A DNA stretch of 64,000 bases from the NCBI GenBank assembly GCA_013822265.1, contig PNKD01000007.1, positions 1 through 64,000 on the forward strand, read 5' to 3'. The notes under the pieces were generated by a model. It was not told where the DNA came from and searched no databases. It saw nothing but the letters and a program-made list of their open reading frames with translations. Each line of letters starts with the position of its first letter. Position 1 is the stretch's first letter. Source of the DNA: Leptothrix sp. (in: b-proteobacteria). GTDB lineage: Bacteria > Pseudomonadota > Gammaproteobacteria > Burkholderiales > Burkholderiaceae_C. Positions 1 through 64,000 of the stretch are shown piece by piece. The position numbers and the translations under genes are program-made.

Positions 1-1
1 G

Positions 2-1267
2 GACAACACGCAAATCAGTTTCGACTACGACCATGCCGCGCTCGGGCACAGCCGGCTGCATGCGCAGGTGTTCTACCGGGACCTGCGGATGCTCTACACG
101 CCGTTCGACGCCAGGGTGTTCGGCGCCACCGATGTCGTGCAGGCCGGCGTCAATTCGAAGAAGCATGGCGCCAGAGTCGAGGTGACCACGCCGTTCGACG
201 CTCCCGGTACGCCGAAGCTGCTATGGGGGCTCGACTACCTGCACGACAAGGGCGACGTTCCGAGCGCGACCTTCGACTCAGCGGCGTTCGACACCAGCGG
301 AGGGCGCGTGTTTCGCAAGGTGGCCGAGGGCAACGATCTTCGCACCGAACTCGATCAGAAGGCCTTGTTCGCACAACTCGAGTGGCGTCCTTGGCAATTG
401 TTGCTGCTGCGCGCTGGGCTGCGCTACGAGGACATGCTCGCCAAGTTGCCCGAACAAACAGCTTTCGGCACACCGATCCGAAATGGTAGCCGGCACTTCC
501 GCGACACGGTCTACAACGCGGGCGCGGTGTTCTATCCGAGCGAGGCACTGGACGTCTTCGTCAACTACTCGCAAGGCTTCACCGCACCGCGGCTGGACGT
601 CCTGGTGTTCAGCATCCCGGCGGACGGATCGCTGTCGACTTTGCGCCCGGAGTCCAACGTCGTCGACAACTACGAACTCGGCCTGCGCGGGCAATGGGGC
701 CCGGTGCAGGCTTCACTGTCGGGCTTCTACACGAAGTCCAGCCTCGGTGCGGGCTACAACCAGTTCACGAACCGGACTGTAGAGAGCCCCGAGCGCACGC
801 ACGGCTTCGAGGCCACGCTGGACGTCGAAGCGGCCAAGACGTTGCGCATGGGCGGCACGCTGAGCTGGGTCGAAGGCAAGGCGAAGACCGACGCAGGCAA
901 GTGGGTGCCGCTGAACGGCTTTCGCATCGCGCCTGTGAAGGCAACGTTCCATCTCGAACACCACACGGCGCCGAGCCTGCAGTGGCGCAACCGCGTGCAG
1001 TTGGTGTACTCGGGCTCGCGCGACAGGTCGTACAAGGCCTTTGCCGCCGGTGACGATCCGAACGGTGATCCGTTCCCGACTGGGAGCTTCGCGGTGGTGG
1101 ATCTCTACAGCAGCCTCAATCTGGGTGGCGGCAGGCTGGAAGCCGGCATCGAGAACCTGCTCAACAAGCAGTACCAGCTGCCAACGCAGCAGATCGCGTT
1201 CTCCAACTCGTTCCGCTACCCGAGCTCGGGCGCGCGACTGAGCGTCAAGTACGCACTCAGCTACTAG
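2..1267 (+). CDS. TonB-dependent siderophore receptor, C-terminal part (5' end outside window)
   Basis: The reading frame is open to the left edge, so the N-terminal plug and part of the barrel lie outside. The visible ~420 residues are typical outer-membrane beta-barrel: alternating aromatic/polar strands, a repeated N-Y-E-L-G-L-R type strand, the motif ENLLNKQY about 40 residues from the end, and a C-terminal aromatic residue (Y) as used for barrel assembly. It would take up a ferric siderophore through TonB energy. The next gene, a PepSY membrane protein 2 bp downstream, is a common partner of siderophore receptors and supports an iron role. The substrate cannot be told from this part. Confidence 0.88.
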   Translation, partial: DNTQISFDYDHAALGHSRLHAQVFYRDLRMLYTPFDARVFGATDVVQAGVNSKKHGARVEVTTPFDAPGTPKLLWGLDYLHDKGDVPSATFDSAAFDTSGGRVFRKVAEGNDLRTELDQKALFAQLEWRPWQLLLLRAGLRYEDMLAKLPEQTAFGTPIRNGSRHFRDTVYNAGAVFYPSEALDVFVNYSQGFTAPRLDVLVFSIPADGSLSTLRPESNVVDNYELGLRGQWGPVQASLSGFYTKSSLGAGYNQFTNRTVESPERTHGFEATLDVEAAKTLRMGGTLSWVEGKAKTDAGKWVPLNGFRIAPVKATFHLEHHTAPSLQWRNRVQLVYSGSRDRSYKAFAAGDDPNGDPFPTGSFAVVDLYSSLNLGGGRLEAGIENLLNKQYQLPTQQIAFSNSFRYPSSGARLSVKYALSY

Positions 1268-1269
1268 AC

Positions 1270-2469
1270 ATGAGCGCTGAAGCCCGGGCCGACCGTTTGA
1301 AACGGCATCGCAAGCGATGGCTTGCGATGCATCGCTGGATCGGTTTCGGTGTGGGTCTGATTCTGGCGATCGCGGGCCTCACCGGCAGCCTGCTCGTCTT
1401 CTGGCAACCGATCGATCGGCTGCTGAACCCAGACCTGCTCGCCGCAGAATCCGACTGCACGCCGCCGAGCCATCGGAGTCTGGACGAGATGGTTGAGGCC
1501 GCACGTAGGAGAGTTCCGCCAGAGGGCGCGTTGATCCGGGTCGCGATGCCAGGGGCCGAGCGCCCTTTGCTGTGGGGTCAGTACACGCTGCCGCTTCCGG
1601 GCGCGGATTGGGACGACCAATACGAGCTCTTCGTGCAGCCCTGCAGCGGCCAGGTGTTCGGCCCTCGCTTGTGGGACACGCAGGACCGACCCTGGACGGG
1701 GCCGCTGATGGGCGTGGTGATGCGCATCCATGTCTCGCTGCTGCTCAATCAGCGGGGCCTATGGCTCGGCAATCACATCCTCAGTACCAGCTGCATCGTG
1801 CTGATGATCTCGATCGTCAGCGGCCTGTGGCTGTGGTGGCCGCGCCAGGGCCGCTGGCGTCGGGCGCTGCGGTTGCGTGTAGACAGCAGTGCGCAACGGC
1901 TGACCTACGACATCCATCGCACCGTGGGCGCGTGTGCCGCTCTGCTGCTGCTGATGTCGCTGTTCACCGGCTTGCACATGTATGAGCCTTGGCATGGATT
2001 CATCAATCAGGCGGTCAGGGCGGTGTCCGGTGGCACCCGGTTAGGGACAACGGAGGTCGTGACCGAACGCCAATCCGTCGGAACCTTCATCAGCGCCAGC
2101 CAGGCAGTGGCCGCTGCCCAGGCAGCGCATCCCGACAGTGAACTGCAGTCGCTCGAAATGCCCACCGACGAACGCGTCGCCTATGCCGTTGTCCTTGCCA
2201 CCGGAGCCGTATGGAACACCTACGTGACGATCGACGCCCAGACCGGTTTAGTCCTCGACACGCGAGGGCCGCGTGACGCCAGCGCCGGCGACAGCTTCCT
2301 GAACTGGTTGTTTCCTCTGCACACGGGCAAGGCATTCGGCCTGACAGGGCGTATCGTGATTCTGTGTCTTGGGATCATGCCGAGCGTGTTGTACGTGACA
2401 GGTCTGATCCGCTGGCTGCAAAAGCGCCGCGGCCAACGCGTTCTGAGACTGCGCGGCGGGCGGAATTGA
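1270..2469 (+). CDS. PepSY-associated transmembrane protein (siderophore/iron uptake partner)
   Basis: A 399-residue inner-membrane protein of the PepSY_TM family. Four hydrophobic segments are visible, near residues 18-42, 168-195, 217-240 and 360-385. The first follows the family hallmark R-W-L-A-M-H-R-W-I-G, and a large periplasmic loop lies between the first and second. Members sit beside TonB receptors and are thought to act in reductive iron release or ferric reductase chemistry; here that is inference from context. It starts 2 bp after the receptor stop, so the two are cotranscribed. The 274 bp downstream hold no gene, only a 12-bp palindrome (GCAGGATCCTGC) near 2488. Confidence 0.85.
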   Translation: MSAEARADRLKRHRKRWLAMHRWIGFGVGLILAIAGLTGSLLVFWQPIDRLLNPDLLAAESDCTPPSHRSLDEMVEAARRRVPPEGALIRVAMPGAERPLLWGQYTLPLPGADWDDQYELFVQPCSGQVFGPRLWDTQDRPWTGPLMGVVMRIHVSLLLNQRGLWLGNHILSTSCIVLMISIVSGLWLWWPRQGRWRRALRLRVDSSAQRLTYDIHRTVGACAALLLLMSLFTGLHMYEPWHGFINQAVRAVSGGTRLGTTEVVTERQSVGTFISASQAVAAAQAAHPDSELQSLEMPTDERVAYAVVLATGAVWNTYVTIDAQTGLVLDTRGPRDASAGDSFLNWLFPLHTGKAFGLTGRIVILCLGIMPSVLYVTGLIRWLQKRRGQRVLRLRGGRN

Positions 2470-2743
2470 TCATCACGATCAGATCTGCAGGATCCTGCGT
2501 CTCCCGTGCGTCCGCTTCGGTTCTGTGAACCAAGCCGCTCGCGCGGTTGGAGCGCAGGTTAGGCCGTTGGCGGTGCGTTGAGCCGGTGGCTCTGCGATGT
2601 TGGTGCACGAGGCAGTCCGCCTCGCTCATCGACTGGTGCCTGACCATGGACGTTGGTGGCGGGATAGAATCACTCCCGTTGCGGCCCTCACTCCGTCGCC
2701 TCCAATCACCCGTTCGACAACGGCGGTGCGGCTCAGCGAGCCA

Positions 2744-3619
2744 TCAGAGGCTGCCCAACCAGCCCCGCGGCGAAGCTCCAGCCATCTGCGCAAACGCTCG
2801 CGAGAACGCCGAAGCGCTCGCATAGCCGAGTGCGTCGCTGACCTTCTTGACTGAAGCACCGCTGCGCAGCATCTCCTGCGCAATCGAGACGCGCCATCGC
2901 AGCAGGTAGTCGGCGGGGGTTGTTCCGAGCGCAGACTTGAACTCGGCAGCGAACGCACTCCTGGACATGCCCGCTTCGTGGGCCATCGCTTCCAGTGACC
3001 AAGCTTGCCCTGGGCACTCGTGCACGCGGGTGAGCGCACGCGCAAGCTTCGGGTGAGAGAGTCCTGTCAGCAAGCCTTCTTGGATGCCCGCTTCATCGGG
3101 GTGATCGAGCAACCAGCGCAGCAACTGCAGCATCAGGACGTCGAACAAGCGATCCGCCAGCAGCCGCTGCCCACAGCGCACGCGCGACGCTTCCGCGAAC
3201 AGCAGCGCGAGCGTCTGCTCAATGCCGTCCACCTGCGCGAGCGGCAATGCCAGCATCGGCGGCAGCGCCTGCACCAGCGGGTGCATGAGGCCGCCATCGA
3301 AGTCGAGCGTCGCGCAGATGAAATCGGCGCCGTCGCCTGGCGCGTTGTGGAAATCGTGTTCCAAGGGCCGCGGATAGAACAGCAGTGTCGGCTCGTCCAC
3401 CTTGAGCTTGCGCGGCGCGCCACTTCGCGCGCGGTGCGTGACGACCATGTCACCGCGTCGCAGCACATGCAGAAACCCGCGCCCCGGCTGCGCAGCGAAG
3501 TGCGTGACGCCGCAAAGCACGCCAGCGTGGAACAGATGAGCGTGCACGCGAAAGCGTTCGAGCAGCGAAGACAAGCGGTCGACCGATGGCGAGTCAGGAG
3601 CGTTGGGGGCGGCTTGCAT
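2744..3619 (-). CDS. AraC-family transcriptional regulator with cupin-type sensor domain
   Basis: About 291 residues. The N-terminal ~180 residues resemble the cupin/AraC-binding domain (RRGDMVVTH...P near residues 55-85). The C-terminal ~100 residues carry two helix-turn-helix units typical of AraC/XylS (AHEAGMSRSAFAAEFK and the second-helix signature DALGYASASAFSRAFAQ, ending GASPRGW). I chose the start at the Met at 3619; the frame is open further upstream but that would run into the divergent gene's promoter. It is divergent from the protoglobin gene at 3713, the usual layout for a regulator of the adjacent redox cluster. The ligand is unknown. Confidence 0.88.
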   Translation of the reverse strand: MQAAPNAPDSPSVDRLSSLLERFRVHAHLFHAGVLCGVTHFAAQPGRGFLHVLRRGDMVVTHRARSGAPRKLKVDEPTLLFYPRPLEHDFHNAPGDGADFICATLDFDGGLMHPLVQALPPMLALPLAQVDGIEQTLALLFAEASRVRCGQRLLADRLFDVLMLQLLRWLLDHPDEAGIQEGLLTGLSHPKLARALTRVHECPGQAWSLEAMAHEAGMSRSAFAAEFKSALGTTPADYLLRWRVSIAQEMLRSGASVKKVSDALGYASASAFSRAFAQMAGASPRGWLGSL

Positions 3620-3712
3620 GGACGATCGGCAATGTTTAATGGACGTTTCGGCGCCAATGGTACGCCCAAGCGCCGCACACTGTCGTCCCGTCACCCGCCC
3701 ACCACAGATGCC

Positions 3713-4378
3713 ATGAACCTCACGAACATCCTCAACGCCACTGCTGTAACTGCGCTAACGCTGCTGTGGCCAGCCGCCCATGCACAAGGCACGCCCACGA
3801 TCCCCGGCTACACCTACGGCCAGAAGTCGTTGGCGAAGGCGCCGTACAGCCTGCAAGAGCTGGAATCGCTGAAGAAGACGCTGCTGTTCACCGACGAAGA
3901 TGTGCGTTACTTGCGCATGAGCAGGGCCATCCTGGCCGACCAGACCGAGGCCATCCTGGATGTCTGGTACGGCTTCGTCGCGTCCACGCCGGAACTCGTG
4001 GTGTTCTTCAAGAACAACAAGACCGGCGCACCCGACGGCACCTACCTGAATGCGGTGCGCAAGCGTTTCGGCCAGTGGATTCTCGACACCGCCGACGCCA
4101 ACTACAACCAAGCCTGGCTCGACTACCAGTATGAGATCGGCCTGCGCCACACCGCGCCGAAGAAGAACCAGACCGACAAGGCCGACAGCGTGCCATCGGT
4201 GGCCTTTCGCTACCTTTCTGCACTCACGATTCCCGTGACGACGACGCTCAAGCCCTTCCTGGCCAAGAAGGGCGCCCCGGCGGCCGATGTCGAGAAGATG
4301 CACGCCGCGTGGGTGAAGTCGGTGCTGATGCAGACCATCCTGTGGAGCTACCCGTACGTGCGCGACGGCAGCTTCTGA
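3713..4378 (+). CDS. Protoglobin-domain protein with signal peptide
   Basis: A 221-residue protein. Residues 1-24 form a Sec signal peptide with an A-H-A-Q cleavage site. The rest matches the protoglobin family: the segment DVWYGFVASTPELVVFF, then EIGLRHTAPKKNQTD, where the His after GLR corresponds to the proximal haem ligand. Protoglobins bind haem and O2, CO or NO and are normally cytosolic, so predicted export is unusual. I placed the start at the Met before the hydrophobic segment; the same frame is open far upstream (from about 3005) but only antisense to the AraC gene. First gene of a run of redox proteins. Confidence 0.85.
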   Translation: MNLTNILNATAVTALTLLWPAAHAQGTPTIPGYTYGQKSLAKAPYSLQELESLKKTLLFTDEDVRYLRMSRAILADQTEAILDVWYGFVASTPELVVFFKNNKTGAPDGTYLNAVRKRFGQWILDTADANYNQAWLDYQYEIGLRHTAPKKNQTDKADSVPSVAFRYLSALTIPVTTTLKPFLAKKGAPAADVEKMHAAWVKSVLMQTILWSYPYVRDGSF

Positions 4379-4400
4379 CGGTCGCAAGCCGGAGATCACC

Positions 4401-4664
4401 ATGCAAATCGCTGTTTTCGACACCTACGTGCGCCGCCCCGATGGCCGGACGATGCACTTCGACATCCTGGTGCCCAACGCAGGGCGCGACCCCGCCATCG
4501 TGGTTGCGCACGGCCGCAGCTACGTGGCCAGCAAAGGCATAACGGGCGAAAGCTTGACCACTGCAGAGTGCCGCTTCTGCCACATCGAGCACGCCTCTAC
4601 CGCAGTGCAACGCGATATCGAGCGCACGGGATTCAGCATCCTCGAGTTCGAGCACTGCGATTGA
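4401..4664 (+). CDS. DUF2024 family protein
   Basis: An 87-residue protein matching DUF2024 over its full length: it opens M-Q-I-A-V-F-D-T-Y-V and carries T-A-E-C-R-F-C-H-I-E-H in the C-terminal half. The C-x2-C-H pair looks like a metal site. No biochemical role is established for the family. It lies 22 bp after the protoglobin gene with a plausible GGAG ribosome-binding site (RBS), so it is probably cotranscribed. Confidence 0.85.
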   Translation: MQIAVFDTYVRRPDGRTMHFDILVPNAGRDPAIVVAHGRSYVASKGITGESLTTAECRFCHIEHASTAVQRDIERTGFSILEFEHCD

Positions 4665-4729
4665 TCCCACTGAAGTTCGACTTCATCCTGTCTCTTTCCA
4701 CCTACCACTGACCCCAAGGAGTTTCTTTC

Positions 4730-5275
4730 ATGAACCGCGTTCCCCTCATCGACCGTGCCAACACCAGTGCCGACCGCAAAGTGCTGCTGGACCAGATTCA
4801 CGGTGCCTTCGGTTCCACGCCCAACATGTTCCGCGCCGTGGCCAATTCGCCGGCTGCGCTGAAGAGCATGTGGGGCTCGTTTGGCGCGCTCGGCGCCGGC
4901 ACGCTGGGCGCCAAGCTCGGCGAGCAGATCGCCGTCGCCGTGGCCGACCGCAATGCCTGTGAATACTGCCTGGCAGCGCACACCGTGTTGGGCAAGAACG
5001 CCGGCGCCAGCGCCGAGGAGATGGCCGCAGCGCAGGCCGGTGAGGCCAGCGACCCCAAGACGCAGGCCGCACTGAGCTTCGCGCTCAAGCTGGTCAGCGA
5101 CCGTGCGCAGGTCAGCGACGGCGACGTGCAGCGACTGCGCGAAGTGGGTTTCAGCGACGAGCACGTGGTCGAGATCATGGCGCACGTGGCGCTGAACCTG
5201 TTCACCAACTACGTCAACGTGGCGTTTGCCGTGCCGGTAGATTTCCCGGCCGTCAAGCTGCGCAGCGCGGCCTGA
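4730..5275 (+). CDS. Carboxymuconolactone decarboxylase / AhpD-like peroxidase-fold protein
   Basis: A 181-residue all-helical protein of the CMD/AhpD superfamily. The redox site C-E-Y-C-L-A-A-H (C-x2-C followed by His three residues later) matches AhpD-type alkylhydroperoxidase or thiol-redox members rather than true decarboxylases. The GAFGSTPNMFRAVANSP segment near residues 24-40 is typical of the uncharacterised peroxidase-related subgroup. A strong AAGGAG ribosome site precedes the ATG. The thioredoxin-fold genes immediately downstream could supply electrons; that link is inference. Confidence 0.87.
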   Translation: MNRVPLIDRANTSADRKVLLDQIHGAFGSTPNMFRAVANSPAALKSMWGSFGALGAGTLGAKLGEQIAVAVADRNACEYCLAAHTVLGKNAGASAEEMAAAQAGEASDPKTQAALSFALKLVSDRAQVSDGDVQRLREVGFSDEHVVEIMAHVALNLFTNYVNVAFAVPVDFPAVKLRSAA

Positions 5276-5337
5276 CGCGCGTTGCTTCTGGCCCGGCGTC
5301 GTCTTGGCGCTGGGCCCCTGTCAACCCGCAAGATACG

Positions 5338-5880
5338 ATGAGCCTCACCATGCCGCCGCTTCACGTCAGCCGATGGTTCAACACGCCCCAGCCGATCGCG
5401 CTGGACCAGCTGCGCGGCCGCGTTGTGGCCATCCATGCGTTCCAGATGCTGTGCCCCGCCTGTGTCACGCAGAGCCTGCCGCAGCTGACCAAGCTTCGGC
5501 TGGCCTTTGCGGAAGACCAATTGGCTGTGATTGGCCTGCACACGGTGTTCGAACACCACGCCGTGATGGGCGTTGATGCGTTGGAAGCGTTCATTCACGA
5601 GTACCGCTTGCGCTTTCCGATTGGTGTGGACGAGGCCGATCCACGTGGACCGCTGCCCAAGACGATGGCGGCCTGGGGCCTGCAGGGCACACCCAGCCTC
5701 TTGCTGCTCGACCGCCAAGGCCAGGTGCAGTTGAGCCACTTTGGTCACCTCGACGACCTGGTGCTGGGCGCCGTGGTCGGCCGGCTGCTGGAGCGGCCGT
5801 TCTTACCCGCCGTCGCCGCCTCTTCCGAAACCGAAGACACACAGCACTGCACAGCCGACGCATGTCGCATCGTCACCTGA
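5338..5880 (+). CDS. Redoxin / TlpA-like thioredoxin-fold protein
   Basis: A 180-residue thioredoxin-fold protein with a C-P-A-C active site near residue 40 (MLCPACV), a GTPSLLLLD strand with the cis-Pro preceded by Thr, and a D-R-x-G turn, as in the AhpC/TSA-TlpA group. No signal peptide is evident, so it is probably cytosolic. The C-terminal ~25 residues form a polar tail containing two Cys. It may reduce the AhpD-like partner encoded just upstream. A GC-rich inverted repeat lies in the 62-bp gap before it. Confidence 0.8.
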   Translation: MSLTMPPLHVSRWFNTPQPIALDQLRGRVVAIHAFQMLCPACVTQSLPQLTKLRLAFAEDQLAVIGLHTVFEHHAVMGVDALEAFIHEYRLRFPIGVDEADPRGPLPKTMAAWGLQGTPSLLLLDRQGQVQLSHFGHLDDLVLGAVVGRLLERPFLPAVAASSETEDTQHCTADACRIVT

Positions 5881-5904
5881 TCGTTCGCACTCTGGGAGTT
5901 CCGC

Positions 5905-6138
5905 ATGATCGACGTCATCCTTTTTCACGACGGCTGCAACATCTGCCAGGGCATCAGTGCCACGATGACGGCCGCGTTCGCCACGCCAAGCCACCGCTTC
6001 GAATCGGTGAACCTCGATCTTCTTGAGGATCGCGCTTTGCAAGCCAAGGCACTGGGCGTGACCCGGTTGCCGTCGCTGGTGATCGACGGCCGTGTCATGC
6101 GCCTGGAAGACCATTCACCGATCGAGCACTACGCATAG
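5905..6138 (+). CDS. Glutaredoxin-like thioredoxin-fold protein
   Basis: A 77-residue protein with the fold of small glutaredoxins: F-H-D-G-C-N-I-C-Q at the N-terminus (C-x2-C), then V-T-R-L-P-S-L-V-I-D-G with the conserved cis-Pro. A GGGAG ribosome site sits 5-10 bp before the ATG. It lies between the redoxin and amidotransferase genes in the same orientation with short spacers, indicating one operon. The physiological partner is unknown. Confidence 0.75.
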   Translation: MIDVILFHDGCNICQGISATMTAAFATPSHRFESVNLDLLEDRALQAKALGVTRLPSLVIDGRVMRLEDHSPIEHYA

Positions 6139-6147
6139 AGAGTTGCG

Positions 6148-6846
6148 ATGAAGACGCTGGTCGCGCTGCGCCATCTGGCCTTTGAAGATCTCGGCTTGCT
6201 CGAACCCCTGCTGCGGGCCCAGGGGTGGCGTGTTCACTATTACGACCTCGGCGTTGACGAGCTGTGGAAGCTCGATCTCGACCAGGTCGATCTGCTGGTG
6301 ATTCTGGGCGGCCCGATCGGCGCCGAGGAAGACGAGCGCTATCCCTTCCTTGCTGAAGAGGTCCTTCTCCTGAGCGAACGCATGGCCACTCGACGGCCGA
6401 TGCTTGGGATCTGTCTGGGGGCGCAATTGATTGCGCGCGCGATGGGCGCACGGGTCAGGCCGATGGGCCACAAGGAAATTGGCTACGCTGCGATCACGCT
6501 GACTGCGCGAGGTGAGGGGTCACCCTTGGCGGCGATCGGCAACCAACCCGTCTTGCATTGGCACGGCGATCAGTTCGACCTGCCCGCCGGAATCGAGTCG
6601 CTGGCAACCACGCCGCTGTGCCCGAACCAAGCCTTCATGGTCGAAGACCATACGCTGGCTTGGCAGTTTCACCTTGAAGTGAATGCCGCGCGCGTCGAGC
6701 AATGGTTGGTCGGCCATGCGGCGGAGCTGGCGCAGGTGGGGATCCCGACGCAACGGCTGCGCGACGAAGCCGCCAAGCATGGCCCTGCGCTTGATACCGT
6801 GTTGAGTGGGGTCATGCGCCAATGGCTTTCAGGGCTGCCGCTGTGA
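6148..6846 (+). CDS. Class I glutamine amidotransferase-domain protein
   Basis: A 232-residue protein with the class I GATase fold. The nucleophile is in the elbow G-I-C-L-G-A-Q (residues ~90-96), the oxyanion region is V-I-L-G-G-P-I-G, and the catalytic His/Glu pair is F-H-L-E. It resembles stand-alone GMP-synthase-like amidotransferases and gamma-glutamyl hydrolases of the GuaA/YfeJ type; the substrate is not inferable. It begins 10 bp after the glutaredoxin-like gene and overlaps the MOSC gene by up to 25 bp. Confidence 0.85.
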   Translation: MKTLVALRHLAFEDLGLLEPLLRAQGWRVHYYDLGVDELWKLDLDQVDLLVILGGPIGAEEDERYPFLAEEVLLLSERMATRRPMLGICLGAQLIARAMGARVRPMGHKEIGYAAITLTARGEGSPLAAIGNQPVLHWHGDQFDLPAGIESLATTPLCPNQAFMVEDHTLAWQFHLEVNAARVEQWLVGHAAELAQVGIPTQRLRDEAAKHGPALDTVLSGVMRQWLSGLPL

Positions 6847-7553
6847 CGGTCGGCGCAGTCACGGGCGGGGTACGCCATGTGTTGATTGGTCGTGAGGCTG
6901 CGTTTGGGCGTCCTGGCCTGACAAGCGCCATCGCCAAGCGAGCCGTGGAACGGCCGGTCGCAGTCAGTCGGTTCGGGCTGGCGGGGGACGAACAAGCCGA
7001 TCGTCGCATTCACGGTGGCCCCGACAAGGCCGTCCACCTCTACGCTTGGGAGCACTACGACGTGTGGCGGCGGGAGCTTGCACTCGGCAGCTTGTTCGAC
7101 GATGCAGGCGCGTTCGGCGAGAACTTGAGCGTCGTTGGCATCAACGAGGCGCAGGTATGCATCGCTGATCGCTGGCGTATCGGCGGTACCGTTCTTCAGG
7201 TGACCCAAGGGCGCCAACCGTGCTGGAAGCTCAACTTGCGATTTGGCGTTGACGACATGGCCGCACGCGTTCAGCGGTCTTTGCGTGCAGGTTGGTACTG
7301 CAGCGTTGTGCAGCCGGGCGTGCTGGCCGCCGGCGACGCGATGATGCTCGTGGATCGACCCTATCCAATGTGGAGCGTTGCCCGGCTGCTGGCCCTCATC
7401 CGGGACCGCGAATGCAGCGCCCCTGTCATCGGAGAGGTGCTTGAGCTGCCGCTGACGCCGTCTTGGCGCAAGCTCTTCTTGCTCCGGCTGCAACGCGGGC
7501 AAGCAGAGAACTGGGATGCACGAATGGGCGGAGTGAACCGCCCCGGATTTTGA
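6822..7553 (+). CDS. MOSC domain protein, 3' end altered by IS insertion
   Basis: A YiiM-type MOSC (molybdenum cofactor sulfurase C-terminal) protein. The family core is visible: G-D-E-Q-A-D[11 protein letters not shown], then F-G-E-N-L, and the Cys in Q-G-R-Q-P-C-W-K-L. Such proteins bind Moco and reduce N-hydroxylated compounds. A GTG at 6843, overlapping the previous stop as GTGA, is an equally good start. An IS3-family element begins at 7534, so the last six residues and the TGA come from the insertion sequence. Joining the flanks at the 3-bp duplication gives an original TAG at 8989-8991, so only the final residue was lost. Confidence 0.85.
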
Positions 7554-7584
7554 GGAGGCTCCTTCGATTGAGAATGGAGCCAAC

Positions 7585-7908
7585 ATGAGGAAGTCCCCGA
7601 AGTTTTCCCCCGAGGTCCAGGAGCGCGCGGTGCGCATGGTCTTCGACGCCAAGGATCAGTACCCGTCGCAGTGGGCGGCGATCGAATCGATCGCCAGCAA
7701 GATCGGCTGCACGGGCGAGACGCTGCGCAAGTGGGTGCGCCAAGGCGAGCGCGACAGCGGCGTGCGGCCAGGCCCGACGACCACCGAGCAGCAGCGCATC
7801 AAGGATCTCGAGCGCGAAGTTCGCGAGCTGCGCAAGACCAACGAGATCCTGAAGTTGGCCAGCGCGTATTTCGCCCAGGCGGAGTTCGACCGCCAGCTCA
7901 AGAAGTGA
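7585..7908 (+). CDS. IS3-family transposase OrfA
   Basis: A 107-residue DNA-binding subunit. It opens with the helix-turn-helix typical of IS3 OrfA ([14 protein letters not shown], then [14 protein letters not shown]) and ends in a leucine-zipper-like coiled coil ([20 protein letters not shown]) followed by [12 protein letters not shown], the segment that joins OrfB. It ends at TGA 7906-7908. OrfB is in the -1 frame, so a fused OrfAB could be made by -1 frameshifting in the AAGAAG run just before the stop. Confidence 0.95.
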
Positions 7909-8943
7909 ACGCCTTCATCGACGAGCACCGCGCTCGTTGCGGGGTCGAGCCGATCTGCAGCGCGCTGCAGGTCGCCCCGTCGGCGTACCGGCGCCACGCG
8001 GCGCATCAACGCAATCCGGCGCTGCTGCCCGCGCGTGCCCGGCGCGATGGTCATCTGCTGCCGCAGGTGCAGCGCGTGTACGACCAGAACTTTCGGGTCT
8101 ATGGTGCAGACAAGGTCTGGCGCCAGCTCAGGCGCGAGGGTACGACCGTGGCGCGCTGCACGGTGGAGCGGCTGATGAGGCTGCGCGGGCTGCAAGGCGC
8201 TCGCCGCGGCAAGGGGGTGCGCACCACCGTGCCGGATGCCAAGGCGGCGTGTCCGCTGGACCGCGTGAACCGGCGGTTCTTGGCCCAGCGGCCGAACCAG
8301 CTGTGGGTGGCCGACTTCACCTACGTCTCGACCTGGCAGGGCTTCGTGTACGTGGCCTTCGTCGTCGACGTCTTCGCGCGGCGCATCGTCGGCTGGCGCG
8401 TCAGCACTTCCATGCAGACCGACTTCGTGCTCGACGCGCTGGAGCAGGCGCTGTACGCGCGGCGTGCCGAGCGCGACGGCGACCTGGTGCATCACAGCGA
8501 TCGTGGCTCGCAGTACGTCTCGATCCGCTACAGCGAGCGGCTGGCCGAAGCCGGCATCGAGCCCTCGGTGGGCAGCACCGGCGACAGCTACGACAACGCG
8601 CTGGCCGAGACCATCAACGGGCTGTACAAGGCCGAGATCATCCACCGGCGCGGGCCCTGGAAGACGCGCGAGGCGGTCGAGCTGGCGACGCTCGAATGGG
8701 TCTCGTGGTTCAACCACCATCGCTTGCTGGAGCCCATCGGCTACATCCCGCCGGCTGAAGCCGAGGCAAACTACTGGCGCCAGCAAACTCAGGCCTCGGC
8801 CCCAACCAAGCCTGCCCGGTCGGCAGCGCTGCAGGAGGGTTGAACCATGAGTACATGGCCCAACCGGGGGCCGCCGGCGGCCCCTGCGGGGGGCTGGATA
8901 GAGAGAATGAGGAACAGCCAAGACAGCCAGACTATGCCGTCTG
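7905..8943 (+). CDS. IS3-family transposase OrfB (DDE catalytic subunit); coding part ends at 8843
   Basis: The coding part runs from GTG 7905 (overlapping the OrfA stop as GTGA) to TGA 8841-8843, 312 residues; the remaining bases to the listed end are the element's 3' untranslated region. An rve integrase core is clear: W-V-A-D-F-T-Y-V (first Asp), [10 protein letters not shown] (second Asp) and [10 protein letters not shown] (Glu). The N-terminal HTH_21 segment has [14 protein letters not shown]. It is intact, and may be expressed alone or as an OrfAB fusion by -1 frameshift. Confidence 0.93.
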
Positions 8944-9019
8944 ACTCAAGCCAACAGGCCTCCTCGAAACCCGGTGCGGTTCAGAGGCTAGTCGCAGGAG
9001 GCTGCGGTCACGGCTGGGC

Positions 9020-9196
9020 TGGGTCTACTTTCGCGGCAAGCACCTGGTCGAGCGATTCTTCCGCGACATCTGTCAACAACGCATCAAGCGCGGCAGCTTC
9101 GCCAGCGTCGCCGAGTTGCAGTGGGCGATCAATCTGTACGTCGCCCGGCACAACGCCAACCCCAAGTCGTTCATCTGGACCACAAGCGCCTCGTGA
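9020..9196 (+). pseudogene. IS630-family transposase, 3' remnant
   Basis: A short frame ending at TGA 9194-9196 reads H-L-V-E-R-F-F-R-D-I then A-I-N-L-Y-V-A-R-H-N-A-N-P-K-S-F-I-W-T. This is the C-terminal end of an IS630-type DDE transposase, whose last catalytic Glu lies in the L-V-E-R-F-F motif. Only ~58 codons remain, with no N-terminal part. The remnant begins about 30 bp after the original MOSC stop codon, so it marks an older insertion next to the IS3 element. Confidence 0.75.
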
Positions 9197-9259
9197 GCGT
9201 CCAGCCGTCCCGTCTTGACCCGGGTGCGCGCCCGTGATCATCGCGGCGATTTCGCGGAT

Positions 9260-9826
9260 TCAATGAAGGCGACGCACTCGACGAGGTTGAGGGCCACGCC
9301 GTGCGCACATGGCCAGGCCGATGCGATCCAGTTCGGCCTCGCTCAGCAGGCGGGCGGCCATGGGCAGCAGCTCCGCTTCCTCGCGGGCGATGTGCCGCTC
9401 ATACAACTGCACAAAGCCCGGCACGTCGGCCTCGGCCAGCGCTGCGGAGATGCCTCCAGTGATTTGAAGCAATCGCTGGCGCAATGCGGCCCAGCGTTGT
9501 TCCAGCGCACGGTGGTCGCGGCGCAGCGATGCGGTCAGTTCGCGCAGGCACACCGCATCCGAGCCCGCCATTGATTCCAGCAAGGCGGGAAACAGATCCT
9601 GCTCCTCGTCCTCGTGGTGGTGGTGCGCGGCGGTGTCGAAGTAGCGCATGACTGCGAGCGCGGCTTCCTGCGCCGGGCGGTCCGCGCCATGGATCTGCAA
9701 GTGGGCGGCCAGGCGCAGCAGGGTGTCGCACTGGTGCTGCACACGCCCATGGCAGGCTGCCAGCATTTCCAGGGGGACTTCGAAGCCGACGGCAGGGGCG
9801 CTTTGGCCGGGCAGGGTCAGGGCCAT
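9260..9826 (-). CDS. Hemerythrin HHE-domain protein
   Basis: A 188-residue helical protein with a hemerythrin-like di-iron pattern: H in A-A-C-H-G-R-V, the run T-A-A-H-H-H-H-E-D-E-E-Q-D-L-F, R-R-D-H-R-A-L-E, and Y-E-R-H-I-A-R-E-E-A-E-L-L near the C-terminus. Such proteins bind O2 or NO, or repair iron-sulfur clusters (YtfE/Ric group), which fits its place directly downstream of nsrR on the same strand (23-bp gap). I placed the start at the Met after which hemerythrin similarity begins; the frame is open further upstream only inside nsrR. Confidence 0.85.
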   Translation of the reverse strand: MALTLPGQSAPAVGFEVPLEMLAACHGRVQHQCDTLLRLAAHLQIHGADRPAQEAALAVMRYFDTAAHHHHEDEEQDLFPALLESMAGSDAVCLRELTASLRRDHRALEQRWAALRQRLLQITGGISAALAEADVPGFVQLYERHIAREEAELLPMAARLLSEAELDRIGLAMCARRGPQPRRVRRLH

Positions 9827-9849
9827 GGTGAGCTTGCTCCAGAGTGCGT

Positions 9850-10362
9850 TCAGGCGCTTCGGCCCGGACGTGCGGACCGCCGCGAGGTCGGTGCGGCGAC
9901 CACTGCAGGCAGCGTCCGGCCTGTCGGCGATCTGCTGGACTTGCCGGCTGTTGCTGCCGGCAGGCCTTGTGTCATGTCCGCCAGCGTGGCGCCGTCCAGT
10001 GCGCTGAAGTAGCCCGCCAGCGCGCCGTTGAAAAGGTGCTTCAGCCGGCAGCTCGGCGACAGCGTGCAGGCGTTGGTGGCGGCGTCGAAGCACTCCACCA
10101 ACCGGAAGTCGGTTTCGGTGGCGCGCACCACATCGCCGATGCGGATGGACTCGGGCTCGGCCAGCAAGCGCAGGCCGCCGCCGCGGCCACGGGTGGTTTC
10201 GAGCAAGCCCTGGTGAGCCAAGGCGTTGACCACCTTCATTAAATGGTTTTTCGACACCCCATGCTGCTCCGCCAGTTCGCCGATCGTCACCAGGCGTTCG
10301 CGGTGGGCCGCGCAGTACATCAGCACCCGCAGGGTGTAGTCGGTGTATTCGGACAGGCGCAT
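9850..10362 (-). CDS. nsrR: Rrf2-family nitric-oxide-sensing repressor NsrR
   Basis: A 170-residue Rrf2 regulator. The winged HTH is at residues ~1-60 (LAEQHGVSKNHLMKVVNAL, wing G-R-G-G-G-L-R-L). Three cysteines in the pattern C-F-x6-C-x5-C (residues ~92-106) match the NsrR iron-sulfur ligands, whose cluster is nitrosylated by NO. The tail beyond residue ~140 is low-complexity. It is divergent from nnrS with an NsrR-type palindrome between them, so it probably represses both directions until NO appears. The hemerythrin gene follows on the same transcript. Confidence 0.9.
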   Translation of the reverse strand: MRLSEYTDYTLRVLMYCAAHRERLVTIGELAEQHGVSKNHLMKVVNALAHQGLLETTRGRGGGLRLLAEPESIRIGDVVRATETDFRLVECFDAATNACTLSPSCRLKHLFNGALAGYFSALDGATLADMTQGLPAATAGKSSRSPTGRTLPAVVAAPTSRRSARPGRSA

Positions 10363-10414
10363 GGCGATCCTTAAAGATGCACGCAGTGTATTGCTTTAAG
10401 GGCGACAGATCATT

Positions 10415-10437
10415 AACATGCATGCATGTTGCATCTT
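10415..10437. promoter_or_regulatory. NsrR operator between nsrR and nnrS
   Basis: A 23-bp site in the 11-1-11 layout of NsrR boxes. The left half reads AACATGCAT and the right half TGCATCTT, matching the conserved arms of the E. coli-type consensus (AANATGCAT ... ATGCATNTT); only the central AT-rich bases differ. It contains a perfect 16-bp palindrome (AACATGCATGCATGTT, 10415-10430). A further isolated half-site AAGATGCA lies at 10373-10380 next to the nsrR start. It is placed to control both nnrS and nsrR-hemerythrin. Confidence 0.8.
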
Positions 10438-10469
10438 TTGCTCAACAACCCCGCTTGCAAGCCCCAGGA

Positions 10470-11723
10470 ATGGCACCCGCTGCCATGAAGGAGCCCGTGC
10501 CCAACATTCCCCTGGTCGCCTCGGGCGCTCCTCAGCGCGTCGGGTCGCCGGCTTCGAGCGCTCAGTTCCCGTTGCCTGGCTGGCCGCTCTTTCGCCTCGG
10601 GTTCCGGCCCTTCTACCTGGGTGCGGCCGCGTTCGCCCTGTTCGCGATCCCTTACTGGATTGCAGGCCTGCTGGGCTTGGTGGCACTGCCGCCGACGATG
10701 CCACCGTTGTTGTGGCATGCCCACGAGATGCTCTATGGCTTTGCCGTGGCCGTGATCGTCGGCTTCCTGCTGACGGCGGGCAAGGCCTGGACCGGACTGG
10801 CCACGCCGCGCGGTGCCACGCTGGCTGCGCTGGCGGGGCTGTGGCTGGCGGCGCGGCTCGCTGCCGCGTGGGCGCCGTACGCGGTCTACGCCCTGCTGGA
10901 CCTGGCACTGTTGCCTTGGGTGGCCCTCGTGCTGATCCGTGTGCTGCTGAAGGCCGGCAACCGGCGCAATCTGCCGTTGGGCGCGATCCTGCTGTTGCTG
11001 GCGACGGCCAATCTCAGCTTTCACGCTGCCGTGCTGGGCTGGCTGAACATCGATCCGCTGCGGGCGCTGCACGCCGGCTTGGCGCTGGTCGTGATGATCG
11101 AATGCGTGATCGCGGGGCGGGTGATTCCGGCGTTCACGATGTCGGCGCTGCCGGGCCGGCAGCTCAAGGTGCCCGTTTGGTTGGAGCGCAGCACGCTCGC
11201 TGCCACGGCCTTGTCGCTGGCAGCCTGGGTGCTGTTGCCGGCCCATCCAGTGACGGCGGCGGGTTTCGTGGCGGTAGCCCTGTTGCATGCCGCACGCTGG
11301 TGGCGCTGGCAGCCCTGGTGCACCCGCGCGCGTCCCATCCTGTGGGTGCTGCACGCGGCCTACGCCTGGTTGCCCGTCGGCTTCCTGCTGCTGGCATGGG
11401 CGCAGCTGGGTGGTGTGGCCGCTTCCGCCGGTATTCACGCCCTGGCGGTGGGCGCCACGGCCGGACTCATCGTCGGCATGGTCACCCGCACGGCCAGGGG
11501 CCACACCGGGCGCCTGCTGAAGGTGTCGCGGCTGGAGGTGGCCGCCTATCTGCTGGTGGCAGGAGCCGCCGTCGCCCGGGTGTTGCTGCCCCTGGTGGCG
11601 CCGGAGCACACGGCGGATTGGCTGGTGCTGGCGGCGGCTGCCTGGGCCACCGCCTTTGCGCTGTACCTGTGGGTCTTCACGCCCTGGCTGCTCAGCAGCC
11701 GTCTGGATGGCAAGGACGGCTGA
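10470..11723 (+). CDS. nnrS: NnrS family haem-copper membrane protein
   Basis: About 417 residues with some twelve hydrophobic helices. The family signature is clear: P-L-F-R-L-G-F-R-P-F-Y-L-G near residue 43, then P-P-L-L-W-H-A-H-E-M-L-Y-G-F. Conserved His include W-H-A-H-E, LRALHAGL and TRTARGHTGR. NnrS binds haem and copper and protects against nitrosative stress, often during denitrification. Starts at 10470 or 10485 are possible; the NsrR box lies 33 bp before the first, so an upstream start at 10377 is excluded because it would put the operator inside the gene. Confidence 0.92.
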   Translation: MAPAAMKEPVPNIPLVASGAPQRVGSPASSAQFPLPGWPLFRLGFRPFYLGAAAFALFAIPYWIAGLLGLVALPPTMPPLLWHAHEMLYGFAVAVIVGFLLTAGKAWTGLATPRGATLAALAGLWLAARLAAAWAPYAVYALLDLALLPWVALVLIRVLLKAGNRRNLPLGAILLLLATANLSFHAAVLGWLNIDPLRALHAGLALVVMIECVIAGRVIPAFTMSALPGRQLKVPVWLERSTLAATALSLAAWVLLPAHPVTAAGFVAVALLHAARWWRWQPWCTRARPILWVLHAAYAWLPVGFLLLAWAQLGGVAASAGIHALAVGATAGLIVGMVTRTARGHTGRLLKVSRLEVAAYLLVAGAAVARVLLPLVAPEHTADWLVLAAAAWATAFALYLWVFTPWLLSSRLDGKDG

Positions 11724-11840
11724 AAGAGTCCGGCCACTTCGCATGGCTCGACGTTCTCGCATCACCATGAGTTCCCTGACCGCACCCCGACACGCCCCGT
11801 CGCGCGCCCCGGGTGCCCGCTTCACCCTTGAAAGGCTCTC

Positions 11841-12155
11841 ATGACTGCAACCCTGACCCCACCCGCCCATGTGCTGGACCTGCGGACCATCCCGCCGCGT
11901 GAGCGCCACCCGCTCATCTTTGGTTGCTTTGATGGCCTGGCAACAGGCCAGGCGCTGCAACTGGTGAACGACCACAATCCGCAGCCCTTGCGCTTCCAGT
12001 TCGAAGACCGCGCCTTCGGACAGTTCGAGTGGAGCGCCCTGGAGACCGGCCCGGCGGTCTGGCGCATCCAGATCACCCGTGTGGCCGATGCCGCCGCTGC
12101 GGCGGCCGACGCCAGTGGGGGCTCCTGCTGTTCCGGCGGCGCCTGCTGCGGCTGA
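11841..12155 (+). CDS. DUF2249 domain protein with Cys-rich tail
   Basis: A 104-residue protein. The N-terminal ~80 residues match DUF2249 (V-L-D-L-R-T-I-P-P-R-E-R-H-P-L-I-F, then G-Q-A-L-Q-L-V-N-D-H-N-P-x-P-L). The tail ends in a C-C-S-G-G-A-C-C-G cluster that could bind metal. DUF2249 proteins recur with hemerythrins, NnrS and denitrification genes, as here, but their reaction is unknown. A GAAAGG ribosome site precedes the ATG. It lies between nnrS and the ferredoxin gene in one direction. Confidence 0.85.
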   Translation: MTATLTPPAHVLDLRTIPPRERHPLIFGCFDGLATGQALQLVNDHNPQPLRFQFEDRAFGQFEWSALETGPAVWRIQITRVADAAAAAADASGGSCCSGGACCG

Positions 12156-12173
12156 CACCCACATCGCGCACGC

Positions 12174-12497
12174 ATGACCTTCGTCGTCACCGAGGCCTGC
12201 ATCCGGTGCAAGTACACCGATTGCGTGGATGTGTGTCCGGTCGACGCGTTCCGCGAAGGCCCCAACTTCCTGGTCATCGACCCTGACGAGTGCATCGATT
12301 GCGCGGTCTGCGTGCCCGAGTGCCCGGTGAACGCCATCTATGCCGAGGAAGACGTGCCGTCACATCAGCAGCACTTCACGCCGCTGAACGCCGAACTGTC
12401 CCGCGAGTGGCAGCCGATCACGCGGACCAAGCTGGCACTGCCGGACGCCGAGGCCTGGAGCAAGATCGAAAGCAAGCTCAGCGAGTTGAAGCGATGA
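12174..12497 (+). CDS. fdxA: 7Fe ferredoxin (3Fe-4S/4Fe-4S)
   Basis: A 107-residue FdxA-type ferredoxin: the N-terminal [14 protein letters not shown] followed by [12 protein letters not shown] supplies ligands for one 3Fe-4S and one 4Fe-4S cluster. The tail is the usual FdxA C-terminal extension. It is a cytosolic electron carrier, here inside the NO-response cluster between DUF2249 and ccoG, and could feed electrons to NO-detoxifying or repair proteins (inference). Confidence 0.93.
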
Positions 12498-12525
12498 GGG
12501 GCCACCGTTACGCCGACGGTGCGCC

Positions 12526-13995
12526 ATGACCATGACAAAGCCAAGGAGGATCATCCCCATCTCGGCCGCATCGGCTACGGACGACAGCGCGCAGTACGTC
12601 TCGATGTACCAGAAGCAGGCCACCATCTATCCGCGTGCGGTGAAGGGGTGGTTCGCCGCTTGGCGCTGGATCTTTGTCTGGTTGACCCAACTGCTGTTCT
12701 ACGGGCTGCCCTGGTTGCAGTGGGGCGGCCGACAGGCCGTGCTGTTCGACCTGGAGGCCCAACGCTTCTACATCTTCGGCCTGCTCTTGTATCCGCAGGA
12801 CCTTATCTTCCTGGCTGCGCTGCTGGTGCTGTCGGCGCTGGCGCTGTTCTTCTTTACCGCTGTGGCCGGCCGGTTGTGGTGCGGCTATACCTGCCCGCAG
12901 ACGGTCTACACCGAGATCTTCATGTGGGCCGAGCGTGTGATCGAAGGTGACCGCATTGCCCGCATGCGTCTGGATCAGGCGCCCTGGGGCGTGAACAAGG
13001 TTCTGCGCAAGGGCGCCAAGCAGGCGGTGTGGCTGGCGATCGCGCTGTTCACTGGCTTCAGCTTCGTCGGCTACTTCACGCCGATCAGGGAACTGGCCGC
13101 CGCTGCGCTGGCCCTGGACATGTCCGGGTGGAACGCCTTCTGGGTGCTGTTCTATGGCGCAGCCACCTACGGCAATGCCGGCTTCCTGCGCGAGCAGATG
13201 TGCAAATACATGTGCCCGTACGCTCGCTTCCAGAGCGCCTTGATCGACAAGGACTCACTGGTCATCGCCTACGACGCCGGGCGCGGCGATCCCCGTGGCT
13301 CGCGCTCGAAGAAGGCGAACGCCGCCGCGCAGGGTCTGGGTGACTGCATCGACTGCACCCTGTGCGTGCAGGTCTGTCCCACCGGCATCGACATCCGCAA
13401 CGGGCTGCAGAACGAGTGCATCGGCTGCGCCGCCTGCATCGACGTTTGCAACGACGTGATGGACAAGATGGGCTACCCCAAGGGGCTGATCCGCTACGCC
13501 ACCGAAAACGGGGTCGTGCACGGCTGGACGCGGTTGCAGATGTTCAAGCGCGCACTCCGGCCCCGTGTGCTGATCTACGGTGCAGTGCTCAGTGCCGCGA
13601 GCATCGCGTTCGCAGCGAGCGTGGCCATGCGCAGCCCGTTCACCTTCGATGTGGTCAAGGACCGTGGCGCGCTCGCCCGCGTCGTCGAAGAAGGTGCTGT
13701 CGAAAACGTCTACCGGATCCAGATCATGAATCGCACGGAGGTACCGCAGACCTACCGTGTCGCGGCACGTGGCATCGACGGCCTGGAGGTGACCGCTGCG
13801 CCGGCAAGCGCAGGGCCCGCCGCCGTGGCCCCGCTGACGGTGAGCCTGCGCCTGCCGTTTGCGGTCTCGCAGACGCTCGCCGGCAGATCGGTGCCCGTTG
13901 AGTTTGAAGTCCGCGCGGCACAGACTCGCCATGGGGCGACTTCAGAGATCCCTGGATTGCAGGTCGAGAAGTCGACGTTCTTTGTTCCGCGATGA
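12526..13995 (+). CDS. ccoG: Cytochrome c oxidase accessory protein CcoG (FixG/RdxA)
   Basis: A 489-residue membrane ferredoxin-like protein. Helices lie near residues 45-65, 85-115, 165-185, 200-220 and 345-365. The W-C-G-Y-T-C-P-Q motif and Q-M-C-K-Y-M-C-P-Y-A-R-F precede two 4Fe-4S motifs (C-I-D-C-T-L-C-V-Q-V-C-P and C-I-G-C-A-A-C-I-D-V-C). The periplasmic Ig-like domain fills the C-terminal ~120 residues. CcoG reduces Cu(II) for cbb3 oxidase assembly. The cbb3 genes are not nearby; the gene instead sits at the end of the NsrR-linked run. The ATG at 12532 is an alternative start. Confidence 0.95.
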   Translation: MTMTKPRRIIPISAASATDDSAQYVSMYQKQATIYPRAVKGWFAAWRWIFVWLTQLLFYGLPWLQWGGRQAVLFDLEAQRFYIFGLLLYPQDLIFLAALLVLSALALFFFTAVAGRLWCGYTCPQTVYTEIFMWAERVIEGDRIARMRLDQAPWGVNKVLRKGAKQAVWLAIALFTGFSFVGYFTPIRELAAAALALDMSGWNAFWVLFYGAATYGNAGFLREQMCKYMCPYARFQSALIDKDSLVIAYDAGRGDPRGSRSKKANAAAQGLGDCIDCTLCVQVCPTGIDIRNGLQNECIGCAACIDVCNDVMDKMGYPKGLIRYATENGVVHGWTRLQMFKRALRPRVLIYGAVLSAASIAFAASVAMRSPFTFDVVKDRGALARVVEEGAVENVYRIQIMNRTEVPQTYRVAARGIDGLEVTAAPASAGPAAVAPLTVSLRLPFAVSQTLAGRSVPVEFEVRAAQTRHGATSEIPGLQVEKSTFFVPR

Positions 13996-14062
13996 ACCAC
14001 GACGAAAGGGGCTGTGATGTCTGTGGGAATCTGGCGCACCCCACGTTGGCGTGTGCCGTCGT

Positions 14063-14371
14063 TCAACCCGTGCTCCAGGCGCGAGGACGCTTCATGCCCG
14101 CAATCCTGCAGGCCTGGGCCACGTAGCCATATGGAAAGAGCTCGAACATGCGCTGCCTTCCCTTGGTCTGATAGCGCTGCTCGAGATGCCGCATCGCATG
14201 GCGGGCGTCCGGCGTCACCTGGTGTTCCTGGTACCAGTCACGCATGAACCGGATCACGAACCAGTGGTCGTCGTCGAGACTCACGTTCAGCAAACGGGCC
14301 TGCTGGGCGGCCCATTCCTCGGTCCATTGGTCTGGATCGAGCAGATACCCTTCATCGTCGACGGTCGACAT
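14063..14371 (-). CDS. TusE/DsrC/DsvC family sulfur-relay protein
   Basis: A 102-residue protein of the DsrC/TusE family: E-G-Y-L-L-D-P-D-Q-W near the N-terminus, H-W-F-V-I-R-F-M-R-D-W-Y, and C-terminal Y-G-Y-V-A-Q-A-C-R-I-A-G-M-K-R-P. It ends R-A-W-S-T-G and so lacks the penultimate C-terminal-arm Cys of true DsrC/TusE, keeping only the internal Cys of the A-C-R-I-A-G motif. Such single-Cys homologues are not competent for the classic sulfur relay and may have regulatory roles. A possible NsrR-like box lies upstream. Confidence 0.85.
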   Translation of the reverse strand: MSTVDDEGYLLDPDQWTEEWAAQQARLLNVSLDDDHWFVIRFMRDWYQEHQVTPDARHAMRHLEQRYQTKGRQRMFELFPYGYVAQACRIAGMKRPRAWSTG

Positions 14372-14399
14372 GGCTGGTTCAAAGGAAATTGGAACTTTG

Positions 14400-14422
14400 A
14401 AGATACACCAGCAGTGTATGTT
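14400..14422 (-). promoter_or_regulatory. NsrR-like inverted repeat upstream of the DsrC-family gene
   Basis: On the plus strand the arms read AAGATACAC and GTGTATGTT, separated by CAGCA: the same 23-bp, 11-1-11 layout as the nsrR-nnrS box, with A for G in the half-site core. It ends 29 bp before the ATG at 14371, where a promoter would lie. Repression or FNR-like control are both possible. The assignment to NsrR is inference from half-site similarity and the neighbouring NO genes. Confidence 0.5.
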
Positions 14423-14507
14423 ATGGAAGAGAAGGAGGATGTCCTGCCAAGCCGACGGCCGAGGTTTTCGTTGAACTCAAACCCGACCACATTGCCGTTG
14501 ACGTACT

Positions 14508-14897
14508 TCAGTCCTGAATTCGCTCAGGTCTCGGCGCGAATACCGCATAGTTTCCATTGGCCGAGGCGACGAGCTTGTCGGCGAGGTACACCTTGGACTC
14601 CAGATTGGCCACCGTCTTGCCACGATTCAAGAGTTCGGTGATGCAGACAAGTTGTCCTGAAGCGACGGGCTTGAAGTAGTTGATCTTGATCTCGATGGTG
14701 GCGCAGATCTGGCCTTCTCCCAGCGTCGGGTACAGGGCTGCCCCCATGCCCGTGTCAGCCAGAGCAAACATCACCGCGCCATGCACAACGCCATGTGGAT
14801 TCAGGTGATCCGCGTTGACGACGAGGCTCAGGCGGCTATAGCCGGCGCGACGCTCGTCCTCAGACATGGCGATCAACTCAGCGAAGCGATGCAGCAT
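14508..14897 (-). CDS. PaaI-type hotdog-fold thioesterase
   Basis: About 129 residues of hotdog fold. The active-site loop is visible as N-P-H-G-V-V-H-G-A-V-M-F-A-L-A-D-T, with the Asp of A-L-A-D-T equivalent to the PaaI catalytic Asp, and the strand Y-F-K-P-V-A-S-G-Q-L-V. It would hydrolyse an acyl- or aryl-CoA. The ATG at 14897 gives the typical family length; the frame is open upstream to 15068 but that stretch is not protein-like. It is isolated, with decayed DNA on its upstream side. Confidence 0.82.
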   Translation of the reverse strand: MLHRFAELIAMSEDERRAGYSRLSLVVNADHLNPHGVVHGAVMFALADTGMGAALYPTLGEGQICATIEIKINYFKPVASGQLVCITELLNRGKTVANLESKVYLADKLVASANGNYAVFAPRPERIQD

Positions 14898-15244
14898 GAG
14901 ACCCGCGCCCTTAAGAATGGAGGGAGATTCTCCTGTCCGAGTATGCCGCGATGCGCAAGGCAAGGCAGCGCCAGAATGGGCAGCGCAGGCCCGCGTGCTG
15001 CCGTCAGAACTCGATGCTGGCAGCGACCGAGCCGTACGAATGCCGCGACGTTTGCTGCTCGAATTCACGCGTTCGCCAGACGCGCATCAATCCCATGGCG
15101 AGGGCAACACGCCATGCCTCACTTCGTCCGCTTCATGGATCACATTCAGACCAGAGGCACTTCAAGGACGATGACCAGGTGACTGCGGCGCTGCGCCGGG
15201 GGGTGGGCGTCCATGGCTCGACCGGGGGCGGGGGCGCTGCTGGA
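14898..15244. other. Intergenic stretch without a recognisable gene
   Basis: About 350 bp between the thioesterase start and the sigma remnant. The open frames here have no recognisable protein character on either strand. It probably holds the thioesterase promoter and decayed DNA. Confidence 0.5.
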
Positions 15245-15410
15245 GAGGACCCATTGCAGGAGGTGTACTTGCGCGCCTGGCGCACGCTGGTCACGTTTCG
15301 CCGCGAGTCGCAGCCCTCGACCTGGCTGATGCTCATCGTCATCGACGAAACGCTGGGGCGCCTGCGCTGGTCGAGTGCGCATGTCATACCGCTGGAAGCC
15401 GCCCAACGGC
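15245..15410 (+). pseudogene. ECF sigma factor fragment (region 2), paralogue of the gene at 42.3 kb
   Basis: Read from 15245 the frame gives E-D-P-L-Q-E-V-Y-L-R-A-W, T-F-R-R-E-S, S-T-W-L, E-T-L-G-R-L-R and V-I-P-L-E-A-A, nearly identical to region 2 of the intact sigma factor at 42259-42984, and the DNA is clearly alignable over ~160 bp. Sequence before and after is unrelated: the N-terminus, region 4 and start are missing. It is a dead duplicate or recombination scar. Changes such as V-R-I-V-I-N to M-L-I-V-I-D indicate divergence since duplication. Confidence 0.8.
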
Positions 15411-15837
15411 CAGGCCACTCGGATCAACACGCGCTGGGCCACCACACTGGTGCGCCCATGAGGGCAAAGTGCGGGCCGTGAGGCCCGAAGACAAGGCCTT
15501 GCGGGTCGACCACGAGCCGAAACTCAACGCCACATCGCGAATCATGGAACGTACCACTGACGCGCCCCTCGTTACGGGCACTTCTTCAGCCCATCCTTAG
15601 GCCACTGGGTGAGGTCGACCGTGACGATATGGCCACGTCGTGCGCCAGTTCTTGGGTGCTGGGCATGGCAGACGCTCCATCTTCCCGCGACGGAGCGTCA
15701 AACTTACTTGAATCGTCTGCTGAGATCCAGCTTTTGTTGTGCCGCTGGCATCAACTTCCTGACGCTACTGGCGGGCGCACCGCAGGGTGTCGCTGCAACG
15801 AGATAGCCTCAAGTTTGGTTTTGTGAGCAGTTCATCT
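15411..15837. other. Decayed intergenic DNA between sigma remnant and cobC
   Basis: No intact gene. One frame from ~15462 to a TAG near 15600 reads G-K-V-R-A-V-R-P-E-D-K-A-L-R-V-D-H-E-P, faintly like the first strands of CusF-type copper-binding domains, but it lacks the rest of that fold; a decayed remnant is possible. A hairpin with 8-bp arms (GACGCTCC, 15671-15678, and GGAGCGTC, 15692-15699) lies downstream of the cob operon's last gene, without a T-run. Confidence 0.4.
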
Positions 15838-16467
15838 CTACGGGGCAGGGGTGCGTCTGCCTGTCGAAGCCTCGACACCACTCAGACGCACCGAGGTGTA
15901 GCTGCCGTGCGCCGGCGCCAACGGCCATTCGTTCGGCGCAATGGCCGAGCCGGTTGCGGCAGGTCGGCTGACGGTCAGCCAGCGCGCCCCCGAGATCCAC
16001 CCACCATGACCGACCGCGAGGCATGCGCAAGCGGTACGCCATGTCCGCACGCGCGCCAACAGTTCCGTCACGCTTTCTCCATTGCCGGGCCGGTAATTCA
16101 AGAGATCGGAACACCACCGATCGATCTCGGCGCGGGAAACGTCGCTCCAGGCGCGCCCGTCCCAGTCGCCGAAGTCCACCTCGATCAGCGCAGTGTCGAT
16201 TCGGTGCACCCAGCCCCAGTCCGCCAGTACCCGACCGACGTCTGCGCAGCGGCGCAGGGGCGAAGTCACGATTTCGCGCGGTAGGCCGTGGCGCCGCGCG
16301 AACGCACGGATGCGATGAGCCAGGCGCTTGGCCTTGCGGCGGTCCACGGGCAGGTCGGTTCGGCCGATGCAGCGGCCTTCGGCGCCTTGCGCCCGCGGGT
16401 GGCGCCAGATGTGGATCGTGACGCCACAATCGGCGTCGCCGACCGCGGAGCTGGCGCTCGGGCTCAT
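15838..16467 (-). CDS. cobC: Histidine phosphatase, probable alpha-ribazole phosphatase
   Basis: A 209-residue phosphoglycerate-mutase-like protein. The phospho-accepting His is in I-W-R-H-P (residue ~22), the partner Arg in T-S-P-L-R-R-C, the acid in E-V-D-F-G-D-W-D-G, and the second His in A-V-G-H-G-G-W. As the last gene of a B12 operon, overlapping cobS by four bases (ATGA), it is best read as the alpha-ribazole-5'-phosphate phosphatase that completes the nucleotide loop. The C-terminal ~45 residues are less conserved. Confidence 0.82.
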   Translation of the reverse strand: MSPSASSAVGDADCGVTIHIWRHPRAQGAEGRCIGRTDLPVDRRKAKRLAHRIRAFARRHGLPREIVTSPLRRCADVGRVLADWGWVHRIDTALIEVDFGDWDGRAWSDVSRAEIDRWCSDLLNYRPGNGESVTELLARVRTWRTACACLAVGHGGWISGARWLTVSRPAATGSAIAPNEWPLAPAHGSYTSVRLSGVEASTGRRTPAP

Positions 16468-17300
16468 CGCGATACTCCCATCACCGCCACCCAGGCCAAC
16501 AAGATGACGGTCTCAGCGAGTTGCTCGGCGGCACCGAGCGTGTCTCCGGTGTAGCCGCCCAGCCGCCGCCGCAACCATCGGCGCAAGCCCAGTGCCACAA
16601 GGCCTGCGGCCAGCAGCGTGATAGCCAGCACGGGTAAGCCGCCGTCTACGGTGGTGCCGCTCATCACTAGCAACGGCATCAGCCACAAACCCGCCGCCAG
16701 AGTCTGCCCATAGGGCACCCCGCGCGCCAGCGGCTTGGCCTTGGCGTGCTCCTCATCGCCGGCGTAAGGCATGCCGGCCATCACGGCCACGCTGACCCAG
16801 CGCGCGAGCGCGTGCGTCCAGACGCATGCTGCCACCGCATGCACCAGCCCCTGCGACGGTGAAGCCTGCGGCACGGCCACCACAGCCGCAAGCGCCGCGA
16901 TGCGGGCGCCCGTGACCAGCACCAGCGCCATCGCGCCATAGCTGCCGATGCGCGAGTCTTTCATGATCACCAGTGCCCGCTCGCGGCGGACGTTTCCGCC
17001 CAGCGCGTCGAAGGTGTCGGCCAGGCCGTCTTCATGGAAGGCGCCGGTCCACCACGTGCCCAGCGCCACGGCCAGCACGGCGGCGATGGCGGGCGGCCAC
17101 AGCAGCGAGGCCGCCCACAACACCAGGCCCACGGCGGCGCCCAACAGCGCACCCACCGCCGGAAAGTGGCGCACGCAGTCGGTCAACCAGCGTTCGTCCC
17201 AAGTGGCCGTGGCGCCGGCAGGCAGCCGCACCGGCCAGCGGGTGAGGAACTGCGTGGCCACGGCCAACAGTCGCAGTTCGTGCAGCAGGCGCGCGGCCAT
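16464..17300 (-). CDS. cobS: Adenosylcobinamide-GDP ribazoletransferase (cobalamin synthase)
   Basis: A 278-residue polytopic inner-membrane protein. It opens with the family N-terminus (L-L-A-V-A-T-Q-F-L-T-R-W-P-V) and holds the Mg-binding signature H-E-D-G-L-A-D-T-F-D-A-L-G-G, then D-S-R-I-G-S-Y-G-A-M-A-L. It joins alpha-ribazole(-phosphate) to adenosylcobinamide-GDP. It overlaps cobC by ATGA and follows cobT by 6 bp, so translation is coupled within the operon. Confidence 0.95.
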   Translation of the reverse strand: MAARLLHELRLLAVATQFLTRWPVRLPAGATATWDERWLTDCVRHFPAVGALLGAAVGLVLWAASLLWPPAIAAVLAVALGTWWTGAFHEDGLADTFDALGGNVRRERALVIMKDSRIGSYGAMALVLVTGARIAALAAVVAVPQASPSQGLVHAVAACVWTHALARWVSVAVMAGMPYAGDEEHAKAKPLARGVPYGQTLAAGLWLMPLLVMSGTTVDGGLPVLAITLLAAGLVALGLRRWLRRRLGGYTGDTLGAAEQLAETVILLAWVAVMGVSR

Positions 17301-17306
17301 GGCCGA

Positions 17307-18368
17307 TCAAGCACTCGCAGAGGGTTCTTCACGGCTGACACCCGCCGAGGAGAAGCTGGCCATATCGCCCAGCAGTTTGCAGGCCGACACCAGCAATGGC
17401 CAGGCCAGCGCCGCGCCTGAACCTTCACCCAGACGCAGGCCCAGGTCCAGCAAGGGCTGCACACCGAGTTTCTGCAGCCACCTGGCATGGCCGCACTCGG
17501 CCGAGGCATGGGCGAACACGCAGCGCTGCAGCACCGGCGGTGCCAGCGCATGCGCCACCGCCACCGCGGCGGTGGTGATGAAGCCGTCCACCACCACCAC
17601 GCGCCGCTCGGCTGCGGCTTGCAGCACCGCCCCGGCCATGGTGGCGATCTCAAGCCCGCCCAGTGTGGCCAGCACGTCCAGCGGTTGCACGGCGCTGGCA
17701 TTGGCTGCCAGCGCGGCCTGCAGCACGGCTTGTTTGTGGGCCAGGCCGGCGTTGTCCAGCCCGGTACCGCGGCCCACGCACTGGCTCAAGGCCAGGCCGG
17801 TGAGCCGGGCCATCAGCAGCGCCGCGGCCGACGTATTGGCGATGCCCATCTCACCCAGCAACAACGCATTGCCCGGCAGGTCGCGCACCAGGCGGCAGCC
17901 GTTGGCCATGGCCTCCTTCGCTTCGGCCACGCTCATGGCCGGGCCCTGGCTCGAATCGGCCGTGCCGTGCTCGCAGCGCGGTACCTTCGCCAGCACAAGA
18001 CCCGGCTGCGGCGCAAAGTCGTGCGCCACCCCGCAGTCCACCACCGTCAGCCCCAGGCCGTGCTGGCGCGCCAGCACCGACACGGCGGCGCCACCCGCCA
18101 GGAAGTTGCCGACCATCTGCCGCGTCACCTCGGCTGGGTAGGCCGAAACGCCCTGCGCCGCGATGCCGTGGTCGGCAGCGAAGACCACCAATTGCGGTGA
18201 CTCCAGCAGCGGCCGCGTGCACCCCTGGATGAGGCCGATCTGCGCCGCCAGCGCCTCGATGCGGCCGAGCGAGCCGCGCGGCTTGGTCTTGTCGTCCAGG
18301 TCACGCGCCAGCTGAGCGGCCAGCGCCTCGTTGGCCAGGGTATCGACAGAGGGCAGGGTGAGGTGCAT
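17307..18368 (-). CDS. cobT: Nicotinate-nucleotide-dimethylbenzimidazole phosphoribosyltransferase
   Basis: A 353-residue enzyme that makes alpha-ribazole phosphate from dimethylbenzimidazole and nicotinate mononucleotide. Family motifs: K-P-R-G-S-L-G-R-I-E near residue 29, F-A-A-D-H-G-I-A-A-Q-G-V-S, V-G-N-F-L-A-G-G-A-A, G-E-M-G-I-A-N-T-S-A-A, and V-V-V-D-G-F-I-T-T. The catalytic Glu (E. coli-type E317 region) falls in the R-L-G-E-G-S-G-A-A-L-A motif. One base separates its ATG from the cobQ stop. Confidence 0.95.
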   Translation of the reverse strand: MHLTLPSVDTLANEALAAQLARDLDDKTKPRGSLGRIEALAAQIGLIQGCTRPLLESPQLVVFAADHGIAAQGVSAYPAEVTRQMVGNFLAGGAAVSVLARQHGLGLTVVDCGVAHDFAPQPGLVLAKVPRCEHGTADSSQGPAMSVAEAKEAMANGCRLVRDLPGNALLLGEMGIANTSAAALLMARLTGLALSQCVGRGTGLDNAGLAHKQAVLQAALAANASAVQPLDVLATLGGLEIATMAGAVLQAAAERRVVVVDGFITTAAVAVAHALAPPVLQRCVFAHASAECGHARWLQKLGVQPLLDLGLRLGEGSGAALAWPLLVSACKLLGDMASFSSAGVSREEPSASA

Positions 18369-18369
18369 G

Positions 18370-19863
18370 TCAGCGGCCTATCAGGAGATGTTGAAGGTGG
18401 GTGGAACCCAGGTGTTCTTCGACCAGGTCGGCCAGGCCGTCCAGGCTTTCGTCGAGCGTGCGCGGCGCACTGCCGAACAGCACGCGCATCACGGCGGCCG
18501 ACTCGAACAGACCGTGCGCGTACACGCCCAGCACGTTGCCGCGCTGCCAGCCGATGGCCTGGCCTTGTTGGTCGTGCAGCGCGACAGCGGGTGTGGTGCC
18601 CGGCAGTGGCTGCGTGCTGCCGCAGCGGATCTCGTAGGCCGGGCACTGCAGGCCCGCCAGAGCCGACCAGGGCGAGGCGAGGTCGCCGGCCCAGCGCACC
18701 GGCGCATCAATCAGCCGCTTCGGCGCGGCGTAGTGCGTGGCCAGCGGCAACAGGCCCAAGCCGGGCAGTGGGCCGTGGGCCGCACCGTCCACGCCCTCGG
18801 GGTCGCAGAGTACCGCGCCCAGGGCCTGCAGGCCGCCGCACACGCCCAGCACCGGGCGGCCCGCGGCGGCATGGCGGGCGATGGCGGCGTCCAGCCTCTG
18901 TGCGCGCAGCCAGGCCAGGTCGCCGCTGACCTGCTTGGAGCCGGGCAGGATGATCCAGTCCGCGCCATCCAACTCGGCCACGCCGCGTGCCCACACCAGG
19001 CGAGCGGCCTCGGCGAGAGGCTGGAATTCGTCGAGGTTGCTGATGTGCGGCCAGGCCACGATGGCCACGCGCAGGCCGCTGGGCGAGCCGGCGGCGCTGG
19101 ACGCCGGCATGAACACGCCGTCTTCGTCAGGCAGGCCATGGTCAAGCCGCATCGGCACCACGCCCAGCAGGGGCACGCCGGTCAGCGCCTGCAACTGTTC
19201 GGGGCCGGGTGCCAGCAGGCTGGCGTCACCGCGGAACTTGTTGAGCACGAAACCGGCCAGCGCGGGCTTCAGGTCATCGGGCAGCAGGGCCCAGGTGCCG
19301 TACAGATGTGCGAAGGCGCCGCCGCGGTCGATGTCGGCCACCACCAGCGCCGCTAAGGGGCCGGCCTCTCGCGCCCACCGGGCCGTGCCCAGGTTCACGT
19401 AGTCCTGCGGTGCCAGGTTGATCTCGGCCGGCGAGCCTGCGCCTTCGATGACGATGAGCTCGTGCGCACCGGCCAAGCGTTCGAAGCTCTGTCGTGCTGC
19501 CACGGCCAGCGCCGCGCTGCGCTCGCGCCAGGGCAGGCGGGTCAACGCGGCGTCCACGCGGCCTTGCACCACCACCTGGCTGGCGGTGTCGCGCTCGGGC
19601 TTCAGCAGCACCGGGTTCATGTCCACGCTGGGGGCCACGCGCGCGGCCAGCGCCTGCAGGTACTGGGCGGTGCCGATCTCGCCGAAGCCGCCGTCCAGCC
19701 CCGGCACCACACGCGCGTTGTTGCTCATGTTCTGCGCCTTGAAGGGCGTCACCCGCACGCCCTGCCGCGCGGCCCATCGGCACAGGGCCGTGGTGAGCAG
19801 GCTCTTGCCGGCACCGCTGCTGGCGCCCCAGACCATCACTGAACGGGTTGGCGAACGCGTCAT
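18370..19863 (-). CDS. cobQ: Cobyric acid synthase
   Basis: A 497-residue amidotransferase that adds four amide groups to adenosylcobyrinate a,c-diamide. The N-terminal P-loop (G-A-S-S-G-A-G-K-S) and F-K-A-Q-N-M-S-N-N are followed by the class I glutaminase half, with its Cys in L-G-V-C-G-G-L-Q and His in V-Y-A-H-G-L-F-E. Start at 19863, because similarity begins there and the ATG overlaps the upstream gene's stop by four bases. Length fits the family (~485-510). Confidence 0.95.
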   Translation of the reverse strand: MTRSPTRSVMVWGASSGAGKSLLTTALCRWAARQGVRVTPFKAQNMSNNARVVPGLDGGFGEIGTAQYLQALAARVAPSVDMNPVLLKPERDTASQVVVQGRVDAALTRLPWRERSAALAVAARQSFERLAGAHELIVIEGAGSPAEINLAPQDYVNLGTARWAREAGPLAALVVADIDRGGAFAHLYGTWALLPDDLKPALAGFVLNKFRGDASLLAPGPEQLQALTGVPLLGVVPMRLDHGLPDEDGVFMPASSAAGSPSGLRVAIVAWPHISNLDEFQPLAEAARLVWARGVAELDGADWIILPGSKQVSGDLAWLRAQRLDAAIARHAAAGRPVLGVCGGLQALGAVLCDPEGVDGAAHGPLPGLGLLPLATHYAAPKRLIDAPVRWAGDLASPWSALAGLQCPAYEIRCGSTQPLPGTTPAVALHDQQGQAIGWQRGNVLGVYAHGLFESAAVMRVLFGSAPRTLDESLDGLADLVEEHLGSTHLQHLLIGR

Positions 19864-20843
19864 CCCACAGACGCCAGGGCTTGCCACAGCGCGACTTGCG
19901 ACGGTGCTGCCAGCGCGTTCAGGCGCCAGTGGCCGGGCAGGCCGAAGCTGCTGCAGTCGCGCACGGAAACGCCGTGTTCGCGCAGTGCCGGGGCTGCTTC
20001 GCGCCAGCGCGCGGGCACGCGCGCGCAGACAAACGGCGCCACGCCCGGCAGCGGCGCAAAACCCCGCTGCACCAGGCCGGCCGTCAACCCGGCGTGGGCT
20101 TGAGCCAGCTGCGGCTGGCTGTCCGCCAGCCAGGCGGCGGTGTCGGGCTCGCACCAGGCGTTCAGCATGGCGACAGCATGCGCACCCAACGGCCACGAAG
20201 GCTCCAGCGCGTGCAGCCGGCTCATCAACGGGCCCGGCGCGTGGCGCGGCGCGATGGCGTAGGCACCGCGCACGCCGGTGAGCCCCAACGCCTTGTTGGG
20301 CGTCCACAGCTGAAACACGGCATCGTCATCCTCCGGTGTCCAGGGCGATCGTCCCGTCAGGCGCAGCGGCGTGTAGGCGCGGTCGAGCACGGTGGGTACG
20401 GCGTGCAGGTGCTGCGGTACTGGATCGTCCTGCCCGCAAGGGCTCCCGGGGTCGGCACACCAGCGCAGCGCGGGTTGGCCGCCTGTGGGCGCATCGGCAG
20501 TCACCACGGGCCGGTGCCAGGCCTGTGCGGCGGCGGCGTAGTCGCCGTAGGCATGCCCTGGCACGACAACGGGACCGTCGTGCAGCGCCAGCGTGGCGGC
20601 GGTGATGCGCTGTATGAATTCACTGGCACTGGCCGCCAGCAGCAGCCGATCGGGTGCTGCACCGTGGTGCGCCGCAAGCCGCCGCCGCAGGGCCGTGCTG
20701 TGAGGGTCCGGGTAGCGCCGGGCATCGGCCGCCTGCATCGCCTGCCACGCGCCGGGGCAGGGGCCCTGCGGGTGCGCACAGGTGGAGAAATCGTGCTGCA
20801 CCGCGCCTTGGGCGTCAGGCCCGCCATGGGGTCGGCGCATCAT
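19860..20843 (-). CDS. cobD: Threonine-phosphate decarboxylase (PLP, class I/II aminotransferase fold)
   Basis: A 327-residue PLP enzyme, called CobD in Salmonella and CobC in Pseudomonas. It opens with H-G-G and the start typical of L-threonine-O-3-phosphate decarboxylase, and has the PLP Lys in W-T-P-N-K-A-L-G-L-T-G-V-R. It makes (R)-1-aminopropan-2-ol phosphate for the nucleotide loop. Start at the first of two adjacent Met (20843), overlapping cbiB by four bases. An expected D-x-A-Y motif appears as L-D-R-A-Y-T. It is shorter than the usual ~350 residues. Confidence 0.88.
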   Translation of the reverse strand: MMRRPHGGPDAQGAVQHDFSTCAHPQGPCPGAWQAMQAADARRYPDPHSTALRRRLAAHHGAAPDRLLLAASASEFIQRITAATLALHDGPVVVPGHAYGDYAAAAQAWHRPVVTADAPTGGQPALRWCADPGSPCGQDDPVPQHLHAVPTVLDRAYTPLRLTGRSPWTPEDDDAVFQLWTPNKALGLTGVRGAYAIAPRHAPGPLMSRLHALEPSWPLGAHAVAMLNAWCEPDTAAWLADSQPQLAQAHAGLTAGLVQRGFAPLPGVAPFVCARVPARWREAAPALREHGVSVRDCSSFGLPGHWRLNALAAPSQVALWQALASVG

Positions 20844-21754
20844 GTGAGCTTGCTGGATGAAGGCATCGCGACCAGCGCGGCGATGGCGACGGCACACGCC
20901 CAGATCGCCGCGTGCCGGGCGACACCCAGTGCCCGCATCGACGCGGCGGCTTCCGGTGCGGGCGCACCGGCGTTGAGCCTGTAGACGCCAGGCTTGCCCA
21001 GGCTGATCCCCAGGCGCAGCGCCATCATCGCCATCGGCCAGCCGCCGTTCGGCGATGGTGTTTGCTGCGCCTCGTGGATCAGATGGCGCAGCGGCAAACC
21101 TGGCCGCCACAGTAGCGCGGCGGTGATGCGCGCCGGCAGCCAGGCCAGCATGTCGTCGGCGTGCGCAGCCACCTTGCCGGCCCATTCCCAGCGCCCGCGG
21201 TAGCCCCACATCGCGTCCAGCGTGTTGGCCGCACGGAAGGCCCAGGCCCCAGGCAGCCCCGCCACGACAAACCAGAACAGTGGCGCCACCCAGGCGTCGT
21301 TCAGGTTCTCGGCCAGTGTTTCGATCGCGGTCTCGCGCACGGCGTGGGCGTCGAGCGTGCTCACGTCGCGGCTGCACAGCAACGCCACACGGGCGCGGCC
21401 TGCGTCCAGGCTTTGCTGCAGGGCCGCTTCGACCGCTGCCACCTCGTTGTGCAGCATCCGAAAACTCATCGCCGGCTTCAGCAGAAGCGCCGTCGCGGCG
21501 GCGGCCAGCCAGGGCGAGCCCAACCGATCCAGCTCCAGCTGAAACACCCAGGCCAGGCCTGCCACGCCGCCCACGGCGAGTGCCCACGTCACGCCGCCGA
21601 CGACCAGCGCAGCCCCAGGTCGCAATCGCATTAGCACCGGCCCGAATGGCTGCACCGCGCGCCCGAACCAGGCCACGGGATGCCAGGCGTTGCGGGGCTC
21701 GCCGAAGGCGCGGTCCAGCACGGCAGCCAGCAACAGGGTGAGGGCGGCAGACAT
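20840..21754 (-). CDS. cbiB: Adenosylcobinamide-phosphate synthase
   Basis: A 304-residue integral membrane protein, CobD in Pseudomonas nomenclature. Family motifs: A-V-L-D-R-A-F-G-E-P-x-N-A-W-H-P-V at the N-terminus, S-R-D-V-S-T-L-D, E-T-I-A-E-N-L-N-D-A-W-V-A-P-L-F-W, and A-N-T-L-D-A-M-W-G-Y-R. It attaches the aminopropanol arm to cobyric acid. It is encoded between DUF1636 and the decarboxylase that supplies its substrate, overlapping the latter by four bases. Confidence 0.94.
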   Translation of the reverse strand: MSAALTLLLAAVLDRAFGEPRNAWHPVAWFGRAVQPFGPVLMRLRPGAALVVGGVTWALAVGGVAGLAWVFQLELDRLGSPWLAAAATALLLKPAMSFRMLHNEVAAVEAALQQSLDAGRARVALLCSRDVSTLDAHAVRETAIETLAENLNDAWVAPLFWFVVAGLPGAWAFRAANTLDAMWGYRGRWEWAGKVAAHADDMLAWLPARITAALLWRPGLPLRHLIHEAQQTPSPNGGWPMAMMALRLGISLGKPGVYRLNAGAPAPEAAASMRALGVARHAAIWACAVAIAALVAMPSSSKLT

Positions 21755-21770
21755 CGGCGATCACGCGAGG

Positions 21771-22193
21771 TCAGGCATCGGACTCGCCTTGCGCCCGCGG
21801 GGCCATGGCCGGCAGGCGGGCAATCAGCCCGCGGCGCAGTCGCTCGGGCCGTTGGCCCCAGACCAGCAATCCATCAGCGCTGGCCGCGTGCTGGCGCACC
21901 ACTTCCAGCACGGCTTGCACGCAGCCGTCGTCTAGCGCCAGTTCGCCGAACACGTAGCTGGCCTTGCCATGTGCCTGCAGCGCCAGGGTACAACTGTGCG
22001 AGCACGCACCCAGACAAGCAATGCCCCGTAGCTGTAGACCAGCCGCAGGGGCGGGTGCAAAGGCCAGTGCATCCTGCACCCTGTCGAACAAGGTCTGGCC
22101 GGCGGCCTCACCGTCGCACGGTGCGTCCGCCGGGCGACAGGTGGTGCAGATCAGCAACTCGGTGGCTGCCTCAAGAGCCTTCGCAGTGGTCAT
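21771..22193 (-). CDS. DUF1636 family metal-binding protein
   Basis: A 140-residue protein. It has C-T-T-C-R near residue 16 and C-L-G-A-C-S-H-S-C in the middle, a layout like thioredoxin-fold 2Fe-2S ferredoxins and characteristic of DUF1636. Members are found in B12 operons but have no proven role; metal or cobalt handling is a guess. It sits between cobO (6-bp gap) and cbiB (16 bp), so it belongs to this transcript. Confidence 0.8.
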   Translation of the reverse strand: MTTAKALEAATELLICTTCRPADAPCDGEAAGQTLFDRVQDALAFAPAPAAGLQLRGIACLGACSHSCTLALQAHGKASYVFGELALDDGCVQAVLEVVRQHAASADGLLVWGQRPERLRRGLIARLPAMAPRAQGESDA

Positions 22194-22199
22194 CGTGAG

Positions 22200-22769
22200 T
22201 CAGTCTTCAATGCCGCGCTGCGCCGGCACGCCAGCGTCGAAGTGGTGCTTCAGCTTGGTCATCTCGGTCACGGTGTCGGCCGCGTCGACCAGTTCCTGCA
22301 GGGCACCACGACCCGTGAGCACCACGTGCACATGCGCGGGGCGCTCGCGCAGGCTGTGCAGCAGCGCGGGCAGATCGATCCAGCCGTAGCGCAGCGGGTA
22401 CATCACTTCGTCCAGCACCACCAGGAAGTGCTCGCCCGCGCGGATGGTGGCGGCGGCACGGGTCCAACCCTGGCGGGCGAGTTCGGCGGAGTGCTCGAGA
22501 TCGCGGCTCTTCCAGCTGAAGCCGTCGCCCAGGCCTTCGATGGGCACGCCCAGCTGCTCGAACATCCGGTGCTCGCCGAAACGTGCCGAAGGCACCTTCA
22601 TGAACTGGTAGATCTTCACCGCCTTGCCGCGGCCGTGGGCGCGCAGCGCAAGGCCGAAGGCGGCTGTGCTCTTGCCCTTGCCATGGCCGGTGTGGACGAT
22701 GACGAGCCCGCGGCGCTCGCCTTGCGGCTTGGGGGTGTCACGTGCGGTGGGGGGTGCTTCGATCTGCAT
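22200..22769 (-). CDS. cobO: Corrinoid adenosyltransferase
   Basis: A 189-residue ATP:cob(I)alamin adenosyltransferase of the CobO/BtuR/CobA family. P-loop-like motif H-T-G-H-G-K-G-K-S-T-A-A-F-G near residue 27, Q-F-M-K at 55, and V-V-L-D-E-V-M-Y-P-L-R-Y-G at 115. It transfers the 5'-deoxyadenosyl group to Co(I) corrinoids before the amidations by CobQ. Length is typical. It follows the btuD gene by 15 bp. Confidence 0.95.
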   Translation of the reverse strand: MQIEAPPTARDTPKPQGERRGLVIVHTGHGKGKSTAAFGLALRAHGRGKAVKIYQFMKVPSARFGEHRMFEQLGVPIEGLGDGFSWKSRDLEHSAELARQGWTRAAATIRAGEHFLVVLDEVMYPLRYGWIDLPALLHSLRERPAHVHVVLTGRGALQELVDAADTVTEMTKLKHHFDAGVPAQRGIED

Positions 22770-22784
22770 GGGGTGTGGATGGTG

Positions 22785-23582
22785 TCAGTCGTCGAGCGCC
22801 AGCGCCACGATGGCGCCGCCGGGAACCGGGGACACGCGCACGGCACCCTGGAACACCCGCTCCAGCGCGCGGTGCAGGTCGGGCGATGCCGGCGAGGCGG
22901 CCGCCACAACGCAGCCGGCCTGCATCACCAGCACCCGGTCGGCGCGCAGCGCGATGGGCAGGTCGTGCAGCACCGTGACCACGGCGCGCTGCGTGCCATC
23001 GGCCAGCGGCTGCGCGAGGCGGCGGAACAGCCGGGTCAGCGCCACCTGGTGGGGCGCATCCAGGTGGGTGGTGGGTTCGTCTAGCAGCAGCACAGGCGCC
23101 TCGGTGGCCAGCACGCGGGCCAGCAGCACGCGCTGGCGCTCGCCGCCCGACAGATCCGTCAGCCGGCGTGCGGCCCAGGCGCTGCATTCGGTGGCGCGCA
23201 TGGCCTGCGCCACCACCTCGGTGTCGTGCCGGCTCAGCGTGCGCAGCTGGCCGTGCTGGGCGATACGGCCCAGCTCCACGGTCTCGCGCACGCTCAGGTC
23301 ACCGCTGGTCTCTCCCCCCTGCGCCAGCCAGGCGATGCGGCGGGCGCGTTCGGGCGCGGGCATCGCATCGAGCGCCTGGCCCAGCCCTTGCCCTTGGATC
23401 CGCACTTGGCCGCCGGCCAGCGGTTGCAGCCCGGCCAGCGCGCGCAGCAGCGTGGACTTGCCTGCGCCGTTGGGGCCGACGATGGCTGTCCAGCCAGTGG
23501 CGATTTGCGTGCTGACGCGGTGCAAGACATTGCGGCCGCCGAGTTGCACGCGCACATCCTGGGCTTCCAGGCACGGGTTCAT
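22785..23582 (-). CDS. btuD: ABC transporter ATP-binding protein, vitamin B12/cobinamide uptake
   Basis: A 265-residue ATPase of the FecE/BtuD class. Walker A G-P-N-G-A-G-K-S-T, signature L-S-G-G-E-R-Q-R-V, Walker B V-L-L-L-D-E-P-T-T, switch His in L-H-D-L. The A-W-L-A-Q-G Q-loop is typical of B12/siderophore importers. The ATG at 23582 overlaps the permease stop by four bases. Assignment to corrinoids rests on the operon (btuB, btuF, cob genes, riboswitch). Confidence 0.9.
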   Translation of the reverse strand: MNPCLEAQDVRVQLGGRNVLHRVSTQIATGWTAIVGPNGAGKSTLLRALAGLQPLAGGQVRIQGQGLGQALDAMPAPERARRIAWLAQGGETSGDLSVRETVELGRIAQHGQLRTLSRHDTEVVAQAMRATECSAWAARRLTDLSGGERQRVLLARVLATEAPVLLLDEPTTHLDAPHQVALTRLFRRLAQPLADGTQRAVVTVLHDLPIALRADRVLVMQAGCVVAAASPASPDLHRALERVFQGAVRVSPVPGGAIVALALDD

Positions 23583-24682
23583 CGCAGGCCCCGGCGCCGC
23601 AGCAGCACGAAGAGGTAGCTGCCGCCCACCACAGCAGTCACCACACCCACCGGCAGTTCCTGCGGCGCAATCACGGCGCGCGAGATCACGTCGGCGGCCA
23701 GCAGCAGTGTCGCGCCCATGGCCGCGCTGGCCGCCAGCAACCAGCCGTGCGCGCCCGGCGCATGGCGGCGCACCAGGTGCGGCGACACCAGGCCGACGAA
23801 GGCGACCAGCCCCACATGCGCCACCGCCAGCGCGGTGCTGGCACTGAGCAAGGCCACCAGCAGCAGCCGCACACGCGGCAGGTTGACCCCCATGCTGGCC
23901 GCGCTGTCTTCGCCCAGGGTCAGCGCGTCCAGCGCACGGGCGCGGTGCAGGGCCAGCGGCAGCAGCGCCGCCAAGCCCAGGGCCAGCAGGCCGATCGCGT
24001 CCCAGCCCAGGAAGCTGGTGCTGCCCAGCATGAAGGCCTGCTTGCCGCGCAGTGCGTCGGGCGAGGCCACGGTGACCAGGTCGCTCACCGCGCCCAGCAG
24101 CACGGCCACGACCACGCCGCTGAGCAGCAGCCGCATGGTCTGCAGCGCGCCCTGCGCCAGCAGCAAGGTCATGGCCACCCCCGCCAACGCGCCGGAGAAG
24201 GCCGCAGCCACCAGGCCCACGCGCTCCAGCCACGCCATGGCCGCTAGGCTGACGCTGGCCCCGGCGATGGACACGCCCGCAAATACCAGCACCACCGCCA
24301 GCCCTGCACCGGCGGCCGAGCCCAGCAGGTAAGGGTCGGCGAGCGGGTTGCGAAACAGGCCCTGCGCCAGCGCGCCACCCAGGCCCAGCAGCGCGCCTAC
24401 CAGCGCCGCACCCAGGGTGCGCGGCGCGCGGATCTGGCCCACGATGAGTGTGGCTTGGTCGCCCATCAGGTCGGCCCAGAAGGCGGTGGGCGAGAAGCCC
24501 TGCGTGCCCGTGACCAGGCCTGCCACGGCGGCAGTGGCGATCAGTGCCAGCATCGCCAGGGCCAGGCGGCAGCGCGCGCGGTGGTCTGCATCGGACGCCG
24601 TGGCGTCGGGCGTGACGTCGACCGCCATGTCGACCTGAAGGTCCGTGGTGCCGTCCGTCATGGATCGAGCTCGCTGCGTCAT
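23579..24682 (-). CDS. btuC: ABC transporter permease, FecCD/BtuC family
   Basis: About 367 residues and ten predicted helices. Family motifs: R-A-P-R-T-L-G-A-A-L-V-G-A-L-L-G-L-G-G-A near residue 95, N-P-L-A-D-P-Y-L-L-G, G-E-D-S-A-A-S-M-G-V-N and V-G-L-V-A-F-V-G-L-V-S-P-H. The first ~35 residues are a polar extension. I set the start at the Met 6 bp after the btuF stop (24682); a downstream Met at 24661 is also possible. It works with BtuD and BtuF. Confidence 0.9.
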   Translation of the reverse strand: MTQRARSMTDGTTDLQVDMAVDVTPDATASDADHRARCRLALAMLALIATAAVAGLVTGTQGFSPTAFWADLMGDQATLIVGQIRAPRTLGAALVGALLGLGGALAQGLFRNPLADPYLLGSAAGAGLAVVLVFAGVSIAGASVSLAAMAWLERVGLVAAAFSGALAGVAMTLLLAQGALQTMRLLLSGVVVAVLLGAVSDLVTVASPDALRGKQAFMLGSTSFLGWDAIGLLALGLAALLPLALHRARALDALTLGEDSAASMGVNLPRVRLLLVALLSASTALAVAHVGLVAFVGLVSPHLVRRHAPGAHGWLLAASAAMGATLLLAADVISRAVIAPQELPVGVVTAVVGGSYLFVLLRRRGLR

Positions 24683-24687
24683 CGCCG

Positions 24688-25626
24688 TCAGGGCCGTGCG
24701 GGCTTCGGTGCATTGCCTGGGCTGCCTAGGCTGGCCAAACACTCGGCCAGCACACCCGCCGCTTCGCCCATGCGCGGGCCGGGGCGGATCAGCATCTCGT
24801 AGCGCGTCGTCTCGAAGCCGCAGCGCTGGTTCTTCGCGATGGCCGGGATGGACTGCCAGCCTGGCCGGGCCGCCATGGCGGCCTGCTCGCGCTGCACGCC
24901 CATCACCACCTGCGGCTGCGCGCGCACCACGAACTCGGGGTTCAGCTTGGGGAAGGGGCCCAGGTCCGCCGGCACGATATTGTCAATGCCCAGCACCACC
25001 AGCGTTTCGCCTATGAAGGAACTGCGCCCGGCGGCGTAGGGGCCGCCACCGATCTCGAAGTACACACGCTGCCCGCGCCGCGCCGGCGGCACGCGTTCGG
25101 CGGCGGCGGCGATGTCGCGCTGGATGCGCTGCCACACCCGGTCGCCCTCGGCTGGCGTGCCCAGCAGCGTGGCTAACAGCACCAGGGTGCGACGCACGTC
25201 GGCATGGGTTTCCGATTTCAGGCGCAGCACCTTGAAGCCCAGGGCTTCCAGCCGGTCAATCGACCGGGCCGAGGTGGAGGCCAGCACCACGTCGGGTTTC
25301 AGCGCCGCGATGGTCTCGATCTGCGCATCGTCCAGCCCGCCCAGGCGCGGCAGAGCGGCCAATTCAGGCGGCCAATTGCTGTAGCGGTCAACACCCACCA
25401 AGCGGCGGCCACCCCCCAGCGCCCAGACCGATTCGGTCAGCGAAGGCAGCAGGCTGACGATGCGCTGCGGTGGGGTTGCGAAGCGGTGCTCGGTACCGCG
25501 GTCGTCGTGCAGCGCGGCGGGTGCGGCCTGGGCATGCACCACAGCCGAAGACCCCAACAGGGCCAGCAGGAGGCACCATTGAAGGCACCAGCGAAGGCTG
25601 GAACGAAGGAGGTCACGGATCATCAC
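24688..25626 (-). CDS. btuF: Periplasmic corrinoid-binding protein, BtuF-like
   Basis: A 312-residue class III binding protein. Residues 1-32 form a signal peptide (hydrophobic core then V-V-H-A-Q-A). It has R-I-V-S-L-L-P-S-L-T-E near residue 58, G-V-D-R-Y-S-N-W-P and K-P-D-V-V-L-A, as in BtuF. It would deliver cobalamin or cobinamide to the permease. ATG at 25626 or 25623, overlapping the cobU stop. Confidence 0.9.
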   Translation of the reverse strand: MMIRDLLRSSLRWCLQWCLLLALLGSSAVVHAQAAPAALHDDRGTEHRFATPPQRIVSLLPSLTESVWALGGGRRLVGVDRYSNWPPELAALPRLGGLDDAQIETIAALKPDVVLASTSARSIDRLEALGFKVLRLKSETHADVRRTLVLLATLLGTPAEGDRVWQRIQRDIAAAAERVPPARRGQRVYFEIGGGPYAAGRSSFIGETLVVLGIDNIVPADLGPFPKLNPEFVVRAQPQVVMGVQREQAAMAARPGWQSIPAIAKNQRCGFETTRYEMLIRPGPRMGEAAGVLAECLASLGSPGNAPKPARP

Positions 25627-26189
25627 GCCGGCCCCTTCACGGCCAGCGCACAGCCAGCCACCATCAAGGTCACGCGGAAGCAGCGTTCGGCCACCTGCTG
25701 GTGCAGACTGCCCAGCGCGGTGACGCAGGCCCGCGCCTCGCGCAACATCGGCAGCACGCCCAGGCCGATCTCGTTGGACACCAGGACCACCGGGCCCGGG
25801 CAGGCCTGCAACGCATCCAACAGCGCCTGTTGTTCTTGCTGCCAGGCGGCGTCATCCATGGCGGGTCCCTGGGGCGGCAGCAGGCACTGCGTGAGCCACA
25901 GCGTCAGGCAGTCCACCACCAGCAAGTGCTGCGGCCTGCTGTGCGCCTGCAGCGCAGCGGGCAGGGCACGCGGCACCTCCAGCGTGGCCAGTGCGGGCAC
26001 GCGTGCCGCCCGGTCTTGCTGATGGCGGCGGATGCAGGCCGCCATCTCGTCGTCGCCGGCCAGCGCGGTGGCCAGCAAGGTGGCGCGGCGCGCCGTGTCG
26101 GCCGCCAGCCAGGCGGCGGCGCGGCTTTCGGCAGTGCGCGACTTGCCGCTCTTGGCCCCGCCCAGGATCAATTCATGTTCGGGCTTCAC
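25623..26189 (-). CDS. cobU: Adenosylcobinamide kinase / guanylyltransferase
   Basis: A 188-residue bifunctional enzyme (CobP in Pseudomonas) that phosphorylates adenosylcobinamide and adds GMP. P-loop G-G-A-K-S-G-K-S near residue 9, V-V-D-C-L-T-L-W-L-T-Q, and V-L-V-S-N-E-I-G-L-G-V-L-P. Translation must begin at GTG 26189, since the nearest ATG (26176) is out of frame and the upstream cobB stop is at 26200-26202. The frame is also open upstream inside cobB but carries no family sequence there. Confidence 0.92.
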   Translation of the reverse strand: MKPEHELILGGAKSGKSRTAESRAAAWLAADTARRATLLATALAGDDEMAACIRRHQQDRAARVPALATLEVPRALPAALQAHSRPQHLLVVDCLTLWLTQCLLPPQGPAMDDAAWQQEQQALLDALQACPGPVVLVSNEIGLGVLPMLREARACVTALGSLHQQVAERCFRVTLMVAGCALAVKGPA

Positions 26190-26199
26190 GCTGCGTCCT

Positions 26200-27522
26200 T
26201 CAGTCCGGCAGGAACAGTTGCGCCGCCAGGGCTGGCGCTGACGCGAACCACGGATGGAACCAGCTGGCCTTGAGCGCGCCATATCGATAAATGGGCTCGC
26301 CGTCACCGGCGGCGGTGCCACGCGCCGGGCGCGTGCGCTGCCAGGGCACCAAGGGGGTGTCGAAGCGCGACCAGTGGAAGCTGTGGCCGCGCAGCGTCTG
26401 GCCTGGCGCCGCTTGCGGCCCCTGCGGCGCCCAGGCGTGCGGGCCCAGCGCGGCCAGCCGTTTGCCCAGCACCGCGGTGCCGGGCAGCAGGCCCCACAGC
26501 GCATGCGCGCTGCCGTTGCCGTCGACCAGCGTGTCGGCCAGCGCCATCATGCCGCCGCACTCGGCCCACACGGGGCGGCCAGCGGCCAGGTGCGCCGCCA
26601 GTTGTTCGCGCAGATCGGTGCGCTCGGCCAGCCGCACGGCATGCAGTTCGGGGTAGCCGCCGGGCAGCCACACGGCGTCGCAGTCGGGTAGGGCGTCGCC
26701 TGCCAACGGTGAGAAGAAGCGCAGATCCGCACCCATGTTGCGCAGCGTGTCCAGGTTGGCCGCATAGATGAAGGCAAAGGCTGCGTCGCGGGCCACCGAG
26801 ATGCGCCGGCCGGCCAGCAGCAGCGGCAACGCCGCTGCGGGCTCCGCAGTGGGCGGTTGCCATTGCGGCCAATCCGCCAATGGCCGGCTGCCCAGCGGCG
26901 TGGCCGCCAGCGCATCGGCCGCGCGGTCCAGCCTGTCCAGGGCGTCGGGCAATTCGGCTGCGCCTGCCAGCCCCAGATGGCGCGACGGCAATGTGAAGCC
27001 ATCGTCGCGCATCAGCGCGCCGCACCAGGGCATGCGCTCGCCCACGGCCTGCTGCAACATCTGCGCATGGCGAGCGCCGGCCACGCGGTTGGCCATCACG
27101 CCGGCCCAGGGCAGGCCAGGGCGCCAGGTCTGCAGGCCGTGCGCGACGGCGGCCAAGGTGCCGGCCATGGCCGAAGCGTCCACCACTGCCAGCACCGGCA
27201 CCCCGAAGCGCAGCGCCAGGTCGGCTGCACTGGGCTCGCCGTCGTGCAGGCCCATCACGCCTTCGATGACCACCAGATCGACCTCGGCCGCAGCATGGAC
27301 CAGGCGTTGCGCGCAATCGGCTTCGCCGTTGATCCACAAGTCCAGTCCATGCACCGGTGCACCGCTGGCCAGGGCCAGCCACTGCGGGTCCAGGAAGTCG
27401 GGCCCGCACTTGAAGGCCCGCACCCGGGCGCCGGCGCGCGCATGGCGCCGCGCCAATGCGCAAGCGAGCGTGGTCTTGCCCTGGCCCGAGGCCGGGGCAG
27501 CGATGAGGACGGCGGCAGTCAT
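26200..27522 (-). CDS. cobB: Cobyrinate a,c-diamide synthase
   Basis: A 440-residue CobB/CbiA enzyme. N-terminal P-loop A-S-G-Q-G-K-T-T near residue 12, F-K-C-G-P-D-F-L-D-P, E-G-V-M-G-L-H-D-G; glutaminase half with Cys in A-E-C-G-G-M-M-A-L and His in G-H-S-F-H-W-S. It amidates the a and c side chains of (hydrogeno)cobyrinate, which implies de novo synthesis or cobyrinate salvage. Start at 27522, where similarity begins; 23 bp separate it from the btuB stop. Confidence 0.94.
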   Translation of the reverse strand: MTAAVLIAAPASGQGKTTLACALARRHARAGARVRAFKCGPDFLDPQWLALASGAPVHGLDLWINGEADCAQRLVHAAAEVDLVVIEGVMGLHDGEPSAADLALRFGVPVLAVVDASAMAGTLAAVAHGLQTWRPGLPWAGVMANRVAGARHAQMLQQAVGERMPWCGALMRDDGFTLPSRHLGLAGAAELPDALDRLDRAADALAATPLGSRPLADWPQWQPPTAEPAAALPLLLAGRRISVARDAAFAFIYAANLDTLRNMGADLRFFSPLAGDALPDCDAVWLPGGYPELHAVRLAERTDLREQLAAHLAAGRPVWAECGGMMALADTLVDGNGSAHALWGLLPGTAVLGKRLAALGPHAWAPQGPQAAPGQTLRGHSFHWSRFDTPLVPWQRTRPARGTAAGDGEPIYRYGALKASWFHPWFASAPALAAQLFLPD

Positions 27523-27545
27523 GGGCGCTTGCGCTTGGCCGTCGC

Positions 27546-29438
27546 TCAGGGCGTGGTCCAACGCAGGGTCACTTGCCCGTTGCGCCCGGCCGTGGCGTAG
27601 GTGCGTGCCAACTGGTAGTCCTTGTCGGCCAGGTTGTCGATGCGCGCTTCCAGCGCCAGCCCTGGCATCAGCGTCGTGCTGGCAAACAGATTCAGCAGCG
27701 CATAGCCGCCCAGGCGCTGGGTGTTGGTGGCGTTGTCGAAGCGGGCACCGGCAGCCTGCACCTCGGCGCCCAAGGTCCAGCCGGCCAGTAGGGTGTCGGC
27801 ACCGAAAGTGGCCAGTTTCTTCGCGCGGCGGGCCAGCACCTTGTCGGTGTCGGCATTGCGCGGGTCGTGCCAGTCGATCGAACCGCGCAGCGCCACGGCG
27901 CCCCACTGCGTGCGGCCGGCCAGCGTCACGCCTTTCAGCTCGGCGCGGCCGACGTTGACATAGCAGCCGAACGAATCGACGCAGGGCCCGGGCGGTCCGA
28001 AGTTGATAAGGTTGCTGATCTTGTTGTCCCAGGCGGTCACGCTGGCCTCGCTGCCGGCTGCTGCCCAGCGCAGGCCCAGTTCGACGTTGCGGCCGGTCTC
28101 GGGCACCAGGGCCGGGTTGCCGTACTTGCTGAAGCGCTGGTACAGCGTGGGCACGCGGAACGAGGTGGCGGCCGATGCGGTCAGCCGCCACTGCGGCGCG
28201 TAGGCCCAGCCCCAGGCCAGGCTGCCAGTGCTCTTGCCGCCGAACTCGCTGTCTTCGTCGTGCCGCACATGGGCCTGCAGGCCGTGGGCGCCGAAGTCAC
28301 CGCGCCAGCCCAGTCCGATGGCGTCCTGGTGGCGCTTGCCACGCAGGTTGGCCGAGAAGGCCGTGGCGGGGTGGAACAGTTCATCGTTGCGGCGTTCGAG
28401 CGTGCCGGTGAGCAGGTGGGTGCCGATGCGCTGTTCGTGCTGCAGCGTGATGTTCTCCAGCGTGGTTTCGGTGCGGTAGAAGCTGGGCTGGGTCTCGTAG
28501 GTGCTGGCGGTCTGGCCCACCTGCGCGCGCGTGGTCGCATCGGCGTTCCAGCGGCCCTCCCAGGCCAGGCTGCCGGTGCGCAGCGTGTGGTGGTTCTGGT
28601 CATCGGCCGTGGCTGAGCTGTCGTAGCCGGAGCGCAGCTTGGTGGCCAGCAGTGATGCGTCCACCCGATGCGCTGCGCTCCCCTGGTACCCGAGGCGTCC
28701 TTGCACCGAACTGCGCCTCCAGCCGTCCTTGTCGGTGTTGTGCCCTGCAGCGGCCGCCGTGCGCGCATCGAAGCCGTCGCTGCGGCCATGCCCGGCTGAG
28801 AGCGAATAGTCCAGCGCATCGACCGAACCGCTGATGCCGGCGCGCGACTGCACGGTGTTGTACGAACCGATCGTCAAGGCTGCCGTCGGTCGCGCCGCAC
28901 CCTTGCCGCGCTTGGTAAAGAGCTGCACCACGCCGGCCACCGCATCGGACCCGTACACCGCTGCCGCCGGGCCGCGCAGCACTTCGATGCGCTCGATCTG
29001 GTCCAGCGGGATCTGCTCCCACGCAGCGCCACCGGTGGACTGCGAGTCGACCCGCACGCCGTCGATGTAGACGGCCGTGTGGTGGGTCTCGCTGCCCCGG
29101 ACGAAGAGGCTCGTGGTGGTGCCGGGGCCGCCGTTGCGGGCGAATTCGATGCCGGGCAGGCGGGCCAGCAGGTCGGCCACGCCGAAGGCGCCGCTGCGTT
29201 CGATGTCCTCGCGTTCGACGACGGAGACATCGGCCAGCACCGACGACAAGGGTTGCGGCGTGCGGTTGGCGGTGATCACCACCCGTTCCAGCGTGGTGGC
29301 CGTGGGCCGTGCTTGCGCCCAGCTAGCATGGGGCCACAGAAGGGGCGCGGCAACGGCAGAAAGGCCAATGACGAGGGAATGCGCGAATGGCGTGCGCGCG
29401 CGCACTGCAGCCCGCAGGCGAGGGATCGAAGAGGACAT
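27546..29438 (-). CDS. btuB: TonB-dependent vitamin B12 receptor BtuB
   Basis: A 630-residue outer-membrane receptor. Signal peptide ~1-40 (ending S-W-A-Q-A), then a TonB-box-like L-E-R-V-V-I-T-A, plug domain with D-L-L-A-R-L-P-G-I-E, F-V-R-G, D-G-V-R-V, and R-I-E-V-L-R-G-P-A-A-A-V-Y-G-S-D-A-V-A-G-V, and a long barrel ending V-T-L-R-W-T-T-P. The start at 29438 gives the proper signal peptide. First gene of the corrinoid operon, directly behind the cobalamin riboswitch. Confidence 0.93.
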   Translation of the reverse strand: MSSSIPRLRAAVRARTPFAHSLVIGLSAVAAPLLWPHASWAQARPTATTLERVVITANRTPQPLSSVLADVSVVEREDIERSGAFGVADLLARLPGIEFARNGGPGTTTSLFVRGSETHHTAVYIDGVRVDSQSTGGAAWEQIPLDQIERIEVLRGPAAAVYGSDAVAGVVQLFTKRGKGAARPTAALTIGSYNTVQSRAGISGSVDALDYSLSAGHGRSDGFDARTAAAAGHNTDKDGWRRSSVQGRLGYQGSAAHRVDASLLATKLRSGYDSSATADDQNHHTLRTGSLAWEGRWNADATTRAQVGQTASTYETQPSFYRTETTLENITLQHEQRIGTHLLTGTLERRNDELFHPATAFSANLRGKRHQDAIGLGWRGDFGAHGLQAHVRHDEDSEFGGKSTGSLAWGWAYAPQWRLTASAATSFRVPTLYQRFSKYGNPALVPETGRNVELGLRWAAAGSEASVTAWDNKISNLINFGPPGPCVDSFGCYVNVGRAELKGVTLAGRTQWGAVALRGSIDWHDPRNADTDKVLARRAKKLATFGADTLLAGWTLGAEVQAAGARFDNATNTQRLGGYALLNLFASTTLMPGLALEARIDNLADKDYQLARTYATAGRNGQVTLRWTTP

Positions 29439-29514
29439 GGAAGGACCCGATGCACAAGCGCACCCGGCCGCTTCCCCGCAGCCCGGCGCAAACAGGAGCG
29501 CCACTTGCGCGGCG

Positions 29515-29705
29515 CACCACCTCGTTGGCCGGTATCCGGGCTGGCGGAGACGACCCGTGTGTCCTTCCCAGGAAGCCAGGCTTCCCAGTGGATTCGACAC
29601 GAGCGGGGGATCAGTCAGATCCCCGTCCGCTTACCGTTGCGGGGGCAGCTCAGGTTGGGGCTTTGGCCGAAGCGACGTCGGCCCTTCCTGATTCCCGTTG
29701 AACTG
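29515..29705 (-). promoter_or_regulatory. Cobalamin riboswitch (adenosylcobalamin aptamer)
   Basis: Read on the minus strand. The 5' part begins ACGGGAATC near 29699; the conserved core G-C-T-G-C-C-C-C-C-G-C-A-A-C-G-G-T-A-A-G lies at about 29630-29650, a C-A-C-T-G-G element follows near 29590, and the B12 box AGCCCGGATACCGGCC is at 29527-29542. All canonical parts are in order. It lies ~75 bp before the btuB ATG, so it would shut off btuB and the downstream cob/btu genes when cobalamin is plentiful. No T-run terminator is visible, so control of translation initiation is more likely. Confidence 0.93.
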
Positions 29706-29982
29706 CGGCTGCACGAATGCAGCCACGAGCACCAACGGGCAGATCATAGCCTGCTGGGGAGGTGCGCTCGTCACGCCTGCAACGGAGGCCGTGACCGCCG
29801 CTTCACGAAAGTACAGCTCAGTTTTTGTGCGGTGGACTGTTGTGGGCCGGCCATCGGCGCAAGCGGTGAGTTGCCTGCAGGCGGCGCGGCGCGTCGATCT
29901 TGGCGCGGTAGCGAGGACTGCGCCGGCCGGCGAGTTTCATCGCAACGACACATCCCTGTCACGTAGCCTGCCGAGACTCTGC

Positions 29983-30006
29983 CTCCAGATATCTAGACAT
30001 CTGGAG
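29983..30006. promoter_or_regulatory. PhnF (GntR/HutC-type) operator before phnF
   Basis: A 24-bp inverted repeat with 11 of 12 positions paired; the left arm reads CTCCAGATATCT and the right arm AGACATCTGGAG. The centre, TATCTAGACA, resembles the T-x-T-A-x-A-C-A cores bound by HutC/PhnF regulators. It ends 5 bp before the GTG of phnF, overlapping its ribosome site, so autorepression is expected. The 277 bp from the riboswitch to this site hold no gene. Confidence 0.7.
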
Positions 30007-30011
30007 ACGAA

Positions 30012-30740
30012 GTGATTCAACGTGGCACCGGCGAGACCGTCTACCGACAAGTCCAGCGACAGCTCGAAGCCGAGATCCGATCGCTGCACCGCCCGGGCGA
30101 TGCGCTGCCGCCCGAAGCGGCGCTGGCCGAACGCTTCGGCGTCAACCGGCACACCTTGCGCCGGGCCCTGGAAGGGCTGATCGCCGAGGGCTGGGTCGAG
30201 CGCCGGCATGGCATGGGCAGCTTCGTGCTGCACAAGCCGCTGGACTACGACATCGGCCAGCGCACCCGTTTCACCGAGACCCTGGAAGCCCAGGGCCGGA
30301 CCACGGAGAGCACGGTCCTGCGCAAGCTGCGCATCCCCGCCCAGGGCGGCGTGGCCCAGCGCCTGCAGCTCGACGAGGGCGAGCCGGTGGCCTGGATCGA
30401 GACGCTGCGCAGCGTCGACGGTGCCCCGTTCTGCGTCATCTCGCACTACCTGCCGCTGGCGCTGCTGCCGGGCGTGCTGGACGACTACACCGGCGGGTCA
30501 CTGCACGAATTCATCGAAACACAGCATGGCTGGCGCTTGAAGCGCACCGAGAGTCTGGTCTCGGGGGCGCTCCCGCAAGGCGATGACGCCAGCCTGTTGG
30601 CGATGCCGGCGAATCTGCCCGTGCTTCGCGTCAAGAGCGTCAACGTGCGCGACCGGGATGGAGCCCCGGTCGAGTACGCCCTGACTCGGTTCCGCGCAGA
30701 CCGCATGCAACTGCGCTTTTCCCCGTCATCAACCCCTTGA
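30012..30740 (+). CDS. phnF: Phosphonate operon regulator PhnF (GntR/HutC family)
   Basis: A 242-residue regulator. N-terminal winged HTH (Y-R-Q-V-Q-R-Q-L-E-A-E-I, L-P-P-E-A-A-L-A-E-R-F-G-V-N-R-H-T-L-R-R-A-L), then a UTRA ligand domain. It starts at GTG 30012, the only in-frame start consistent with the HTH beginning at residue ~5. It controls the phn genes that follow; phnD begins 49 bp later. Confidence 0.92.
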   Translation: MIQRGTGETVYRQVQRQLEAEIRSLHRPGDALPPEAALAERFGVNRHTLRRALEGLIAEGWVERRHGMGSFVLHKPLDYDIGQRTRFTETLEAQGRTTESTVLRKLRIPAQGGVAQRLQLDEGEPVAWIETLRSVDGAPFCVISHYLPLALLPGVLDDYTGGSLHEFIETQHGWRLKRTESLVSGALPQGDDASLLAMPANLPVLRVKSVNVRDRDGAPVEYALTRFRADRMQLRFSPSSTP

Positions 30741-30789
30741 ACCTTGCTAGTTCCCGACTGAAACCATCGACCTTACAGGAGCGTCATCA

Positions 30790-31737
30790 ATGTATCGCAA
30801 AGCCTTCCTACGCACAGCGCTCGCCATGGCCATCGGCCTGGCCGGCGTTGCTTCCACCACCAGCGCCTTCGCCCAGGCCCAGCATGACGGCAGTGCCGGC
30901 AAGCCCCTGCGTGTGATCCTTGTGCCCGCCGACGGCGGTACCGAAGACGGCACCAAGAAGGACTTCCAGCCCATCTTCGGCGCCATCGGCCAGGCCACCG
31001 GCCTGACCTTCGACATCAAGGTCGGCCAGAGCTACTCGGCCGTGGTCGAAGCCATGTGCAACGGCGCCGCCGACATCGCCTGGTACGGCCCCGCCAGCTA
31101 CCTGCAGGCCAAGGCCCGTGGCTGCTCGGAACTGCTGGCGCTGGCCGTTCGCCACGGCGAGTCGGTCTACTACTCGGGCATCTTTGCGCGCACCGATGCG
31201 GGCATCAATGGTGTCGCCGATCTCAAGGGCAAGCGTATCGCCTTGGGCGACGTGAACTCTACGTCGAGCTTCAACGTCCCGGTGGCGATGATGATTGCCG
31301 GCGGCGTGGACCCGTCCCGCCAGGCCGGCGCCATCAACATGGCCGGCAGCCATGCCAACGTGCTGAAGGCGCTGGCCGAGGGGCTGGTGGACGCCGGTGG
31401 CGCCTCCTTCGACTCGTTCGAGAAGGCCGTCAACGCCAAGGCCCTGGACCCGAGCAAGGTCAAGGTCATCGCCAAGAGCACGCCGATCCCGTACCCGCCG
31501 CTGGCGATCCACCCCAAGGTGAATGATGGCGTCAAGGCCAAGCTGCGCGACGCCTTCAACAACATCGACAAGCTGCCCGGCATCACGAAGGACCAGATCC
31601 GCGGCTACGGCGGCGGCAAGGTCGACGGCTACACCGCCCGTGTCAGCGAAGCCGACATGGCGGCCGCCGGGAAGATGTTCGAGCTGGTCACCGACACGGT
31701 GAAGACCGACATCATGAAGAAGGCCAGCGCGCGCTGA
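30790..31737 (+). CDS. phnD: Phosphonate ABC transporter substrate-binding protein
   Basis: A 315-residue periplasmic protein. Signal peptide ~1-29 (ending A-F-A-Q-A). PhnD motifs follow: G-Q-S-Y-S-A-V-V-E-A-M, D-I-A-W-Y-G-P-A-S-Y, L-A-V-R-H-G, and the sulfate/phosphonate-pocket stretch G-D-V-N-S-T-S-S-F-N-V-P. It binds alkylphosphonates for PhnCE. An AGGAG ribosome site precedes the ATG. An 83-bp spacer separates it from phnC; part of this region is echoed, degraded, at 41.9 kb. Confidence 0.94.
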   Translation: MYRKAFLRTALAMAIGLAGVASTTSAFAQAQHDGSAGKPLRVILVPADGGTEDGTKKDFQPIFGAIGQATGLTFDIKVGQSYSAVVEAMCNGAADIAWYGPASYLQAKARGCSELLALAVRHGESVYYSGIFARTDAGINGVADLKGKRIALGDVNSTSSFNVPVAMMIAGGVDPSRQAGAINMAGSHANVLKALAEGLVDAGGASFDSFEKAVNAKALDPSKVKVIAKSTPIPYPPLAIHPKVNDGVKAKLRDAFNNIDKLPGITKDQIRGYGGGKVDGYTARVSEADMAAAGKMFELVTDTVKTDIMKKASAR

Positions 31738-31820
31738 GCCCGGCTTCGAGAGCAAACCCCACCACCGAGTCACCTGCGCGGGCCAGCCCCGCCAGGTGCT
31801 CCAGCCACGCGGAGCCATCC

Positions 31821-32639
31821 ATGATCGAATTCCACCATCTCGGCAAGACCTGGCCTGACGGCACGCGGGCGCTGTCCGAAGTCAGCCTGCAGGTGCCGCG
31901 TGGCCAGTTCTGCGTCGTGCTCGGGCCCTCGGGCGCCGGCAAGTCGACACTGCTGCGCGCAGTGAACGGGCTGATGCGGCCGACCGAAGGCCAGCTGATG
32001 ATCGACGGCATCGAGTTCAACGCCGACACCGAGCGCGCCCTGCGCCAGCGCGTGGCGATGATCCACCAGCACTTCAACCTGACGCAGCGCATGAGCGTGG
32101 CCGGCAACGTGCTGGCCGGGCTGCTGCCCGTGGTGTCCACCGGTCGTGCGCTGCTCGGCTGGTTCACGCCCGAACACCGGGCCAAGGCCTGTGCGCTGCT
32201 GGAACGCGTCGGCCTCGACCCGCGGCACCTGCGGCGCCGCGCCGGCGAACTCTCCGGTGGCCAGCAGCAGCGGGTGGGCATCGCCCGAGCCTTCATGCTC
32301 GACCCCGAGGTGGTGCTCGCCGACGAACCGGTGGCCAGCCTCGACCCCAAGATCTCGCGCGACATCCTCACCCTCGTGCGCGAGGCGGCCCGCGAACGCA
32401 ACACCACCGTGCTGTGCAGCCTGCACCAGGTGGACCTGGCGCGCGAATTCGGTGACCGCATCGTCGGCATGCGCGACGGCCGCGTCGTCTTCGACGGCAC
32501 GCCGGCGGAGTTCACCGACGAGCGTGTGCAGCAGCTCTATGCCGGCGCGCACTGGGACGACCAGCCGACCGACGAGGACACCGGCACACCGGTCACGTCG
32601 TCGCTGACGGCCGACGGCCGCCAGCCGCTGGCCGCATGA
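31821..32639 (+). CDS. phnC: Phosphonate ABC transporter ATP-binding protein
   Basis: A 272-residue ATPase: Walker A G-P-S-G-A-G-K-S-T, Q-loop H-Q-H-F-N-L, signature L-S-G-G-Q-Q-Q-R-V, Walker B V-V-L-A-D-E-P-V-A-S-L-D. It energises phosphonate import. The last ~25 residues are a polar tail. Order D-C-E differs from E. coli C-D-E. ATG preceded by GGAG. Confidence 0.94.
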   Translation: MIEFHHLGKTWPDGTRALSEVSLQVPRGQFCVVLGPSGAGKSTLLRAVNGLMRPTEGQLMIDGIEFNADTERALRQRVAMIHQHFNLTQRMSVAGNVLAGLLPVVSTGRALLGWFTPEHRAKACALLERVGLDPRHLRRRAGELSGGQQQRVGIARAFMLDPEVVLADEPVASLDPKISRDILTLVREAARERNTTVLCSLHQVDLAREFGDRIVGMRDGRVVFDGTPAEFTDERVQQLYAGAHWDDQPTDEDTGTPVTSSLTADGRQPLAA

Positions 32640-32664
32640 GCCGACGCCCTACGGAGTGAACACC

Positions 32665-33690
32665 ATGCTTGCCAAGCCCATCCCCGTGCCCCCACAGGGC
32701 ACACAACTTGAATGGCGGCTCGACCCGCCCTACAGCGCGAAGCACCTGCTCGTCGTGATCGGCCTGCTGGCACTGCTGCTGTGGACCGGACACCGCACTG
32801 AGATGGACCGCATGGTCGCGATGAGCGTGCAGGCCGTCGGCAAGATGATCGGTCTGGCCGACGACTCGCAGGTCGTTCGCGGCCTGTCACGGGTCGGCAG
32901 CTCGATGTGGCCGCCCGCCATCGGCGAACAGGAAGACGTAGCCCGCCTGCCCGGGCTGGACCGCGACCGCTTGCCGCCTTTCGCCTACATCGAAGTTCAG
33001 GAGCGCAAGGAGCAGCGCCTGAATCCGCAGTCCCTGCAGATGGAGGTCAGCGTCGAGCGCATCGAGACCCTGGTCAAGCCGATCGGCTACCTGTGGACCG
33101 TCACGGTGAAGATGCTGGAGACGCTGGAGATCGCGCTGTGGGGCACCATCCTGTCGGTGCTGCTGTCGGTGCCGCTGGCCTACTTCGCGGCGCGCAACTA
33201 CACCCCCTACCGGGCGACCTACACGCTGGCGCGCGGCACGATCAGCCTGCTGCGTTCGGCACCCGAGCTGATCGTCGCGCTGTTCCTGGTGCTGGCCTAC
33301 GGTTTCGGGCCGATTGCCGGTGTGCTGGCGCTCGGGCTGCACGCGGCCGGCTTTCTCGGCAAGTTCTACGCCGAGGACATCGAGAACGCCGACAAGAAGC
33401 CGCAGGAGGCGCTGGAGGCCATCGGCGCCGGCAAGCTCAAGACGCTGTGGTACGGCGTGATGCCGCAGGTGGTGCCGCAGTACATCGCCTACACGCTCTA
33501 CATCCTGGACCGCAACGTGCGCATGGCCACCGTCATCGGCCTGGTGGGCGCAGGCGGCATCGGCCAGGAGCTGAAGGGCCGCTTCGACATGTTCCAGTAC
33601 GACCACGTGGCGACCATCCTGATCGCGATCTTCATCGTGGTCTTCCTGCTCGACCAATTCTCGGCCCGCCTGCGCGCGCGGCTGATGTGA
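32665..33690 (+). CDS. phnE: Phosphonate ABC transporter permease
   Basis: A 341-residue permease, longer than the ~260 residues of E. coli PhnE because of an N-terminal region holding one helix (~25-45) and a ~90-residue loop before the core. The core has the family motifs E-T-L-E-I-A-L-W-G-T, L-L-R-S-A-P-E-L-I and the EAA loop E-A-L-E-A-I-G-A-G-K-L-K. ATG 32665 has GGAG 8 bp upstream; a GTG at 32656 is less likely because it overlaps that site. Confidence 0.93.
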   Translation: MLAKPIPVPPQGTQLEWRLDPPYSAKHLLVVIGLLALLLWTGHRTEMDRMVAMSVQAVGKMIGLADDSQVVRGLSRVGSSMWPPAIGEQEDVARLPGLDRDRLPPFAYIEVQERKEQRLNPQSLQMEVSVERIETLVKPIGYLWTVTVKMLETLEIALWGTILSVLLSVPLAYFAARNYTPYRATYTLARGTISLLRSAPELIVALFLVLAYGFGPIAGVLALGLHAAGFLGKFYAEDIENADKKPQEALEAIGAGKLKTLWYGVMPQVVPQYIAYTLYILDRNVRMATVIGLVGAGGIGQELKGRFDMFQYDHVATILIAIFIVVFLLDQFSARLRARLM

Positions 33691-33698
33691 GGACGCTT

Positions 33699-34193
33699 GT
33701 GACTTCCCGAACCTTGCCGACGGCGCCGATCGAACGGCGCCACCTGGTCGCCTGCCTGGTGGCGGCCGGCCGCGAACCGGTGCTGAGCACCGCCGCTCAA
33801 CTGACCGAGGGCCTGACGGTGACGCCGCTGCAGCCCGCAGAGTCCGGCCTCGCGCTGATGCAGTGGCGCGACGCGGTGCAGCACCAGCCCTTCTTCCTGG
33901 GTGAGGTGCCGATGGCGCGTGCGGCGGTTGCACTGGTCAACCACCGGGGCGAACGTGCCGAGGGCGGCGCCGTGGTGATGGCCGACGACGCGGAATTGGC
34001 CCAGGCGCTGGCGGTGCTGGATGCCGTGTTCGCGCAGCGCTGGCCTGGCGCCGAAGCGGTGGATGCACTCGCGCTGCGTGGCGCGCAGGGGCGTGACCGC
34101 ATTCGCGCGGTACGGCAAGCGGGACTGAAGCGCACGCGCGTGGACTTTGCGCTGCTGGCCGAGGCCGATGACGAATCGGAGGTCCAGGCATGA
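33699..34193 (+). CDS. phnG: Ribose 1-methylphosphonate 5-triphosphate synthase subunit PhnG
   Basis: A 164-residue subunit of the PhnGHIJ core. It matches PhnG by R-R-H-L-V-A-C-L-V-A-A, then F-F-L-G-E-V-P-M-A-R-A and the adjoining G-A-V-V-M-A-D-D. With PhnI, PhnH and PhnL it swaps adenine of ATP for the alkylphosphonate. Start at GTG 33699 with GAGG six bases upstream; GTG 33687, inside the phnE stop, is an alternative. Overlaps phnH by four bases. Confidence 0.9.
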   Translation: MTSRTLPTAPIERRHLVACLVAAGREPVLSTAAQLTEGLTVTPLQPAESGLALMQWRDAVQHQPFFLGEVPMARAAVALVNHRGERAEGGAVVMADDAELAQALAVLDAVFAQRWPGAEAVDALALRGAQGRDRIRAVRQAGLKRTRVDFALLAEADDESEVQA

Positions 34194-34783
34194 AGCCCGC
34201 TGAGTGGTGGATGCCCGACGCGCAGCAGCAGGCTTTTCGCGCCGTGCTGGACGGCTTTGCGCGGCCCGGAACCTTGGTGCCAGCGCAGCAGCCGAGTGCC
34301 GTCTTGATGTTCCTGTCGGCGGTGCTCGACGAGTCGGTGAGCCTGGCCGATCCTTTGGGCTTGGTGGGCACGGATGCCCGCCGCCTGCTGCTCGCGCCGA
34401 CGGCACCGGAGGCGCAGGCGCGCTTCGTTCTGCTCGACGGCCGCAGGCCGCCCGATGCTGGCTTTCAGCCCACGCTGGGCACGCTGGAGTCGCCCGAACT
34501 GAGCGCGACGCTGGTGCTGACGGTGGACGCCTTGAGTGACAACTTAAGCGATGCGCCGACGCCGGCAGATGCTGCCGTGGTGCTGCAACTGCAGGGCCCG
34601 GGTGTGCCGGGCACGCGTGTGCTGGCAGTGAGCGGACTACTCCCCGAATGGCTGGCGCGGCGCGCGGCCTGGGTCGGCGCCTACCCGATGGGCGTGGACA
34701 TCGTGCTGGCGGCGCCGGACGCGCTGGTGGCGCTGCCGCGCACCACGCGCATCGTGGTCACCCCCCACGGCAAGGAGACCTGA
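34190..34783 (+). CDS. phnH: C-P lyase core subunit PhnH
   Basis: A 197-residue PLP-transferase-fold subunit without PLP, PhnH family. Motifs: Q-Q-A-F-R-A-V-L-D-G-F-A-R-P-G near residue 12, and G-V-D-I-V-L-A-A-P-D-A-L-V-A-L-P-R-T-T near the end. It binds the PhnGIJ core. It overlaps phnG by ATGA and ends 2 bp before phnI. Confidence 0.92.
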   Translation: MKPAEWWMPDAQQQAFRAVLDGFARPGTLVPAQQPSAVLMFLSAVLDESVSLADPLGLVGTDARRLLLAPTAPEAQARFVLLDGRRPPDAGFQPTLGTLESPELSATLVLTVDALSDNLSDAPTPADAAVVLQLQGPGVPGTRVLAVSGLLPEWLARRAAWVGAYPMGVDIVLAAPDALVALPRTTRIVVTPHGKET

Positions 34784-34785
34784 GC

Positions 34786-35901
34786 ATGGGCTATGTGGCC
34801 ATCAAGGGCGGTGAGACCGCCATCCGAGAAGCAGCCCGCGTGCTCGAGTTCCTGCGTGCACAGGGCGGTGGCGCGCCGCTTGCGGTCGACACCATCCGCG
34901 ACCAGCTTCACTTTCTGACCGGGCGCGTCATCAGCGAAGGCGGGCTGTATGACCCCGACCTGGCGGCACTGGCGCTCAAGCAGGCCGCTGGCGACACGCT
35001 GGAAGCGGCGTTCTTCCTGCGCGCGTTCCGTTCGACACGGGCGCGGCTCGCAGTGACCGACGCGCACGATGGCAACGGCATGCGTCTGATCCGCCGCATC
35101 TCGTCAGCCTTCAAGGAGATTCCGGGCGGCCAGATGCTGGGCCCGACGCCGGACTACCTGCAGCGGCTGTTCCGCTTCGAGCAACTGGCCGAGGGCGGCG
35201 AGGCCTTCCAAAAATTGGCCCGCAATTGGCTGCAGGAGTTGCCCAGCCCCGACCTGCCGGACAGCTTCCCGAAAGTGGTGGATGCCCTGCGCGCGGAGGG
35301 CCTGCTACCCACGCCGGCGGAAGCTATGCCGCCGGCCTTCGACATCACGCGCGACCCGCTGGTGTTCCCGGTCTCGCGCAGCGCCGCGCTGGCCACCATG
35401 AGCCGCGCCGAGACGGGCTCGATGCTGGCCATCGCGTACTCCAACATGCGCGGCTACGGCGACGTGCACCCGACGGTGGCCGAACTGCGCGTGGGCTACG
35501 TGCCGCTGATGCTACCGCACCCGGTGACCGGCGAGCCGATCGAGGCCGGTGAGGTGCTGGTCACCGAATGCGAGGTGGTGGCCATGTACACGCCGACCGA
35601 CGAGCCCGGTGCCAAGCCGGTGTTCTCGCTCGGCTACGGCGCCTGCTTCGGGCACAACGAGGTCAAGGCGATCTCGATGGCCATCCTCGACCGATCCCTC
35701 CAGAAGGGCATGGCAGGCACCCCTGACAACCCCAGCGAAGACCCCGAGTTCGTGCTGCTGCACATCGACGGCGTGGACTCGATGGGCTTCTGCACCCACT
35801 ACAAGATGCCGCACTACGTGACCTTCCAGTCCGACATGGACCGCCTGCGTGCCACACAGGCCAAGCAAGCCAAGCAGCCGACGCCGGGAGCGCAGGCATG
35901 A
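34786..35901 (+). CDS. phnI: C-P lyase core subunit PhnI (nucleosidase-like)
   Basis: A 371-residue PhnI: begins M-G-Y-V-A-I-K-G-G-E-x-A-I, with F-L-R-A-F-R-S-T, M-R-L-I-R-R-I-S-S-A-F-K-x-I-P-G-G-Q-M-L-G-P-T and the C-terminal H-I-D-G-V-D-S-M-G-F-C-T-H-Y-K-M-P-H-Y. It catalyses the ATP-dependent coupling step with PhnG/H/L. ATG at 34786, two bases after the phnH stop; overlaps phnJ by four bases. Confidence 0.95.
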   Translation: MGYVAIKGGETAIREAARVLEFLRAQGGGAPLAVDTIRDQLHFLTGRVISEGGLYDPDLAALALKQAAGDTLEAAFFLRAFRSTRARLAVTDAHDGNGMRLIRRISSAFKEIPGGQMLGPTPDYLQRLFRFEQLAEGGEAFQKLARNWLQELPSPDLPDSFPKVVDALRAEGLLPTPAEAMPPAFDITRDPLVFPVSRSAALATMSRAETGSMLAIAYSNMRGYGDVHPTVAELRVGYVPLMLPHPVTGEPIEAGEVLVTECEVVAMYTPTDEPGAKPVFSLGYGACFGHNEVKAISMAILDRSLQKGMAGTPDNPSEDPEFVLLHIDGVDSMGFCTHYKMPHYVTFQSDMDRLRATQAKQAKQPTPGAQA

Positions 35902-36797
35902 GCACACAGCACAGAAGCGCCGGCTACGCCTTCGGCTTCCTGGACGACCGCGCGAAGAAGGAACTGCGCCGCTCGATGCTCAAGGCGGTGTGCCTGCCCG
36001 GCTACCAGGTGCCTTATGCCTCCCGCGAGATGCCGATCGCGCGAGGCTTCGGCACCGGCGGGCTGCAGCTGACGCTCGCGCTGATCGGCCCGGCAGACAC
36101 CCTCAAGGTGATCGACCAGGGCGCCGACGAGTCGGTCAACGCGGTCAACCTGCGCCAGTTCGTCGAGCTGACCTGTCCCGGCACGCGCACCACCAAGCAG
36201 GCGCGCGAGGCCACGCTGATCCAGACGCGCCACCGCATCCCCGAAAGGCCGCTGCGCGCTGACCAGGTCCTCGTGCTGCAGGTGCCGTACCCGGACCCGC
36301 TGGTGGTGGTCGAACCCTCCGAGGAACGGCGCAAGACCATGCACGGCGAGGCCGACTATTCCAGGCTGTGGGTCAAGCTCTACGAGGACATGGTGCACTT
36401 CGAGGAGATCACCATCTCGCACCGCTACCCGACACGCATTGCCGGCCACTACGTCATCGACCCGAGCCCGATCCCGCGCTGGGACGTGCCCAAGCTGCAC
36501 CAGGCCGAGTGCCTGTACCTGTTCGGCGCCGGGCGCGAGAAGAAGATCTACGCCGTGCCGCCACACACCGACGCGGTGCCGCTGACCTTCGACGACGTGG
36601 CCTTTCGTGTCGAGGACTTCACCGACCCTGCGACCAGCCAGCGCTTCGCCTGCGCGCGCTGCGGCGCCACCGACAGCTTCCTGGACGAGTTGATCGGCGA
36701 GGACGGGCAAAAGACCCACCAGTGTTCGGACGCCGGCTACTGCCTGGATCGCCTGAACGCGCAGGCCGCGACGCAAGACGCCAGGGAGGCTGCATGA
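35898..36797 (+). CDS. phnJ: Carbon-phosphorus lyase PhnJ (radical SAM)
   Basis: A 299-residue catalytic subunit that breaks the C-P bond of ribose-1-methylphosphonate phosphate. The C-terminal Cys pattern C-A-R-C ... C-S-D-A-G-Y-C, that is C-x2-C-x20-C-x5-C, supplies the 4Fe-4S ligands and the thiyl Cys; the long loop is one residue shorter than in E. coli (x21). The Y-A-F-G-F-L-D start and P-G-Y-Q-V-P-Y-A-S-R-E-M-P segment are typical. It overlaps phnI and phnK by ATGA. Confidence 0.95.
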   Translation: MSTQHRSAGYAFGFLDDRAKKELRRSMLKAVCLPGYQVPYASREMPIARGFGTGGLQLTLALIGPADTLKVIDQGADESVNAVNLRQFVELTCPGTRTTKQAREATLIQTRHRIPERPLRADQVLVLQVPYPDPLVVVEPSEERRKTMHGEADYSRLWVKLYEDMVHFEEITISHRYPTRIAGHYVIDPSPIPRWDVPKLHQAECLYLFGAGREKKIYAVPPHTDAVPLTFDDVAFRVEDFTDPATSQRFACARCGATDSFLDELIGEDGQKTHQCSDAGYCLDRLNAQAATQDAREAA

Positions 36798-37645
36798 CGC
36801 CAACGCCCCAGACCATTCTGGAAGTGAAGGGCCTGTCCAAGCTGCATGGCAGCGGCTGCGACCGCTGCCTGGAGTCCACCGGCCCGGAGGCCGGCACCAA
36901 CGTCTGCCCGCACTGCGGCACCGTGGTGGCCTGTGCCGACGTGAACCTGAGCCTGATGCGCGGCGAGGTGCTGGGCGTGATGGGTGAGTCAGGCAGCGGC
37001 AAATCGTCGCTGGTTCGGCTGCTCTATGGCGACGATGCGCCGACGCGCGGCAGCGTTCGCTTCCGTGATCCGGCCGAGCCCGACACAGCCATCGACCTGC
37101 TGGCGCTCAATGCGCAGCAGGCGCGCCGCCTGCGCAATCGGCGCTTTGGCATCGTCTACCAGAACCCGCACCTGGGCCTGAACTTCAAGGTCAGCGCCGG
37201 CGGCAACATCGCCGAGCGCCTGCTGATGAGCGGCGAGATGCGCTACGCGCACATCCGCGAGCGCGCCACGCAGTTGCTGTCGCGCTGCGAGGTGCCGGCG
37301 TCTCGCATGGACGAACTGCCGGGCCGGTTCTCGGGCGGCATGCAGCAGCGCGTGCAGATCGCGCGTGCGCTGGCCACGGACCCGCCGCTGCTGTTCCTCG
37401 ACGAGGTGACCACCGGCCTGGACGTGTCGGTGCAGGCGCGCATCCTCGACCTGATCATGGAACTGCAGCACCAGCTCGGCGTGTCGATGATCGCCGTCAC
37501 GCACGACCTGGGCGTGATCCGCATGCTGGCCTCGCGCACCCTGGTGATGAAGATGGGCCGCGTCGTCGAGTCCGGCCTCACCGACCAGATCCTCGAAGAC
37601 CCCCAGCATGCGTACACGCAGCAGCTGGTGGCCTCGGCACTGTGA
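36794..37645 (+). CDS. phnK: Phosphonate C-P lyase ABC protein PhnK, with N-terminal Cys cluster
   Basis: A 283-residue ATPase bound to the C-P lyase core. Walker A G-E-S-G-S-G-K-S-S, signature F-S-G-G-M-Q-Q-R-V, Walker B L-L-F-L-D-E-V-T-T-G-L-D. Between residues ~20 and 45 it carries C-D-R-C ... C-P-H-C-G, a zinc-ribbon-like insertion absent from E. coli PhnK though I recall it in other proteobacterial PhnK. It may modulate docking on PhnGHIJ. ATGA overlap with phnJ. Confidence 0.93.
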   Translation: MTPTPQTILEVKGLSKLHGSGCDRCLESTGPEAGTNVCPHCGTVVACADVNLSLMRGEVLGVMGESGSGKSSLVRLLYGDDAPTRGSVRFRDPAEPDTAIDLLALNAQQARRLRNRRFGIVYQNPHLGLNFKVSAGGNIAERLLMSGEMRYAHIRERATQLLSRCEVPASRMDELPGRFSGGMQQRVQIARALATDPPLLFLDEVTTGLDVSVQARILDLIMELQHQLGVSMIAVTHDLGVIRMLASRTLVMKMGRVVESGLTDQILEDPQHAYTQQLVASAL

Positions 37646-37656
37646 GGACGCACATC

Positions 37657-38415
37657 ATGACCCCCTGGATCCTCAAGGCCGACAAGCTCGACAAGCACTT
37701 TTTCCTGCACGAACAGGCGCGGGAAATTCCATCGACCTTTCAGGTCGATCTGGAACTGTTCCCCGGGCAGTTGCTGGCCATCACCGGCCCGTCGGGCGCC
37801 GGCAAATCGTCCCTGCTGAAATGCATCTGGCGCACTTACCTGCCCACGGGTGGCCAGCTGTGGCTGCGCGAGGCCGATGGCACGGTCACGGACCTGGCCA
37901 CGGCCGGCGAGCAGCACATGCTGGCTTTGCGCCGCACCGAGCTGGGCAGCGTCACGCAGTTCCTGCACTGCCTGCCGCGCAAGAGCGCACTGGACGTGGT
38001 GGCACAGCCGCTGGTCGATGGCGGCGTGCCGGTGTCGCAAGCCCGCGAGCGCGCTGCCGAGCTGCTGCGGCGCCTCAACGTTCCCTCGCATCTGTGGGCC
38101 GTCGCACCGGCCACCTTTTCCGGCGGCGAGCAGCAGCGCATCAACCTGGCGCGCGGGCTGATCCGCCCAGTGCGCCTGCTGTTGCTGGACGAGCCCACGG
38201 CCAGCCTCGATCCCGTCTCCCGCGAGTGCGCGATCTCGCTGTTGCGCGAGCTGAAAGCCGCCGGCACCGCGATGCTGGCGATTTTTCATGACCCGGCACT
38301 GGTCAGCGCGCTGGCCGATGGCGAGGTGCGGGTGTTGCCGCATCCGACCCTTCAGACCGGCAGCCCCAATGCTGACGAACCCATGGCCGACGAACCTACA
38401 AGGCAGGCCGCATGA
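37657..38415 (+). CDS. phnL: C-P lyase ABC protein PhnL
   Basis: A 252-residue ATPase of the C-P lyase system. Walker A G-P-S-G-A-G-K-S-S, signature F-S-G-G-E-Q-Q-R-I, Walker B L-L-L-L-D-E-P-T-A-S-L-D, H-loop I-F-H-D-P. ATG 37657 lies after a GAGG motif; GTG 37642 overlapping the phnK stop is an alternative. Overlaps phnM by four bases. Confidence 0.93.
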   Translation: MTPWILKADKLDKHFFLHEQAREIPSTFQVDLELFPGQLLAITGPSGAGKSSLLKCIWRTYLPTGGQLWLREADGTVTDLATAGEQHMLALRRTELGSVTQFLHCLPRKSALDVVAQPLVDGGVPVSQARERAAELLRRLNVPSHLWAVAPATFSGGEQQRINLARGLIRPVRLLLLDEPTASLDPVSRECAISLLRELKAAGTAMLAIFHDPALVSALADGEVRVLPHPTLQTGSPNADEPMADEPTRQAA

Positions 38416-39590
38416 ACGCTTTTCAATCAATTCCGCCGATGCTGTACCTCACCCACGCCCGCGTCGTGCTGGCCGACACCACGCTCGATGACGCCGCCGT
38501 GCTGGTGGCGGACGGGCGCATCGAAGCCATCTGCCCGAATGCGGCGCCGTCGGGTGCGCGCGAGATCGACCTGACGGGCCGCATCCTGATGCCCGGCATG
38601 ATCGATCTGCACTGCGATGCGCTGGAGAAGGAAGTCGAGCCACGGCCAGGCGTGCACTTCCCGCTCGACTTCGCGTGTGCACAGGCCGACAAGCGCAATG
38701 CCGCCGCCGGCATCACCACCGTGTTCCACGCGCTGTCCTTCGCCAACCACGAACTCGGTGTGCGCAACAACGGCTTCGCAGCCGAAATCGCCCGCGCGGT
38801 GGGGGCATGGCAGCCGCATGCGCTCGTGGACAACCGCGTGCATGCACGCTACGAGGTCACCGACGAGACGGCACCTCCGTTCCTGATCGAACTGCTGCGC
38901 CAGGGCCATGCGCACCTGGTCAGCTTCATGGACCACACGCCGGGCCAAGGTCAGTTCAAGGACGTGACGGCGTTCCGCAGCTATTTGGCCAAGAGCTACA
39001 AGACCAGCGAGGCCGAGCTCGACGCCATCGTCGCGCGCAAGCAGGCTGCTGCGCTGGGGGCTGCCGGACGCATCGCGCAGGTTGCGCAGGTGGCCCGTGA
39101 CTGCGGCGTCGCGGTGGCCAGCCACGACGACGACTCGCCGGAGAAGGTCGAGGCCGTCGTCGCTTTCGGCGCGGCGATCTCGGAGTTTCCGGTCAATCTG
39201 GAGACTGCGCGCGCCGCGCGGGCGCGGGGATTGGCCACACTGTTCGGTGCACCCAATGTGTTGCGTGGCAAGTCGCAGTCGGGTTCGATGCGCGCACTCG
39301 ACGCGGTGCTGGAAGGCGTGGCCGACTGTTTGTGCGGCGACTACTCGCCGGCCGCGCTGCTGCCGTCCGTGCTGCGCCTGCCCGAGCTGGCCGGCATCGG
39401 TCTGCACGAGGCCGTGGCCCTGGTGACCGCCAACCCGGCGCGCGCAGCCGGGCTGAACGACCGTGGCCGAATTGCCGCTGGCCTGCGCGCCGACCTGATC
39501 GCGGTGAAGGCACTGGGTGGCTTGCCGCAAGCCGAGTTCGTCTGGGTGCACGGTGCGCCGGCCCTCAGTGCGCATTTCGACCACGCCTGA
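38412..39590 (+). CDS. phnM: Ribose 1-methylphosphonate 5-triphosphate diphosphatase
   Basis: A 392-residue amidohydrolase-fold enzyme that removes pyrophosphate from the product of PhnGHIL. Metal-site motifs: M-P-G-M-I-D-L-H-C-D (residues ~56-66), M-D-H-T-P-G-Q-G-Q-F, A-S-H-D-D-D-S, and C-G-D-Y-S-P-A. The C-terminus has T-x-N-P-A-R-A-A-G-L as usual for amidohydrolases. It follows phnL with an ATGA overlap. Confidence 0.94.
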   Translation: MNAFQSIPPMLYLTHARVVLADTTLDDAAVLVADGRIEAICPNAAPSGAREIDLTGRILMPGMIDLHCDALEKEVEPRPGVHFPLDFACAQADKRNAAAGITTVFHALSFANHELGVRNNGFAAEIARAVGAWQPHALVDNRVHARYEVTDETAPPFLIELLRQGHAHLVSFMDHTPGQGQFKDVTAFRSYLAKSYKTSEAELDAIVARKQAAALGAAGRIAQVAQVARDCGVAVASHDDDSPEKVEAVVAFGAAISEFPVNLETARAARARGLATLFGAPNVLRGKSQSGSMRALDAVLEGVADCLCGDYSPAALLPSVLRLPELAGIGLHEAVALVTANPARAAGLNDRGRIAAGLRADLIAVKALGGLPQAEFVWVHGAPALSAHFDHA

Positions 39591-39611
39591 TCCGCACTGT
39601 CTGGAGATCTC

Positions 39612-40178
39612 ATGCCCGCACGTTTGATCTATGTGGTCGGCCCTTCGGGCAGTGGCAAGGACAGCCTGTTGCGGTATGCCCGGGAGAAGCTGGCCGACGA
39701 CCCGGGCGTGGTGTTCGCGCACCGCTACATCACCCGGGCGGCCGACGCCGGCGGTGAGAACCATGTCGCGCTGACGCCGGCCGAGTTCACCAGCCGCCAG
39801 CGCAACCGGCTGTTCGCGCTGGCCTGGCACAGCCACGGCCATGCCTATGGCATCGGCATCGAGATCAACCAGTGGCTGGCCAAGGGGGCGACGGTGGTTG
39901 TCAACGGCTCGCGGGAGTATCTGGCCGAGGCGAGCCAGCGCTTCCCGGAGTTGCTGGCAGTGAGCATCGAAGTGCCGGCCGAGGTGCTGCGCGAACGCCT
40001 GCTGGCCCGGGGCCGCGAGGATGCGGCGTCAGTCGAACAGCGGCTTGAACGGCACCGTCGGATGCAGAGCCCGTCCCCATCGGGGCACGTGATCACCAAC
40101 GATGGCCCGTTGGAGCGCGCCGGCGAAGCACTGGTGGCCTTGCTGCGCGAACACGCCGGGCAGCCGCTGTGCGCGTGA
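39612..40178 (+). CDS. phnN: Ribose 1,5-bisphosphokinase
   Basis: A 188-residue guanylate-kinase-like enzyme that converts ribose 1,5-bisphosphate to PRPP. P-loop G-P-S-G-S-G-K-D-S (residues ~10-18), R-Y-I-T-R, W-H-S-H-G-H-A-Y-G and V-V-V-N-G-S-R-E-Y-L. GGAG precedes the ATG. It overlaps phnP by ten bases. Confidence 0.93.
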   Translation: MPARLIYVVGPSGSGKDSLLRYAREKLADDPGVVFAHRYITRAADAGGENHVALTPAEFTSRQRNRLFALAWHSHGHAYGIGIEINQWLAKGATVVVNGSREYLAEASQRFPELLAVSIEVPAEVLRERLLARGREDAASVEQRLERHRRMQSPSPSGHVITNDGPLERAGEALVALLREHAGQPLCA

Positions 40179-40951
40179 CCTTCCTGGGCACGGGTGCGGC
40201 CGGCGGGGTGCCGCTGTACGGCTGCACCTGCGCGGCCTGCGGACGTGCGGCTGTCGAGCCCGGCCGGGTTCGGCGGCCCTGCAGCGTCTTGATCGAGCAC
40301 GAGGGCACCCGTGTCCTCGTCGACGCCGGGCTGATGGACCTGCACGAGCGATTTGCGCCGGGGGCCCTGGATGCCATCGTGCTGACGCACTTTCACCCCG
40401 ACCACGTGCAGGGCCTGTTTCACCTGCGCTGGGGGCGTGGTGCACCCATCGCCGTCCATGCTCCACCGGACACCGAGGGCTGCGCCGACCTCTACAAGCA
40501 TCCGGGCCTGCTGGACTTCCGGCGCCTGGCGAAGTTCGAGCCGCAGCGCATCGGGGGGCTGTGCTTCACGCCCTTGCCACTGGTGCACTCGAAACCGACC
40601 TTCGGCTATGCGGTCGAGGCCGACGATGGCACCCGGTTCGCCTACCTGACCGACACGCTCGGCCTGCCACCGCACACCGAGGCTTTCCTGCAGGCCTGGG
40701 AAGCCGACGGTCTGGCGCTTGACTGCAGCTACCCGCCCCAGGATGCGCCGCCGCGCGGGCACAACGACTGGCCCATGGCGCTGGCCGCTATCGCGAGCGT
40801 TCAGCCACGCAGGGCTTGGCTGACCCACATCGGCCATGCGCTCGATACGTGGATCCTGCAGACGGCGCCGGACCTGGCCGACAACCTGTCGATTGCGCAG
40901 GATGGCGAGCAGGTTCAGCTCGTGCGCGGACACGATCTCGGCACGACATGA
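40169..40951 (+). CDS. phnP: Phosphoribosyl 1,2-cyclic phosphate phosphodiesterase
   Basis: A 260-residue metallo-beta-lactamase-fold enzyme that opens the cyclic phosphate made by PhnJ. Metal motif T-H-F-H-P-D-H near residue 72, with an N-terminal structural-zinc pattern C-T-C-A-A-C (E. coli PhnP has the same kind of site). Starts at GTG 40169 within phnN. ATGA overlap with the following transporter gene. Confidence 0.93.
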   Translation: MRVTFLGTGAAGGVPLYGCTCAACGRAAVEPGRVRRPCSVLIEHEGTRVLVDAGLMDLHERFAPGALDAIVLTHFHPDHVQGLFHLRWGRGAPIAVHAPPDTEGCADLYKHPGLLDFRRLAKFEPQRIGGLCFTPLPLVHSKPTFGYAVEADDGTRFAYLTDTLGLPPHTEAFLQAWEADGLALDCSYPPQDAPPRGHNDWPMALAAIASVQPRRAWLTHIGHALDTWILQTAPDLADNLSIAQDGEQVQLVRGHDLGTT

Positions 40952-41814
40952 CCGGCGGCTACGAGGCCGTCGCCATCGGCCTGTCCGTGCTGATGCACGT
41001 GACCTGGAACCTGATCGCCCGACATCAGCCACGCGACAGCGAGCCGCTGTGGTGGGTGCTGTTCGGCCATCTGGTTTTGGTCGCACCCTGGGGGCTCTAT
41101 CGCTTCGTCGTCGAAGCGCAGTGGAGCTTGCACCTTCTGGGCCTGTTGCTGACATCGGCGGCGGCCAACGTGCTCTATTTCCACGGGCTGCATCGCGCCT
41201 ACCAGCATGCGCCAGTCGCCTTTGTCTATCCACTGGTTCGCAGTTCGCCCTTGCTGATCGCCGGGTGGAGCTTGCTGTTCTTCGGCGAGTTGCTGGGCGT
41301 TTTGGCCTGGACGGGCATCGCCATCAGCGTGCTCGGACTGGTGGCGATGGCCCGCACGGCGCGCGGCAATGAAGAAGGCAGGGCGCTGCCCTGGACTCTG
41401 CTGGCCATGCTGGCCACCAGCGTCTACTCGCTGTCCGACAAGGCCGCCACGTCGCAGCTTGCCGGCTTCGGCGGCATCGTGGGCTACCTCAGCGTCGGCT
41501 ATCTCGCAGCCTGGCTCGCCATGACCTGGCGACTGCGGCGCAGCACAGGGCAATGGACACCCAAAGGCCGGCCGAGTGCCCTGGCGCTGCTGGCGGGCAG
41601 CCTGTGCGTGGGCCTGGCCTACGCCCTGGTCATCCACGCCATGCGCACGCTGCCGGCGGCCGAGGTGGTGGCGTATACCAACGGGGGCATCGTGCTGGCA
41701 ACCGCGATGTCGCTGCTCGTGTTCCGCGAGCGCACACAGTGGAAGCAGCGGGCCGTGGCGGCCGGCGTAGTCTGTGCGGGCCTCGCCTGCATCGGAGTGG
41801 GGCGGGCACTCTAG
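40948..41814 (+). CDS. EamA/DMT-family transporter in the phn operon
   Basis: A 288-residue membrane protein with two EamA repeats, about ten helices: the first repeat ends near residue 130 (F-F-G-E-L-L-G), the second near 260 (V-F-R-E-R-T-Q-W). Members move small metabolites out of or into the cell. Its start overlaps phnP (ATGA), so it is part of the phn transcript, in the place where some operons have the acetyltransferase phnO. Export of a phosphonate-derived product or import of a 2-aminoethylphosphonate-type substrate are guesses. Confidence 0.85.
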   Translation: MTGGYEAVAIGLSVLMHVTWNLIARHQPRDSEPLWWVLFGHLVLVAPWGLYRFVVEAQWSLHLLGLLLTSAAANVLYFHGLHRAYQHAPVAFVYPLVRSSPLLIAGWSLLFFGELLGVLAWTGIAISVLGLVAMARTARGNEEGRALPWTLLAMLATSVYSLSDKAATSQLAGFGGIVGYLSVGYLAAWLAMTWRLRRSTGQWTPKGRPSALALLAGSLCVGLAYALVIHAMRTLPAAEVVAYTNGGIVLATAMSLLVFRERTQWKQRAVAAGVVCAGLACIGVGRAL

Positions 41815-41912
41815 GGCCGGGGTTCGTCACGGCCGGCGATGTCCCCCAGCCAGGGACATAGGTCGTGCGGCAATTGGTTGGCCCTGCGCCCATCGCGCGG
41901 AGCGACGCCGTC

Positions 41913-42035
41913 AAGGTCATCCGAGTCGACTTGGTCAGCCGCACGGTAGAGACCGGCATCATGAAGAAGGCTGGCGACGGGGTCTAGGGCGACCTCAAAC
42001 GTACCACCGATTCACCCGCGCGGATCCACCCGCAC
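41913..42035 (+). pseudogene. Decayed duplicate of the phnD 3' end and following spacer
   Basis: The frame ending at TAG 41985-41987 reads D-L-V-S-R-T-V-E-T-G-I-M-K-K-A, matching the last residues of PhnD (E-L-V-T-D-T-V-K-T-D-I-M-K-K-A). The DNA shares the run A-T-C-A-T-G-A-A-G-A-A-G-G-C and, past the stop, the C-C-A-C-C-G-A-x-T-C-A-C-C-x-G-C-G-C-G-G segment of the phnD-phnC spacer. The rest of phnD is missing, so this is a recombination scar at the end of the phn operon. Confidence 0.65.
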
Positions 42036-42258
42036 CGGAGCTCACTCTCGGCTGGACAGCTTCCACAAGGAGGCTGACGCGCTTTGTGCGGCGGTCACGG
42101 TGACCAGGCCAACCTACCGAAGGCGCGACCCCGACCCTCAACCCACACCCATGCCGAAGTCAATGGCAACGACCTACACGGCCACGGGTTCGACGGCGGC
42201 TGTGAGAAAACGGGAACGCCGCGAGCCCTCGCAACATCCTATGACAGGAGCACACACC
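42036..42258. other. Leader region of the ECF sigma operon
   Basis: About 220 bp before the sigma gene. The sigma reading frame is open here but codes low-complexity, non-conserved sequence, so I treat it as untranslated. It should hold the promoter; no confident -35/-10 pair was identified. With the phnD remnant it fills the 444-bp gap after the EamA gene. Confidence 0.4.
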
Positions 42259-42984
42259 ATGCAGACGGCTCAGACCATCAATCCCAGTTCCCCACTCCCC
42301 GACGTATTGGCCGCAACGACCGATGCCGAACTGGCTGACCGTGCAGTCCAAGGCGACGAAACCGCCTTCGAAAGGATCATGCGGCGCCACAACCGGCTGC
42401 TGTTTCGTACCGCGCGAAGCATCCTGAAAAGTGACGCTGAGGCCGAGGACGCATTGCAGGAGTCTTACTTGCGCGCCTGGAGTTCGCTGGCCACGTTTCG
42501 TCGCGAGTCGAAGCTCTCGACCTGGCTGGTGCGCATCGTCATCAACGAAACGCTGGGGCGCTTGCGCCGGTCGAGCGCGCAAGTGATACCGCTGGAAGCC
42601 GCCATGGAATCAGTCGACCCCGAAACGCAGATCTCGATGCAGGATGACCCCGACCAACGGCCCGAGCAAGCCGCGATGCGCTCGCAAGCCCGTGGCTTGA
42701 TCGAAGCCCGCATTGACACGTTGCCCGAAGCCTTCCGCACCGTGTTCATGCTGCGCGCAGTCCAGGAGATGAGCGTCGAAGCAGTGTCCGCGGCGCTGCA
42801 ACTTCCCGAGGCCACGGTACGCACTCGCTACTTCCGCGCTCGCGGCTTGCTGCGCGAAGGCTTGTCGCGCGACTTCGATCTCGCCATCGGCGAAGCGTTC
42901 CTCTTCGACGGCGCCCGCTGCGACCGCATCGTTGCCACCGTGCTGGCGAGGCTTGCCGAATACCGGGAACGCTCCCGGCCCTGA
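42259..42984 (+). CDS. ECF-family RNA polymerase sigma factor
   Basis: A 241-residue sigma-70 ECF protein: region 2 with D-A-E-D-A-L-Q-E-S-Y-L-R-A-W and F-R-R-E-S-K-L-S-T-W-L-V-R-I-V-I-N-E; region 4 with F-R-T-V-F-M-L-R-A-V-Q-E-M-S-V-E-A-V-S-A-A-L. ATG 42259 has CAGGAG eight bases upstream and precedes the conserved domain by ~30 residues. No anti-sigma gene is adjacent; the next gene encodes an exported ferritin-like protein. A fragment of a close paralogue lies at 15.2 kb. Confidence 0.92.
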   Translation: MQTAQTINPSSPLPDVLAATTDAELADRAVQGDETAFERIMRRHNRLLFRTARSILKSDAEAEDALQESYLRAWSSLATFRRESKLSTWLVRIVINETLGRLRRSSAQVIPLEAAMESVDPETQISMQDDPDQRPEQAAMRSQARGLIEARIDTLPEAFRTVFMLRAVQEMSVEAVSAALQLPEATVRTRYFRARGLLREGLSRDFDLAIGEAFLFDGARCDRIVATVLARLAEYRERSRP

Positions 42985-43019
42985 CCCCCATCCCACCTTC
43001 ACCCACAACGGAGACACCC

Positions 43020-43589
43020 ATGTCCTTCCTGCTGACGCCCGACCCGATCGCTGCCCGCCGCCTGTTCCTTGGCCAGTCCAAGCTGGTTCTGTCCGGCGCT
43101 GCGGTTGCCCTGCTGGCCGGCAAGCATGCCCTTGCCGCCAACGCCGGCGGAGCCACCGCGGCTGACGCGCGCATCCTCAACACCGCACTCGGTGCCGAAC
43201 TCGAAGCGATCGCGGCGTACCAGCTCGGTGCCGAAAGCAAGCTGCTGCAAAAGCCAACGCTCGAGCTCGCACTGACCTTCCAGGGACATCACAAGGAACA
43301 TGCTGACCTGCTCGCCAAGACGGTGGAAAAACTCGGCGGCAAGCCGGTGCAAGCCAAGGCGAACTACAACTTCCCCGTCGCCCAACTGAAGACGCAGGCC
43401 GACGTGTTGAGGTTCGCGGCCAAACTCGAACAGGGTGCCGTCAGCGCCTATCTCGGGGCCGTACCGTTGTTCGGAAACCGCGACCTGGCCAAGGCCGCCG
43501 CCAGCATCCTCGGCGACGAGGCGATGCATTGGGCCATCCTGCGGCAAGCGCTGGGTGAAGTGCCGGTGCCGTCGGCCTACGTGTCGTGA
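43020..43589 (+). CDS. Tat-exported ferritin-like domain protein
   Basis: A 189-residue protein. The N-terminus has A-R-R-L-F-L-G-Q followed by a hydrophobic stretch and A-L-A-A-N, a Tat-type signal. The mature part is a four-helix ferritin-like domain (Ferritin_2 type) with probable metal ligands E-L-E-A-I-A-A-Y, F-Q-G-H-H-K-E-H-A-D, L-E-Q-G-A-V-S-A-Y and D-E-A-M-H-W. Function unknown; periplasmic iron or redox defence is plausible. Overlaps the cytochrome gene by four bases. Confidence 0.85.
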   Translation: MSFLLTPDPIAARRLFLGQSKLVLSGAAVALLAGKHALAANAGGATAADARILNTALGAELEAIAAYQLGAESKLLQKPTLELALTFQGHHKEHADLLAKTVEKLGGKPVQAKANYNFPVAQLKTQADVLRFAAKLEQGAVSAYLGAVPLFGNRDLAKAAASILGDEAMHWAILRQALGEVPVPSAYVS

Positions 43590-43981
43590 CGCTTCGCGTG
43601 ACCCTTCTCGTGCCCTTTGCTGGATTGCTCGCGCTGTGCGCAGCCGCACCGGTCGGAGCGGCTCCGAACGTGCAGCGTGGCGAGCAGATCTACGCGCGCT
43701 GTCTCGCCTGCCATGCACTGGCCCACGACCGTGTCGGGCCACGCCATTGCGGCCTGTTCGGGCGGCTGGCGGGCAGTGTGCCTGGCTACGAATACTCGCA
43801 GGCGATGAAGCATTCGAGGATCAGTTGGAACGAGAAGACGCTGGATCGCTTTCTGGCCAAGCCGCTGGCGATGGTCCCCGGCAGCACGATGACCTACGAC
43901 GGTGTGCCCGAGCCGAAGGATCGGGCTGACCTGATCGCCTACCTGAAGCGTGCCGACCAAACGCCCGAATGCCGCAAGTAG
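43586..43981 (+). CDS. Small class I cytochrome c
   Basis: A 131-residue periplasmic cytochrome. Signal peptide ~1-25 (A-P-V-G-A-A). The haem site is R-C-L-A-C-H; G-P-R-H-C-G-L-F-G-R and the Met region M-V-P-G-S-T-M-T-Y-D-G-V are those of mitochondrial-type class I cytochromes. It starts at GTG 43586 inside the ferritin-like gene's stop, so the two are translationally coupled. It could shuttle electrons between the di-haem protein and the respiratory chain. Confidence 0.9.
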   Translation: MTLRVTLLVPFAGLLALCAAAPVGAAPNVQRGEQIYARCLACHALAHDRVGPRHCGLFGRLAGSVPGYEYSQAMKHSRISWNEKTLDRFLAKPLAMVPGSTMTYDGVPEPKDRADLIAYLKRADQTPECRK

Positions 43982-44009
43982 CGGCCGACTGATCTCAAAG
44001 GGAAAGACA

Positions 44010-45284
44010 ATGAAAGAACAAGCCTCGCCCGAAGACCCTGCGGGTGTTCGCAACGCTCATGCGGCGCGGAGCCGCATGAATGGCGCATCGCATGCATTGC
44101 TGATCACCGCAACGATCGGCGCCGCAATGGCCGTGGTGGCGGCGTGCGGCGGCGGTGACGCCGATTCGGCGGCCGAGCAAGCCGTACTGATCGAACAAGG
44201 CAAGCAAGTCTTCCGCTTTGACACCTTCGGCGACGAAGCGCAGTGGACCGACGCACTGAGGATGCATGAAGTCATCAGCGCCGCCGTTGATCCGGTGACC
44301 GCCCTGTCGGTCGGGCTGAAGGTCGACGCCGACGCGCTGCCGACGGCCGTGGTCGATGGCATCAGGAACGGCAGCATCAGCCTCACGAGCCCGGCGACGA
44401 CCATCGCCTTGCTGAAGCTGAATGCCGTGGTCGGCCTGAAGGGCACCGTCGAGTCCGTCAACGGCGTCGATCGGCTGGCCCGCGTGGGCATCACCTGCGC
44501 GTTGTGTCATTCGACGGTTGACAACTCCTTTGCGCCCGGCATCGGCAAGCGACTCGATGGCTGGGCCAACCGGGACTTGAACCCCGGTGCGATCATCGCC
44601 TTGTCGCCTGCCGTGGACGCCGCGACGAAGACGGCGCTGAACTCCTGGGGCAAAGGCAAGTTCGATCCGCGACACAACGTCGATGGCATCAGCAAGCCGG
44701 TCGTCATTCCGCCAGCCTATGGCCTGGACGGCATTCACGGCGTGACCTACACAGGCGACGGCAAAGACCTTGCCTACTGGAACCGCTATGTTGCCGTGGT
44801 CGAGATGGGCGGCCAGGGGTCGTTTGCGGAGCCGCGTCTGAATCTGAACATCACCAACGGCACGCAGGATCTGGTGTCCAACAAGTTGCCTGCACTGCAG
44901 GCCTACCAGTTGTCTTTGAAGGCCCCCGTGCCGCCGACCGGCAGCTTCGACGCGGTTGCCGCGCTGCGCGGCAAGGCCGTCTTCGAAGGCGCAGGCAAGT
45001 GCGTAAGCTGCCACAGCGGGCCCCTGTTCACCGACGCCAACGCCAGGCTTCATTCACCCAGCGCCTCGATGGCTGAACCGGAGTCGCAGAGCTACGCGTC
45101 GCGTTCGGCCACCAAGCAGTACCGGACCACGCCGCTCAAAGGCGTATGGCAGCACGCGCCGTACTTTCACGACGGATCGGCAGCGACGCTCGAGGACGTG
45201 GGACAGATCTACAGCGACAAGATGTCGCTCGGCCTGAGTTCCGGCCAGATTGCCGACGTTGCGCAGTACCTGAAGTCGCTTTGA
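44010..45284 (+). CDS. Di-haem cytochrome c lipoprotein, MauG/CCP-related
   Basis: A 424-residue protein. A membrane-anchor stretch ends in the lipobox V-V-A-A-C-G-G, so it is probably a lipoprotein. Two haem motifs, C-A-L-C-H near residue 160 and C-V-S-C-H near 335, plus the C-terminal Y-F-H-D-G-S-A-A-T-L-E-D-V found in MauG and cytochrome c peroxidases. The region between, with Y-W-N-R-Y-V-A-V-V-E-M, is not typical of either. Start at the Met preceded by AAAGGGA. Its substrate is unknown. Confidence 0.85.
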   Translation: MKEQASPEDPAGVRNAHAARSRMNGASHALLITATIGAAMAVVAACGGGDADSAAEQAVLIEQGKQVFRFDTFGDEAQWTDALRMHEVISAAVDPVTALSVGLKVDADALPTAVVDGIRNGSISLTSPATTIALLKLNAVVGLKGTVESVNGVDRLARVGITCALCHSTVDNSFAPGIGKRLDGWANRDLNPGAIIALSPAVDAATKTALNSWGKGKFDPRHNVDGISKPVVIPPAYGLDGIHGVTYTGDGKDLAYWNRYVAVVEMGGQGSFAEPRLNLNITNGTQDLVSNKLPALQAYQLSLKAPVPPTGSFDAVAALRGKAVFEGAGKCVSCHSGPLFTDANARLHSPSASMAEPESQSYASRSATKQYRTTPLKGVWQHAPYFHDGSAATLEDVGQIYSDKMSLGLSSGQIADVAQYLKSL

Positions 45285-45297
45285 ACTCCGGTGCTCC

Positions 45298-46029
45298 ATG
45301 TTGAGAGAAAACTACCACCCCGTCTTCGGCGGCGACGAACCACGGGTGCGCCTTCGCGCATCGGATCGCATCCGCGATCGGCTGGCCAGCGCAGACGTCC
45401 GCTATCACGCCAACGACAACATCTCGGCGTTCATCGAAGAAGGCGAGATGCAGGAGTTGATGGCCGAAGTGCAGGAAAAAATGCTGGAGGTCTTGCGCGC
45501 ACTGGTGATCGACACGGACGCAGATCACAACACCCGGGCCACTGCGCAACGCATCGCGAAGATGTACGTCACCGAGGTCTTTCGTGGCCGCTATGTGCCG
45601 CTGCCCTCAGTGACCGAATTCCCCAACGCATTGGGCCTGAACGAGCTCATGGTCGTCGGCCCGCTCGCGCTTCGCAGCGCGTGCTCGCACCACCTTTGCC
45701 CGATCGTGGGCAAAGTCTGGATCGGCGTACTTCCCAACAAACAATCGAACCTGATCGGCCTGTCCAAGTACGCCCGCGTCTGCGACTGGATCATGAGCAG
45801 GCCGCAGATCCAGGAAGAGGCTGTGGTGATGCTCGCCGACGCCTTGGAGTCGCGGGTCAAGCCCGATGGCCTGGCGGTCGTGATCGAGGCCGATCACTTC
45901 TGCATGCACTGGCGCGGCGTGAAAGACGAAGGCGCAGCGATGACCAGCAGCGTCATGCGCGGGGCTTTCCTGAAAGATGCCGCCTTGCGCCGCGAGTTCC
46001 TGTCACTGCTGCAGCGGCGGCGCTGCTGA
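45298..46029 (+). CDS. GTP cyclohydrolase I family protein (FolE-like paralogue)
   Basis: A 243-residue tunnelling-fold enzyme. It keeps the catalytic zinc and purine-site elements: R-S-A-C-S-H-H (first Cys and His), L-I-G-L-S-K-Y-A-R-V, E-A-D-H-F-C-M-H-W-R-G-V-K-D, and T-S-S-V-M-R-G-A-F. The usual C-E-H-H is C-S-H-H here. It begins 14 bp after the cytochrome gene, an unusual setting for folate biosynthesis; it may make a pterin for this redox operon rather than folate. Confidence 0.88.
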   Translation: MLRENYHPVFGGDEPRVRLRASDRIRDRLASADVRYHANDNISAFIEEGEMQELMAEVQEKMLEVLRALVIDTDADHNTRATAQRIAKMYVTEVFRGRYVPLPSVTEFPNALGLNELMVVGPLALRSACSHHLCPIVGKVWIGVLPNKQSNLIGLSKYARVCDWIMSRPQIQEEAVVMLADALESRVKPDGLAVVIEADHFCMHWRGVKDEGAAMTSSVMRGAFLKDAALRREFLSLLQRRRC

Positions 46030-46516
46030 CAGCTCATCGTGGATCAGTAGGGAATGCAGCGCTCAGCTTCCTGAGGTCGGGCCGCCGCACGCTTGTCATC
46101 AATGACCCGATTCGGCGGAAGATGCAGGCCCTGACCGCGCGCAGGACTGCGAGCAATTCAATCTGGGGCGCGCGCAGGCAAACCTGCAACTCGATCAGGC
46201 TGTCTAGTTGACATCAACATTGTCGGCGCTCTGCGGCAGCACCTCACCGGTGGTTCTCTCGGCAAGTCTTGCTGGCCGCGCCGAGATGCATCATGGTCAA
46301 CATGTCTTGGACCCCGTTGGCGTGTGGTCCTGCGCCACAAGTCCGTACGACACTACATAGGCAGAGTGGCCTCGGCGTGACGCTGTCAACGGATTCCTGG
46401 CGGCGAAAACATGCGCAAATCCAAGCGATTTCGACTGGCGATCCGAGGCATCTTTGTTCGAACATGGCCGCAAACTGATCCGCCGGATCGAATGGCGTCG
46501 GAAGGGAAGTCTACCC
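46030..46516. other. Gene-free stretch at the boundary with the integrative-element DNA
   Basis: About 490 bp with no protein-like frame. A boundary of the mobile region may lie here, since host-type genes end at 46029 and element genes begin at 46517, but I could find no tRNA gene and no direct repeat that would mark an attachment site. Confidence 0.4.
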
Positions 46517-47458
46517 ATGGCAGATGATGACAAACAGCCAGTGGGCAGTGACCTTGCGGCCGAGTCCGTGGAGATGCTCAAGGCCGTCGTCGACGGTGAG
46601 ACGTATGAAAAGGTCGCAGCACGATTCGGTGTGACCCGCACGGCGGTCGAGCGGCGTATCAAAGCCGTCGCACTGGAACTGTTCCGGTCTGTCGGCATCG
46701 AGGGGCTCAACGACAAAGGTGTCGTCTTCGCCGAACGGCTGAGGCGCCACCGCGATTCCATCCTCTTGGCATTGGCCGATTTCGTGCCAGCCAAGCCCTA
46801 TGGGTCACGCGCCGTACGCATCGTCTCACCGGACGAACTTGCGCAAGCGTTGGCGTTGGTCAAGGCTCGCAGTCGCCAGTCCTGGCACGATCAGGCGTTG
46901 TTCTACATGTTGTTCGTCACAGGCGCGCGGCCGCTGGAGATTGCTCGGCTCGAAGTGCGGGACTACCTGATGCCCGATGGACGCGTGCGCCGCGAATCCG
47001 AGTTGCGCAACGAGGCGGCGATCAACGGCAAGGCACGGCCGCTGCACTTCCAAAGCACGAACCTCGATGCACTGCTCAGCCCATACCTGCTGGAGCGCTT
47101 CGATCAGGGGCTCGAATTGGGCGAGCAGGGCGCCTATCGCGGTTTGAATCCTCGCAGCCGGCTGTTCCTTTCTCCGACCGGCCAAGGCTTTGTGATCACG
47201 CCCTACGGCACAGGGCGGCAGCGGCGCTTCCTGTGCCGCGCCGTCCTCGAGGCCTACCGCAAGCTCTTCCGCTATGCCGAGCTTGAAGGCGTCACGTCGT
47301 TGTCTGTTCGGCACACGGTGGCGGCACGGCTATTTGAACGAGGCGCCGATGAAGACCAGGTTGGTCTGCTGCTCGGCATCGGCCAGCGCAGCGCCGTGCG
47401 CGAGTTGATGTCACGGCGCAGGCCGACGATCTCGGAACTGGTCAACGAACTGGCCTGA
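46517..47458 (+). CDS. Tyrosine-recombinase-fold protein with N-terminal HTH, catalytic Tyr absent
   Basis: A 313-residue protein. Residues ~26-55 look like a helix-turn-helix (Y-E-K-V-A-A-R-F-G-V-T-R-T-A-V-E-R-R-I). The rest has the integrase fold: first catalytic Arg in V-T-G-A-R-P-L-E-I-A-R-L (R138) and second in S-V-R-H-T-V-A-A-R-L. The His before the second Arg is replaced, the L-L-G-H motif reads L-L-G-I, and no Tyr follows to the end. It should not cut DNA and may be a DNA-binding regulator. Six bases before the DUF1173 gene. Confidence 0.75.
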   Translation: MADDDKQPVGSDLAAESVEMLKAVVDGETYEKVAARFGVTRTAVERRIKAVALELFRSVGIEGLNDKGVVFAERLRRHRDSILLALADFVPAKPYGSRAVRIVSPDELAQALALVKARSRQSWHDQALFYMLFVTGARPLEIARLEVRDYLMPDGRVRRESELRNEAAINGKARPLHFQSTNLDALLSPYLLERFDQGLELGEQGAYRGLNPRSRLFLSPTGQGFVITPYGTGRQRRFLCRAVLEAYRKLFRYAELEGVTSLSVRHTVAARLFERGADEDQVGLLLGIGQRSAVRELMSRRRPTISELVNELA

Positions 47459-47464
47459 GCGGAT

Positions 47465-48709
47465 ATGGAGACCCAGCGACTCGTCATCGCCGGCAGGATC
47501 TGGGTCACAGATGACCCGCAGCTTCAGGAGGCGCTGGCCCGCGTCCATGACACGCCTGAGAGGCCGCGCTGCCTGTGCGTACCTGGCGGCATCGAGATGT
47601 ACGTCGCGCGGCACACCCTGTTCGTCGTCAAGCGCATGCCTGACACGGGAAGCCGGCATGATACGACCTGCCCCAGCTACGAGCCTGATGCGCAGCAGTC
47701 CGGACTAGGCGAACTGATCGGGGGCGCCGTGTTGGAGCGCGAGCCAGGTCGGGTGGAGTTGCGAGTGGACTTTCCGTGGGCGCGGATCAGTGGGCGCAGC
47801 GTCGCCAGAGCCGAAGCGCGAGATGCCGGGGAGGTCGGTGCTACGCCTCGTAGCATGAGCCTGCGCGCTCTGATGCACTACTTGTTCGAACGTGCGGGCT
47901 TCAACCGCTGGAGCCCGGCAATGGAAGGCCGGCGCAACCAAGGCGTGCTGCACAAGTACTTGCTGGAGGCGGCGCGGGGCGTGACGGTCAAAGGCTTGAC
48001 CCTCTCGGATCGACTCTATGTACCCGAGCCCTTCAGCGAGACCGGGCGCGCGGATGCTGCGCGGCGGCGGCGCGAGAAGCTGTCCGTGTTGCACCCCGGC
48101 GATGGGCAACAGCCGCTCGCGCTGCTTTTGGGCGAGTACAAGGCGAACGAGCCTTGCACAGCGGGCCGTCGGGTGTGGATCAAACACCTGCCCGACGTGC
48201 CGTTGTTGGTGTCAGGCAAGACCTGGGAACGCTTGGAGAAGCGATACGCGACGCTTTTCGAGGCGCCTGACGCCGACGCCGGGCATCGAGTTCACCTCGT
48301 GGTGGCGGCACTGCTGCGCGCTCGCCGCGAGTACACCTACGAGATCGACGCTGCCAGCATGATGCTGACCAACGAGACTTGGATTCCGGTCGAGGGCGTG
48401 CACGAGTTACCCCTGCTACGGGCGCTGATCGAGCAGCGACGGCGCTTTGTCAAGCCGCTGCGCTATGACGCCAAGACTGCAGCAGGGTTTCCGAACGCGC
48501 TGCTGCTGGATGTTGGCGCTGTGCCGGCGCCGCTGCATGTGGTCAGCGCGTTCATCGATCTCAAGGAGCAGCGGGCCAAGCAGCGCGCCACTGCCGACGC
48601 GGGCGATGGTGCCTGGGTCTGGAGCTCCGCCCACTGCATGCCAGCCTTCCCGCAGGCGGTTCAATCGGACAGAGGCCGTCCAGACGTCGGGTCGGTCGGC
48701 GCAGATTGA
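47465..48709 (+). CDS. DUF1173 family protein
   Basis: A 414-residue protein. Its N-terminal ~70 residues have V-K-R-M-P-D-T-G-S-R-H-D-T-T-C-P-S-Y-E-P and C-L-C near residue 37, a Cys/His arrangement typical of DUF1173, which is found on conjugative and integrative elements. The C-terminal half (F-V-K-P-L-R-Y-D) is also conserved in style. The role is unknown. It forms a close pair with the recombinase-like gene upstream. Confidence 0.7.
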   Translation: METQRLVIAGRIWVTDDPQLQEALARVHDTPERPRCLCVPGGIEMYVARHTLFVVKRMPDTGSRHDTTCPSYEPDAQQSGLGELIGGAVLEREPGRVELRVDFPWARISGRSVARAEARDAGEVGATPRSMSLRALMHYLFERAGFNRWSPAMEGRRNQGVLHKYLLEAARGVTVKGLTLSDRLYVPEPFSETGRADAARRRREKLSVLHPGDGQQPLALLLGEYKANEPCTAGRRVWIKHLPDVPLLVSGKTWERLEKRYATLFEAPDADAGHRVHLVVAALLRARREYTYEIDAASMMLTNETWIPVEGVHELPLLRALIEQRRRFVKPLRYDAKTAAGFPNALLLDVGAVPAPLHVVSAFIDLKEQRAKQRATADAGDGAWVWSSAHCMPAFPQAVQSDRGRPDVGSVGAD

Positions 48710-48906
48710 ATGAAGTGGCGTGCTACTCGCGCCGCCGAGTAGATTGCTCGTGACCCTCGCCGACCGAACGGCTCGGCAAGACACATGTTCCTGTTAGCGG
48801 CCTGGCCGATTTTGAACAGCTGGTGTGGCTCCGGACCGTCGATGAAGTGCACCTGCTGCAAACTCATTGCGCCGACAAGCAGGTCGTGCTGCGGCCGTCT
48901 TTGCTT
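48710..48906. other. Junction region downstream of DUF1173
   Basis: No intact gene. One plus-strand frame ending at the TAG near 48910 reads G-L-A-D-F-E-Q-L-V-W-L-R-T-V-D-E-V-H-L-L-Q-T-H and is protein-like without an identifiable start, so it may be the tail of a lost gene. It marks the start of the cargo segment that ends at the truncated LysR gene. Confidence 0.35.
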
Positions 48907-49110
48907 TCATAGGAGTTCACCTGCCGCATGCGCGCCATCGGCCCCTGCTGATTTCTTGAGAATCTCCACGCTGACGATGATCGAGGTCATGACCAAGGTG
49001 GGCAGCAATGTTCCCTGGTTGACCATGAATATCGGGACAGCCCATGACGACAGGGCTTGCAGCCGCGCGTCGACGCGGGCAGCCACAAGGCGAAAAGTTG
49101 GCGTGAGCAT
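48907..49110 (-). CDS. Hypothetical small membrane protein
   Basis: A possible 67-residue protein with one hydrophobic stretch (W-A-V-P-I-F-M-V-N-Q-G-T-L-L-P-T-L-V-M-T-S). I recognise no family. It lies 35 bp downstream of the epimerase gene on the same strand and could be cotranscribed, or could be a fragment of a larger membrane protein. Confidence 0.35.
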   Translation of the reverse strand: MLTPTFRLVAARVDARLQALSSWAVPIFMVNQGTLLPTLVMTSIIVSVEILKKSAGADGAHAAGELL

Positions 49111-49145
49111 GCTGCTGTTCCGATGAGTCCGCGGGGTCGACGCCT

Positions 49146-50153
49146 TCAGGCTACGGAGGCGCGCGCCACTGCGCTGCCGCCTTGCGGAGAAGGCTCGATG
49201 CTGCCCATGCCGACAAGTGCGGCTTCGATCGCCACGTCCAGCGGCGTGTGCGGCTCGTGCCCCAGTACCGCGAGCAGACGCGAGTTGTCCATCCGTATCG
49301 GCGTGCGCCACAGGTAGCGCATTTCGCGCATTTCGCGGAAAGTGGCGATGAAAGGTGAGGCCAGGGTCAGCAGCCACCACGGGAACGCGGCAACGCGCGG
49401 TTCGCAGCCGGTGCGACGCAGCACCACACGCCGGATCGCATCGCTGATCTGCGTGCCATCCGCGTCCCAGTGGCCCGCCATGTGGAAACAGGCGAAAGCA
49501 CCGCGCGAATCGCGGCGCGCAAGCAACTCGACCATGGTGCGCGCCACGTCGGGCAGGTACGACCACTGGTGGCCAACGCCGCGCTCGCCGGGGTAGCTCA
49601 CCGTCTTGACCGCTTGTCCGGACTTGACCAAGCCTTGCGAGAACCAGTTGTTGCCTGCCTTCGGACCGAAGAAGTCGCCGGCACGCACGATCAGCACGCG
49701 GGCACCGTTGCGGCTGGCCTTCAGCAGGCGCTGCTCCAGTTCCACACGGATGGCACCCTTGCGAGTTACCGGGTGCTGCGGCGAATCTTCATGCAGCACC
49801 GGGAGGGCATCCCGCCCGAAGTTGTAGACGGTGCCTGGCAGCACGATGGTCGCGCCTTCGGCAATGGCAGCAGCGATGGTGTTGTCCAGCATCGGCAGCA
49901 CCAGCTCCGACCACTGCCGATAGCCCGGCGGGTTGACCGCGTGGACGATGACCGAGCAGCCCTTCGCGGCATCGACAACGTCCTGCCGATTCAGCGCGTC
50001 GCCGCTCAGCCGGATCATGCCGTCCCGCCGCTCAGTGGCCTGTTCGGCGCCGCGCTTCAGCGCACGTACCTGCCAGCCGGTGTCTTGCAGCTGGCGAGCC
50101 ACCTCGCCGCCGATGCCGCCCGTGGCGCCCAGAACCGTCTTCTTGCCGCTCAT
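49146..50153 (-). CDS. NAD(P)-dependent epimerase/dehydratase family oxidoreductase
   Basis: A 335-residue extended-SDR/NmrA-like protein: dinucleotide motif G-A-T-G-G-I-G-G near residue 8, V-I-V-H-A-V-N-P-P, then L-P-G-T-V-Y-N-F-G with the Y-x3-K pair not conserved. The best start is the ATG at 50153, before the Rossmann motif. It was probably divergent from the LysR gene at 51307 before the IS1595 element split the shared promoter region. The substrate is unknown. Confidence 0.82.
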   Translation of the reverse strand: MSGKKTVLGATGGIGGEVARQLQDTGWQVRALKRGAEQATERRDGMIRLSGDALNRQDVVDAAKGCSVIVHAVNPPGYRQWSELVLPMLDNTIAAAIAEGATIVLPGTVYNFGRDALPVLHEDSPQHPVTRKGAIRVELEQRLLKASRNGARVLIVRAGDFFGPKAGNNWFSQGLVKSGQAVKTVSYPGERGVGHQWSYLPDVARTMVELLARRDSRGAFACFHMAGHWDADGTQISDAIRRVVLRRTGCEPRVAAFPWWLLTLASPFIATFREMREMRYLWRTPIRMDNSRLLAVLGHEPHTPLDVAIEAALVGMGSIEPSPQGGSAVARASVA

Positions 50154-50243
50154 GACCTTCACCATGCGTTGTTGATGGACGAATTCTGGGCAAACCCTTG
50201 TTCAATTGGAATTGCTGATCGTGAGAAGGTTGCTATGCATTTA

Positions 50244-51295
50244 CCTGGTTAGGCAGCAATCTCAGCAGCCCGTATGACGCGCTCTGGACAGGGTTTGCAG
50301 CGAACGACAGCGATGGCCAAGCGACGCAACATGGCTCCCAGGTGGAACCGCCGGTTGAATCGATACTGGAACTTGGCGAGGTAGCGGTGACCGTACTTGC
50401 TGAAGTTGAAGGCCTTGTAGGCGCCCCGCAGCGCCGTCTTCAGATTGCCCAGGATCGTGTTGACGGCCTTGAACTTGGGATGCTTGGCCGCAGCAGCACC
50501 GCCGCCGGTGACGTTGCGATCGTGGACGCCAGCGTCGGCGGCCATCGCGGTGAAGCACGGCAGCCCGTCAGAGACCAGCGTCAGCGGCCGCACCAGCGAG
50601 CGGGCTGCAAACTCAGTCATCGACGCGTTGGTGAACGGCCGCAAGGCCAGGCAGACGCGCACCGCTTGGCCATCCTCGGTCGTCTGCACCGCAGCCACGA
50701 ACGGCACCTTGTTCTCCGAGCCCCGGCCCGGCTTGCCGCCGACACGCTCGCCACCAAGGTAGGAGTCGTCGATCTCCACGCGCCCGCTGAGCTGGCGGAA
50801 CTCCTCGCACAGCCGCATCGTCTCCAGCAGCTTGTGCTTGACGAGCCACGCGCTGCGGTAGCTCACGCCCAGGTCGCGCATGAGTTCCAGCGCAGAGACG
50901 TTCGTCTTGGCCTTGGTCAGCAGGTGCATGGCCAGGAACCAGGTCTTCAGCGTCAGCTTGGAGCTGGCGAAGATGGTGCCGGCGATCAGGCTGCACTGGT
51001 ACTGGCAGGCCGCGCACTGCAGGTACAGCAAGGCGCCGCGGCGAAACTCTGTGCGCTTGCCCGCACCGCAGCGCGGGCAGCTAAAGCCTTGTGGCCAGCG
51101 CCAAGCCCTGACAGCCTCCTCGCATTGCTCTTCCGTTCCGTACCGCCGCTCGAACTCCGCCATCGACAGGCCTGGCTGGAACTGGACTCGGTTCATCGAC
51201 ATGGTGCGCCCCTGAGGTGGAGCGACCATCTTCTCTGGCCGGTGGCTCAAAGGATGAGCTACTCCAGCCTATGCTGAGGTTTGTGACGAATCAGG
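50244..51295 (-). mobile_element. IS1595-family insertion sequence with 8-bp target duplication
   Basis: A 1052-bp element flanked by TGCATTTA at 50236-50243 and 51296-51303. Its ends read inward CCTGGTTAGGCAG and CCTGATTCGTCAC, imperfect inverted repeats. It carries one transposase on the minus strand whose stop codon lies 5 bp from the left end. It landed between the epimerase gene and the LysR fragment and separates them from their shared promoter region. Confidence 0.88.
50249..51202 (-). CDS. IS1595-family transposase
   Basis: A 317-residue transposase. N-terminal zinc ribbon (C-P-R-C-G ... C-A-A-C), then the DDE_Tnp_IS1595 domain with V-E-I-D-D-S-Y-L-G-G (first Asp), L-V-S-D-G-L (second Asp) and N-T-I-L-G-N-L-K-T-A-L-R-G-A-Y-K (third region). 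M-S-M-N-R start at 51202; upstream Met at 51250 is possible but would fall outside the family's usual start. It appears intact. Confidence 0.93.
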   Translation of the reverse strand: MSMNRVQFQPGLSMAEFERRYGTEEQCEEAVRAWRWPQGFSCPRCGAGKRTEFRRGALLYLQCAACQYQCSLIAGTIFASSKLTLKTWFLAMHLLTKAKTNVSALELMRDLGVSYRSAWLVKHKLLETMRLCEEFRQLSGRVEIDDSYLGGERVGGKPGRGSENKVPFVAAVQTTEDGQAVRVCLALRPFTNASMTEFAARSLVRPLTLVSDGLPCFTAMAADAGVHDRNVTGGGAAAAKHPKFKAVNTILGNLKTALRGAYKAFNFSKYGHRYLAKFQYRFNRRFHLGAMLRRLAIAVVRCKPCPERVIRAAEIAA

Positions 51296-51306
51296 TGCAT
51301 TTATGT

Positions 51307-51645
51307 ATGGCAATGGGCATCGGCTGGGAGTTCTACCGTACCTTTCTGGCCGTGTTGACCGAAGGCTCTCTCTCCGGTGCGGCACGCTCCCTCGGCATCA
51401 CGCAACCGACGGTAGGTCGTCACATTTCCGCACTGGAGGCGTCGTTCGACCAGGCGCTGTTCACCCGCTCACAGACCGGCTTGTTGCCAACCGAGGCGGC
51501 GCAGGCGCTGCGCGGCCATGCCGAGGCCATGCGGAGCACTGCGGCAGCGTTGGAGCGCATGGCCACTGGCCAAGGGCACCTCGTGAGCGCGCCGCCGCGG
51601 CCTCGGGGGGTTGATGGGGCGCGATGCCGTTGGATCATGGATTGA
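51307..51645 (+). pseudogene. LysR-family regulator, truncated after the HTH domain
   Basis: The frame holds a normal LysR N-terminus (F-Y-R-T-F-L-A-V-L-T-E-G-S-L-S-G-A-A-R-S-L-G-I-T-Q-P-T-V), then the linker helix to about residue 95. After G-Q-G-H the sequence turns into unrelated low-complexity residues and stops at 112, so the ~200-residue ligand domain is gone. The break near 51590 is the border between the cargo segment and the integrative-element module that follows. A start at 51313 is also possible. Confidence 0.85.
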
Positions 51646-51677
51646 CGAAATTCCCGTCATCCATGAGGCACCACGCC

Positions 51678-52967
51678 ATGACGCATCCGATCATCAACAT
51701 CAACGGCGGCCACGCAGTACCACCCACCGTGCTAGGCCAAGGGCCTGCGCGCATTCCCACTGGCGGCAAGATTCGCGCGGGCATCAAGGTGCTCACCAAC
51801 AAGGCGGCCGACCAACCCAAGGCCAGAATGCTGTACGAGAAGGGCGTCGCCGCTGGCCAGTCTTTCGACCAGATCGAGCGTGCGATCACCGAAGCGCTGC
51901 CGCAGCTCAGGACACCGCTCGTCCCACGCAACGTGGCTTGGTTCACCGCTCGCGGGCAGGACTTCCCTAACCCGGAGATCGCCCAGCAGATCCTCGACGC
52001 CTATGCGGAAGACCGCGGCGAAGGCTCGCGCCTTTACCGCTTTCCGGTGGTGTTTCCATCCGATCATTGGCAGACCGTGATGCCGCACGAACTTGCGGCA
52101 TGGGGAGCGCATGAGAAGCGGTTCTGGTCCGAATACAGCTCCGACGGTCGGGTGCGGCACTGCATGACGCACGCGCCCGTGCCGCTGGACAACACGGGCC
52201 GGCGCACGATCCGCATCTTCGGTGGGCGCAAGACCATGGCCCGCGAAGCGGGCGGCGGCCTGTGCGACCCGGAGAACTGTCTTGAGTATCAGCAGCGCCA
52301 GTGCAACCTGAGCGGACGCTTTTTATTCTTCATTCCTGGCATCCGTTCGATCAGCGCCTTCGAGCTGCACACCAACAGCTTCTACGCGATGAACGCGGCA
52401 ATCCAGAAATTCAAGACCGTCGGGTTCCTGCGTGGCGGGCGCATCTCGGGCTTCCTGGATCGACAGCGCACGACCTTCTTCCTGACCAAGAGGCTGATGG
52501 AGGTAGCGCACATCGACGAGTCCGGCAAGGCCGTGCGCTTGCCGCAATGGATCATCGAACTCGAAGCGCCGGTGGACGTGACGGCGTTGCTGCGCGAACG
52601 GGAAGACGATGACTCGGCCATCGTGCAGGCGCAACTGGCGACACAGGTGCTTGAAGGCGACGTGCCGGCGCCTGCCCATCCTGCGATTCAAGTCGCGCCT
52701 GTGAGCGAGGGCGCTGATGCCACGTCGGCAGTGCGCGAAGGGGCTCCTTCGCTGGAGCGCCTGTTGGCCCAGGCACAGGCCCGCGGCATTGACCCGACTC
52801 GATTCGAGGCCTACGCCGACCGGCGTTGGGGCAGCGGCTGGAGGCTCAACCCGCACGGCCGCCGCCGGGCCTGGGACGAATTGGTGGACCGCTACCGCAA
52901 CGACCCGCAGGGCTACCGCGACAAGATCGACAGCGAACTGGCGCACTCCGAAGGGAGCGGCTCATGA
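51678..52967 (+). CDS. ICE protein, recombination-directionality-factor-like
   Basis: A 429-residue protein common on integrative elements, often labelled hydrolase or metal-binding protein or recombination directionality factor. Features: N-G-G-H-A-V-P-P-T-V-L-G-Q-G-P near residue 8, a Cys-rich stretch C-D-P-E-N-C ... Y-Q-Q-R-Q-C-N, and F-I-P-G-I-R-S-I-S-A-F-E-L-H-T-N-S-F. It would control excision if the assignment holds; I infer it from general resemblance. Just upstream (51637-51664) is a hairpin with ~10-bp arms. Overlaps the next gene by ATGA. Confidence 0.55.
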   Translation: MTHPIININGGHAVPPTVLGQGPARIPTGGKIRAGIKVLTNKAADQPKARMLYEKGVAAGQSFDQIERAITEALPQLRTPLVPRNVAWFTARGQDFPNPEIAQQILDAYAEDRGEGSRLYRFPVVFPSDHWQTVMPHELAAWGAHEKRFWSEYSSDGRVRHCMTHAPVPLDNTGRRTIRIFGGRKTMAREAGGGLCDPENCLEYQQRQCNLSGRFLFFIPGIRSISAFELHTNSFYAMNAAIQKFKTVGFLRGGRISGFLDRQRTTFFLTKRLMEVAHIDESGKAVRLPQWIIELEAPVDVTALLREREDDDSAIVQAQLATQVLEGDVPAPAHPAIQVAPVSEGADATSAVREGAPSLERLLAQAQARGIDPTRFEAYADRRWGSGWRLNPHGRRRAWDELVDRYRNDPQGYRDKIDSELAHSEGSGS

Positions 52968-54265
52968 TCCGCATCGCGCACTTCTCGGACCTTCACTACG
53001 GGCACAAGACCCTGGCCGAAGCGGACCGTTGCTTCGGGGCAGCCATCGACCAGGCCATCGAGGCCGGAGTTCAGGCCGCTGTGCTCTCCGGCGACGCCAC
53101 CGACCACGCGCTGGAACTGCACGCGCCTGCAGCACTGCGCCTCATCGAACAAGTCAAACGGCTGGCCGAGTACTGCCCTGTGCTGATGTTGCAGGGTACG
53201 TTTTCGCACGAGCCGCCCGGTGCCCTGTCGGCATTTCGGCTACTGGGGGCACGGCACCCGATCCACGTGGCTGACCGGATCGAGCAGGTGGTGTTGTCGC
53301 AGCAGGGGCAATGGCTGCCGTCGGATGCCTGGCGGTTCGACAAGTTGTCGGAGGCAGCGCTGGCGTTGTTCACCTGCGTGCCCACCGTGAACAAAGCGGT
53401 GGTTGCAGCGACCGTTGGCGCCACCCATGCGGCCACGTCGGTGGCTGCGCACATGGCCGCGCTGCTGGCGGGCTTCGCACCCATCCATCGCGAAGCCCGC
53501 ACGCGGGGCGTGCCGACCGTCGGTGTCTCGCATGGCACGGTCTTCGGCTGTATCAGCGAGCATGATGTGCCGATGGCCGGCTTCGATCACGAGTTCACGA
53601 CCGGCGCGTTGTTTGCCGCCGAAGCGCGGGCCTTCATGCTGGGGCACATCCACAAGCACCAGGCCTGGACACTAGAGGATGGTGAGGGAGTGCAGTGCGT
53701 CGCCTATGCGGGCTCGATCGGGCGCTTCCACCATGGCGAGCAGGGCGACAAGGGATTCCTTGTCTGGGACGTTGGCGCCGACATGGCGAGCCTTCAATTG
53801 CACACGACCCCCGCGCGCAGGACGATGGATATCGTGTTCGAGGGCCGTCCCGACTTGGCGGCGCTGAAAGATGTGATTGCACAGCAGTCGCTGGCCGGCA
53901 CGAATGTCCGGGTGCGCTGGACCGTCGCCGAAGAGGACAAGCAAGCCGTCGACCGCGCGGCGATCCTGGCTCTATTGGGCGAGGCAGCCGAAGTCATGCT
54001 GGAGGGGCGCATCGTGCCGGTGGTGCGAGCGCGGGCGGCGGGAATTTCGCAGCTGACTAGCTTGGTCGACAAGGTGCGGGTATGGGCGCAGACCACGGAG
54101 TGCAGCCTAGAACCCTTGCTTGGCTGCCTGGATCGCTTGATAAGCGCGTCGCCCGAGGAAGTTGCCGAGGCGATTCTTCAAGACTCGAACGCCAGCTCAG
54201 CCCTTGTCTGCGAACCCGATCCCGACGAGCGCGACGCGGCGCTGCCGGCACACGCACGCGCTTGA
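52964..54265 (+). CDS. SbcD-like metallophosphoesterase
   Basis: A 433-residue nuclease subunit of the calcineurin-like family: H-F-S-D-L-H-Y-G-H at residue ~5, S-G-D-A-T-D-H near 46, and G-H-I-H-K-H near 228. The usual G-N-H-D/E block is replaced by G-T-F-S-H-E. C-terminal ~110 residues form a helical cap. Directly followed by an SbcC-like ATPase, so it is likely the nuclease of an SbcCD/Mre11-Rad50-type complex on the mobile element. Start coupled to the previous stop by ATGA. Confidence 0.82.
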   Translation: MIRIAHFSDLHYGHKTLAEADRCFGAAIDQAIEAGVQAAVLSGDATDHALELHAPAALRLIEQVKRLAEYCPVLMLQGTFSHEPPGALSAFRLLGARHPIHVADRIEQVVLSQQGQWLPSDAWRFDKLSEAALALFTCVPTVNKAVVAATVGATHAATSVAAHMAALLAGFAPIHREARTRGVPTVGVSHGTVFGCISEHDVPMAGFDHEFTTGALFAAEARAFMLGHIHKHQAWTLEDGEGVQCVAYAGSIGRFHHGEQGDKGFLVWDVGADMASLQLHTTPARRTMDIVFEGRPDLAALKDVIAQQSLAGTNVRVRWTVAEEDKQAVDRAAILALLGEAAEVMLEGRIVPVVRARAAGISQLTSLVDKVRVWAQTTECSLEPLLGCLDRLISASPEEVAEAILQDSNASSALVCEPDPDERDAALPAHARA

Positions 54266-54317
54266 CGCGGCGGTGACCCGTGAGAGCCTGGATGGACAGC
54301 ATCTCCGGCCAAACACC

Positions 54318-56816
54318 ATGCAACCTCTATCACTGACACTCAAAGGTTTCCGCGGCATCCGCGACGGCCTGGGCCTCGACGAAATCACGCTCGACCTCGA
54401 ACGCCTGGTCGACGGTGCACAGCTTGTCGCCGTTGCCGGCAGCAACGGACGTGGCAAGACGACCATCATGGATTCGTTGCAGCCCTTCGCGACCCTCCCC
54501 AGCAGGGCTGCGGCGGCCGGAACCGGCGGCTTCTCGTTCTACGACCACGTCTACTTGCCGGAGAGCGTGAAGGATCTGACCTGGGCTCACGAGGGGCGCA
54601 GCTACCGGTCACAGCTGGTGATCCGGCTCAACGGCCGGCGTCGCACCGAGGCCTATCTGCATGTGCTGGACGACAACGGTGCCTGGTCACCAGTGCAGCT
54701 TGATGATGGGACCGTCTCGGATGGCAAGGTGGAGAGCTACACCCGCTGCATCGAGAACATCTGTGGCAGTGCAGATACTTTCTTCACTTCGGTGTTCTCC
54801 GCGCAGGGTAAGCGCCAGTTGAGCACCTACCGCAATGCCGAGATCAAGACTCTGCTTGCCGACCTGCTCGGGCAAGAGGAGATTCGCGCACTCGGCCAGA
54901 AAGCCGCCGAAACTGCGCGGCTGCTCAAGGCCGCCCTGACGACGATCCGCCAGGAACAGGCCGGGTTGGACGACGAGGCGCAACGCCTGGCAGGCGAGCG
55001 GCGGCTGCTCGAGGGTGCTCTGACCAAGCTCACCACGGCCCAGGATGCCAAGCAAGCGGCGCAGACCGCGCTGGACGTGGCTCAGGTTCGGCAGGTCCGA
55101 TTGGCCGCTGAGCGCGACCAGTCGCGAGGCGTGGAAGCTCGGCGCGCTCAACTGGCGGTCGAACGCAGGGCCGCGGAGGAGGCCGACGCGCAAGCCACTC
55201 GTGCGCTCCGGGCCCAGGACCAGGCGGAGCACCAGCGGCTCGAACGGCTCGATCAGCGCGTGAGCAGCCGGCTCCAAAGCGAGCGCAGCCGGCGCCAAGC
55301 CTTGCTGCAGGCGCGGCAGCGCTGCCGCACGACGCTCGCCGAAGTCGTGGCGGTTGAGCGTGCGGTGCGACGACTGCCGTTGGTGCAGCGCCTGCTGGGG
55401 TTCCGGGTCGAACTCATGCGCGCGGGGCGTGAACGGGTCCAGGCGCTGACGCAGTGCCAGGGGATGGAACGCCTGGCCGAACAGAAGGTCGCGGGCATCG
55501 AGCGTGATGCGGGCAGGGTGGTGCTGCGGGCCAAGGAACTGGCCCGTCGCTTCGGATTGACGGCGGAGGTCCCCTGCGCCGGCACGGACCTTCAGGGCCA
55601 GTGCAAGCTGCTGGGGGATGCGCTCGAGGCGCGGGCTCTGGTTCCCAGTGCGGCTGCCCAGATCGCGCAGTTGGCGCGCGACAAGGCGAAGGCTCAGCGC
55701 GAATTGCGGGCCGCGTGCTGCCGGCGCGAAGCCCTGGCGGCCGCGCCGCAGGACCTTGCTTGGGCCGAGCATTGCGAAAACCGCGTCCGGGAGCGGGTGA
55801 GTCGCCTGAGCGGGCTGGCGGCCAAGGCACCCGCATGCGCGCAAGCCCGTGCCGCGCTAGGCAGCGTTGAGCAGGAACTGGCCGCAATGGGACCGGACGT
55901 GGCAGGCCACCGGGACGAGACTGACGAAGAGCGAACCGAACGCGCGCAGATTGCCGCGTCGAGGGAGGCCGTCGCGGAGCAACTGGCCCGGCGAGCCGAC
56001 CAGACTCGCGCGACGAGGCAGCGCCTGGACGAAGCCGTGGCCGCACTGCCGGCACGCTACGACGAGGCCCCGCTGACCGCCGCCACTGCGGCGCTGAGCA
56101 GAGCTCGGGACGCTCTGGCAGCGGCGGAACAAGCGCTGTTGGTGGCGGTGCGGAACTCGCAGGCCTTCGACGACAACACGAGGCGGCAAGGGGCGCTGGG
56201 CGTGCGTATCCGGCAAGTGGTGGCACGGCGAGGCCGCGTCGAGATCGAACTGGGCAACTGGAATCTGTTCGCGCGCTGCCTGAGCAACGACGGTCTGATC
56301 GCGCTGGCGATCGACGACGCTGGTCCCGCCCTGTCAGGGTTGGCCAACGACCTTCTGCTGGCCTGCCATGGATCGCGTTTCACGGTGTCGATCCACACCC
56401 TGTTGGAAACCGGCAAAGGTGAGCAGAAGGAGGGCTTCGACATCGTCGTGCACGACGGCGAAACGGGCGACAGCAAGAGTGTCGGATTGATGAGCGGCGG
56501 CGAGCGGGTGGCGATCAACGAGGCCCTTGTTCGAGCCGTAGCGCTGTACCTCGCGCAGCACACCGGCCGGCGCTACACGACGCTGTTTTCTGATGAGATC
56601 GACGGCGCGCTGGACCCGGATCGCAAGCGGCTGTTCATGGCGATGAAACGCGAAGTGCTGCGCCTGGGCGGGTACGAGCGCGAGTTCTTCATCTCGCAGA
56701 CACCGGAGCTGAAGGCGATGGCCGATGTGGTGATCGACCTGGATGCGATAGCGCACGATGCTTGCCAAACGTCGGCAGGGGCCGAGCGGGCTCCGCTGCA
56801 GCCCGCGCTGAGATAA
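54318..56816 (+). CDS. SbcC/Rad50-like SMC-type ATPase
   Basis: An 832-residue ATPase. Walker A G-S-N-G-R-G-K-T-T at residues 41-49, long coiled-coil segments (~190-620) interrupted near residue 425 by C-A-G-T-D-L-Q-G-Q-C, where a hook might lie although the C-x2-C hook itself is absent, and the C-terminal signature L-M-S-G-G-E-R-V-A-I-N-E with Walker B L-F-S-D-E-I-D-G-A-L-D. It would act with the SbcD-like protein on DNA ends or secondary structures. ATG 54318 lies 52 bp after the previous stop. Confidence 0.85.
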   Translation: MQPLSLTLKGFRGIRDGLGLDEITLDLERLVDGAQLVAVAGSNGRGKTTIMDSLQPFATLPSRAAAAGTGGFSFYDHVYLPESVKDLTWAHEGRSYRSQLVIRLNGRRRTEAYLHVLDDNGAWSPVQLDDGTVSDGKVESYTRCIENICGSADTFFTSVFSAQGKRQLSTYRNAEIKTLLADLLGQEEIRALGQKAAETARLLKAALTTIRQEQAGLDDEAQRLAGERRLLEGALTKLTTAQDAKQAAQTALDVAQVRQVRLAAERDQSRGVEARRAQLAVERRAAEEADAQATRALRAQDQAEHQRLERLDQRVSSRLQSERSRRQALLQARQRCRTTLAEVVAVERAVRRLPLVQRLLGFRVELMRAGRERVQALTQCQGMERLAEQKVAGIERDAGRVVLRAKELARRFGLTAEVPCAGTDLQGQCKLLGDALEARALVPSAAAQIAQLARDKAKAQRELRAACCRREALAAAPQDLAWAEHCENRVRERVSRLSGLAAKAPACAQARAALGSVEQELAAMGPDVAGHRDETDEERTERAQIAASREAVAEQLARRADQTRATRQRLDEAVAALPARYDEAPLTAATAALSRARDALAAAEQALLVAVRNSQAFDDNTRRQGALGVRIRQVVARRGRVEIELGNWNLFARCLSNDGLIALAIDDAGPALSGLANDLLLACHGSRFTVSIHTLLETGKGEQKEGFDIVVHDGETGDSKSVGLMSGGERVAINEALVRAVALYLAQHTGRRYTTLFSDEIDGALDPDRKRLFMAMKREVLRLGGYEREFFISQTPELKAMADVVIDLDAIAHDACQTSAGAERAPLQPALR

Positions 56817-56846
56817 TGGCCAAGGGCTATTTGCGCTCCAGTATCG

Positions 56847-57356
56847 ATGTTTCCACGGCACTTCCACATTGCGTCCATCTCCGAACCTGTCGCGGCCTTG
56901 TCCGCGGCCGTGGCCTGCGCTCTGCAATGGCTGCAGCAACGCGACACTCACGAACTCGCGCTTGCGGTGTCTGGCAAAGACCAGTTGTCCGGGATGCTGG
57001 CCGAGGTGCTGGGCGCCGACGCCGTGCGATCGCTTGACCGCGACAACGCGTACGTTCGCAAGGGCATCACGCTCTACCTGCTGACGCCGAAGATCCAGCG
57101 GCGGCGGATGCAGGGACCGGTCGTCGCTTTCGGACTCGAACCGGACAAGTTGGAGGACGTCGTCGCGGCGCAGGGTGTGACCGATGTGGTCTACGTGCGG
57201 ACATCGTTCGCACCCAAGGATATGGCGGCCTACCTGACCCGTTATCCGCAATCCGAGGCCTTGGCGCAGCAGGGCGCGCTGGACTGGGTCCAGGACGCCC
57301 CGCTGCGCGCAGCCGTCAACGAAAGATCGTTGGCTCCACCGGCAAGCCCCGCATGA
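56847..57356 (+). CDS. Hypothetical protein downstream of the SbcC-like gene
   Basis: A 169-residue soluble protein with no family I recognise. It has a mixed alpha/beta look: L-A-L-A-V-S-G-K-D-Q-L-S, D-A-V-R-S-L-D-R-D-N-A-Y-V-R-K-G, T-L-Y-L-L-T-P-K-I-Q-R. It follows the SbcC-like gene by 30 bp and may belong to the same transcript. Its 3' end overlaps the convergent gene ending at 57316 by ~40 bp. Confidence 0.6.
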   Translation: MFPRHFHIASISEPVAALSAAVACALQWLQQRDTHELALAVSGKDQLSGMLAEVLGADAVRSLDRDNAYVRKGITLYLLTPKIQRRRMQGPVVAFGLEPDKLEDVVAAQGVTDVVYVRTSFAPKDMAAYLTRYPQSEALAQQGALDWVQDAPLRAAVNERSLAPPASPA

Positions 57357-58014
57357 AGGCGAGGTACGCCGCCGCTTTACCGACGACCTCGAACCGCGCG
57401 ACGGTCTCCTCGCGCCGGCGAACCACCCAAGGGCGTTGATCGTCGCCGCTGGGGGCGATGGCCAGATCCACGACCCGATAGGCCGGATATCGATAGAGCA
57501 CCCGGCTGCTGCGCCAGTCGATGACACACAGCAGGCAAGCCGTCAGGATCGCTCCTCCGCCGTCCTCGCCTTCTTCGATCAGAAGCGGCACCCTGAGCGG
57601 GCCGCTCGAACGTCCGATCGTTCCGACGACGTCGTACTCGTCGAGCCACGACTCGCCGGCGGCCGTGTCGCCCAGCACGAGCCGTACCTTGTTGCCCTCA
57701 TTGCGACAACGCTCGAGTACACGTGCGGCCTCGGGCGCGGTCCCGGGATCGAAGTAGGTGTGCCGGCTGGCCGAGGACGAGCTCCAGGCTTGAATTGCGC
57801 GCATGTACTTGGTGTAGCCGGCGGGCTCCGCGTGGTCGGAGGCGGCGAAGGCCAGCTCAGGCCGGCGAAGCCTCTCGGCGATCTGGTTCGCATGGTCGCG
57901 CGCGTTGTCGAAGCCCAGGCAACTCACACCGCCATCGAAAGCGATGACGTAGAGGCGCTGGGCTCCGTTGACAGTCACCCGACTCGTCGGGCGATCTCCA
58001 AGGGAAGTGTTCAT
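57316..58014 (-). CDS. Hypothetical integrative-element protein
   Basis: A 232-residue protein without an identified domain. It has R-L-Y-V-I-A-F-D-G-G-V-S-C-L-G-F-D near residue 22 and K-Y-M-R-A-I-Q-A-W around 70; sequences of this kind occur on ICEs of Burkholderiales and Pseudomonas as far as I recall. Start at the ATG at 58014 preceded by GGAG; the hairpin at 58036-58066 is in its leader. Confidence 0.65.
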   Translation of the reverse strand: MNTSLGDRPTSRVTVNGAQRLYVIAFDGGVSCLGFDNARDHANQIAERLRRPELAFAASDHAEPAGYTKYMRAIQAWSSSSASRHTYFDPGTAPEAARVLERCRNEGNKVRLVLGDTAAGESWLDEYDVVGTIGRSSGPLRVPLLIEEGEDGGGAILTACLLCVIDWRSSRVLYRYPAYRVVDLAIAPSGDDQRPWVVRRREETVARFEVVGKAAAYLAFMRGLPVEPTIFR

Positions 58015-58035
58015 GAATCGAACTCCAAATGCGAA

Positions 58036-58066
58036 CAGGGCGTCGGCCTTTCGGCGCGACGCCCTG
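58036..58066 (-). promoter_or_regulatory. Strong hairpin in the leader of the 58014 gene
   Basis: A 31-nt structure with 10-bp perfect arms (CAGGGCGTCG and CGACGCCCTG) and a further inner GCC/GGC pairing around a 4-base loop. It lies 22 bp upstream of the ATG and does not include the ribosome site. It may end transcription from the upstream genes or protect the messenger; no T-run follows. Confidence 0.55.
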
Positions 58067-58130
58067 TGGGGTCTCGGTGCCACCGGCGAGGTGGCGATGG
58101 TTTCAGCGCAGGATGGCGGGGACCCGGCGG

Positions 58131-58439
58131 TCAGCCGTCATCACCGTCATCGTCATAGATGGCCAGGCCATCGACGACCGGTCCATCGGCGTCGAACTTG
58201 AGCCAGACGATGCCGGCCTTCGCGGCAGCCTCGAAGATCGCTGCCAGGTCGGCTTCGGCGGGCATCCTGTACGGCGGCGCACCGACGAACACTAGGCCGC
58301 CGTAGTCGCTGGGGTAGGCGTTGATCGACAGATCGTCGGCCGCGAGTTTGGCGCGGGTGGGCTGCGTCAAATGGGTGATCGACAGCGCAACCAGCGGCTC
58401 GGCCAGTTGCAGCAGGGTGGCCACGGTGGATTCATCCAA
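58131..58439 (-). CDS. DUF5983-like small protein, TTG start
   Basis: About 102 residues. A-L-S-I-T-H-L-T-Q-P-T and L-S-I-N-A-Y-P-S-D-Y-G-G-L-V-F-V-G, followed by G-I-V-W-L-K-F-D-A-D-G-P-V, resemble DUF5983 proteins of ICEs. The frame has no ATG at the right place. A TTG at 58439 lies six bases after AAGGAG, and is the probable start. The ATG four bases later is out of frame. Start overlaps the zinc-ribbon gene by eight bases. Confidence 0.55.
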   Translation of the reverse strand: MDESTVATLLQLAEPLVALSITHLTQPTRAKLAADDLSINAYPSDYGGLVFVGAPPYRMPAEADLAAIFEAAAKAGIVWLKFDADGPVVDGLAIYDDDGDDG

Positions 58440-58611
58440 GGCGGACTCCTTCTCGTTGGGGTGATGTTCTCGGTCCCGTCCGTGTGCGGGAGGGACGATT
58501 GAAGTCCATGCCGCAATCGCGGCAGCGGTACCAGCGCAGACGGCCCAGCGTGCCCAGCGGCACACCGTGGCCCGGGCAGATCGGGCAGCGCGGCGCGTTG
58601 CTCGTTGTCAT
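58432..58611 (-). CDS. Small zinc-ribbon protein
   Basis: A 59-residue protein with C-P-I-C-P-G-H-G and C-R-D-C-G, a zinc-ribbon layout of two C-x2-C knuckles. It is the first gene of a pair with the DUF5983-like gene. Its ATG abuts hairpin B of the leader (58612-58645), which contains the AAGGAG ribosome site. Confidence 0.7.
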   Translation of the reverse strand: MTTSNAPRCPICPGHGVPLGTLGRLRWYRCRDCGMDFNRPSRTRTGPRTSPQREGVRLG

Positions 58612-58666
58612 GGGGTTTCTCCTTCGTCGGTGGGAAGGGAACCCCAGGAACCCCTCGGGGCAGGGG
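58612..58666 (-). promoter_or_regulatory. Structured leader with buried ribosome site, copy 1 (zinc-ribbon gene)
   Basis: On the minus strand, hairpin A (58651-58666, C/G-run arms) is followed by hairpin B (58612-58645): outer arms GGGGTT and AACCCC, inner CCTTC/GAAGG holding the AAGGAG. The ATG at 58611 begins on the next base. Same architecture as copies at 59710, 61809 and 62545. Confidence 0.6.
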
Positions 58667-58808
58667 CCCCTTGGGGTTGAGATGAGCGGTGCGTCCGCCG
58701 CTCGCCTGTTGGCGTGAGTGCGCTGGCTGACATCGCCGCGAATGGACCGCTGCGCGCAGGGCAGGTGCGCGTCACATGAGGGCATGTGGAAGATCGTCCG
58801 TGGTGTGA

Positions 58809-58838
58809 TAGGCATCATATGCCGACCATGCCGGCATG
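58809..58838 (+). promoter_or_regulatory. Two adjacent inverted repeats over the XRE regulator start
   Basis: GGCATCATATGCC (58811-58823; 5-bp arms GGCAT/ATGCC with a 3-bp centre) lies just before the perfect 12-bp palindrome CATGCCGGCATG (58827-58838), which includes the ATG at 58836. Sharing of GGCAT/ATGCC arms suggests a repressor bound at two sites, most likely the XRE protein itself. Confidence 0.6.
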
Positions 58839-59081
58839 CCCATTTCCTCACCCCGGCACGCGAACGACCCGGTGCTTGTCGCACTGGGCGCTGCCATTCG
58901 GCGGTGCAGGCTGGCCAAGGGCGTCTCACAAGAAGAACTGGCGCATCGCAGCGTGATCGACCGCTCCTACATGAGCAGCATCGAGCGCGGCGGGCAGAAC
59001 CCGGGGATCGTGTCCATCGTTCGCATTGCGCGGGCGATGGACCTGACGATGACCGAGCTGATGGCCGAAGCCGAACTTTGA
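58836..59081 (+). CDS. XRE-family transcriptional regulator
   Basis: An 81-residue helix-turn-helix protein of the Cro/C1 class: R-R-C-R-L-A-K-G-V-S-Q-E-E-L-A-H-R-S, then D-R-S-Y-M-S-S-I-E-R-G-G-Q-N-P-G. One HTH with short flanks, no sensor domain. Palindromes over its start point to autorepression. It is the only regulator in this part of the element and may control its genes. Confidence 0.9.
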   Translation: MPISSPRHANDPVLVALGAAIRRCRLAKGVSQEELAHRSVIDRSYMSSIERGGQNPGIVSIVRIARAMDLTMTELMAEAEL

Positions 59082-59124
59082 GGCTCTGGATTCGGCACCT
59101 GCGTCGGTCCTGGCATGCATGGCG

Positions 59125-59709
59125 CTACACAAGGCCGCGTTCGGCGAGGCTGAGCACCTGATCGCCCGACACGATGAAGTGATCGATCAGGCGCACATCG
59201 ACGAGTGCCAAGGCGCTGCGCAGGGATTGCGTCAAGTGCTCGTCGGCGCGGCTGGGCTCCGGGCTGCCGCTGCTGGGGTGGTTGTGGGCAATGGCCACGG
59301 CGCTGCAATTGCGCGAAAGGGCGCCCTTGACCACTTCCCGCGGATACACCGAGGTCTGCGTCAGCGTGCCCCGGAAGAGCTGCTCGGCTTCGATCAATGC
59401 ATGGCCGGCGTTCAGGTAGAGCACGAGGAACACCTCGTACTCCAGGCCGGCGCAGTGCAGGCGCAGCCAGTCGCGCAGGGTCTGCGGCGAGTCCATGACC
59501 GGGCCGTGGCGCATCTGCGCTTGCAGGTCCCGCATCAGCAGCTCGCGCGCGGCGCTGAGCTTGCGTGTCAGCAAGGCATCGGGGGCCATCGCGTAGGCGC
59601 TGGTCGGCTCGCAATCGCCGACTCGAGGTGCGTCGGCCGAGTCCGGCCGCGAACTGTTCGCCAGCAACTCGGCGACCAGTTCGGCGCGGCTGAGGGTGGT
59701 GGGGGTCAA
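59125..59709 (-). CDS. radC: RadC-like JAB domain protein, TTG start
   Basis: A 194-residue protein. The C-terminal ~125 residues are the RadC MPN/JAB domain (E-Y-E-V-F-L-V-L-Y-L-N-A-G-H-A-L, then A-V-A-I-A-H-N-H-P-S-S-G-S-P-E-P-S-x-A-D with the H-x-H and Asp zinc ligands). It is a short version without the N-terminal helix-hairpin region of chromosomal RadC. The start is TTG 59709, because the frame has no ATG where translation must begin after AAGGAG. Its leader (59710-59766) is structured. ICE-borne RadC proteins have no proven role. Confidence 0.85.
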   Translation of the reverse strand: MTPTTLSRAELVAELLANSSRPDSADAPRVGDCEPTSAYAMAPDALLTRKLSAARELLMRDLQAQMRHGPVMDSPQTLRDWLRLHCAGLEYEVFLVLYLNAGHALIEAEQLFRGTLTQTSVYPREVVKGALSRNCSAVAIAHNHPSSGSPEPSRADEHLTQSLRSALALVDVRLIDHFIVSGDQVLSLAERGLV

Positions 59710-59766
59710 GGCGTTCTCCTTCAATGGAAAGCAGGAACGCCGCACCTGGTTGGGGACGATGTCCCC
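59710..59766 (-). promoter_or_regulatory. Structured leader with buried ribosome site, copy 2 (radC-like gene)
   Basis: Hairpin A is GGGGAC-atc-GTCCCC on the minus strand (59752-59766). Hairpin B (59710-59741) has outer arms GGCGTT and AACGCC and holds AAGGAG; its 3' arm ends exactly at the TTG at 59709. A short linker (AACCAGGTGC) separates them. This layout recalls the radC RNA motif reported upstream of ICE genes; I have not confirmed membership. Confidence 0.7.
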
Positions 59767-60117
59767 GCATGAGGTGGATGAGGCAGGTTACGACTGCGAC
59801 GCCGGCAAGCTGCCGGAGCGTTCACAACGAACGCGGTAAATGCCCGCGAAGTGTGAGCACAGGTAAGGGCGTCTGCAACACGGTTTGCCCCAATGCCATC
59901 GAAGACCGCCGACCGTTCAGGGCGATTGCGGGTGGCGACGGTGGGGCCGGCAGAGTCGCGCGGCGCGTGGATGTCGCTTCGAGGTCACGGCGAGGCGTCC
60001 GTGAACGGCGGTCTGTTGCCACGCTGTGAATGAAGTGCGACTGGAGTCACGCTGAAGAAGTTTTTGCGCCCTGCAGTCTGGACGAGCGCACAGGTCCTTG
60101 AAATCGAGCCAAGATGG
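59767..60117. other. Gene-free region between divergent radC-like and hypothetical genes
   Basis: About 350 bp separating the radC-like leader from the plus-strand gene at 60118. It presumably contains the promoters for both directions. A TTG at 60064 could extend the downstream gene but lacks a ribosome site. I see no repeats or transfer-origin signature. Confidence 0.4.
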
Positions 60118-60360
60118 ATGCAAGTCCGCTCCGAACACGCCTTCATGATCCGCCTCGGGCATCAGATTCGACTCACCCGCAGGGAGGTCGAACGCTTCAC
60201 CAAGATCACGGCCTTTGAGCCGGCGGGTGTCCGCACGCTCACTGACCTGGAGGCCTACATCGCGCGCTGCAAGTCCCACTACTGGGGCGCGTCGCGCGAG
60301 ACCCAGTTCCTGCACTGGCTGATCGACCGTGAAGCGGAGGCATGCCGCCGGGCGGCATGA
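60118..60360 (+). CDS. Hypothetical small protein, related to the one at 61921
   Basis: An 80-residue protein. R-L-T-R-R-E-V-E-R-F, then E-P-A-G-V-R-T-L-T-D-L-E-A-Y-I-A-R, aligns with R-F-T-P-Q-E-V-E-E-F ... E-G-A-R-T-P-D-D-V-E-Q-A-L-A of the protein at 61921. I recognise no named family; the shared part would form two helices. Start at the ATG at 60118, TTG 60064 possible. Confidence 0.55.
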   Translation: MQVRSEHAFMIRLGHQIRLTRREVERFTKITAFEPAGVRTLTDLEAYIARCKSHYWGASRETQFLHWLIDREAEACRRAA

Positions 60361-60445
60361 GGCTCGGCGTCGGTTCGGCGCCCCCGGTGGGTGGGCGCCG
60401 AACCGGCAGCGTTCTGGTCGCTGGTACGCAGTTGCCTGCTGCGGG

Positions 60446-61030
60446 TCACGCAGCTTCGAGCAGACGCTCGAAGAGATGCTCGATGCGCGAGGTGTCGCCA
60501 GCGCGCAGTGCGTTGCAGGCCTCGAGCACGACGGGTCCCGGCATGGGCGTGTCACCGTCATCGGTCTCGAGACGGGCAACGACCATGCCGCGTGGCGTCG
60601 CCACGGTCATCTCGCCCTGGTGCTTGATCCAACTGGCGGTGATCACGTAGTCGCCATCTCGCGTGAGCCGGTCGCGAACCAGTTGAACGCCAGCATCGAA
60701 AGTTTCCACCGTGACGACGTCGTCGAGGTCACCGTATTCGTGGGCGTAGAAGTAGGCACGGTAGGTCTTCGGCATCGGTGTCTCGAACAGCGTGAGGCTC
60801 AGCGTCGGCATCAGACAGTCCGGCATGCCGGAACCGTCGGCTGGCAACGCGGACTGCCCGCGCTCCAGGTGGTCCAGTTTGAGCAGCAGGGCATCGGCGT
60901 GGGCGCGTTCCTGCAGCACGAGCTGAGTGCGAAGGCCAAGGATCTCTTGCGTCATCAGTCGCAGTTCCTGGACGATGGCGCGTTCGGCGCGTGCCTCGAT
61001 GGTGCGCAGGGTATCGGCGGCAGTGGTCAT
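60446..61030 (-). CDS. Hypothetical protein with N-terminal coiled coil
   Basis: A 194-residue protein. Residues ~1-65 are charged and heptad-like (E-A-R-A-E-R-A-I-V-Q-E-L-R-L-M-T-Q-E-I), then a compact domain with T-Y-R-A-Y-F-Y-A-H-E-Y-G and D-Y-V-I-T-A-S-W-I-K-H. Acidic overall. ATG 61030 preceded by AAAAGGA. No family recognised; expected on integrative elements only from its neighbours. Confidence 0.6.
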   Translation of the reverse strand: MTTAADTLRTIEARAERAIVQELRLMTQEILGLRTQLVLQERAHADALLLKLDHLERGQSALPADGSGMPDCLMPTLSLTLFETPMPKTYRAYFYAHEYGDLDDVVTVETFDAGVQLVRDRLTRDGDYVITASWIKHQGEMTVATPRGMVVARLETDDGDTPMPGPVVLEACNALRAGDTSRIEHLFERLLEAA

Positions 61031-61277
61031 GGAAGGGTCCTTTTGCGAGGGATGCCGATCTGCATGAAGCAGGTCGACGGGAAGGGGGAGGTGTCCCGGG
61101 GTGCGGCCGCGGGCAGGCTTCAGAGGTGCCGTAGCACCTCGCAGCGAAGGAGATGAAAAAGGGGGGGTGCCGAACGCCACACACCACCGGGGCGGTGGGC
61201 GTGGGCGTTCAGCGATCAGGGCTGCGCGCGAGCGCTGCGCAGCCACGGACCGGGGCGTTGCCGCACCGGCGCTCAAG

Positions 61278-61808
61278 TCAGGCCGCCGAGCGGGAGGCCT
61301 TGGTTCTGGACGAGGCCGAGGCTGCAAGCTCGGCGCCGTTCGCGCCAATGGCGTCGGTTGTCGCCGTTGGCGAGGTCGCTGGTGGACCGAATGCCGAAGC
61401 CGCTTGCGCGAACTCGGGCTCTCGCGTCAGCTGGCGCACCTGGGGGACGGCCGGTTCCTTGACGGGTTCCGGCAGGCACTCGACGGCCAGGTTGCCGCCT
61501 TGGCGTCCGGCATGCCGAAGGGCTTGCACAGGACGCACGAACAGTCCGTGGCAGAGCCAGCGAACGAATTGGCCGATCCGCTTGTTGCGCGCCAGCCGGG
61601 CCTTGTGCAGGCGGAAGGATTCCTTGCAGCACAGGTACAGCGCCAGATGGGCACGCTTCATCTCGGGATCAGCGTCGAGCTGGGCCAGCACTTCCGTGGC
61701 GATGGCCAGGTCGTGGCCGACGCGCCGGTAGAAGGTGACCCAGGCACGCTCTTCCTCGGACGCGACGCAGGCGCGTTTGGTCCGGGGGGATGGTTTCTCA
61801 GGGGACAT
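61278..61808 (-). CDS. Hypothetical integrative-element protein
   Basis: A 176-residue protein. The first ~90 residues look folded (W-V-T-F-Y-R-R-V-G-H-D-L-A-I-A, H-L-A-L-Y-L-C-C-K-E-S-F-R-L-H-K); the rest is low-complexity and probably disordered. ATG at 61808 directly follows hairpin B of its leader. No family recognised. Confidence 0.6.
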   Translation of the reverse strand: MSPEKPSPRTKRACVASEEERAWVTFYRRVGHDLAIATEVLAQLDADPEMKRAHLALYLCCKESFRLHKARLARNKRIGQFVRWLCHGLFVRPVQALRHAGRQGGNLAVECLPEPVKEPAVPQVRQLTREPEFAQAASAFGPPATSPTATTDAIGANGAELAASASSRTKASRSAA

Positions 61809-61869
61809 GGTGTCGGCTCCGATGACAGAGGGGACACCCATCCCCAGTGGGGGAGACGGTGGACTCCCC
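61809..61869 (-). promoter_or_regulatory. Structured leader with buried ribosome site, copy 3
   Basis: Hairpin A (61850-61869) has arms GGGGAG and CTCCCC. Hairpin B (61809-61838) has outer arms GGTGTC and GACACC and inner CTCTG/CGGAG (one G-U), with GGAG in the 3' arm. Its 3' arm ends at the ATG at 61808. The linker GGGGATGGGTGTCCCC is shared with copy 4 apart from one base. Confidence 0.65.
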
Positions 61870-61920
61870 GAAGGTTGAATGAACGTGCGAGGCCGCTACG
61901 CTGACCACTCGCACACGAAT

Positions 61921-62205
61921 ATGAAACAGGCCCACACGATGCTTCGCGCAGGCAAGGCACTACGGTTCACGCCCCAGGAAGTCGAGGAGTTCCGATGGCT
62001 CGGTCTCGACATCGAGGGGGCGCGAACGCCGGACGACGTCGAACAAGCGCTGGCCGCATGGGCGCAGACGCTTGATCGTGAACGTCCGGCTCTGCTGGAG
62101 AAGATCGTCGCGGAGATGGCCCGAACGAAAGGCGTCAAGCTGCCCGCACGGCTGACCGTGGTGGACGATGCGTTTCCTTCGTCCGGTTCTCCTCGGCGAT
62201 CCTGA
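61921..62205 (+). CDS. Hypothetical small protein, related to the one at 60118
   Basis: A 94-residue protein with L-R-A-G-K-A-L-R-F-T-P-Q-E-V-E-E-F, then T-P-D-D-V-E-Q-A-L and R-P-A-L-L-E-K-I-V-A-E-M; helical. It shares a core with the product at 60118. The 3' 71 bp overlap the convergent gene at 62135-62365. Start at the ATG 61921; a Met further upstream (61879) is possible. Confidence 0.6.
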   Translation: MKQAHTMLRAGKALRFTPQEVEEFRWLGLDIEGARTPDDVEQALAAWAQTLDRERPALLEKIVAEMARTKGVKLPARLTVVDDAFPSSGSPRRS

Positions 62206-62365
62206 TCCAGCGGTCCGCGATCTGGTCCAGGTAGACCAGGTCGTCGGACTCGATCTCGCCCGACTGGCGCAGCCGGGCAATCACTTCCTTGACCATCAAC
62301 GGGTCATCCTTGGCGAGTTGAACCGCTAGGCTCGCAATGCGCGTGCGGTACAGGCTGGTCAGCAT
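62135..62365 (-). CDS. Hypothetical small helical protein
   Basis: A 76-residue protein: L-Y-R-T-R-I-A-S-L-A-V-Q-L, then V-K-E-V-I-A-R-L-R-Q-S-G-E-I, D-D-L-V-Y-L-D-Q-I-A-D-R-W. Mostly helical. Its ATG overlaps the upstream gene's stop by seven bases, indicating coupled translation from the leader at 62545. Confidence 0.55.
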   Translation of the reverse strand: MLTSLYRTRIASLAVQLAKDDPLMVKEVIARLRQSGEIESDDLVYLDQIADRWIRIAEENRTKETHRPPRSAVRAA

Positions 62366-62544
62366 GGGCCGACCTCCGCAGCGCAGGACTCTGCGCAACC
62401 ACACGCCTCTTGCGAGACGGGCGGCAACGGCTTCAACAGCACAGCTAATGGGCGCGACTGCACGACCAGGCGCCGGGCAAGCCCGGAACCGCCCAACAGC
62501 ACGCCGACGGCGCGCACTTCTCTTGTCGCAGGGACAGCGAACAT
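62359..62544 (-). CDS. Hypothetical small Cys-rich protein
   Basis: A 61-residue protein ending A-C-G-C-A-E-S-C-A-A-E-V-G-P-C; the four cysteines in the tail could bind metal. No family recognised. Its ATG directly follows a 13-bp hairpin that buries AAGGAG (62545-62575), which marks this as a real gene start. Confidence 0.5.
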   Translation of the reverse strand: MFAVPATREVRAVGVLLGGSGLARRLVVQSRPLAVLLKPLPPVSQEACGCAESCAAEVGPC

Positions 62545-62603
62545 GGTGTTCTCCTTCGCAAAGAAGGGGAACACCCATCCCCGGCAGGGAACTTGGGGTT
62601 CCC
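62545..62603 (-). promoter_or_regulatory. Structured leader with buried ribosome site, copy 4
   Basis: Hairpin A (62587-62603) has arms GGGAAC and GTTCCC. Hairpin B (62545-62575) has outer arms GGTGTT and AACACC continued by CCCCTTC/GAAGGAG around a TTTGC loop, a near-perfect 13-bp stem enclosing AAGGAG. The ATG at 62544 follows at once. It is the strongest of the four copies. Confidence 0.75.
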
Positions 62604-63114
62604 CGTTCGGGATGCTCCAACTGGCTGGCAGCGGAGCGGCTCGGTGACGGCCAGGGGCCGTCGGTTGCGGTCGAACCGAGGTTCAACCTCTACAAGGCAG
62701 GTGACGACTGCGACGCCAGCACGCTGGACTTCAGGAGGACCAGGCCCTCGGTGAAGGCTGAGCAGACACGATGTCCGCAGATAGCTCTTTAAGTCTGACA
62801 TCGGCCTTGATGCGCTTCAAGGCGATGCGGGGCGGCGGCATTCGATGCCACCCGAAACGATCGTGATTGACGAGGGGTTTTGGGTAGCGGTTTGCTTGGG
62901 CCCCGAGGCAGTCCACCTGGTCTGGCCGCGGCCCCAAGCCGCATTGGTTCAAGGACGCGCTGAACAGTGGCGCGAGCGAGGAGTCGTTGAGGGTCGCGGC
63001 GCGGGCTGGATGAGGCGGCGGCTGCGCTGACCGCGAGCGCTCGAGTGCCGATGGGGTCGTGTTGGCCGCAGTGGCATGCGGTCCCTTCAAATCTCGCGCT
63101 CGCCAAACAAAGAA
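62604..63114. other. Gene-poor region upstream of the 62.5-kb leader
   Basis: About 510 bp. A weak plus-strand frame at 62845-63030 (61 residues, M-P-P-E-T-I-V-I-D-E-G-F-W-V-A-V-C-L-G-P) has no ribosome site but its first half is protein-like; it may be a small gene (I give it ~0.3). Otherwise nothing is recognisable. The promoter of the 62.5-kb leader should lie in its left part. Confidence 0.35.
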
Positions 63115-63142
63115 ACCCCCACAGCCTTTCGGCCGTGGGGGT
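63115..63142 (-). terminator. Rho-independent terminator of the large element gene
   Basis: On the minus strand a hairpin with arms ACCCCCAC and GTGGGGGT plus inner GGCC/GGCT-type pairing is followed by TTTCTTTGTTT. It lies 9 bp after the stop codon of the gene that ends at 63151, so transcription of that gene should end here. Confidence 0.85.
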
Positions 63143-63150
63143 GAAGTAGT

Positions 63151-64000
63151 TCAAGCCGCCTGTCGCGCCTCTTCGGCGTCGACCTTCCCACTGCCCGCTT
63201 CGTCCTTGTCCAGGTCGAGTTGCTTGAGCAATGCTCGCTGTCTGACGAGAAGGTCGGTGAGTCGCCCTTCGTGCTCGAAAGTCCGGGCCAGTTCCAGCTG
63301 GATGTCTTCCAGCCGCTTGCGGCGGGTCTCCAACTGCGCCTGAGCATCGGCATGCAGTTGGCCCACCGAGCCCAGCGCCGCCAGCACCGCTGCGACCAGC
63401 GCCGGTCCCGTTTGGTAGGGCTCCGCGTTGTACAGACAGTGCCCGGCCAAATACAGACTGGGCGTCTCTTCGCCGCGTGAGGCGAAGATGCCCAGGTCGA
63501 AGCCACCGAAGCGGCCGACGATCCTTTCGATCATCCGGCTGCCCGTGCGCACCTCTTCCTTGGCGGTCTTCACCAGTCCGCGCAGCGCATCGCCGGCGGC
63601 GTCCGGGCCAACGATCTTGCGCCCGGCCAACTCCATGGCCATGCCCTGCATGGTCTGCGGTTCGATCCGCACCATGTCCTGGGCGTACAGCCCGATCTTC
63701 TTCTCCAGCGCCTCGATCATCATCGGCAGCCGGCCCACCTCGCTCTCGTTGGCATAGCGCTGGTTGCGCCACACCGAGAACAGCGTCGAGAGCTTGGCCA
63801 CCTCCGCGTCCACGCCGGCTTTTTCGATCACGAGCGGATTGCCCGAGGCCAGGGCCTTCACCTCGGCATACGACAGCGCGGCCAATTCGACGTCTTCCAG
63901 CGACCGCAGCCCTTTGTCGCCACTCATCACCTGGGCGATGAAGCGTGCCTTGGTCTCCAGCGTCTGCCAGCTATAGCTGTCGAAACTCCCTTCCGTGACG
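63151..64000 (-). CDS. C-terminus of a large helicase/DNA-methylase-type element protein (5' end outside window)
   Basis: The frame is open to the right edge; ~283 residues are visible. G-S-F-D-S-Y-S-W-Q-T-L-E-T-K-A-R-F-I-A-Q and S-Y-A-E-V-K-A-L-A-S-G-N-P are typical of the C-terminal end of the very large helicase-methylase proteins (DarB-like, SNF2/DEAD type) of phages and ICEs. The last ~90 residues are coiled coil (L-E-T-R-R-K-R-L-E-D-I-Q-L-E-L). The catalytic domains are not in view. A terminator follows its stop. Confidence 0.65.
   Translation of the reverse strand, partial: VTEGSFDSYSWQTLETKARFIAQVMSGDKGLRSLEDVELAALSYAEVKALASGNPLVIEKAGVDAEVAKLSTLFSVWRNQRYANESEVGRLPMMIEALEKKIGLYAQDMVRIEPQTMQGMAMELAGRKIVGPDAAGDALRGLVKTAKEEVRTGSRMIERIVGRFGGFDLGIFASRGEETPSLYLAGHCLYNAEPYQTGPALVAAVLAALGSVGQLHADAQAQLETRRKRLEDIQLELARTFEHEGRLTDLLVRQRALLKQLDLDKDEAGSGKVDAEEARQAA

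Follow-up and report, generated by a model that had tools for sequence, protein, structure and literature searches.

A two-hairpin leader with a competing helix before genes of conjugative elements: a candidate translational switch

Introduction

The radC RNA motif is defined as an element of the 5' UTR of radC and of other DNA-related genes, and we know of no function assigned to it so far. It was listed in 2010 in PMC2864571, and the accessible part of that paper also places STAXI RNA (RF01728) near antirestriction and DNA-handling genes. The control of the genes of integrative and conjugative elements (ICE) and plasmids after transcription is, in our judgement, little known.

We analysed a window of 64,000 nucleotides from Leptothrix sp., in which an original prediction had described four structured leaders placed before unrelated genes, possibly belonging to the radC RNA motif. 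We consider it probable (about 0.6) that these leaders belong to a class of cis-regulatory RNAs that is widespread among conjugative elements and acts as a two-state translation switch.

Results

The four leaders lie on the minus strand where they had been predicted, each extending to an ORF start codon, and the outer arms of their hairpin B were correctly written (GGTGTT/AACACC, GGTGTC/GACACC, GGCGTT/AACGCC and GGGGTT/AACCCC for leaders 1 to 4). Their limits needed one change: hairpin A starts 7-12 nt further upstream (at 62614, 61876, 59777 and 58678). All four have the same layout, namely hairpin A (strands a0, a1, a2 and a3) followed by hairpin B (strands b1 and b2), and in all of them b2 carries the Shine-Dalgarno sequence (SD) and runs up to the start codon. 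The features are as follows:

62545..62614, minus strand: leader 1, before a 61-aa ORF (62359-62544, ATG at 62544); a0 62609-62614, a1 and loop 62595-62605, a2 62585-62592, a3 62576-62582, b1 62563-62575, b2 with SD 62545-62557
61809..61876, minus strand: leader 2, before a 176-aa ORF (61278-61808, ATG at 61808); a0 61872-61876, a1 and loop 61858-61869, a2 61850-61855, a3 61839-61845, b1 61826-61838, b2 with SD 61809-61821
59710..59777, minus strand: leader 3, before radC (59125-59709, TTG start at 59709); a0 59771-59777, a1 and loop 59758-59768, a2 59752-59757, a3 59743-59747, b1 59731-59741, b2 with SD 59710-59722
58612..58678, minus strand: leader 4, before a 59-aa ORF (58432-58611, ATG at 58611) and a DUF5983 gene; a0 58671-58678, a1 and loop 58663-58672, a2 58656-58661, a3 58649-58655, b1 58634-58645, b2 with SD 58612-58625
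59781..59812, minus strand: 32-nt stretch (direct repeat D1, copy 1), upstream of leader 3 (radC), with 91% identity to copy 2
62695..62726, minus strand: 32-nt stretch (direct repeat D1, copy 2), upstream of leader 1

The ORF following leader 3 encodes RadC (PF04002, E 1e-38), DUF5983 was detected in the gene downstream of leader 4, and we read the 59-aa ORF as zinc-ribbon-like.

The spread of the leaders was assessed with two covariance models, R1 and R2. At E<=0.5, R2 matched only the four leaders in the window: leaders 1, 2 and 3, which are all in its training set, scored 73.8, 47.9 and 52.6 bits, and leader 4 (58612-58677), which is absent from it, scored 29.3 bits (E 0.002). Among 19 public loci searched with R1 at E<=1, a leader on the sense strand precedes the 61-aa-type gene in 19/19, the 176-aa-type gene in 18/19 and radC in 16/19 (the 61-aa and radC gene types being verified by translation); in locus L006 the ORF after the leader has 194 aa and lacks the RadC motif string, and leader 4 was found in L005 only. 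Such leaders were found in 18 of the 369 sampled genomes of the class, counting their own genome. Five annotated plasmid or ICE stretches yielded 18 matches, all on the plus strand of the loci. In 16 of these the match ends 1-5 nt ahead of an annotated start on the plus strand and in one it ends 8 nt inside, which places 17 at annotated gene starts; the last is at none. The genes following the leaders include radC, ArdC, RecT and methylase genes, which is the gene context of radC RNA. At E<=1, R2 gave no match in L070 (B. glumae), nor at E<=0.5 in L044 (Thauera) and in L045 and L047 (Klebsiella). With R1, strong leaders also give matches on their antisense strand (16-25 bits); the threshold that barred such matches from the R2 alignment also dropped weaker true leaders. 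One match in L048 (6353-6437) resembles terminator hairpins, and an R1 match in L038, overlapped by a PhotoRC-I match of 19.6 bits (45 required), was likewise taken for a terminator. A scan of viral_contigs with one exact pattern gave 0 matches, which says little. In the open-access literature covered, including the accessible parts of PMC2864571, PMC7657543 and PMC6733600, we did not recognise this leader class.

The first 7.4 kb of L048 carry nine R2 matches (E<=0.011) before different ORFs. So many leaders per element are what would be expected if an element-encoded RNA-binding protein recognised both hairpins and repressed or activated all leaders jointly, the pairing serving only as a scaffold. 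Against this stands the finding that arm sequences vary among the leaders of one element while the pairing is kept (L050, L051). We regard such a protein as possible, though less likely than not, and it would be partly compatible with a switch.

Compared with their own shuffles, the leaders at 62545, 61809, 59710 and 58612 fold with z values of −4.2, −1.4, −2.8 and −3.5, respectively; leader 2 (61809), for which a 17-sequence ortholog alignment is among the evidence, is thus weak when taken alone, as one of the four. In an alignment of 41 leaders (40 distinct), the structure surpassed shuffles on five measures (0, 1, 0, 0 and 0 of 500 shuffles reached the real value), with a score of 0.256 versus 0.124. 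Pairs changed on both sides amounted to 14/22 overall and 11/12 in hairpin B, and the covariation of both hairpins also exceeded that of slid controls. The alignment cells of hairpin B hold 33 G-U and 14 A-C combinations; in hairpin A G-U is the rarer one (16 versus 29), perhaps owing to misalignment. For the ortholog set A2, RNAalifold gave another fold, in which none of the pairs had changes on both sides; we set this fold aside because these sequences closely resemble one another and loops are mixed in their alignment. The SD lies inside the conserved helix of hairpin B, as in an SD-sequestering switch. Covariation is therefore present among homologous leaders, and the earlier view of a structured, SD-hiding leader common to unrelated genes, with compensatory changes, is borne out on the 40 distinct leaders.

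The proposed radC RNA membership did not fare as well. RF01754 gave no match in the window at its gathering score (40 bits or more) and none at E<=10 in 58000-63200, whereas positive controls reached 92.8-138.4 bits in another genome and 81.8-110.8 bits in pKLC102 and a Stutzerimonas plasmid. Rfam 15 scans of the window and the other loci, in gathering and E-value modes, revealed no family covering the leaders. A ftsZ-DE match over leader 4 is at chance level (21.5 bits for 72.2 required, E 0.85), and the only other overlap is in L043, where a radC match reaches over hairpin A with its end.

Where a radC RNA does occur, the leader usually follows it as a separate module. Nine of 11 distinct radC RNAs have an R2 match 8-29 nt downstream: all three in L066, two of three in L068, and those of L040, L041, L042 and L058 (the last at only 15.3 bits). 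The third radC RNA of L068 is followed by what looks by eye like a two-hairpin leader, with a weak 13.8-bit match, and in L043 the radC match itself extends, in our reading, into hairpin A. This arrangement would suit a sensor and platform pair, in which an upstream RNA module (radC RNA, or others such as the 32-nt repeat) senses a ligand and the leader is the expression platform. The 32-nt stretch, which recurs upstream of two leaders of the window, is a possible upstream module; by eye, copy 1 is recognisable in 14/15 aligned radC upstream regions and copy 2 in 6/15 aligned upstream regions. Yet at the gathering score radC RNA is absent from the window, from two sets of 9 and 8 loci and from ICEHin1056, all leader-bearing, and the leader of L042 has neither a GGAG nor a start codon directly after it. 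A ligand-sensing arrangement is partly compatible with a switch and seems to us rather unlikely; the radC RNA found upstream in some elements is an aptamer candidate only.

The main mechanistic clue is a competing helix, a1:b1, which the original prediction had overlooked and which is new here. Strand a1 comprises the 5' arm of hairpin A together with its loop. It mimics b2 and is complementary to the SD-hiding strand b1; b1 can pair with either of them, and a1 itself can pair with a2 or b1. This helix has two registers, which is why we give no column count for it and used duplex permutation; the leaders are related, so the permutations are not independent events. First, in 51 leaders (b1 being set by hand in ten), own a1:b1 duplexes had −16.0 kcal/mol versus −13.1 for permuted ones (z −8.4, 0/1000 permutations), and permuting within the element still gave z −5.0 (0/1000). 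Second, in the same set the positive controls b1:b2 and a1:a2 gave z −11.9 and −10.5, and the negative controls gave +0.9 (a1:b2), +1.7 (flank:b1) and −1.8 (a2:b1; 40/1000, and +0.5 within the element). Third, 27 leaders outside the training sets gave z −12.1, and −4.7 within the element (0/1000); three of 30 were unparsed, and five misparsed ones were kept, dropping them changing nothing of note. Fourth, one leader per element from 28 labelled elements gave a mean z of −8.9 (0/40000), the labels being our own and contigs C7, C70 and C125 of one genome perhaps not being separate elements. Fifth, a third set (n=16) gave z −6.1 (0/2000). For a given b1, about a tenth of the foreign A regions are as good a match as the own one (median 0.105), and the own region is in the best 5% in only 33 of the 78 leaders. 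The a1:b1 helix, which would free the SD, is thus own-specific in three sets, and its presence alongside hairpins A and B means that two mutually exclusive folds are conserved.

The resemblance of a1 to b2 and of a2 to b1 is also what a duplication of one hairpin into two would yield, a1:b1 then being its relic, and A and B merely stable hairpins that statically damp translation. The weak own-specificity of a2:b2 in the first set (z −3.3) points the same way, but a2:b2 shows none in the second (z +0.5), and relics should erode, whereas the own-specificity of a1:b1 roughly equals that of the hairpins, both across far-diverged elements and within an element. We therefore judge a static damper unlikely.

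When G-U and A-C were scored alike, the a1:b1 runs of the 78 leaders contained 23 G-U and 3 A-C combinations, which matches the expectation for RNA on the coding strand. Structures acting on the transferred DNA strand are known from the single-stranded DNA promoters of the F plasmid, and the leaders do serve genes of the DNA-handling and antirestriction kind. The accessible part of PMC2864571 raises this idea for STAXI and then prefers RNA. For the leaders a single-stranded DNA signal is highly improbable, in view of the G-U excess and since hairpin B holds the SD, extends to the start codon and must therefore be transcribed with the gene.

Discussion

In the complete leader, the predicted occupancy of b1:b2 has a median of 0.80 (51 leaders) and 0.78 (27 leaders), and that of b1:A a median of 0.01. 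When b2 is left out, b1:A is predicted at medians of 0.71 (36/51 leaders above 0.5) and 0.88 (23/27). The mean for own A regions (0.63 and 0.73 for the 51 and 27 leaders, respectively) compares with 0.46 and 0.37 for swapped ones, the own value being not above the foreign mean in 16/78 leaders. These predictions suggest that A and B together are the resting fold of the complete leader, and that b1 pairs with A in most leaders as long as b2 is unmade or occupied. The a1:b1 fold accounts for about 1% (median) of the complete leader, so some trigger is needed.

We propose that hairpins A and B together would be the OFF state, b1 being paired with b2 and the ribosome landing site hidden, and a1:b1 the ON state. 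For the displacement of a2 by b1, the toehold may be the loop of A, which reads CACC, AUC or a variant; the SD of the nascent transcript would then be open for a brief time. The leader may be held open by a factor that favours a1:b1, namely a 30S subunit, a protein of the element or a module upstream of the leader (for example radC RNA); without such a factor A and B would shut it. One mechanism would in this way set together the translation of many single element genes (radC, ArdC-type antirestriction, RecT, DNA methylases, STY4534/DUF3577, DUF3150 and DUF3560). More tentatively, and with some doubt, we suggest that the leaders may represent an undescribed and widespread RNA switch class, a three-strand exchanger that is open when nascent and shut when finished. 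It might be a common output module joinable to different upstream sensors, of which radC RNA would be one. Antirestriction and DNA-processing genes would then be translated solely from a fresh transcript or from one held open by a signal, as might be the case right after the element has entered a new cell.

Of the earlier interpretation, the covarying SD-hiding leader before unrelated genes stands, and the assignment to radC RNA does not. For antirestriction, RecT, RadC and methylase genes alike, the class offers a testable RNA mechanism that is shared across many elements. Its covariance model can serve to find further members, and the leader may be an output module for the radC RNA motif.

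Translational riboswitch platforms and Erm-type attenuators also have an anti-SD strand with two competing partners. The leader resembles them in this respect, with the SD hidden or free, and differs in that a neighbouring hairpin provides the alternative partner, through its 5' arm and loop. Like the leader, the radC RNA motif is found on mobile elements, on the same strand and before the same kinds of genes: radC at L040, and genes of the STY4534/DUF3577 type at L041, L066 and L068. It differs from the leader in having a 149-nt model and in ending 8-29 nt before the leader starts, and the leader also occurs without it. STAXI shares the gene neighbourhood described in the part of PMC2864571 cited above and consists of repeated pseudoknots, not of start-codon hairpins; at its gathering score it is absent from the window, and a copy at 940-1094 of L056 lies upstream of the R2 matches of that locus. 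In a type I toxin mRNA described in PMC6733600, metastable hairpins formed during transcription sequester the SD. As in this mRNA, folds formed at the time of transcription would decide when the SD of the leader is open, but in the opposite sense: the transient fold of the toxin mRNA hides the SD, whereas that predicted for the leader would leave it open and the final fold hides it.

A two-hairpin leader precedes four genes

The four minus-strand ORFs at 58.6-62.6 kb of the window are each preceded by the same two-hairpin leader, as the original prediction had claimed. Hairpin A comprises an outer stem (strands a0:a3) and an inner stem (a1:a2), and is followed by hairpin B (b1:b2), the b2 strand of which holds the Shine-Dalgarno sequence (SD; GGAG) and abuts the start codon with its 3' end. 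The four leaders, which are the only window matches at E<=0.5 to R2 (a covariance model of the class), are as follows (z, folding energy versus shuffles):

62545-62614, minus: leader 1, 61-aa ORF downstream; z -4.2
61809-61876, minus: leader 2, 176-aa ORF downstream; z -1.4
59710-59777, minus: leader 3, radC downstream (PF04002, E 1e-38); z -2.8
58612-58678, minus: leader 4, 59-aa ORF then DUF5983 gene downstream; z -3.5

The compensatory changes also claimed for these hairpins were borne out in an alignment of 41 leaders (40 distinct; 863 cells), where the A+B structure shows 85.6% standard pairs versus 77.4% in shuffled controls, 73 cells changed on both sides versus 22.6, and a covariation score of 0.256 versus 0.124. 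Every covariation measure falls when the partner is slid by 1-3 columns. Because the alignment was fitted to, and so is biased toward, the structure, we give more weight to the permutation tests below. G-U outnumbers A-C in hairpin B (33 versus 14); the reverse in hairpin A (16 versus 29) counts against an RNA reading, and is possibly due to misalignment.

In many leaders of the 176-aa gene (window 61809-61920), a3 (GGGGA) could, by eye, alternatively pair with codons 1-3 (ATGTCCC), which would lengthen hairpin B across the start codon. Farther 5', some orthologs show by eye a second hairpin-like stretch (GTGCGAG..CTCGCAC).

Two conserved folds exclude each other

The leaders hold two conserved folds that exclude each other, and the SD is hidden in one of them. 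Side-by-side reading showed that a1 plus the loop is complementary to b1, and the duplexes of each leader's own strands were compared with those of strands permuted among leaders. First, in 51 leaders (mostly training-set members, labelled by us as 18 elements, with b1 limits hand-set in ten), own a1:b1 averaged -16.0 versus -13.1 kcal/mol permuted (z -8.4, 0/1000), and permutation within elements gave -14.4 kcal/mol (z -5.0, 0/1000). The hairpin strands scored z -11.9 (b1:b2) and -10.5 (a1:a2); the other pairings gave +0.9 (a1:b2), +1.7 (flank:b1), -1.8 (a2:b1; 40/1000, within elements +0.5) and -3.3 (a2:b2; 1/1000). Second, in later-collected leaders outside the models (27 of 30 parsed), a1:b1 was -15.7 versus -9.7 (z -12.1; within elements -4.7; 0/1000), with z of -10.9 for b1:b2, +0.5 for a2:b2, -0.1 for a1:b2 and -1.3 for a2:b1. 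Third, one leader per element (28 labelled elements) gave a mean z of -8.9 (0/40000). Fourth, a third set (16 of 17 parsed) gave -6.1 (0/2000; control A:b2, +1.3), with 14 and 11 a1:b1 pairs in the example loci L076 and L073. Pooled over 78 leaders, the a1:b1 runs contain 566 Watson-Crick, 23 G-U, 3 A-C and 22 other pairs; under equal scoring of G-U and A-C, their 23 to 3 ratio points to a coding-strand RNA.

Folding predictions for the full-length leader favour b1:b2 (median 0.80 and 0.78 in the sets of 51 and 27) and leave the pairing of b1 to hairpin A at about 0.01. Without the last 13 nt, the latter is predicted to reach medians of 0.71 (>0.5 in 36/51) and 0.88 (23/27); its means are 0.63 and 0.73 with the own hairpin A versus 0.46 and 0.37 with foreign ones, the own value exceeding the foreign mean in 62/78 leaders. 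Blocking b2 as if occupied gave a similar outcome (35/51 and 23/27). In growing chains, modelled as equilibrium folds at each length and not as kinetics, b1 of leader 1 pairs with A up to 27 nt past its first base and with b2 by 31, and b1 of leader 4 is still split between partners at 33 nt.

We propose that the A+B fold would be OFF and the a1:b1 fold ON, the loop of hairpin A serving as a putative toehold for b1. The nascent transcript would be open for a short time; an occupied SD would allow b1 to shift to a1 and remain there.

Distribution of the leader class

In a second gene set, on contig C70 of the same genome, radC and the genes of the 61-aa and 176-aa types each have a leader. A further 19 loci, from public genomes, code for a protein related to the 176-aa one. 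In these, R1 (an earlier model; 12 training leaders, 41 for R2) at E<=1 placed sense-strand leaders 5' of the 61-aa-type gene in all 19, of the 176-aa-type gene in 18 (all except L023) and of radC in 16; in L006 one precedes an ORF of 194 aa in which the RadC motif string is missing, and a leader 4 counterpart was found only in L005. At E<=0.01, with filters that drop weak matches and our genome counted, R1 was positive in 7/369 genomes of the class sample, and R2 in 18/369 of these and 7/398 of the phylum sample. All 17 class-sample R2 loci inspected (one, L086, repeating a leader already used) show the two-hairpin sequence with an ORF start -1 to +4 nt from the leader end; hairpin B was script-parsed in 16. 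The first 7.4 kb of L048 holds nine closely similar R2 matches (E<=0.011) ahead of successive ORFs, which is dense for one element.

R2 was also run on annotated stretches absent from its training (pKLC102, ICEHin1056, and Stutzerimonas, Duffyella and Burkholderia glumae plasmids). At E<=1 it matched 18 times, always on the loci's plus strand and never in the B. glumae stretch. Sixteen end 1-5 nt 5' of an annotated CDS start (about 0.6% of random positions end 0-12 nt 5' of one), one ends 8 nt inside a CDS and one at no annotated start. The genes concerned include STY4534-family, DUF3560, zincin metallopeptidase, DEAD/DEAH helicase and cytosine methyltransferase genes. Pfam assigned 20 other leader-downstream proteins to RadC (2), ArdC N-terminal (2), and RecT, C5 DNA methylase, DUF3150, DUF3560, DUF4942, DUF6927 and Eco57I-type methylase (1 each); nine matched no Pfam family.

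Adjoining the window's leader cluster, 51624-56813 (plus) encodes a recombination-directionality-factor-like protein (PF18897, E 7e-28) as well as an ATPase, whose weak SMC/AAA_23 matches fall under curated cut-offs and whose neighbour is SbcD-like by our reading only; an IS1595-family transposase (50252-51250, minus) lies beside the element genes. An ALIL pseudoknot (7863-7979, plus; 116.7 bits) and a cobalamin riboswitch (29510-29751, minus; 72 bits) are ordinary.

Relation to radC RNA and to known switches

PMC2864571 lists the radC motif, in Proteobacteria, as a certain RNA with a probable cis-regulatory role. Membership of this family (RF01754), suggested in the original prediction, did not hold: no match at gathering score was found in the window, in two scanned groups of 9 and 8 leader loci or in ICEHin1056. 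Nine of the 11 distinct radC RNAs seen have an R2 match 8-29 nt downstream: all three of pKLC102 (gaps 10, 29 and 8), two of three in the Stutzerimonas plasmid (8 and 8), and those of L040, L041, L042 (no GGAG and no start codon immediately 3') and L058 (only 15.3 bits). The third Stutzerimonas radC RNA is followed by two hairpins by eye (weak 13.8-bit match), and in L043 the radC match extends, by our reading, into hairpin A. The leader therefore looks like a separate downstream module that may have radC RNA ahead of it.

A 32-nt direct repeat (91%; window 59781-59812 and 62695-62726) lies 5' of two of the four leaders, its core GGCGTCGCAGTCG..ACCTGCC being recognisable in 14/15 aligned upstream regions of radC and 6/15 of the 61-aa gene; perhaps it is another upstream module in the role of radC RNA. 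In L056, a STAXI RNA (RF01728; 940-1094, 90.6 bits) lies 5' of R2 matches at 1141 and 1501.

Rfam 15 scans of the window and other loci gave no family covering the leaders, save a chance-level ftsZ-DE match over leader 4, the radC match end in L043, and a PhotoRC-I match overlapping the R1 match of L038, taken for a terminator. Searches of one open-access library gave no description recognisable as this leader. SD-sequestering switches are already known as a kind; what looks new in this variant, as far as we can tell, is that three strands exchange partners across two adjacent hairpins and that many genes of one element carry the arrangement.
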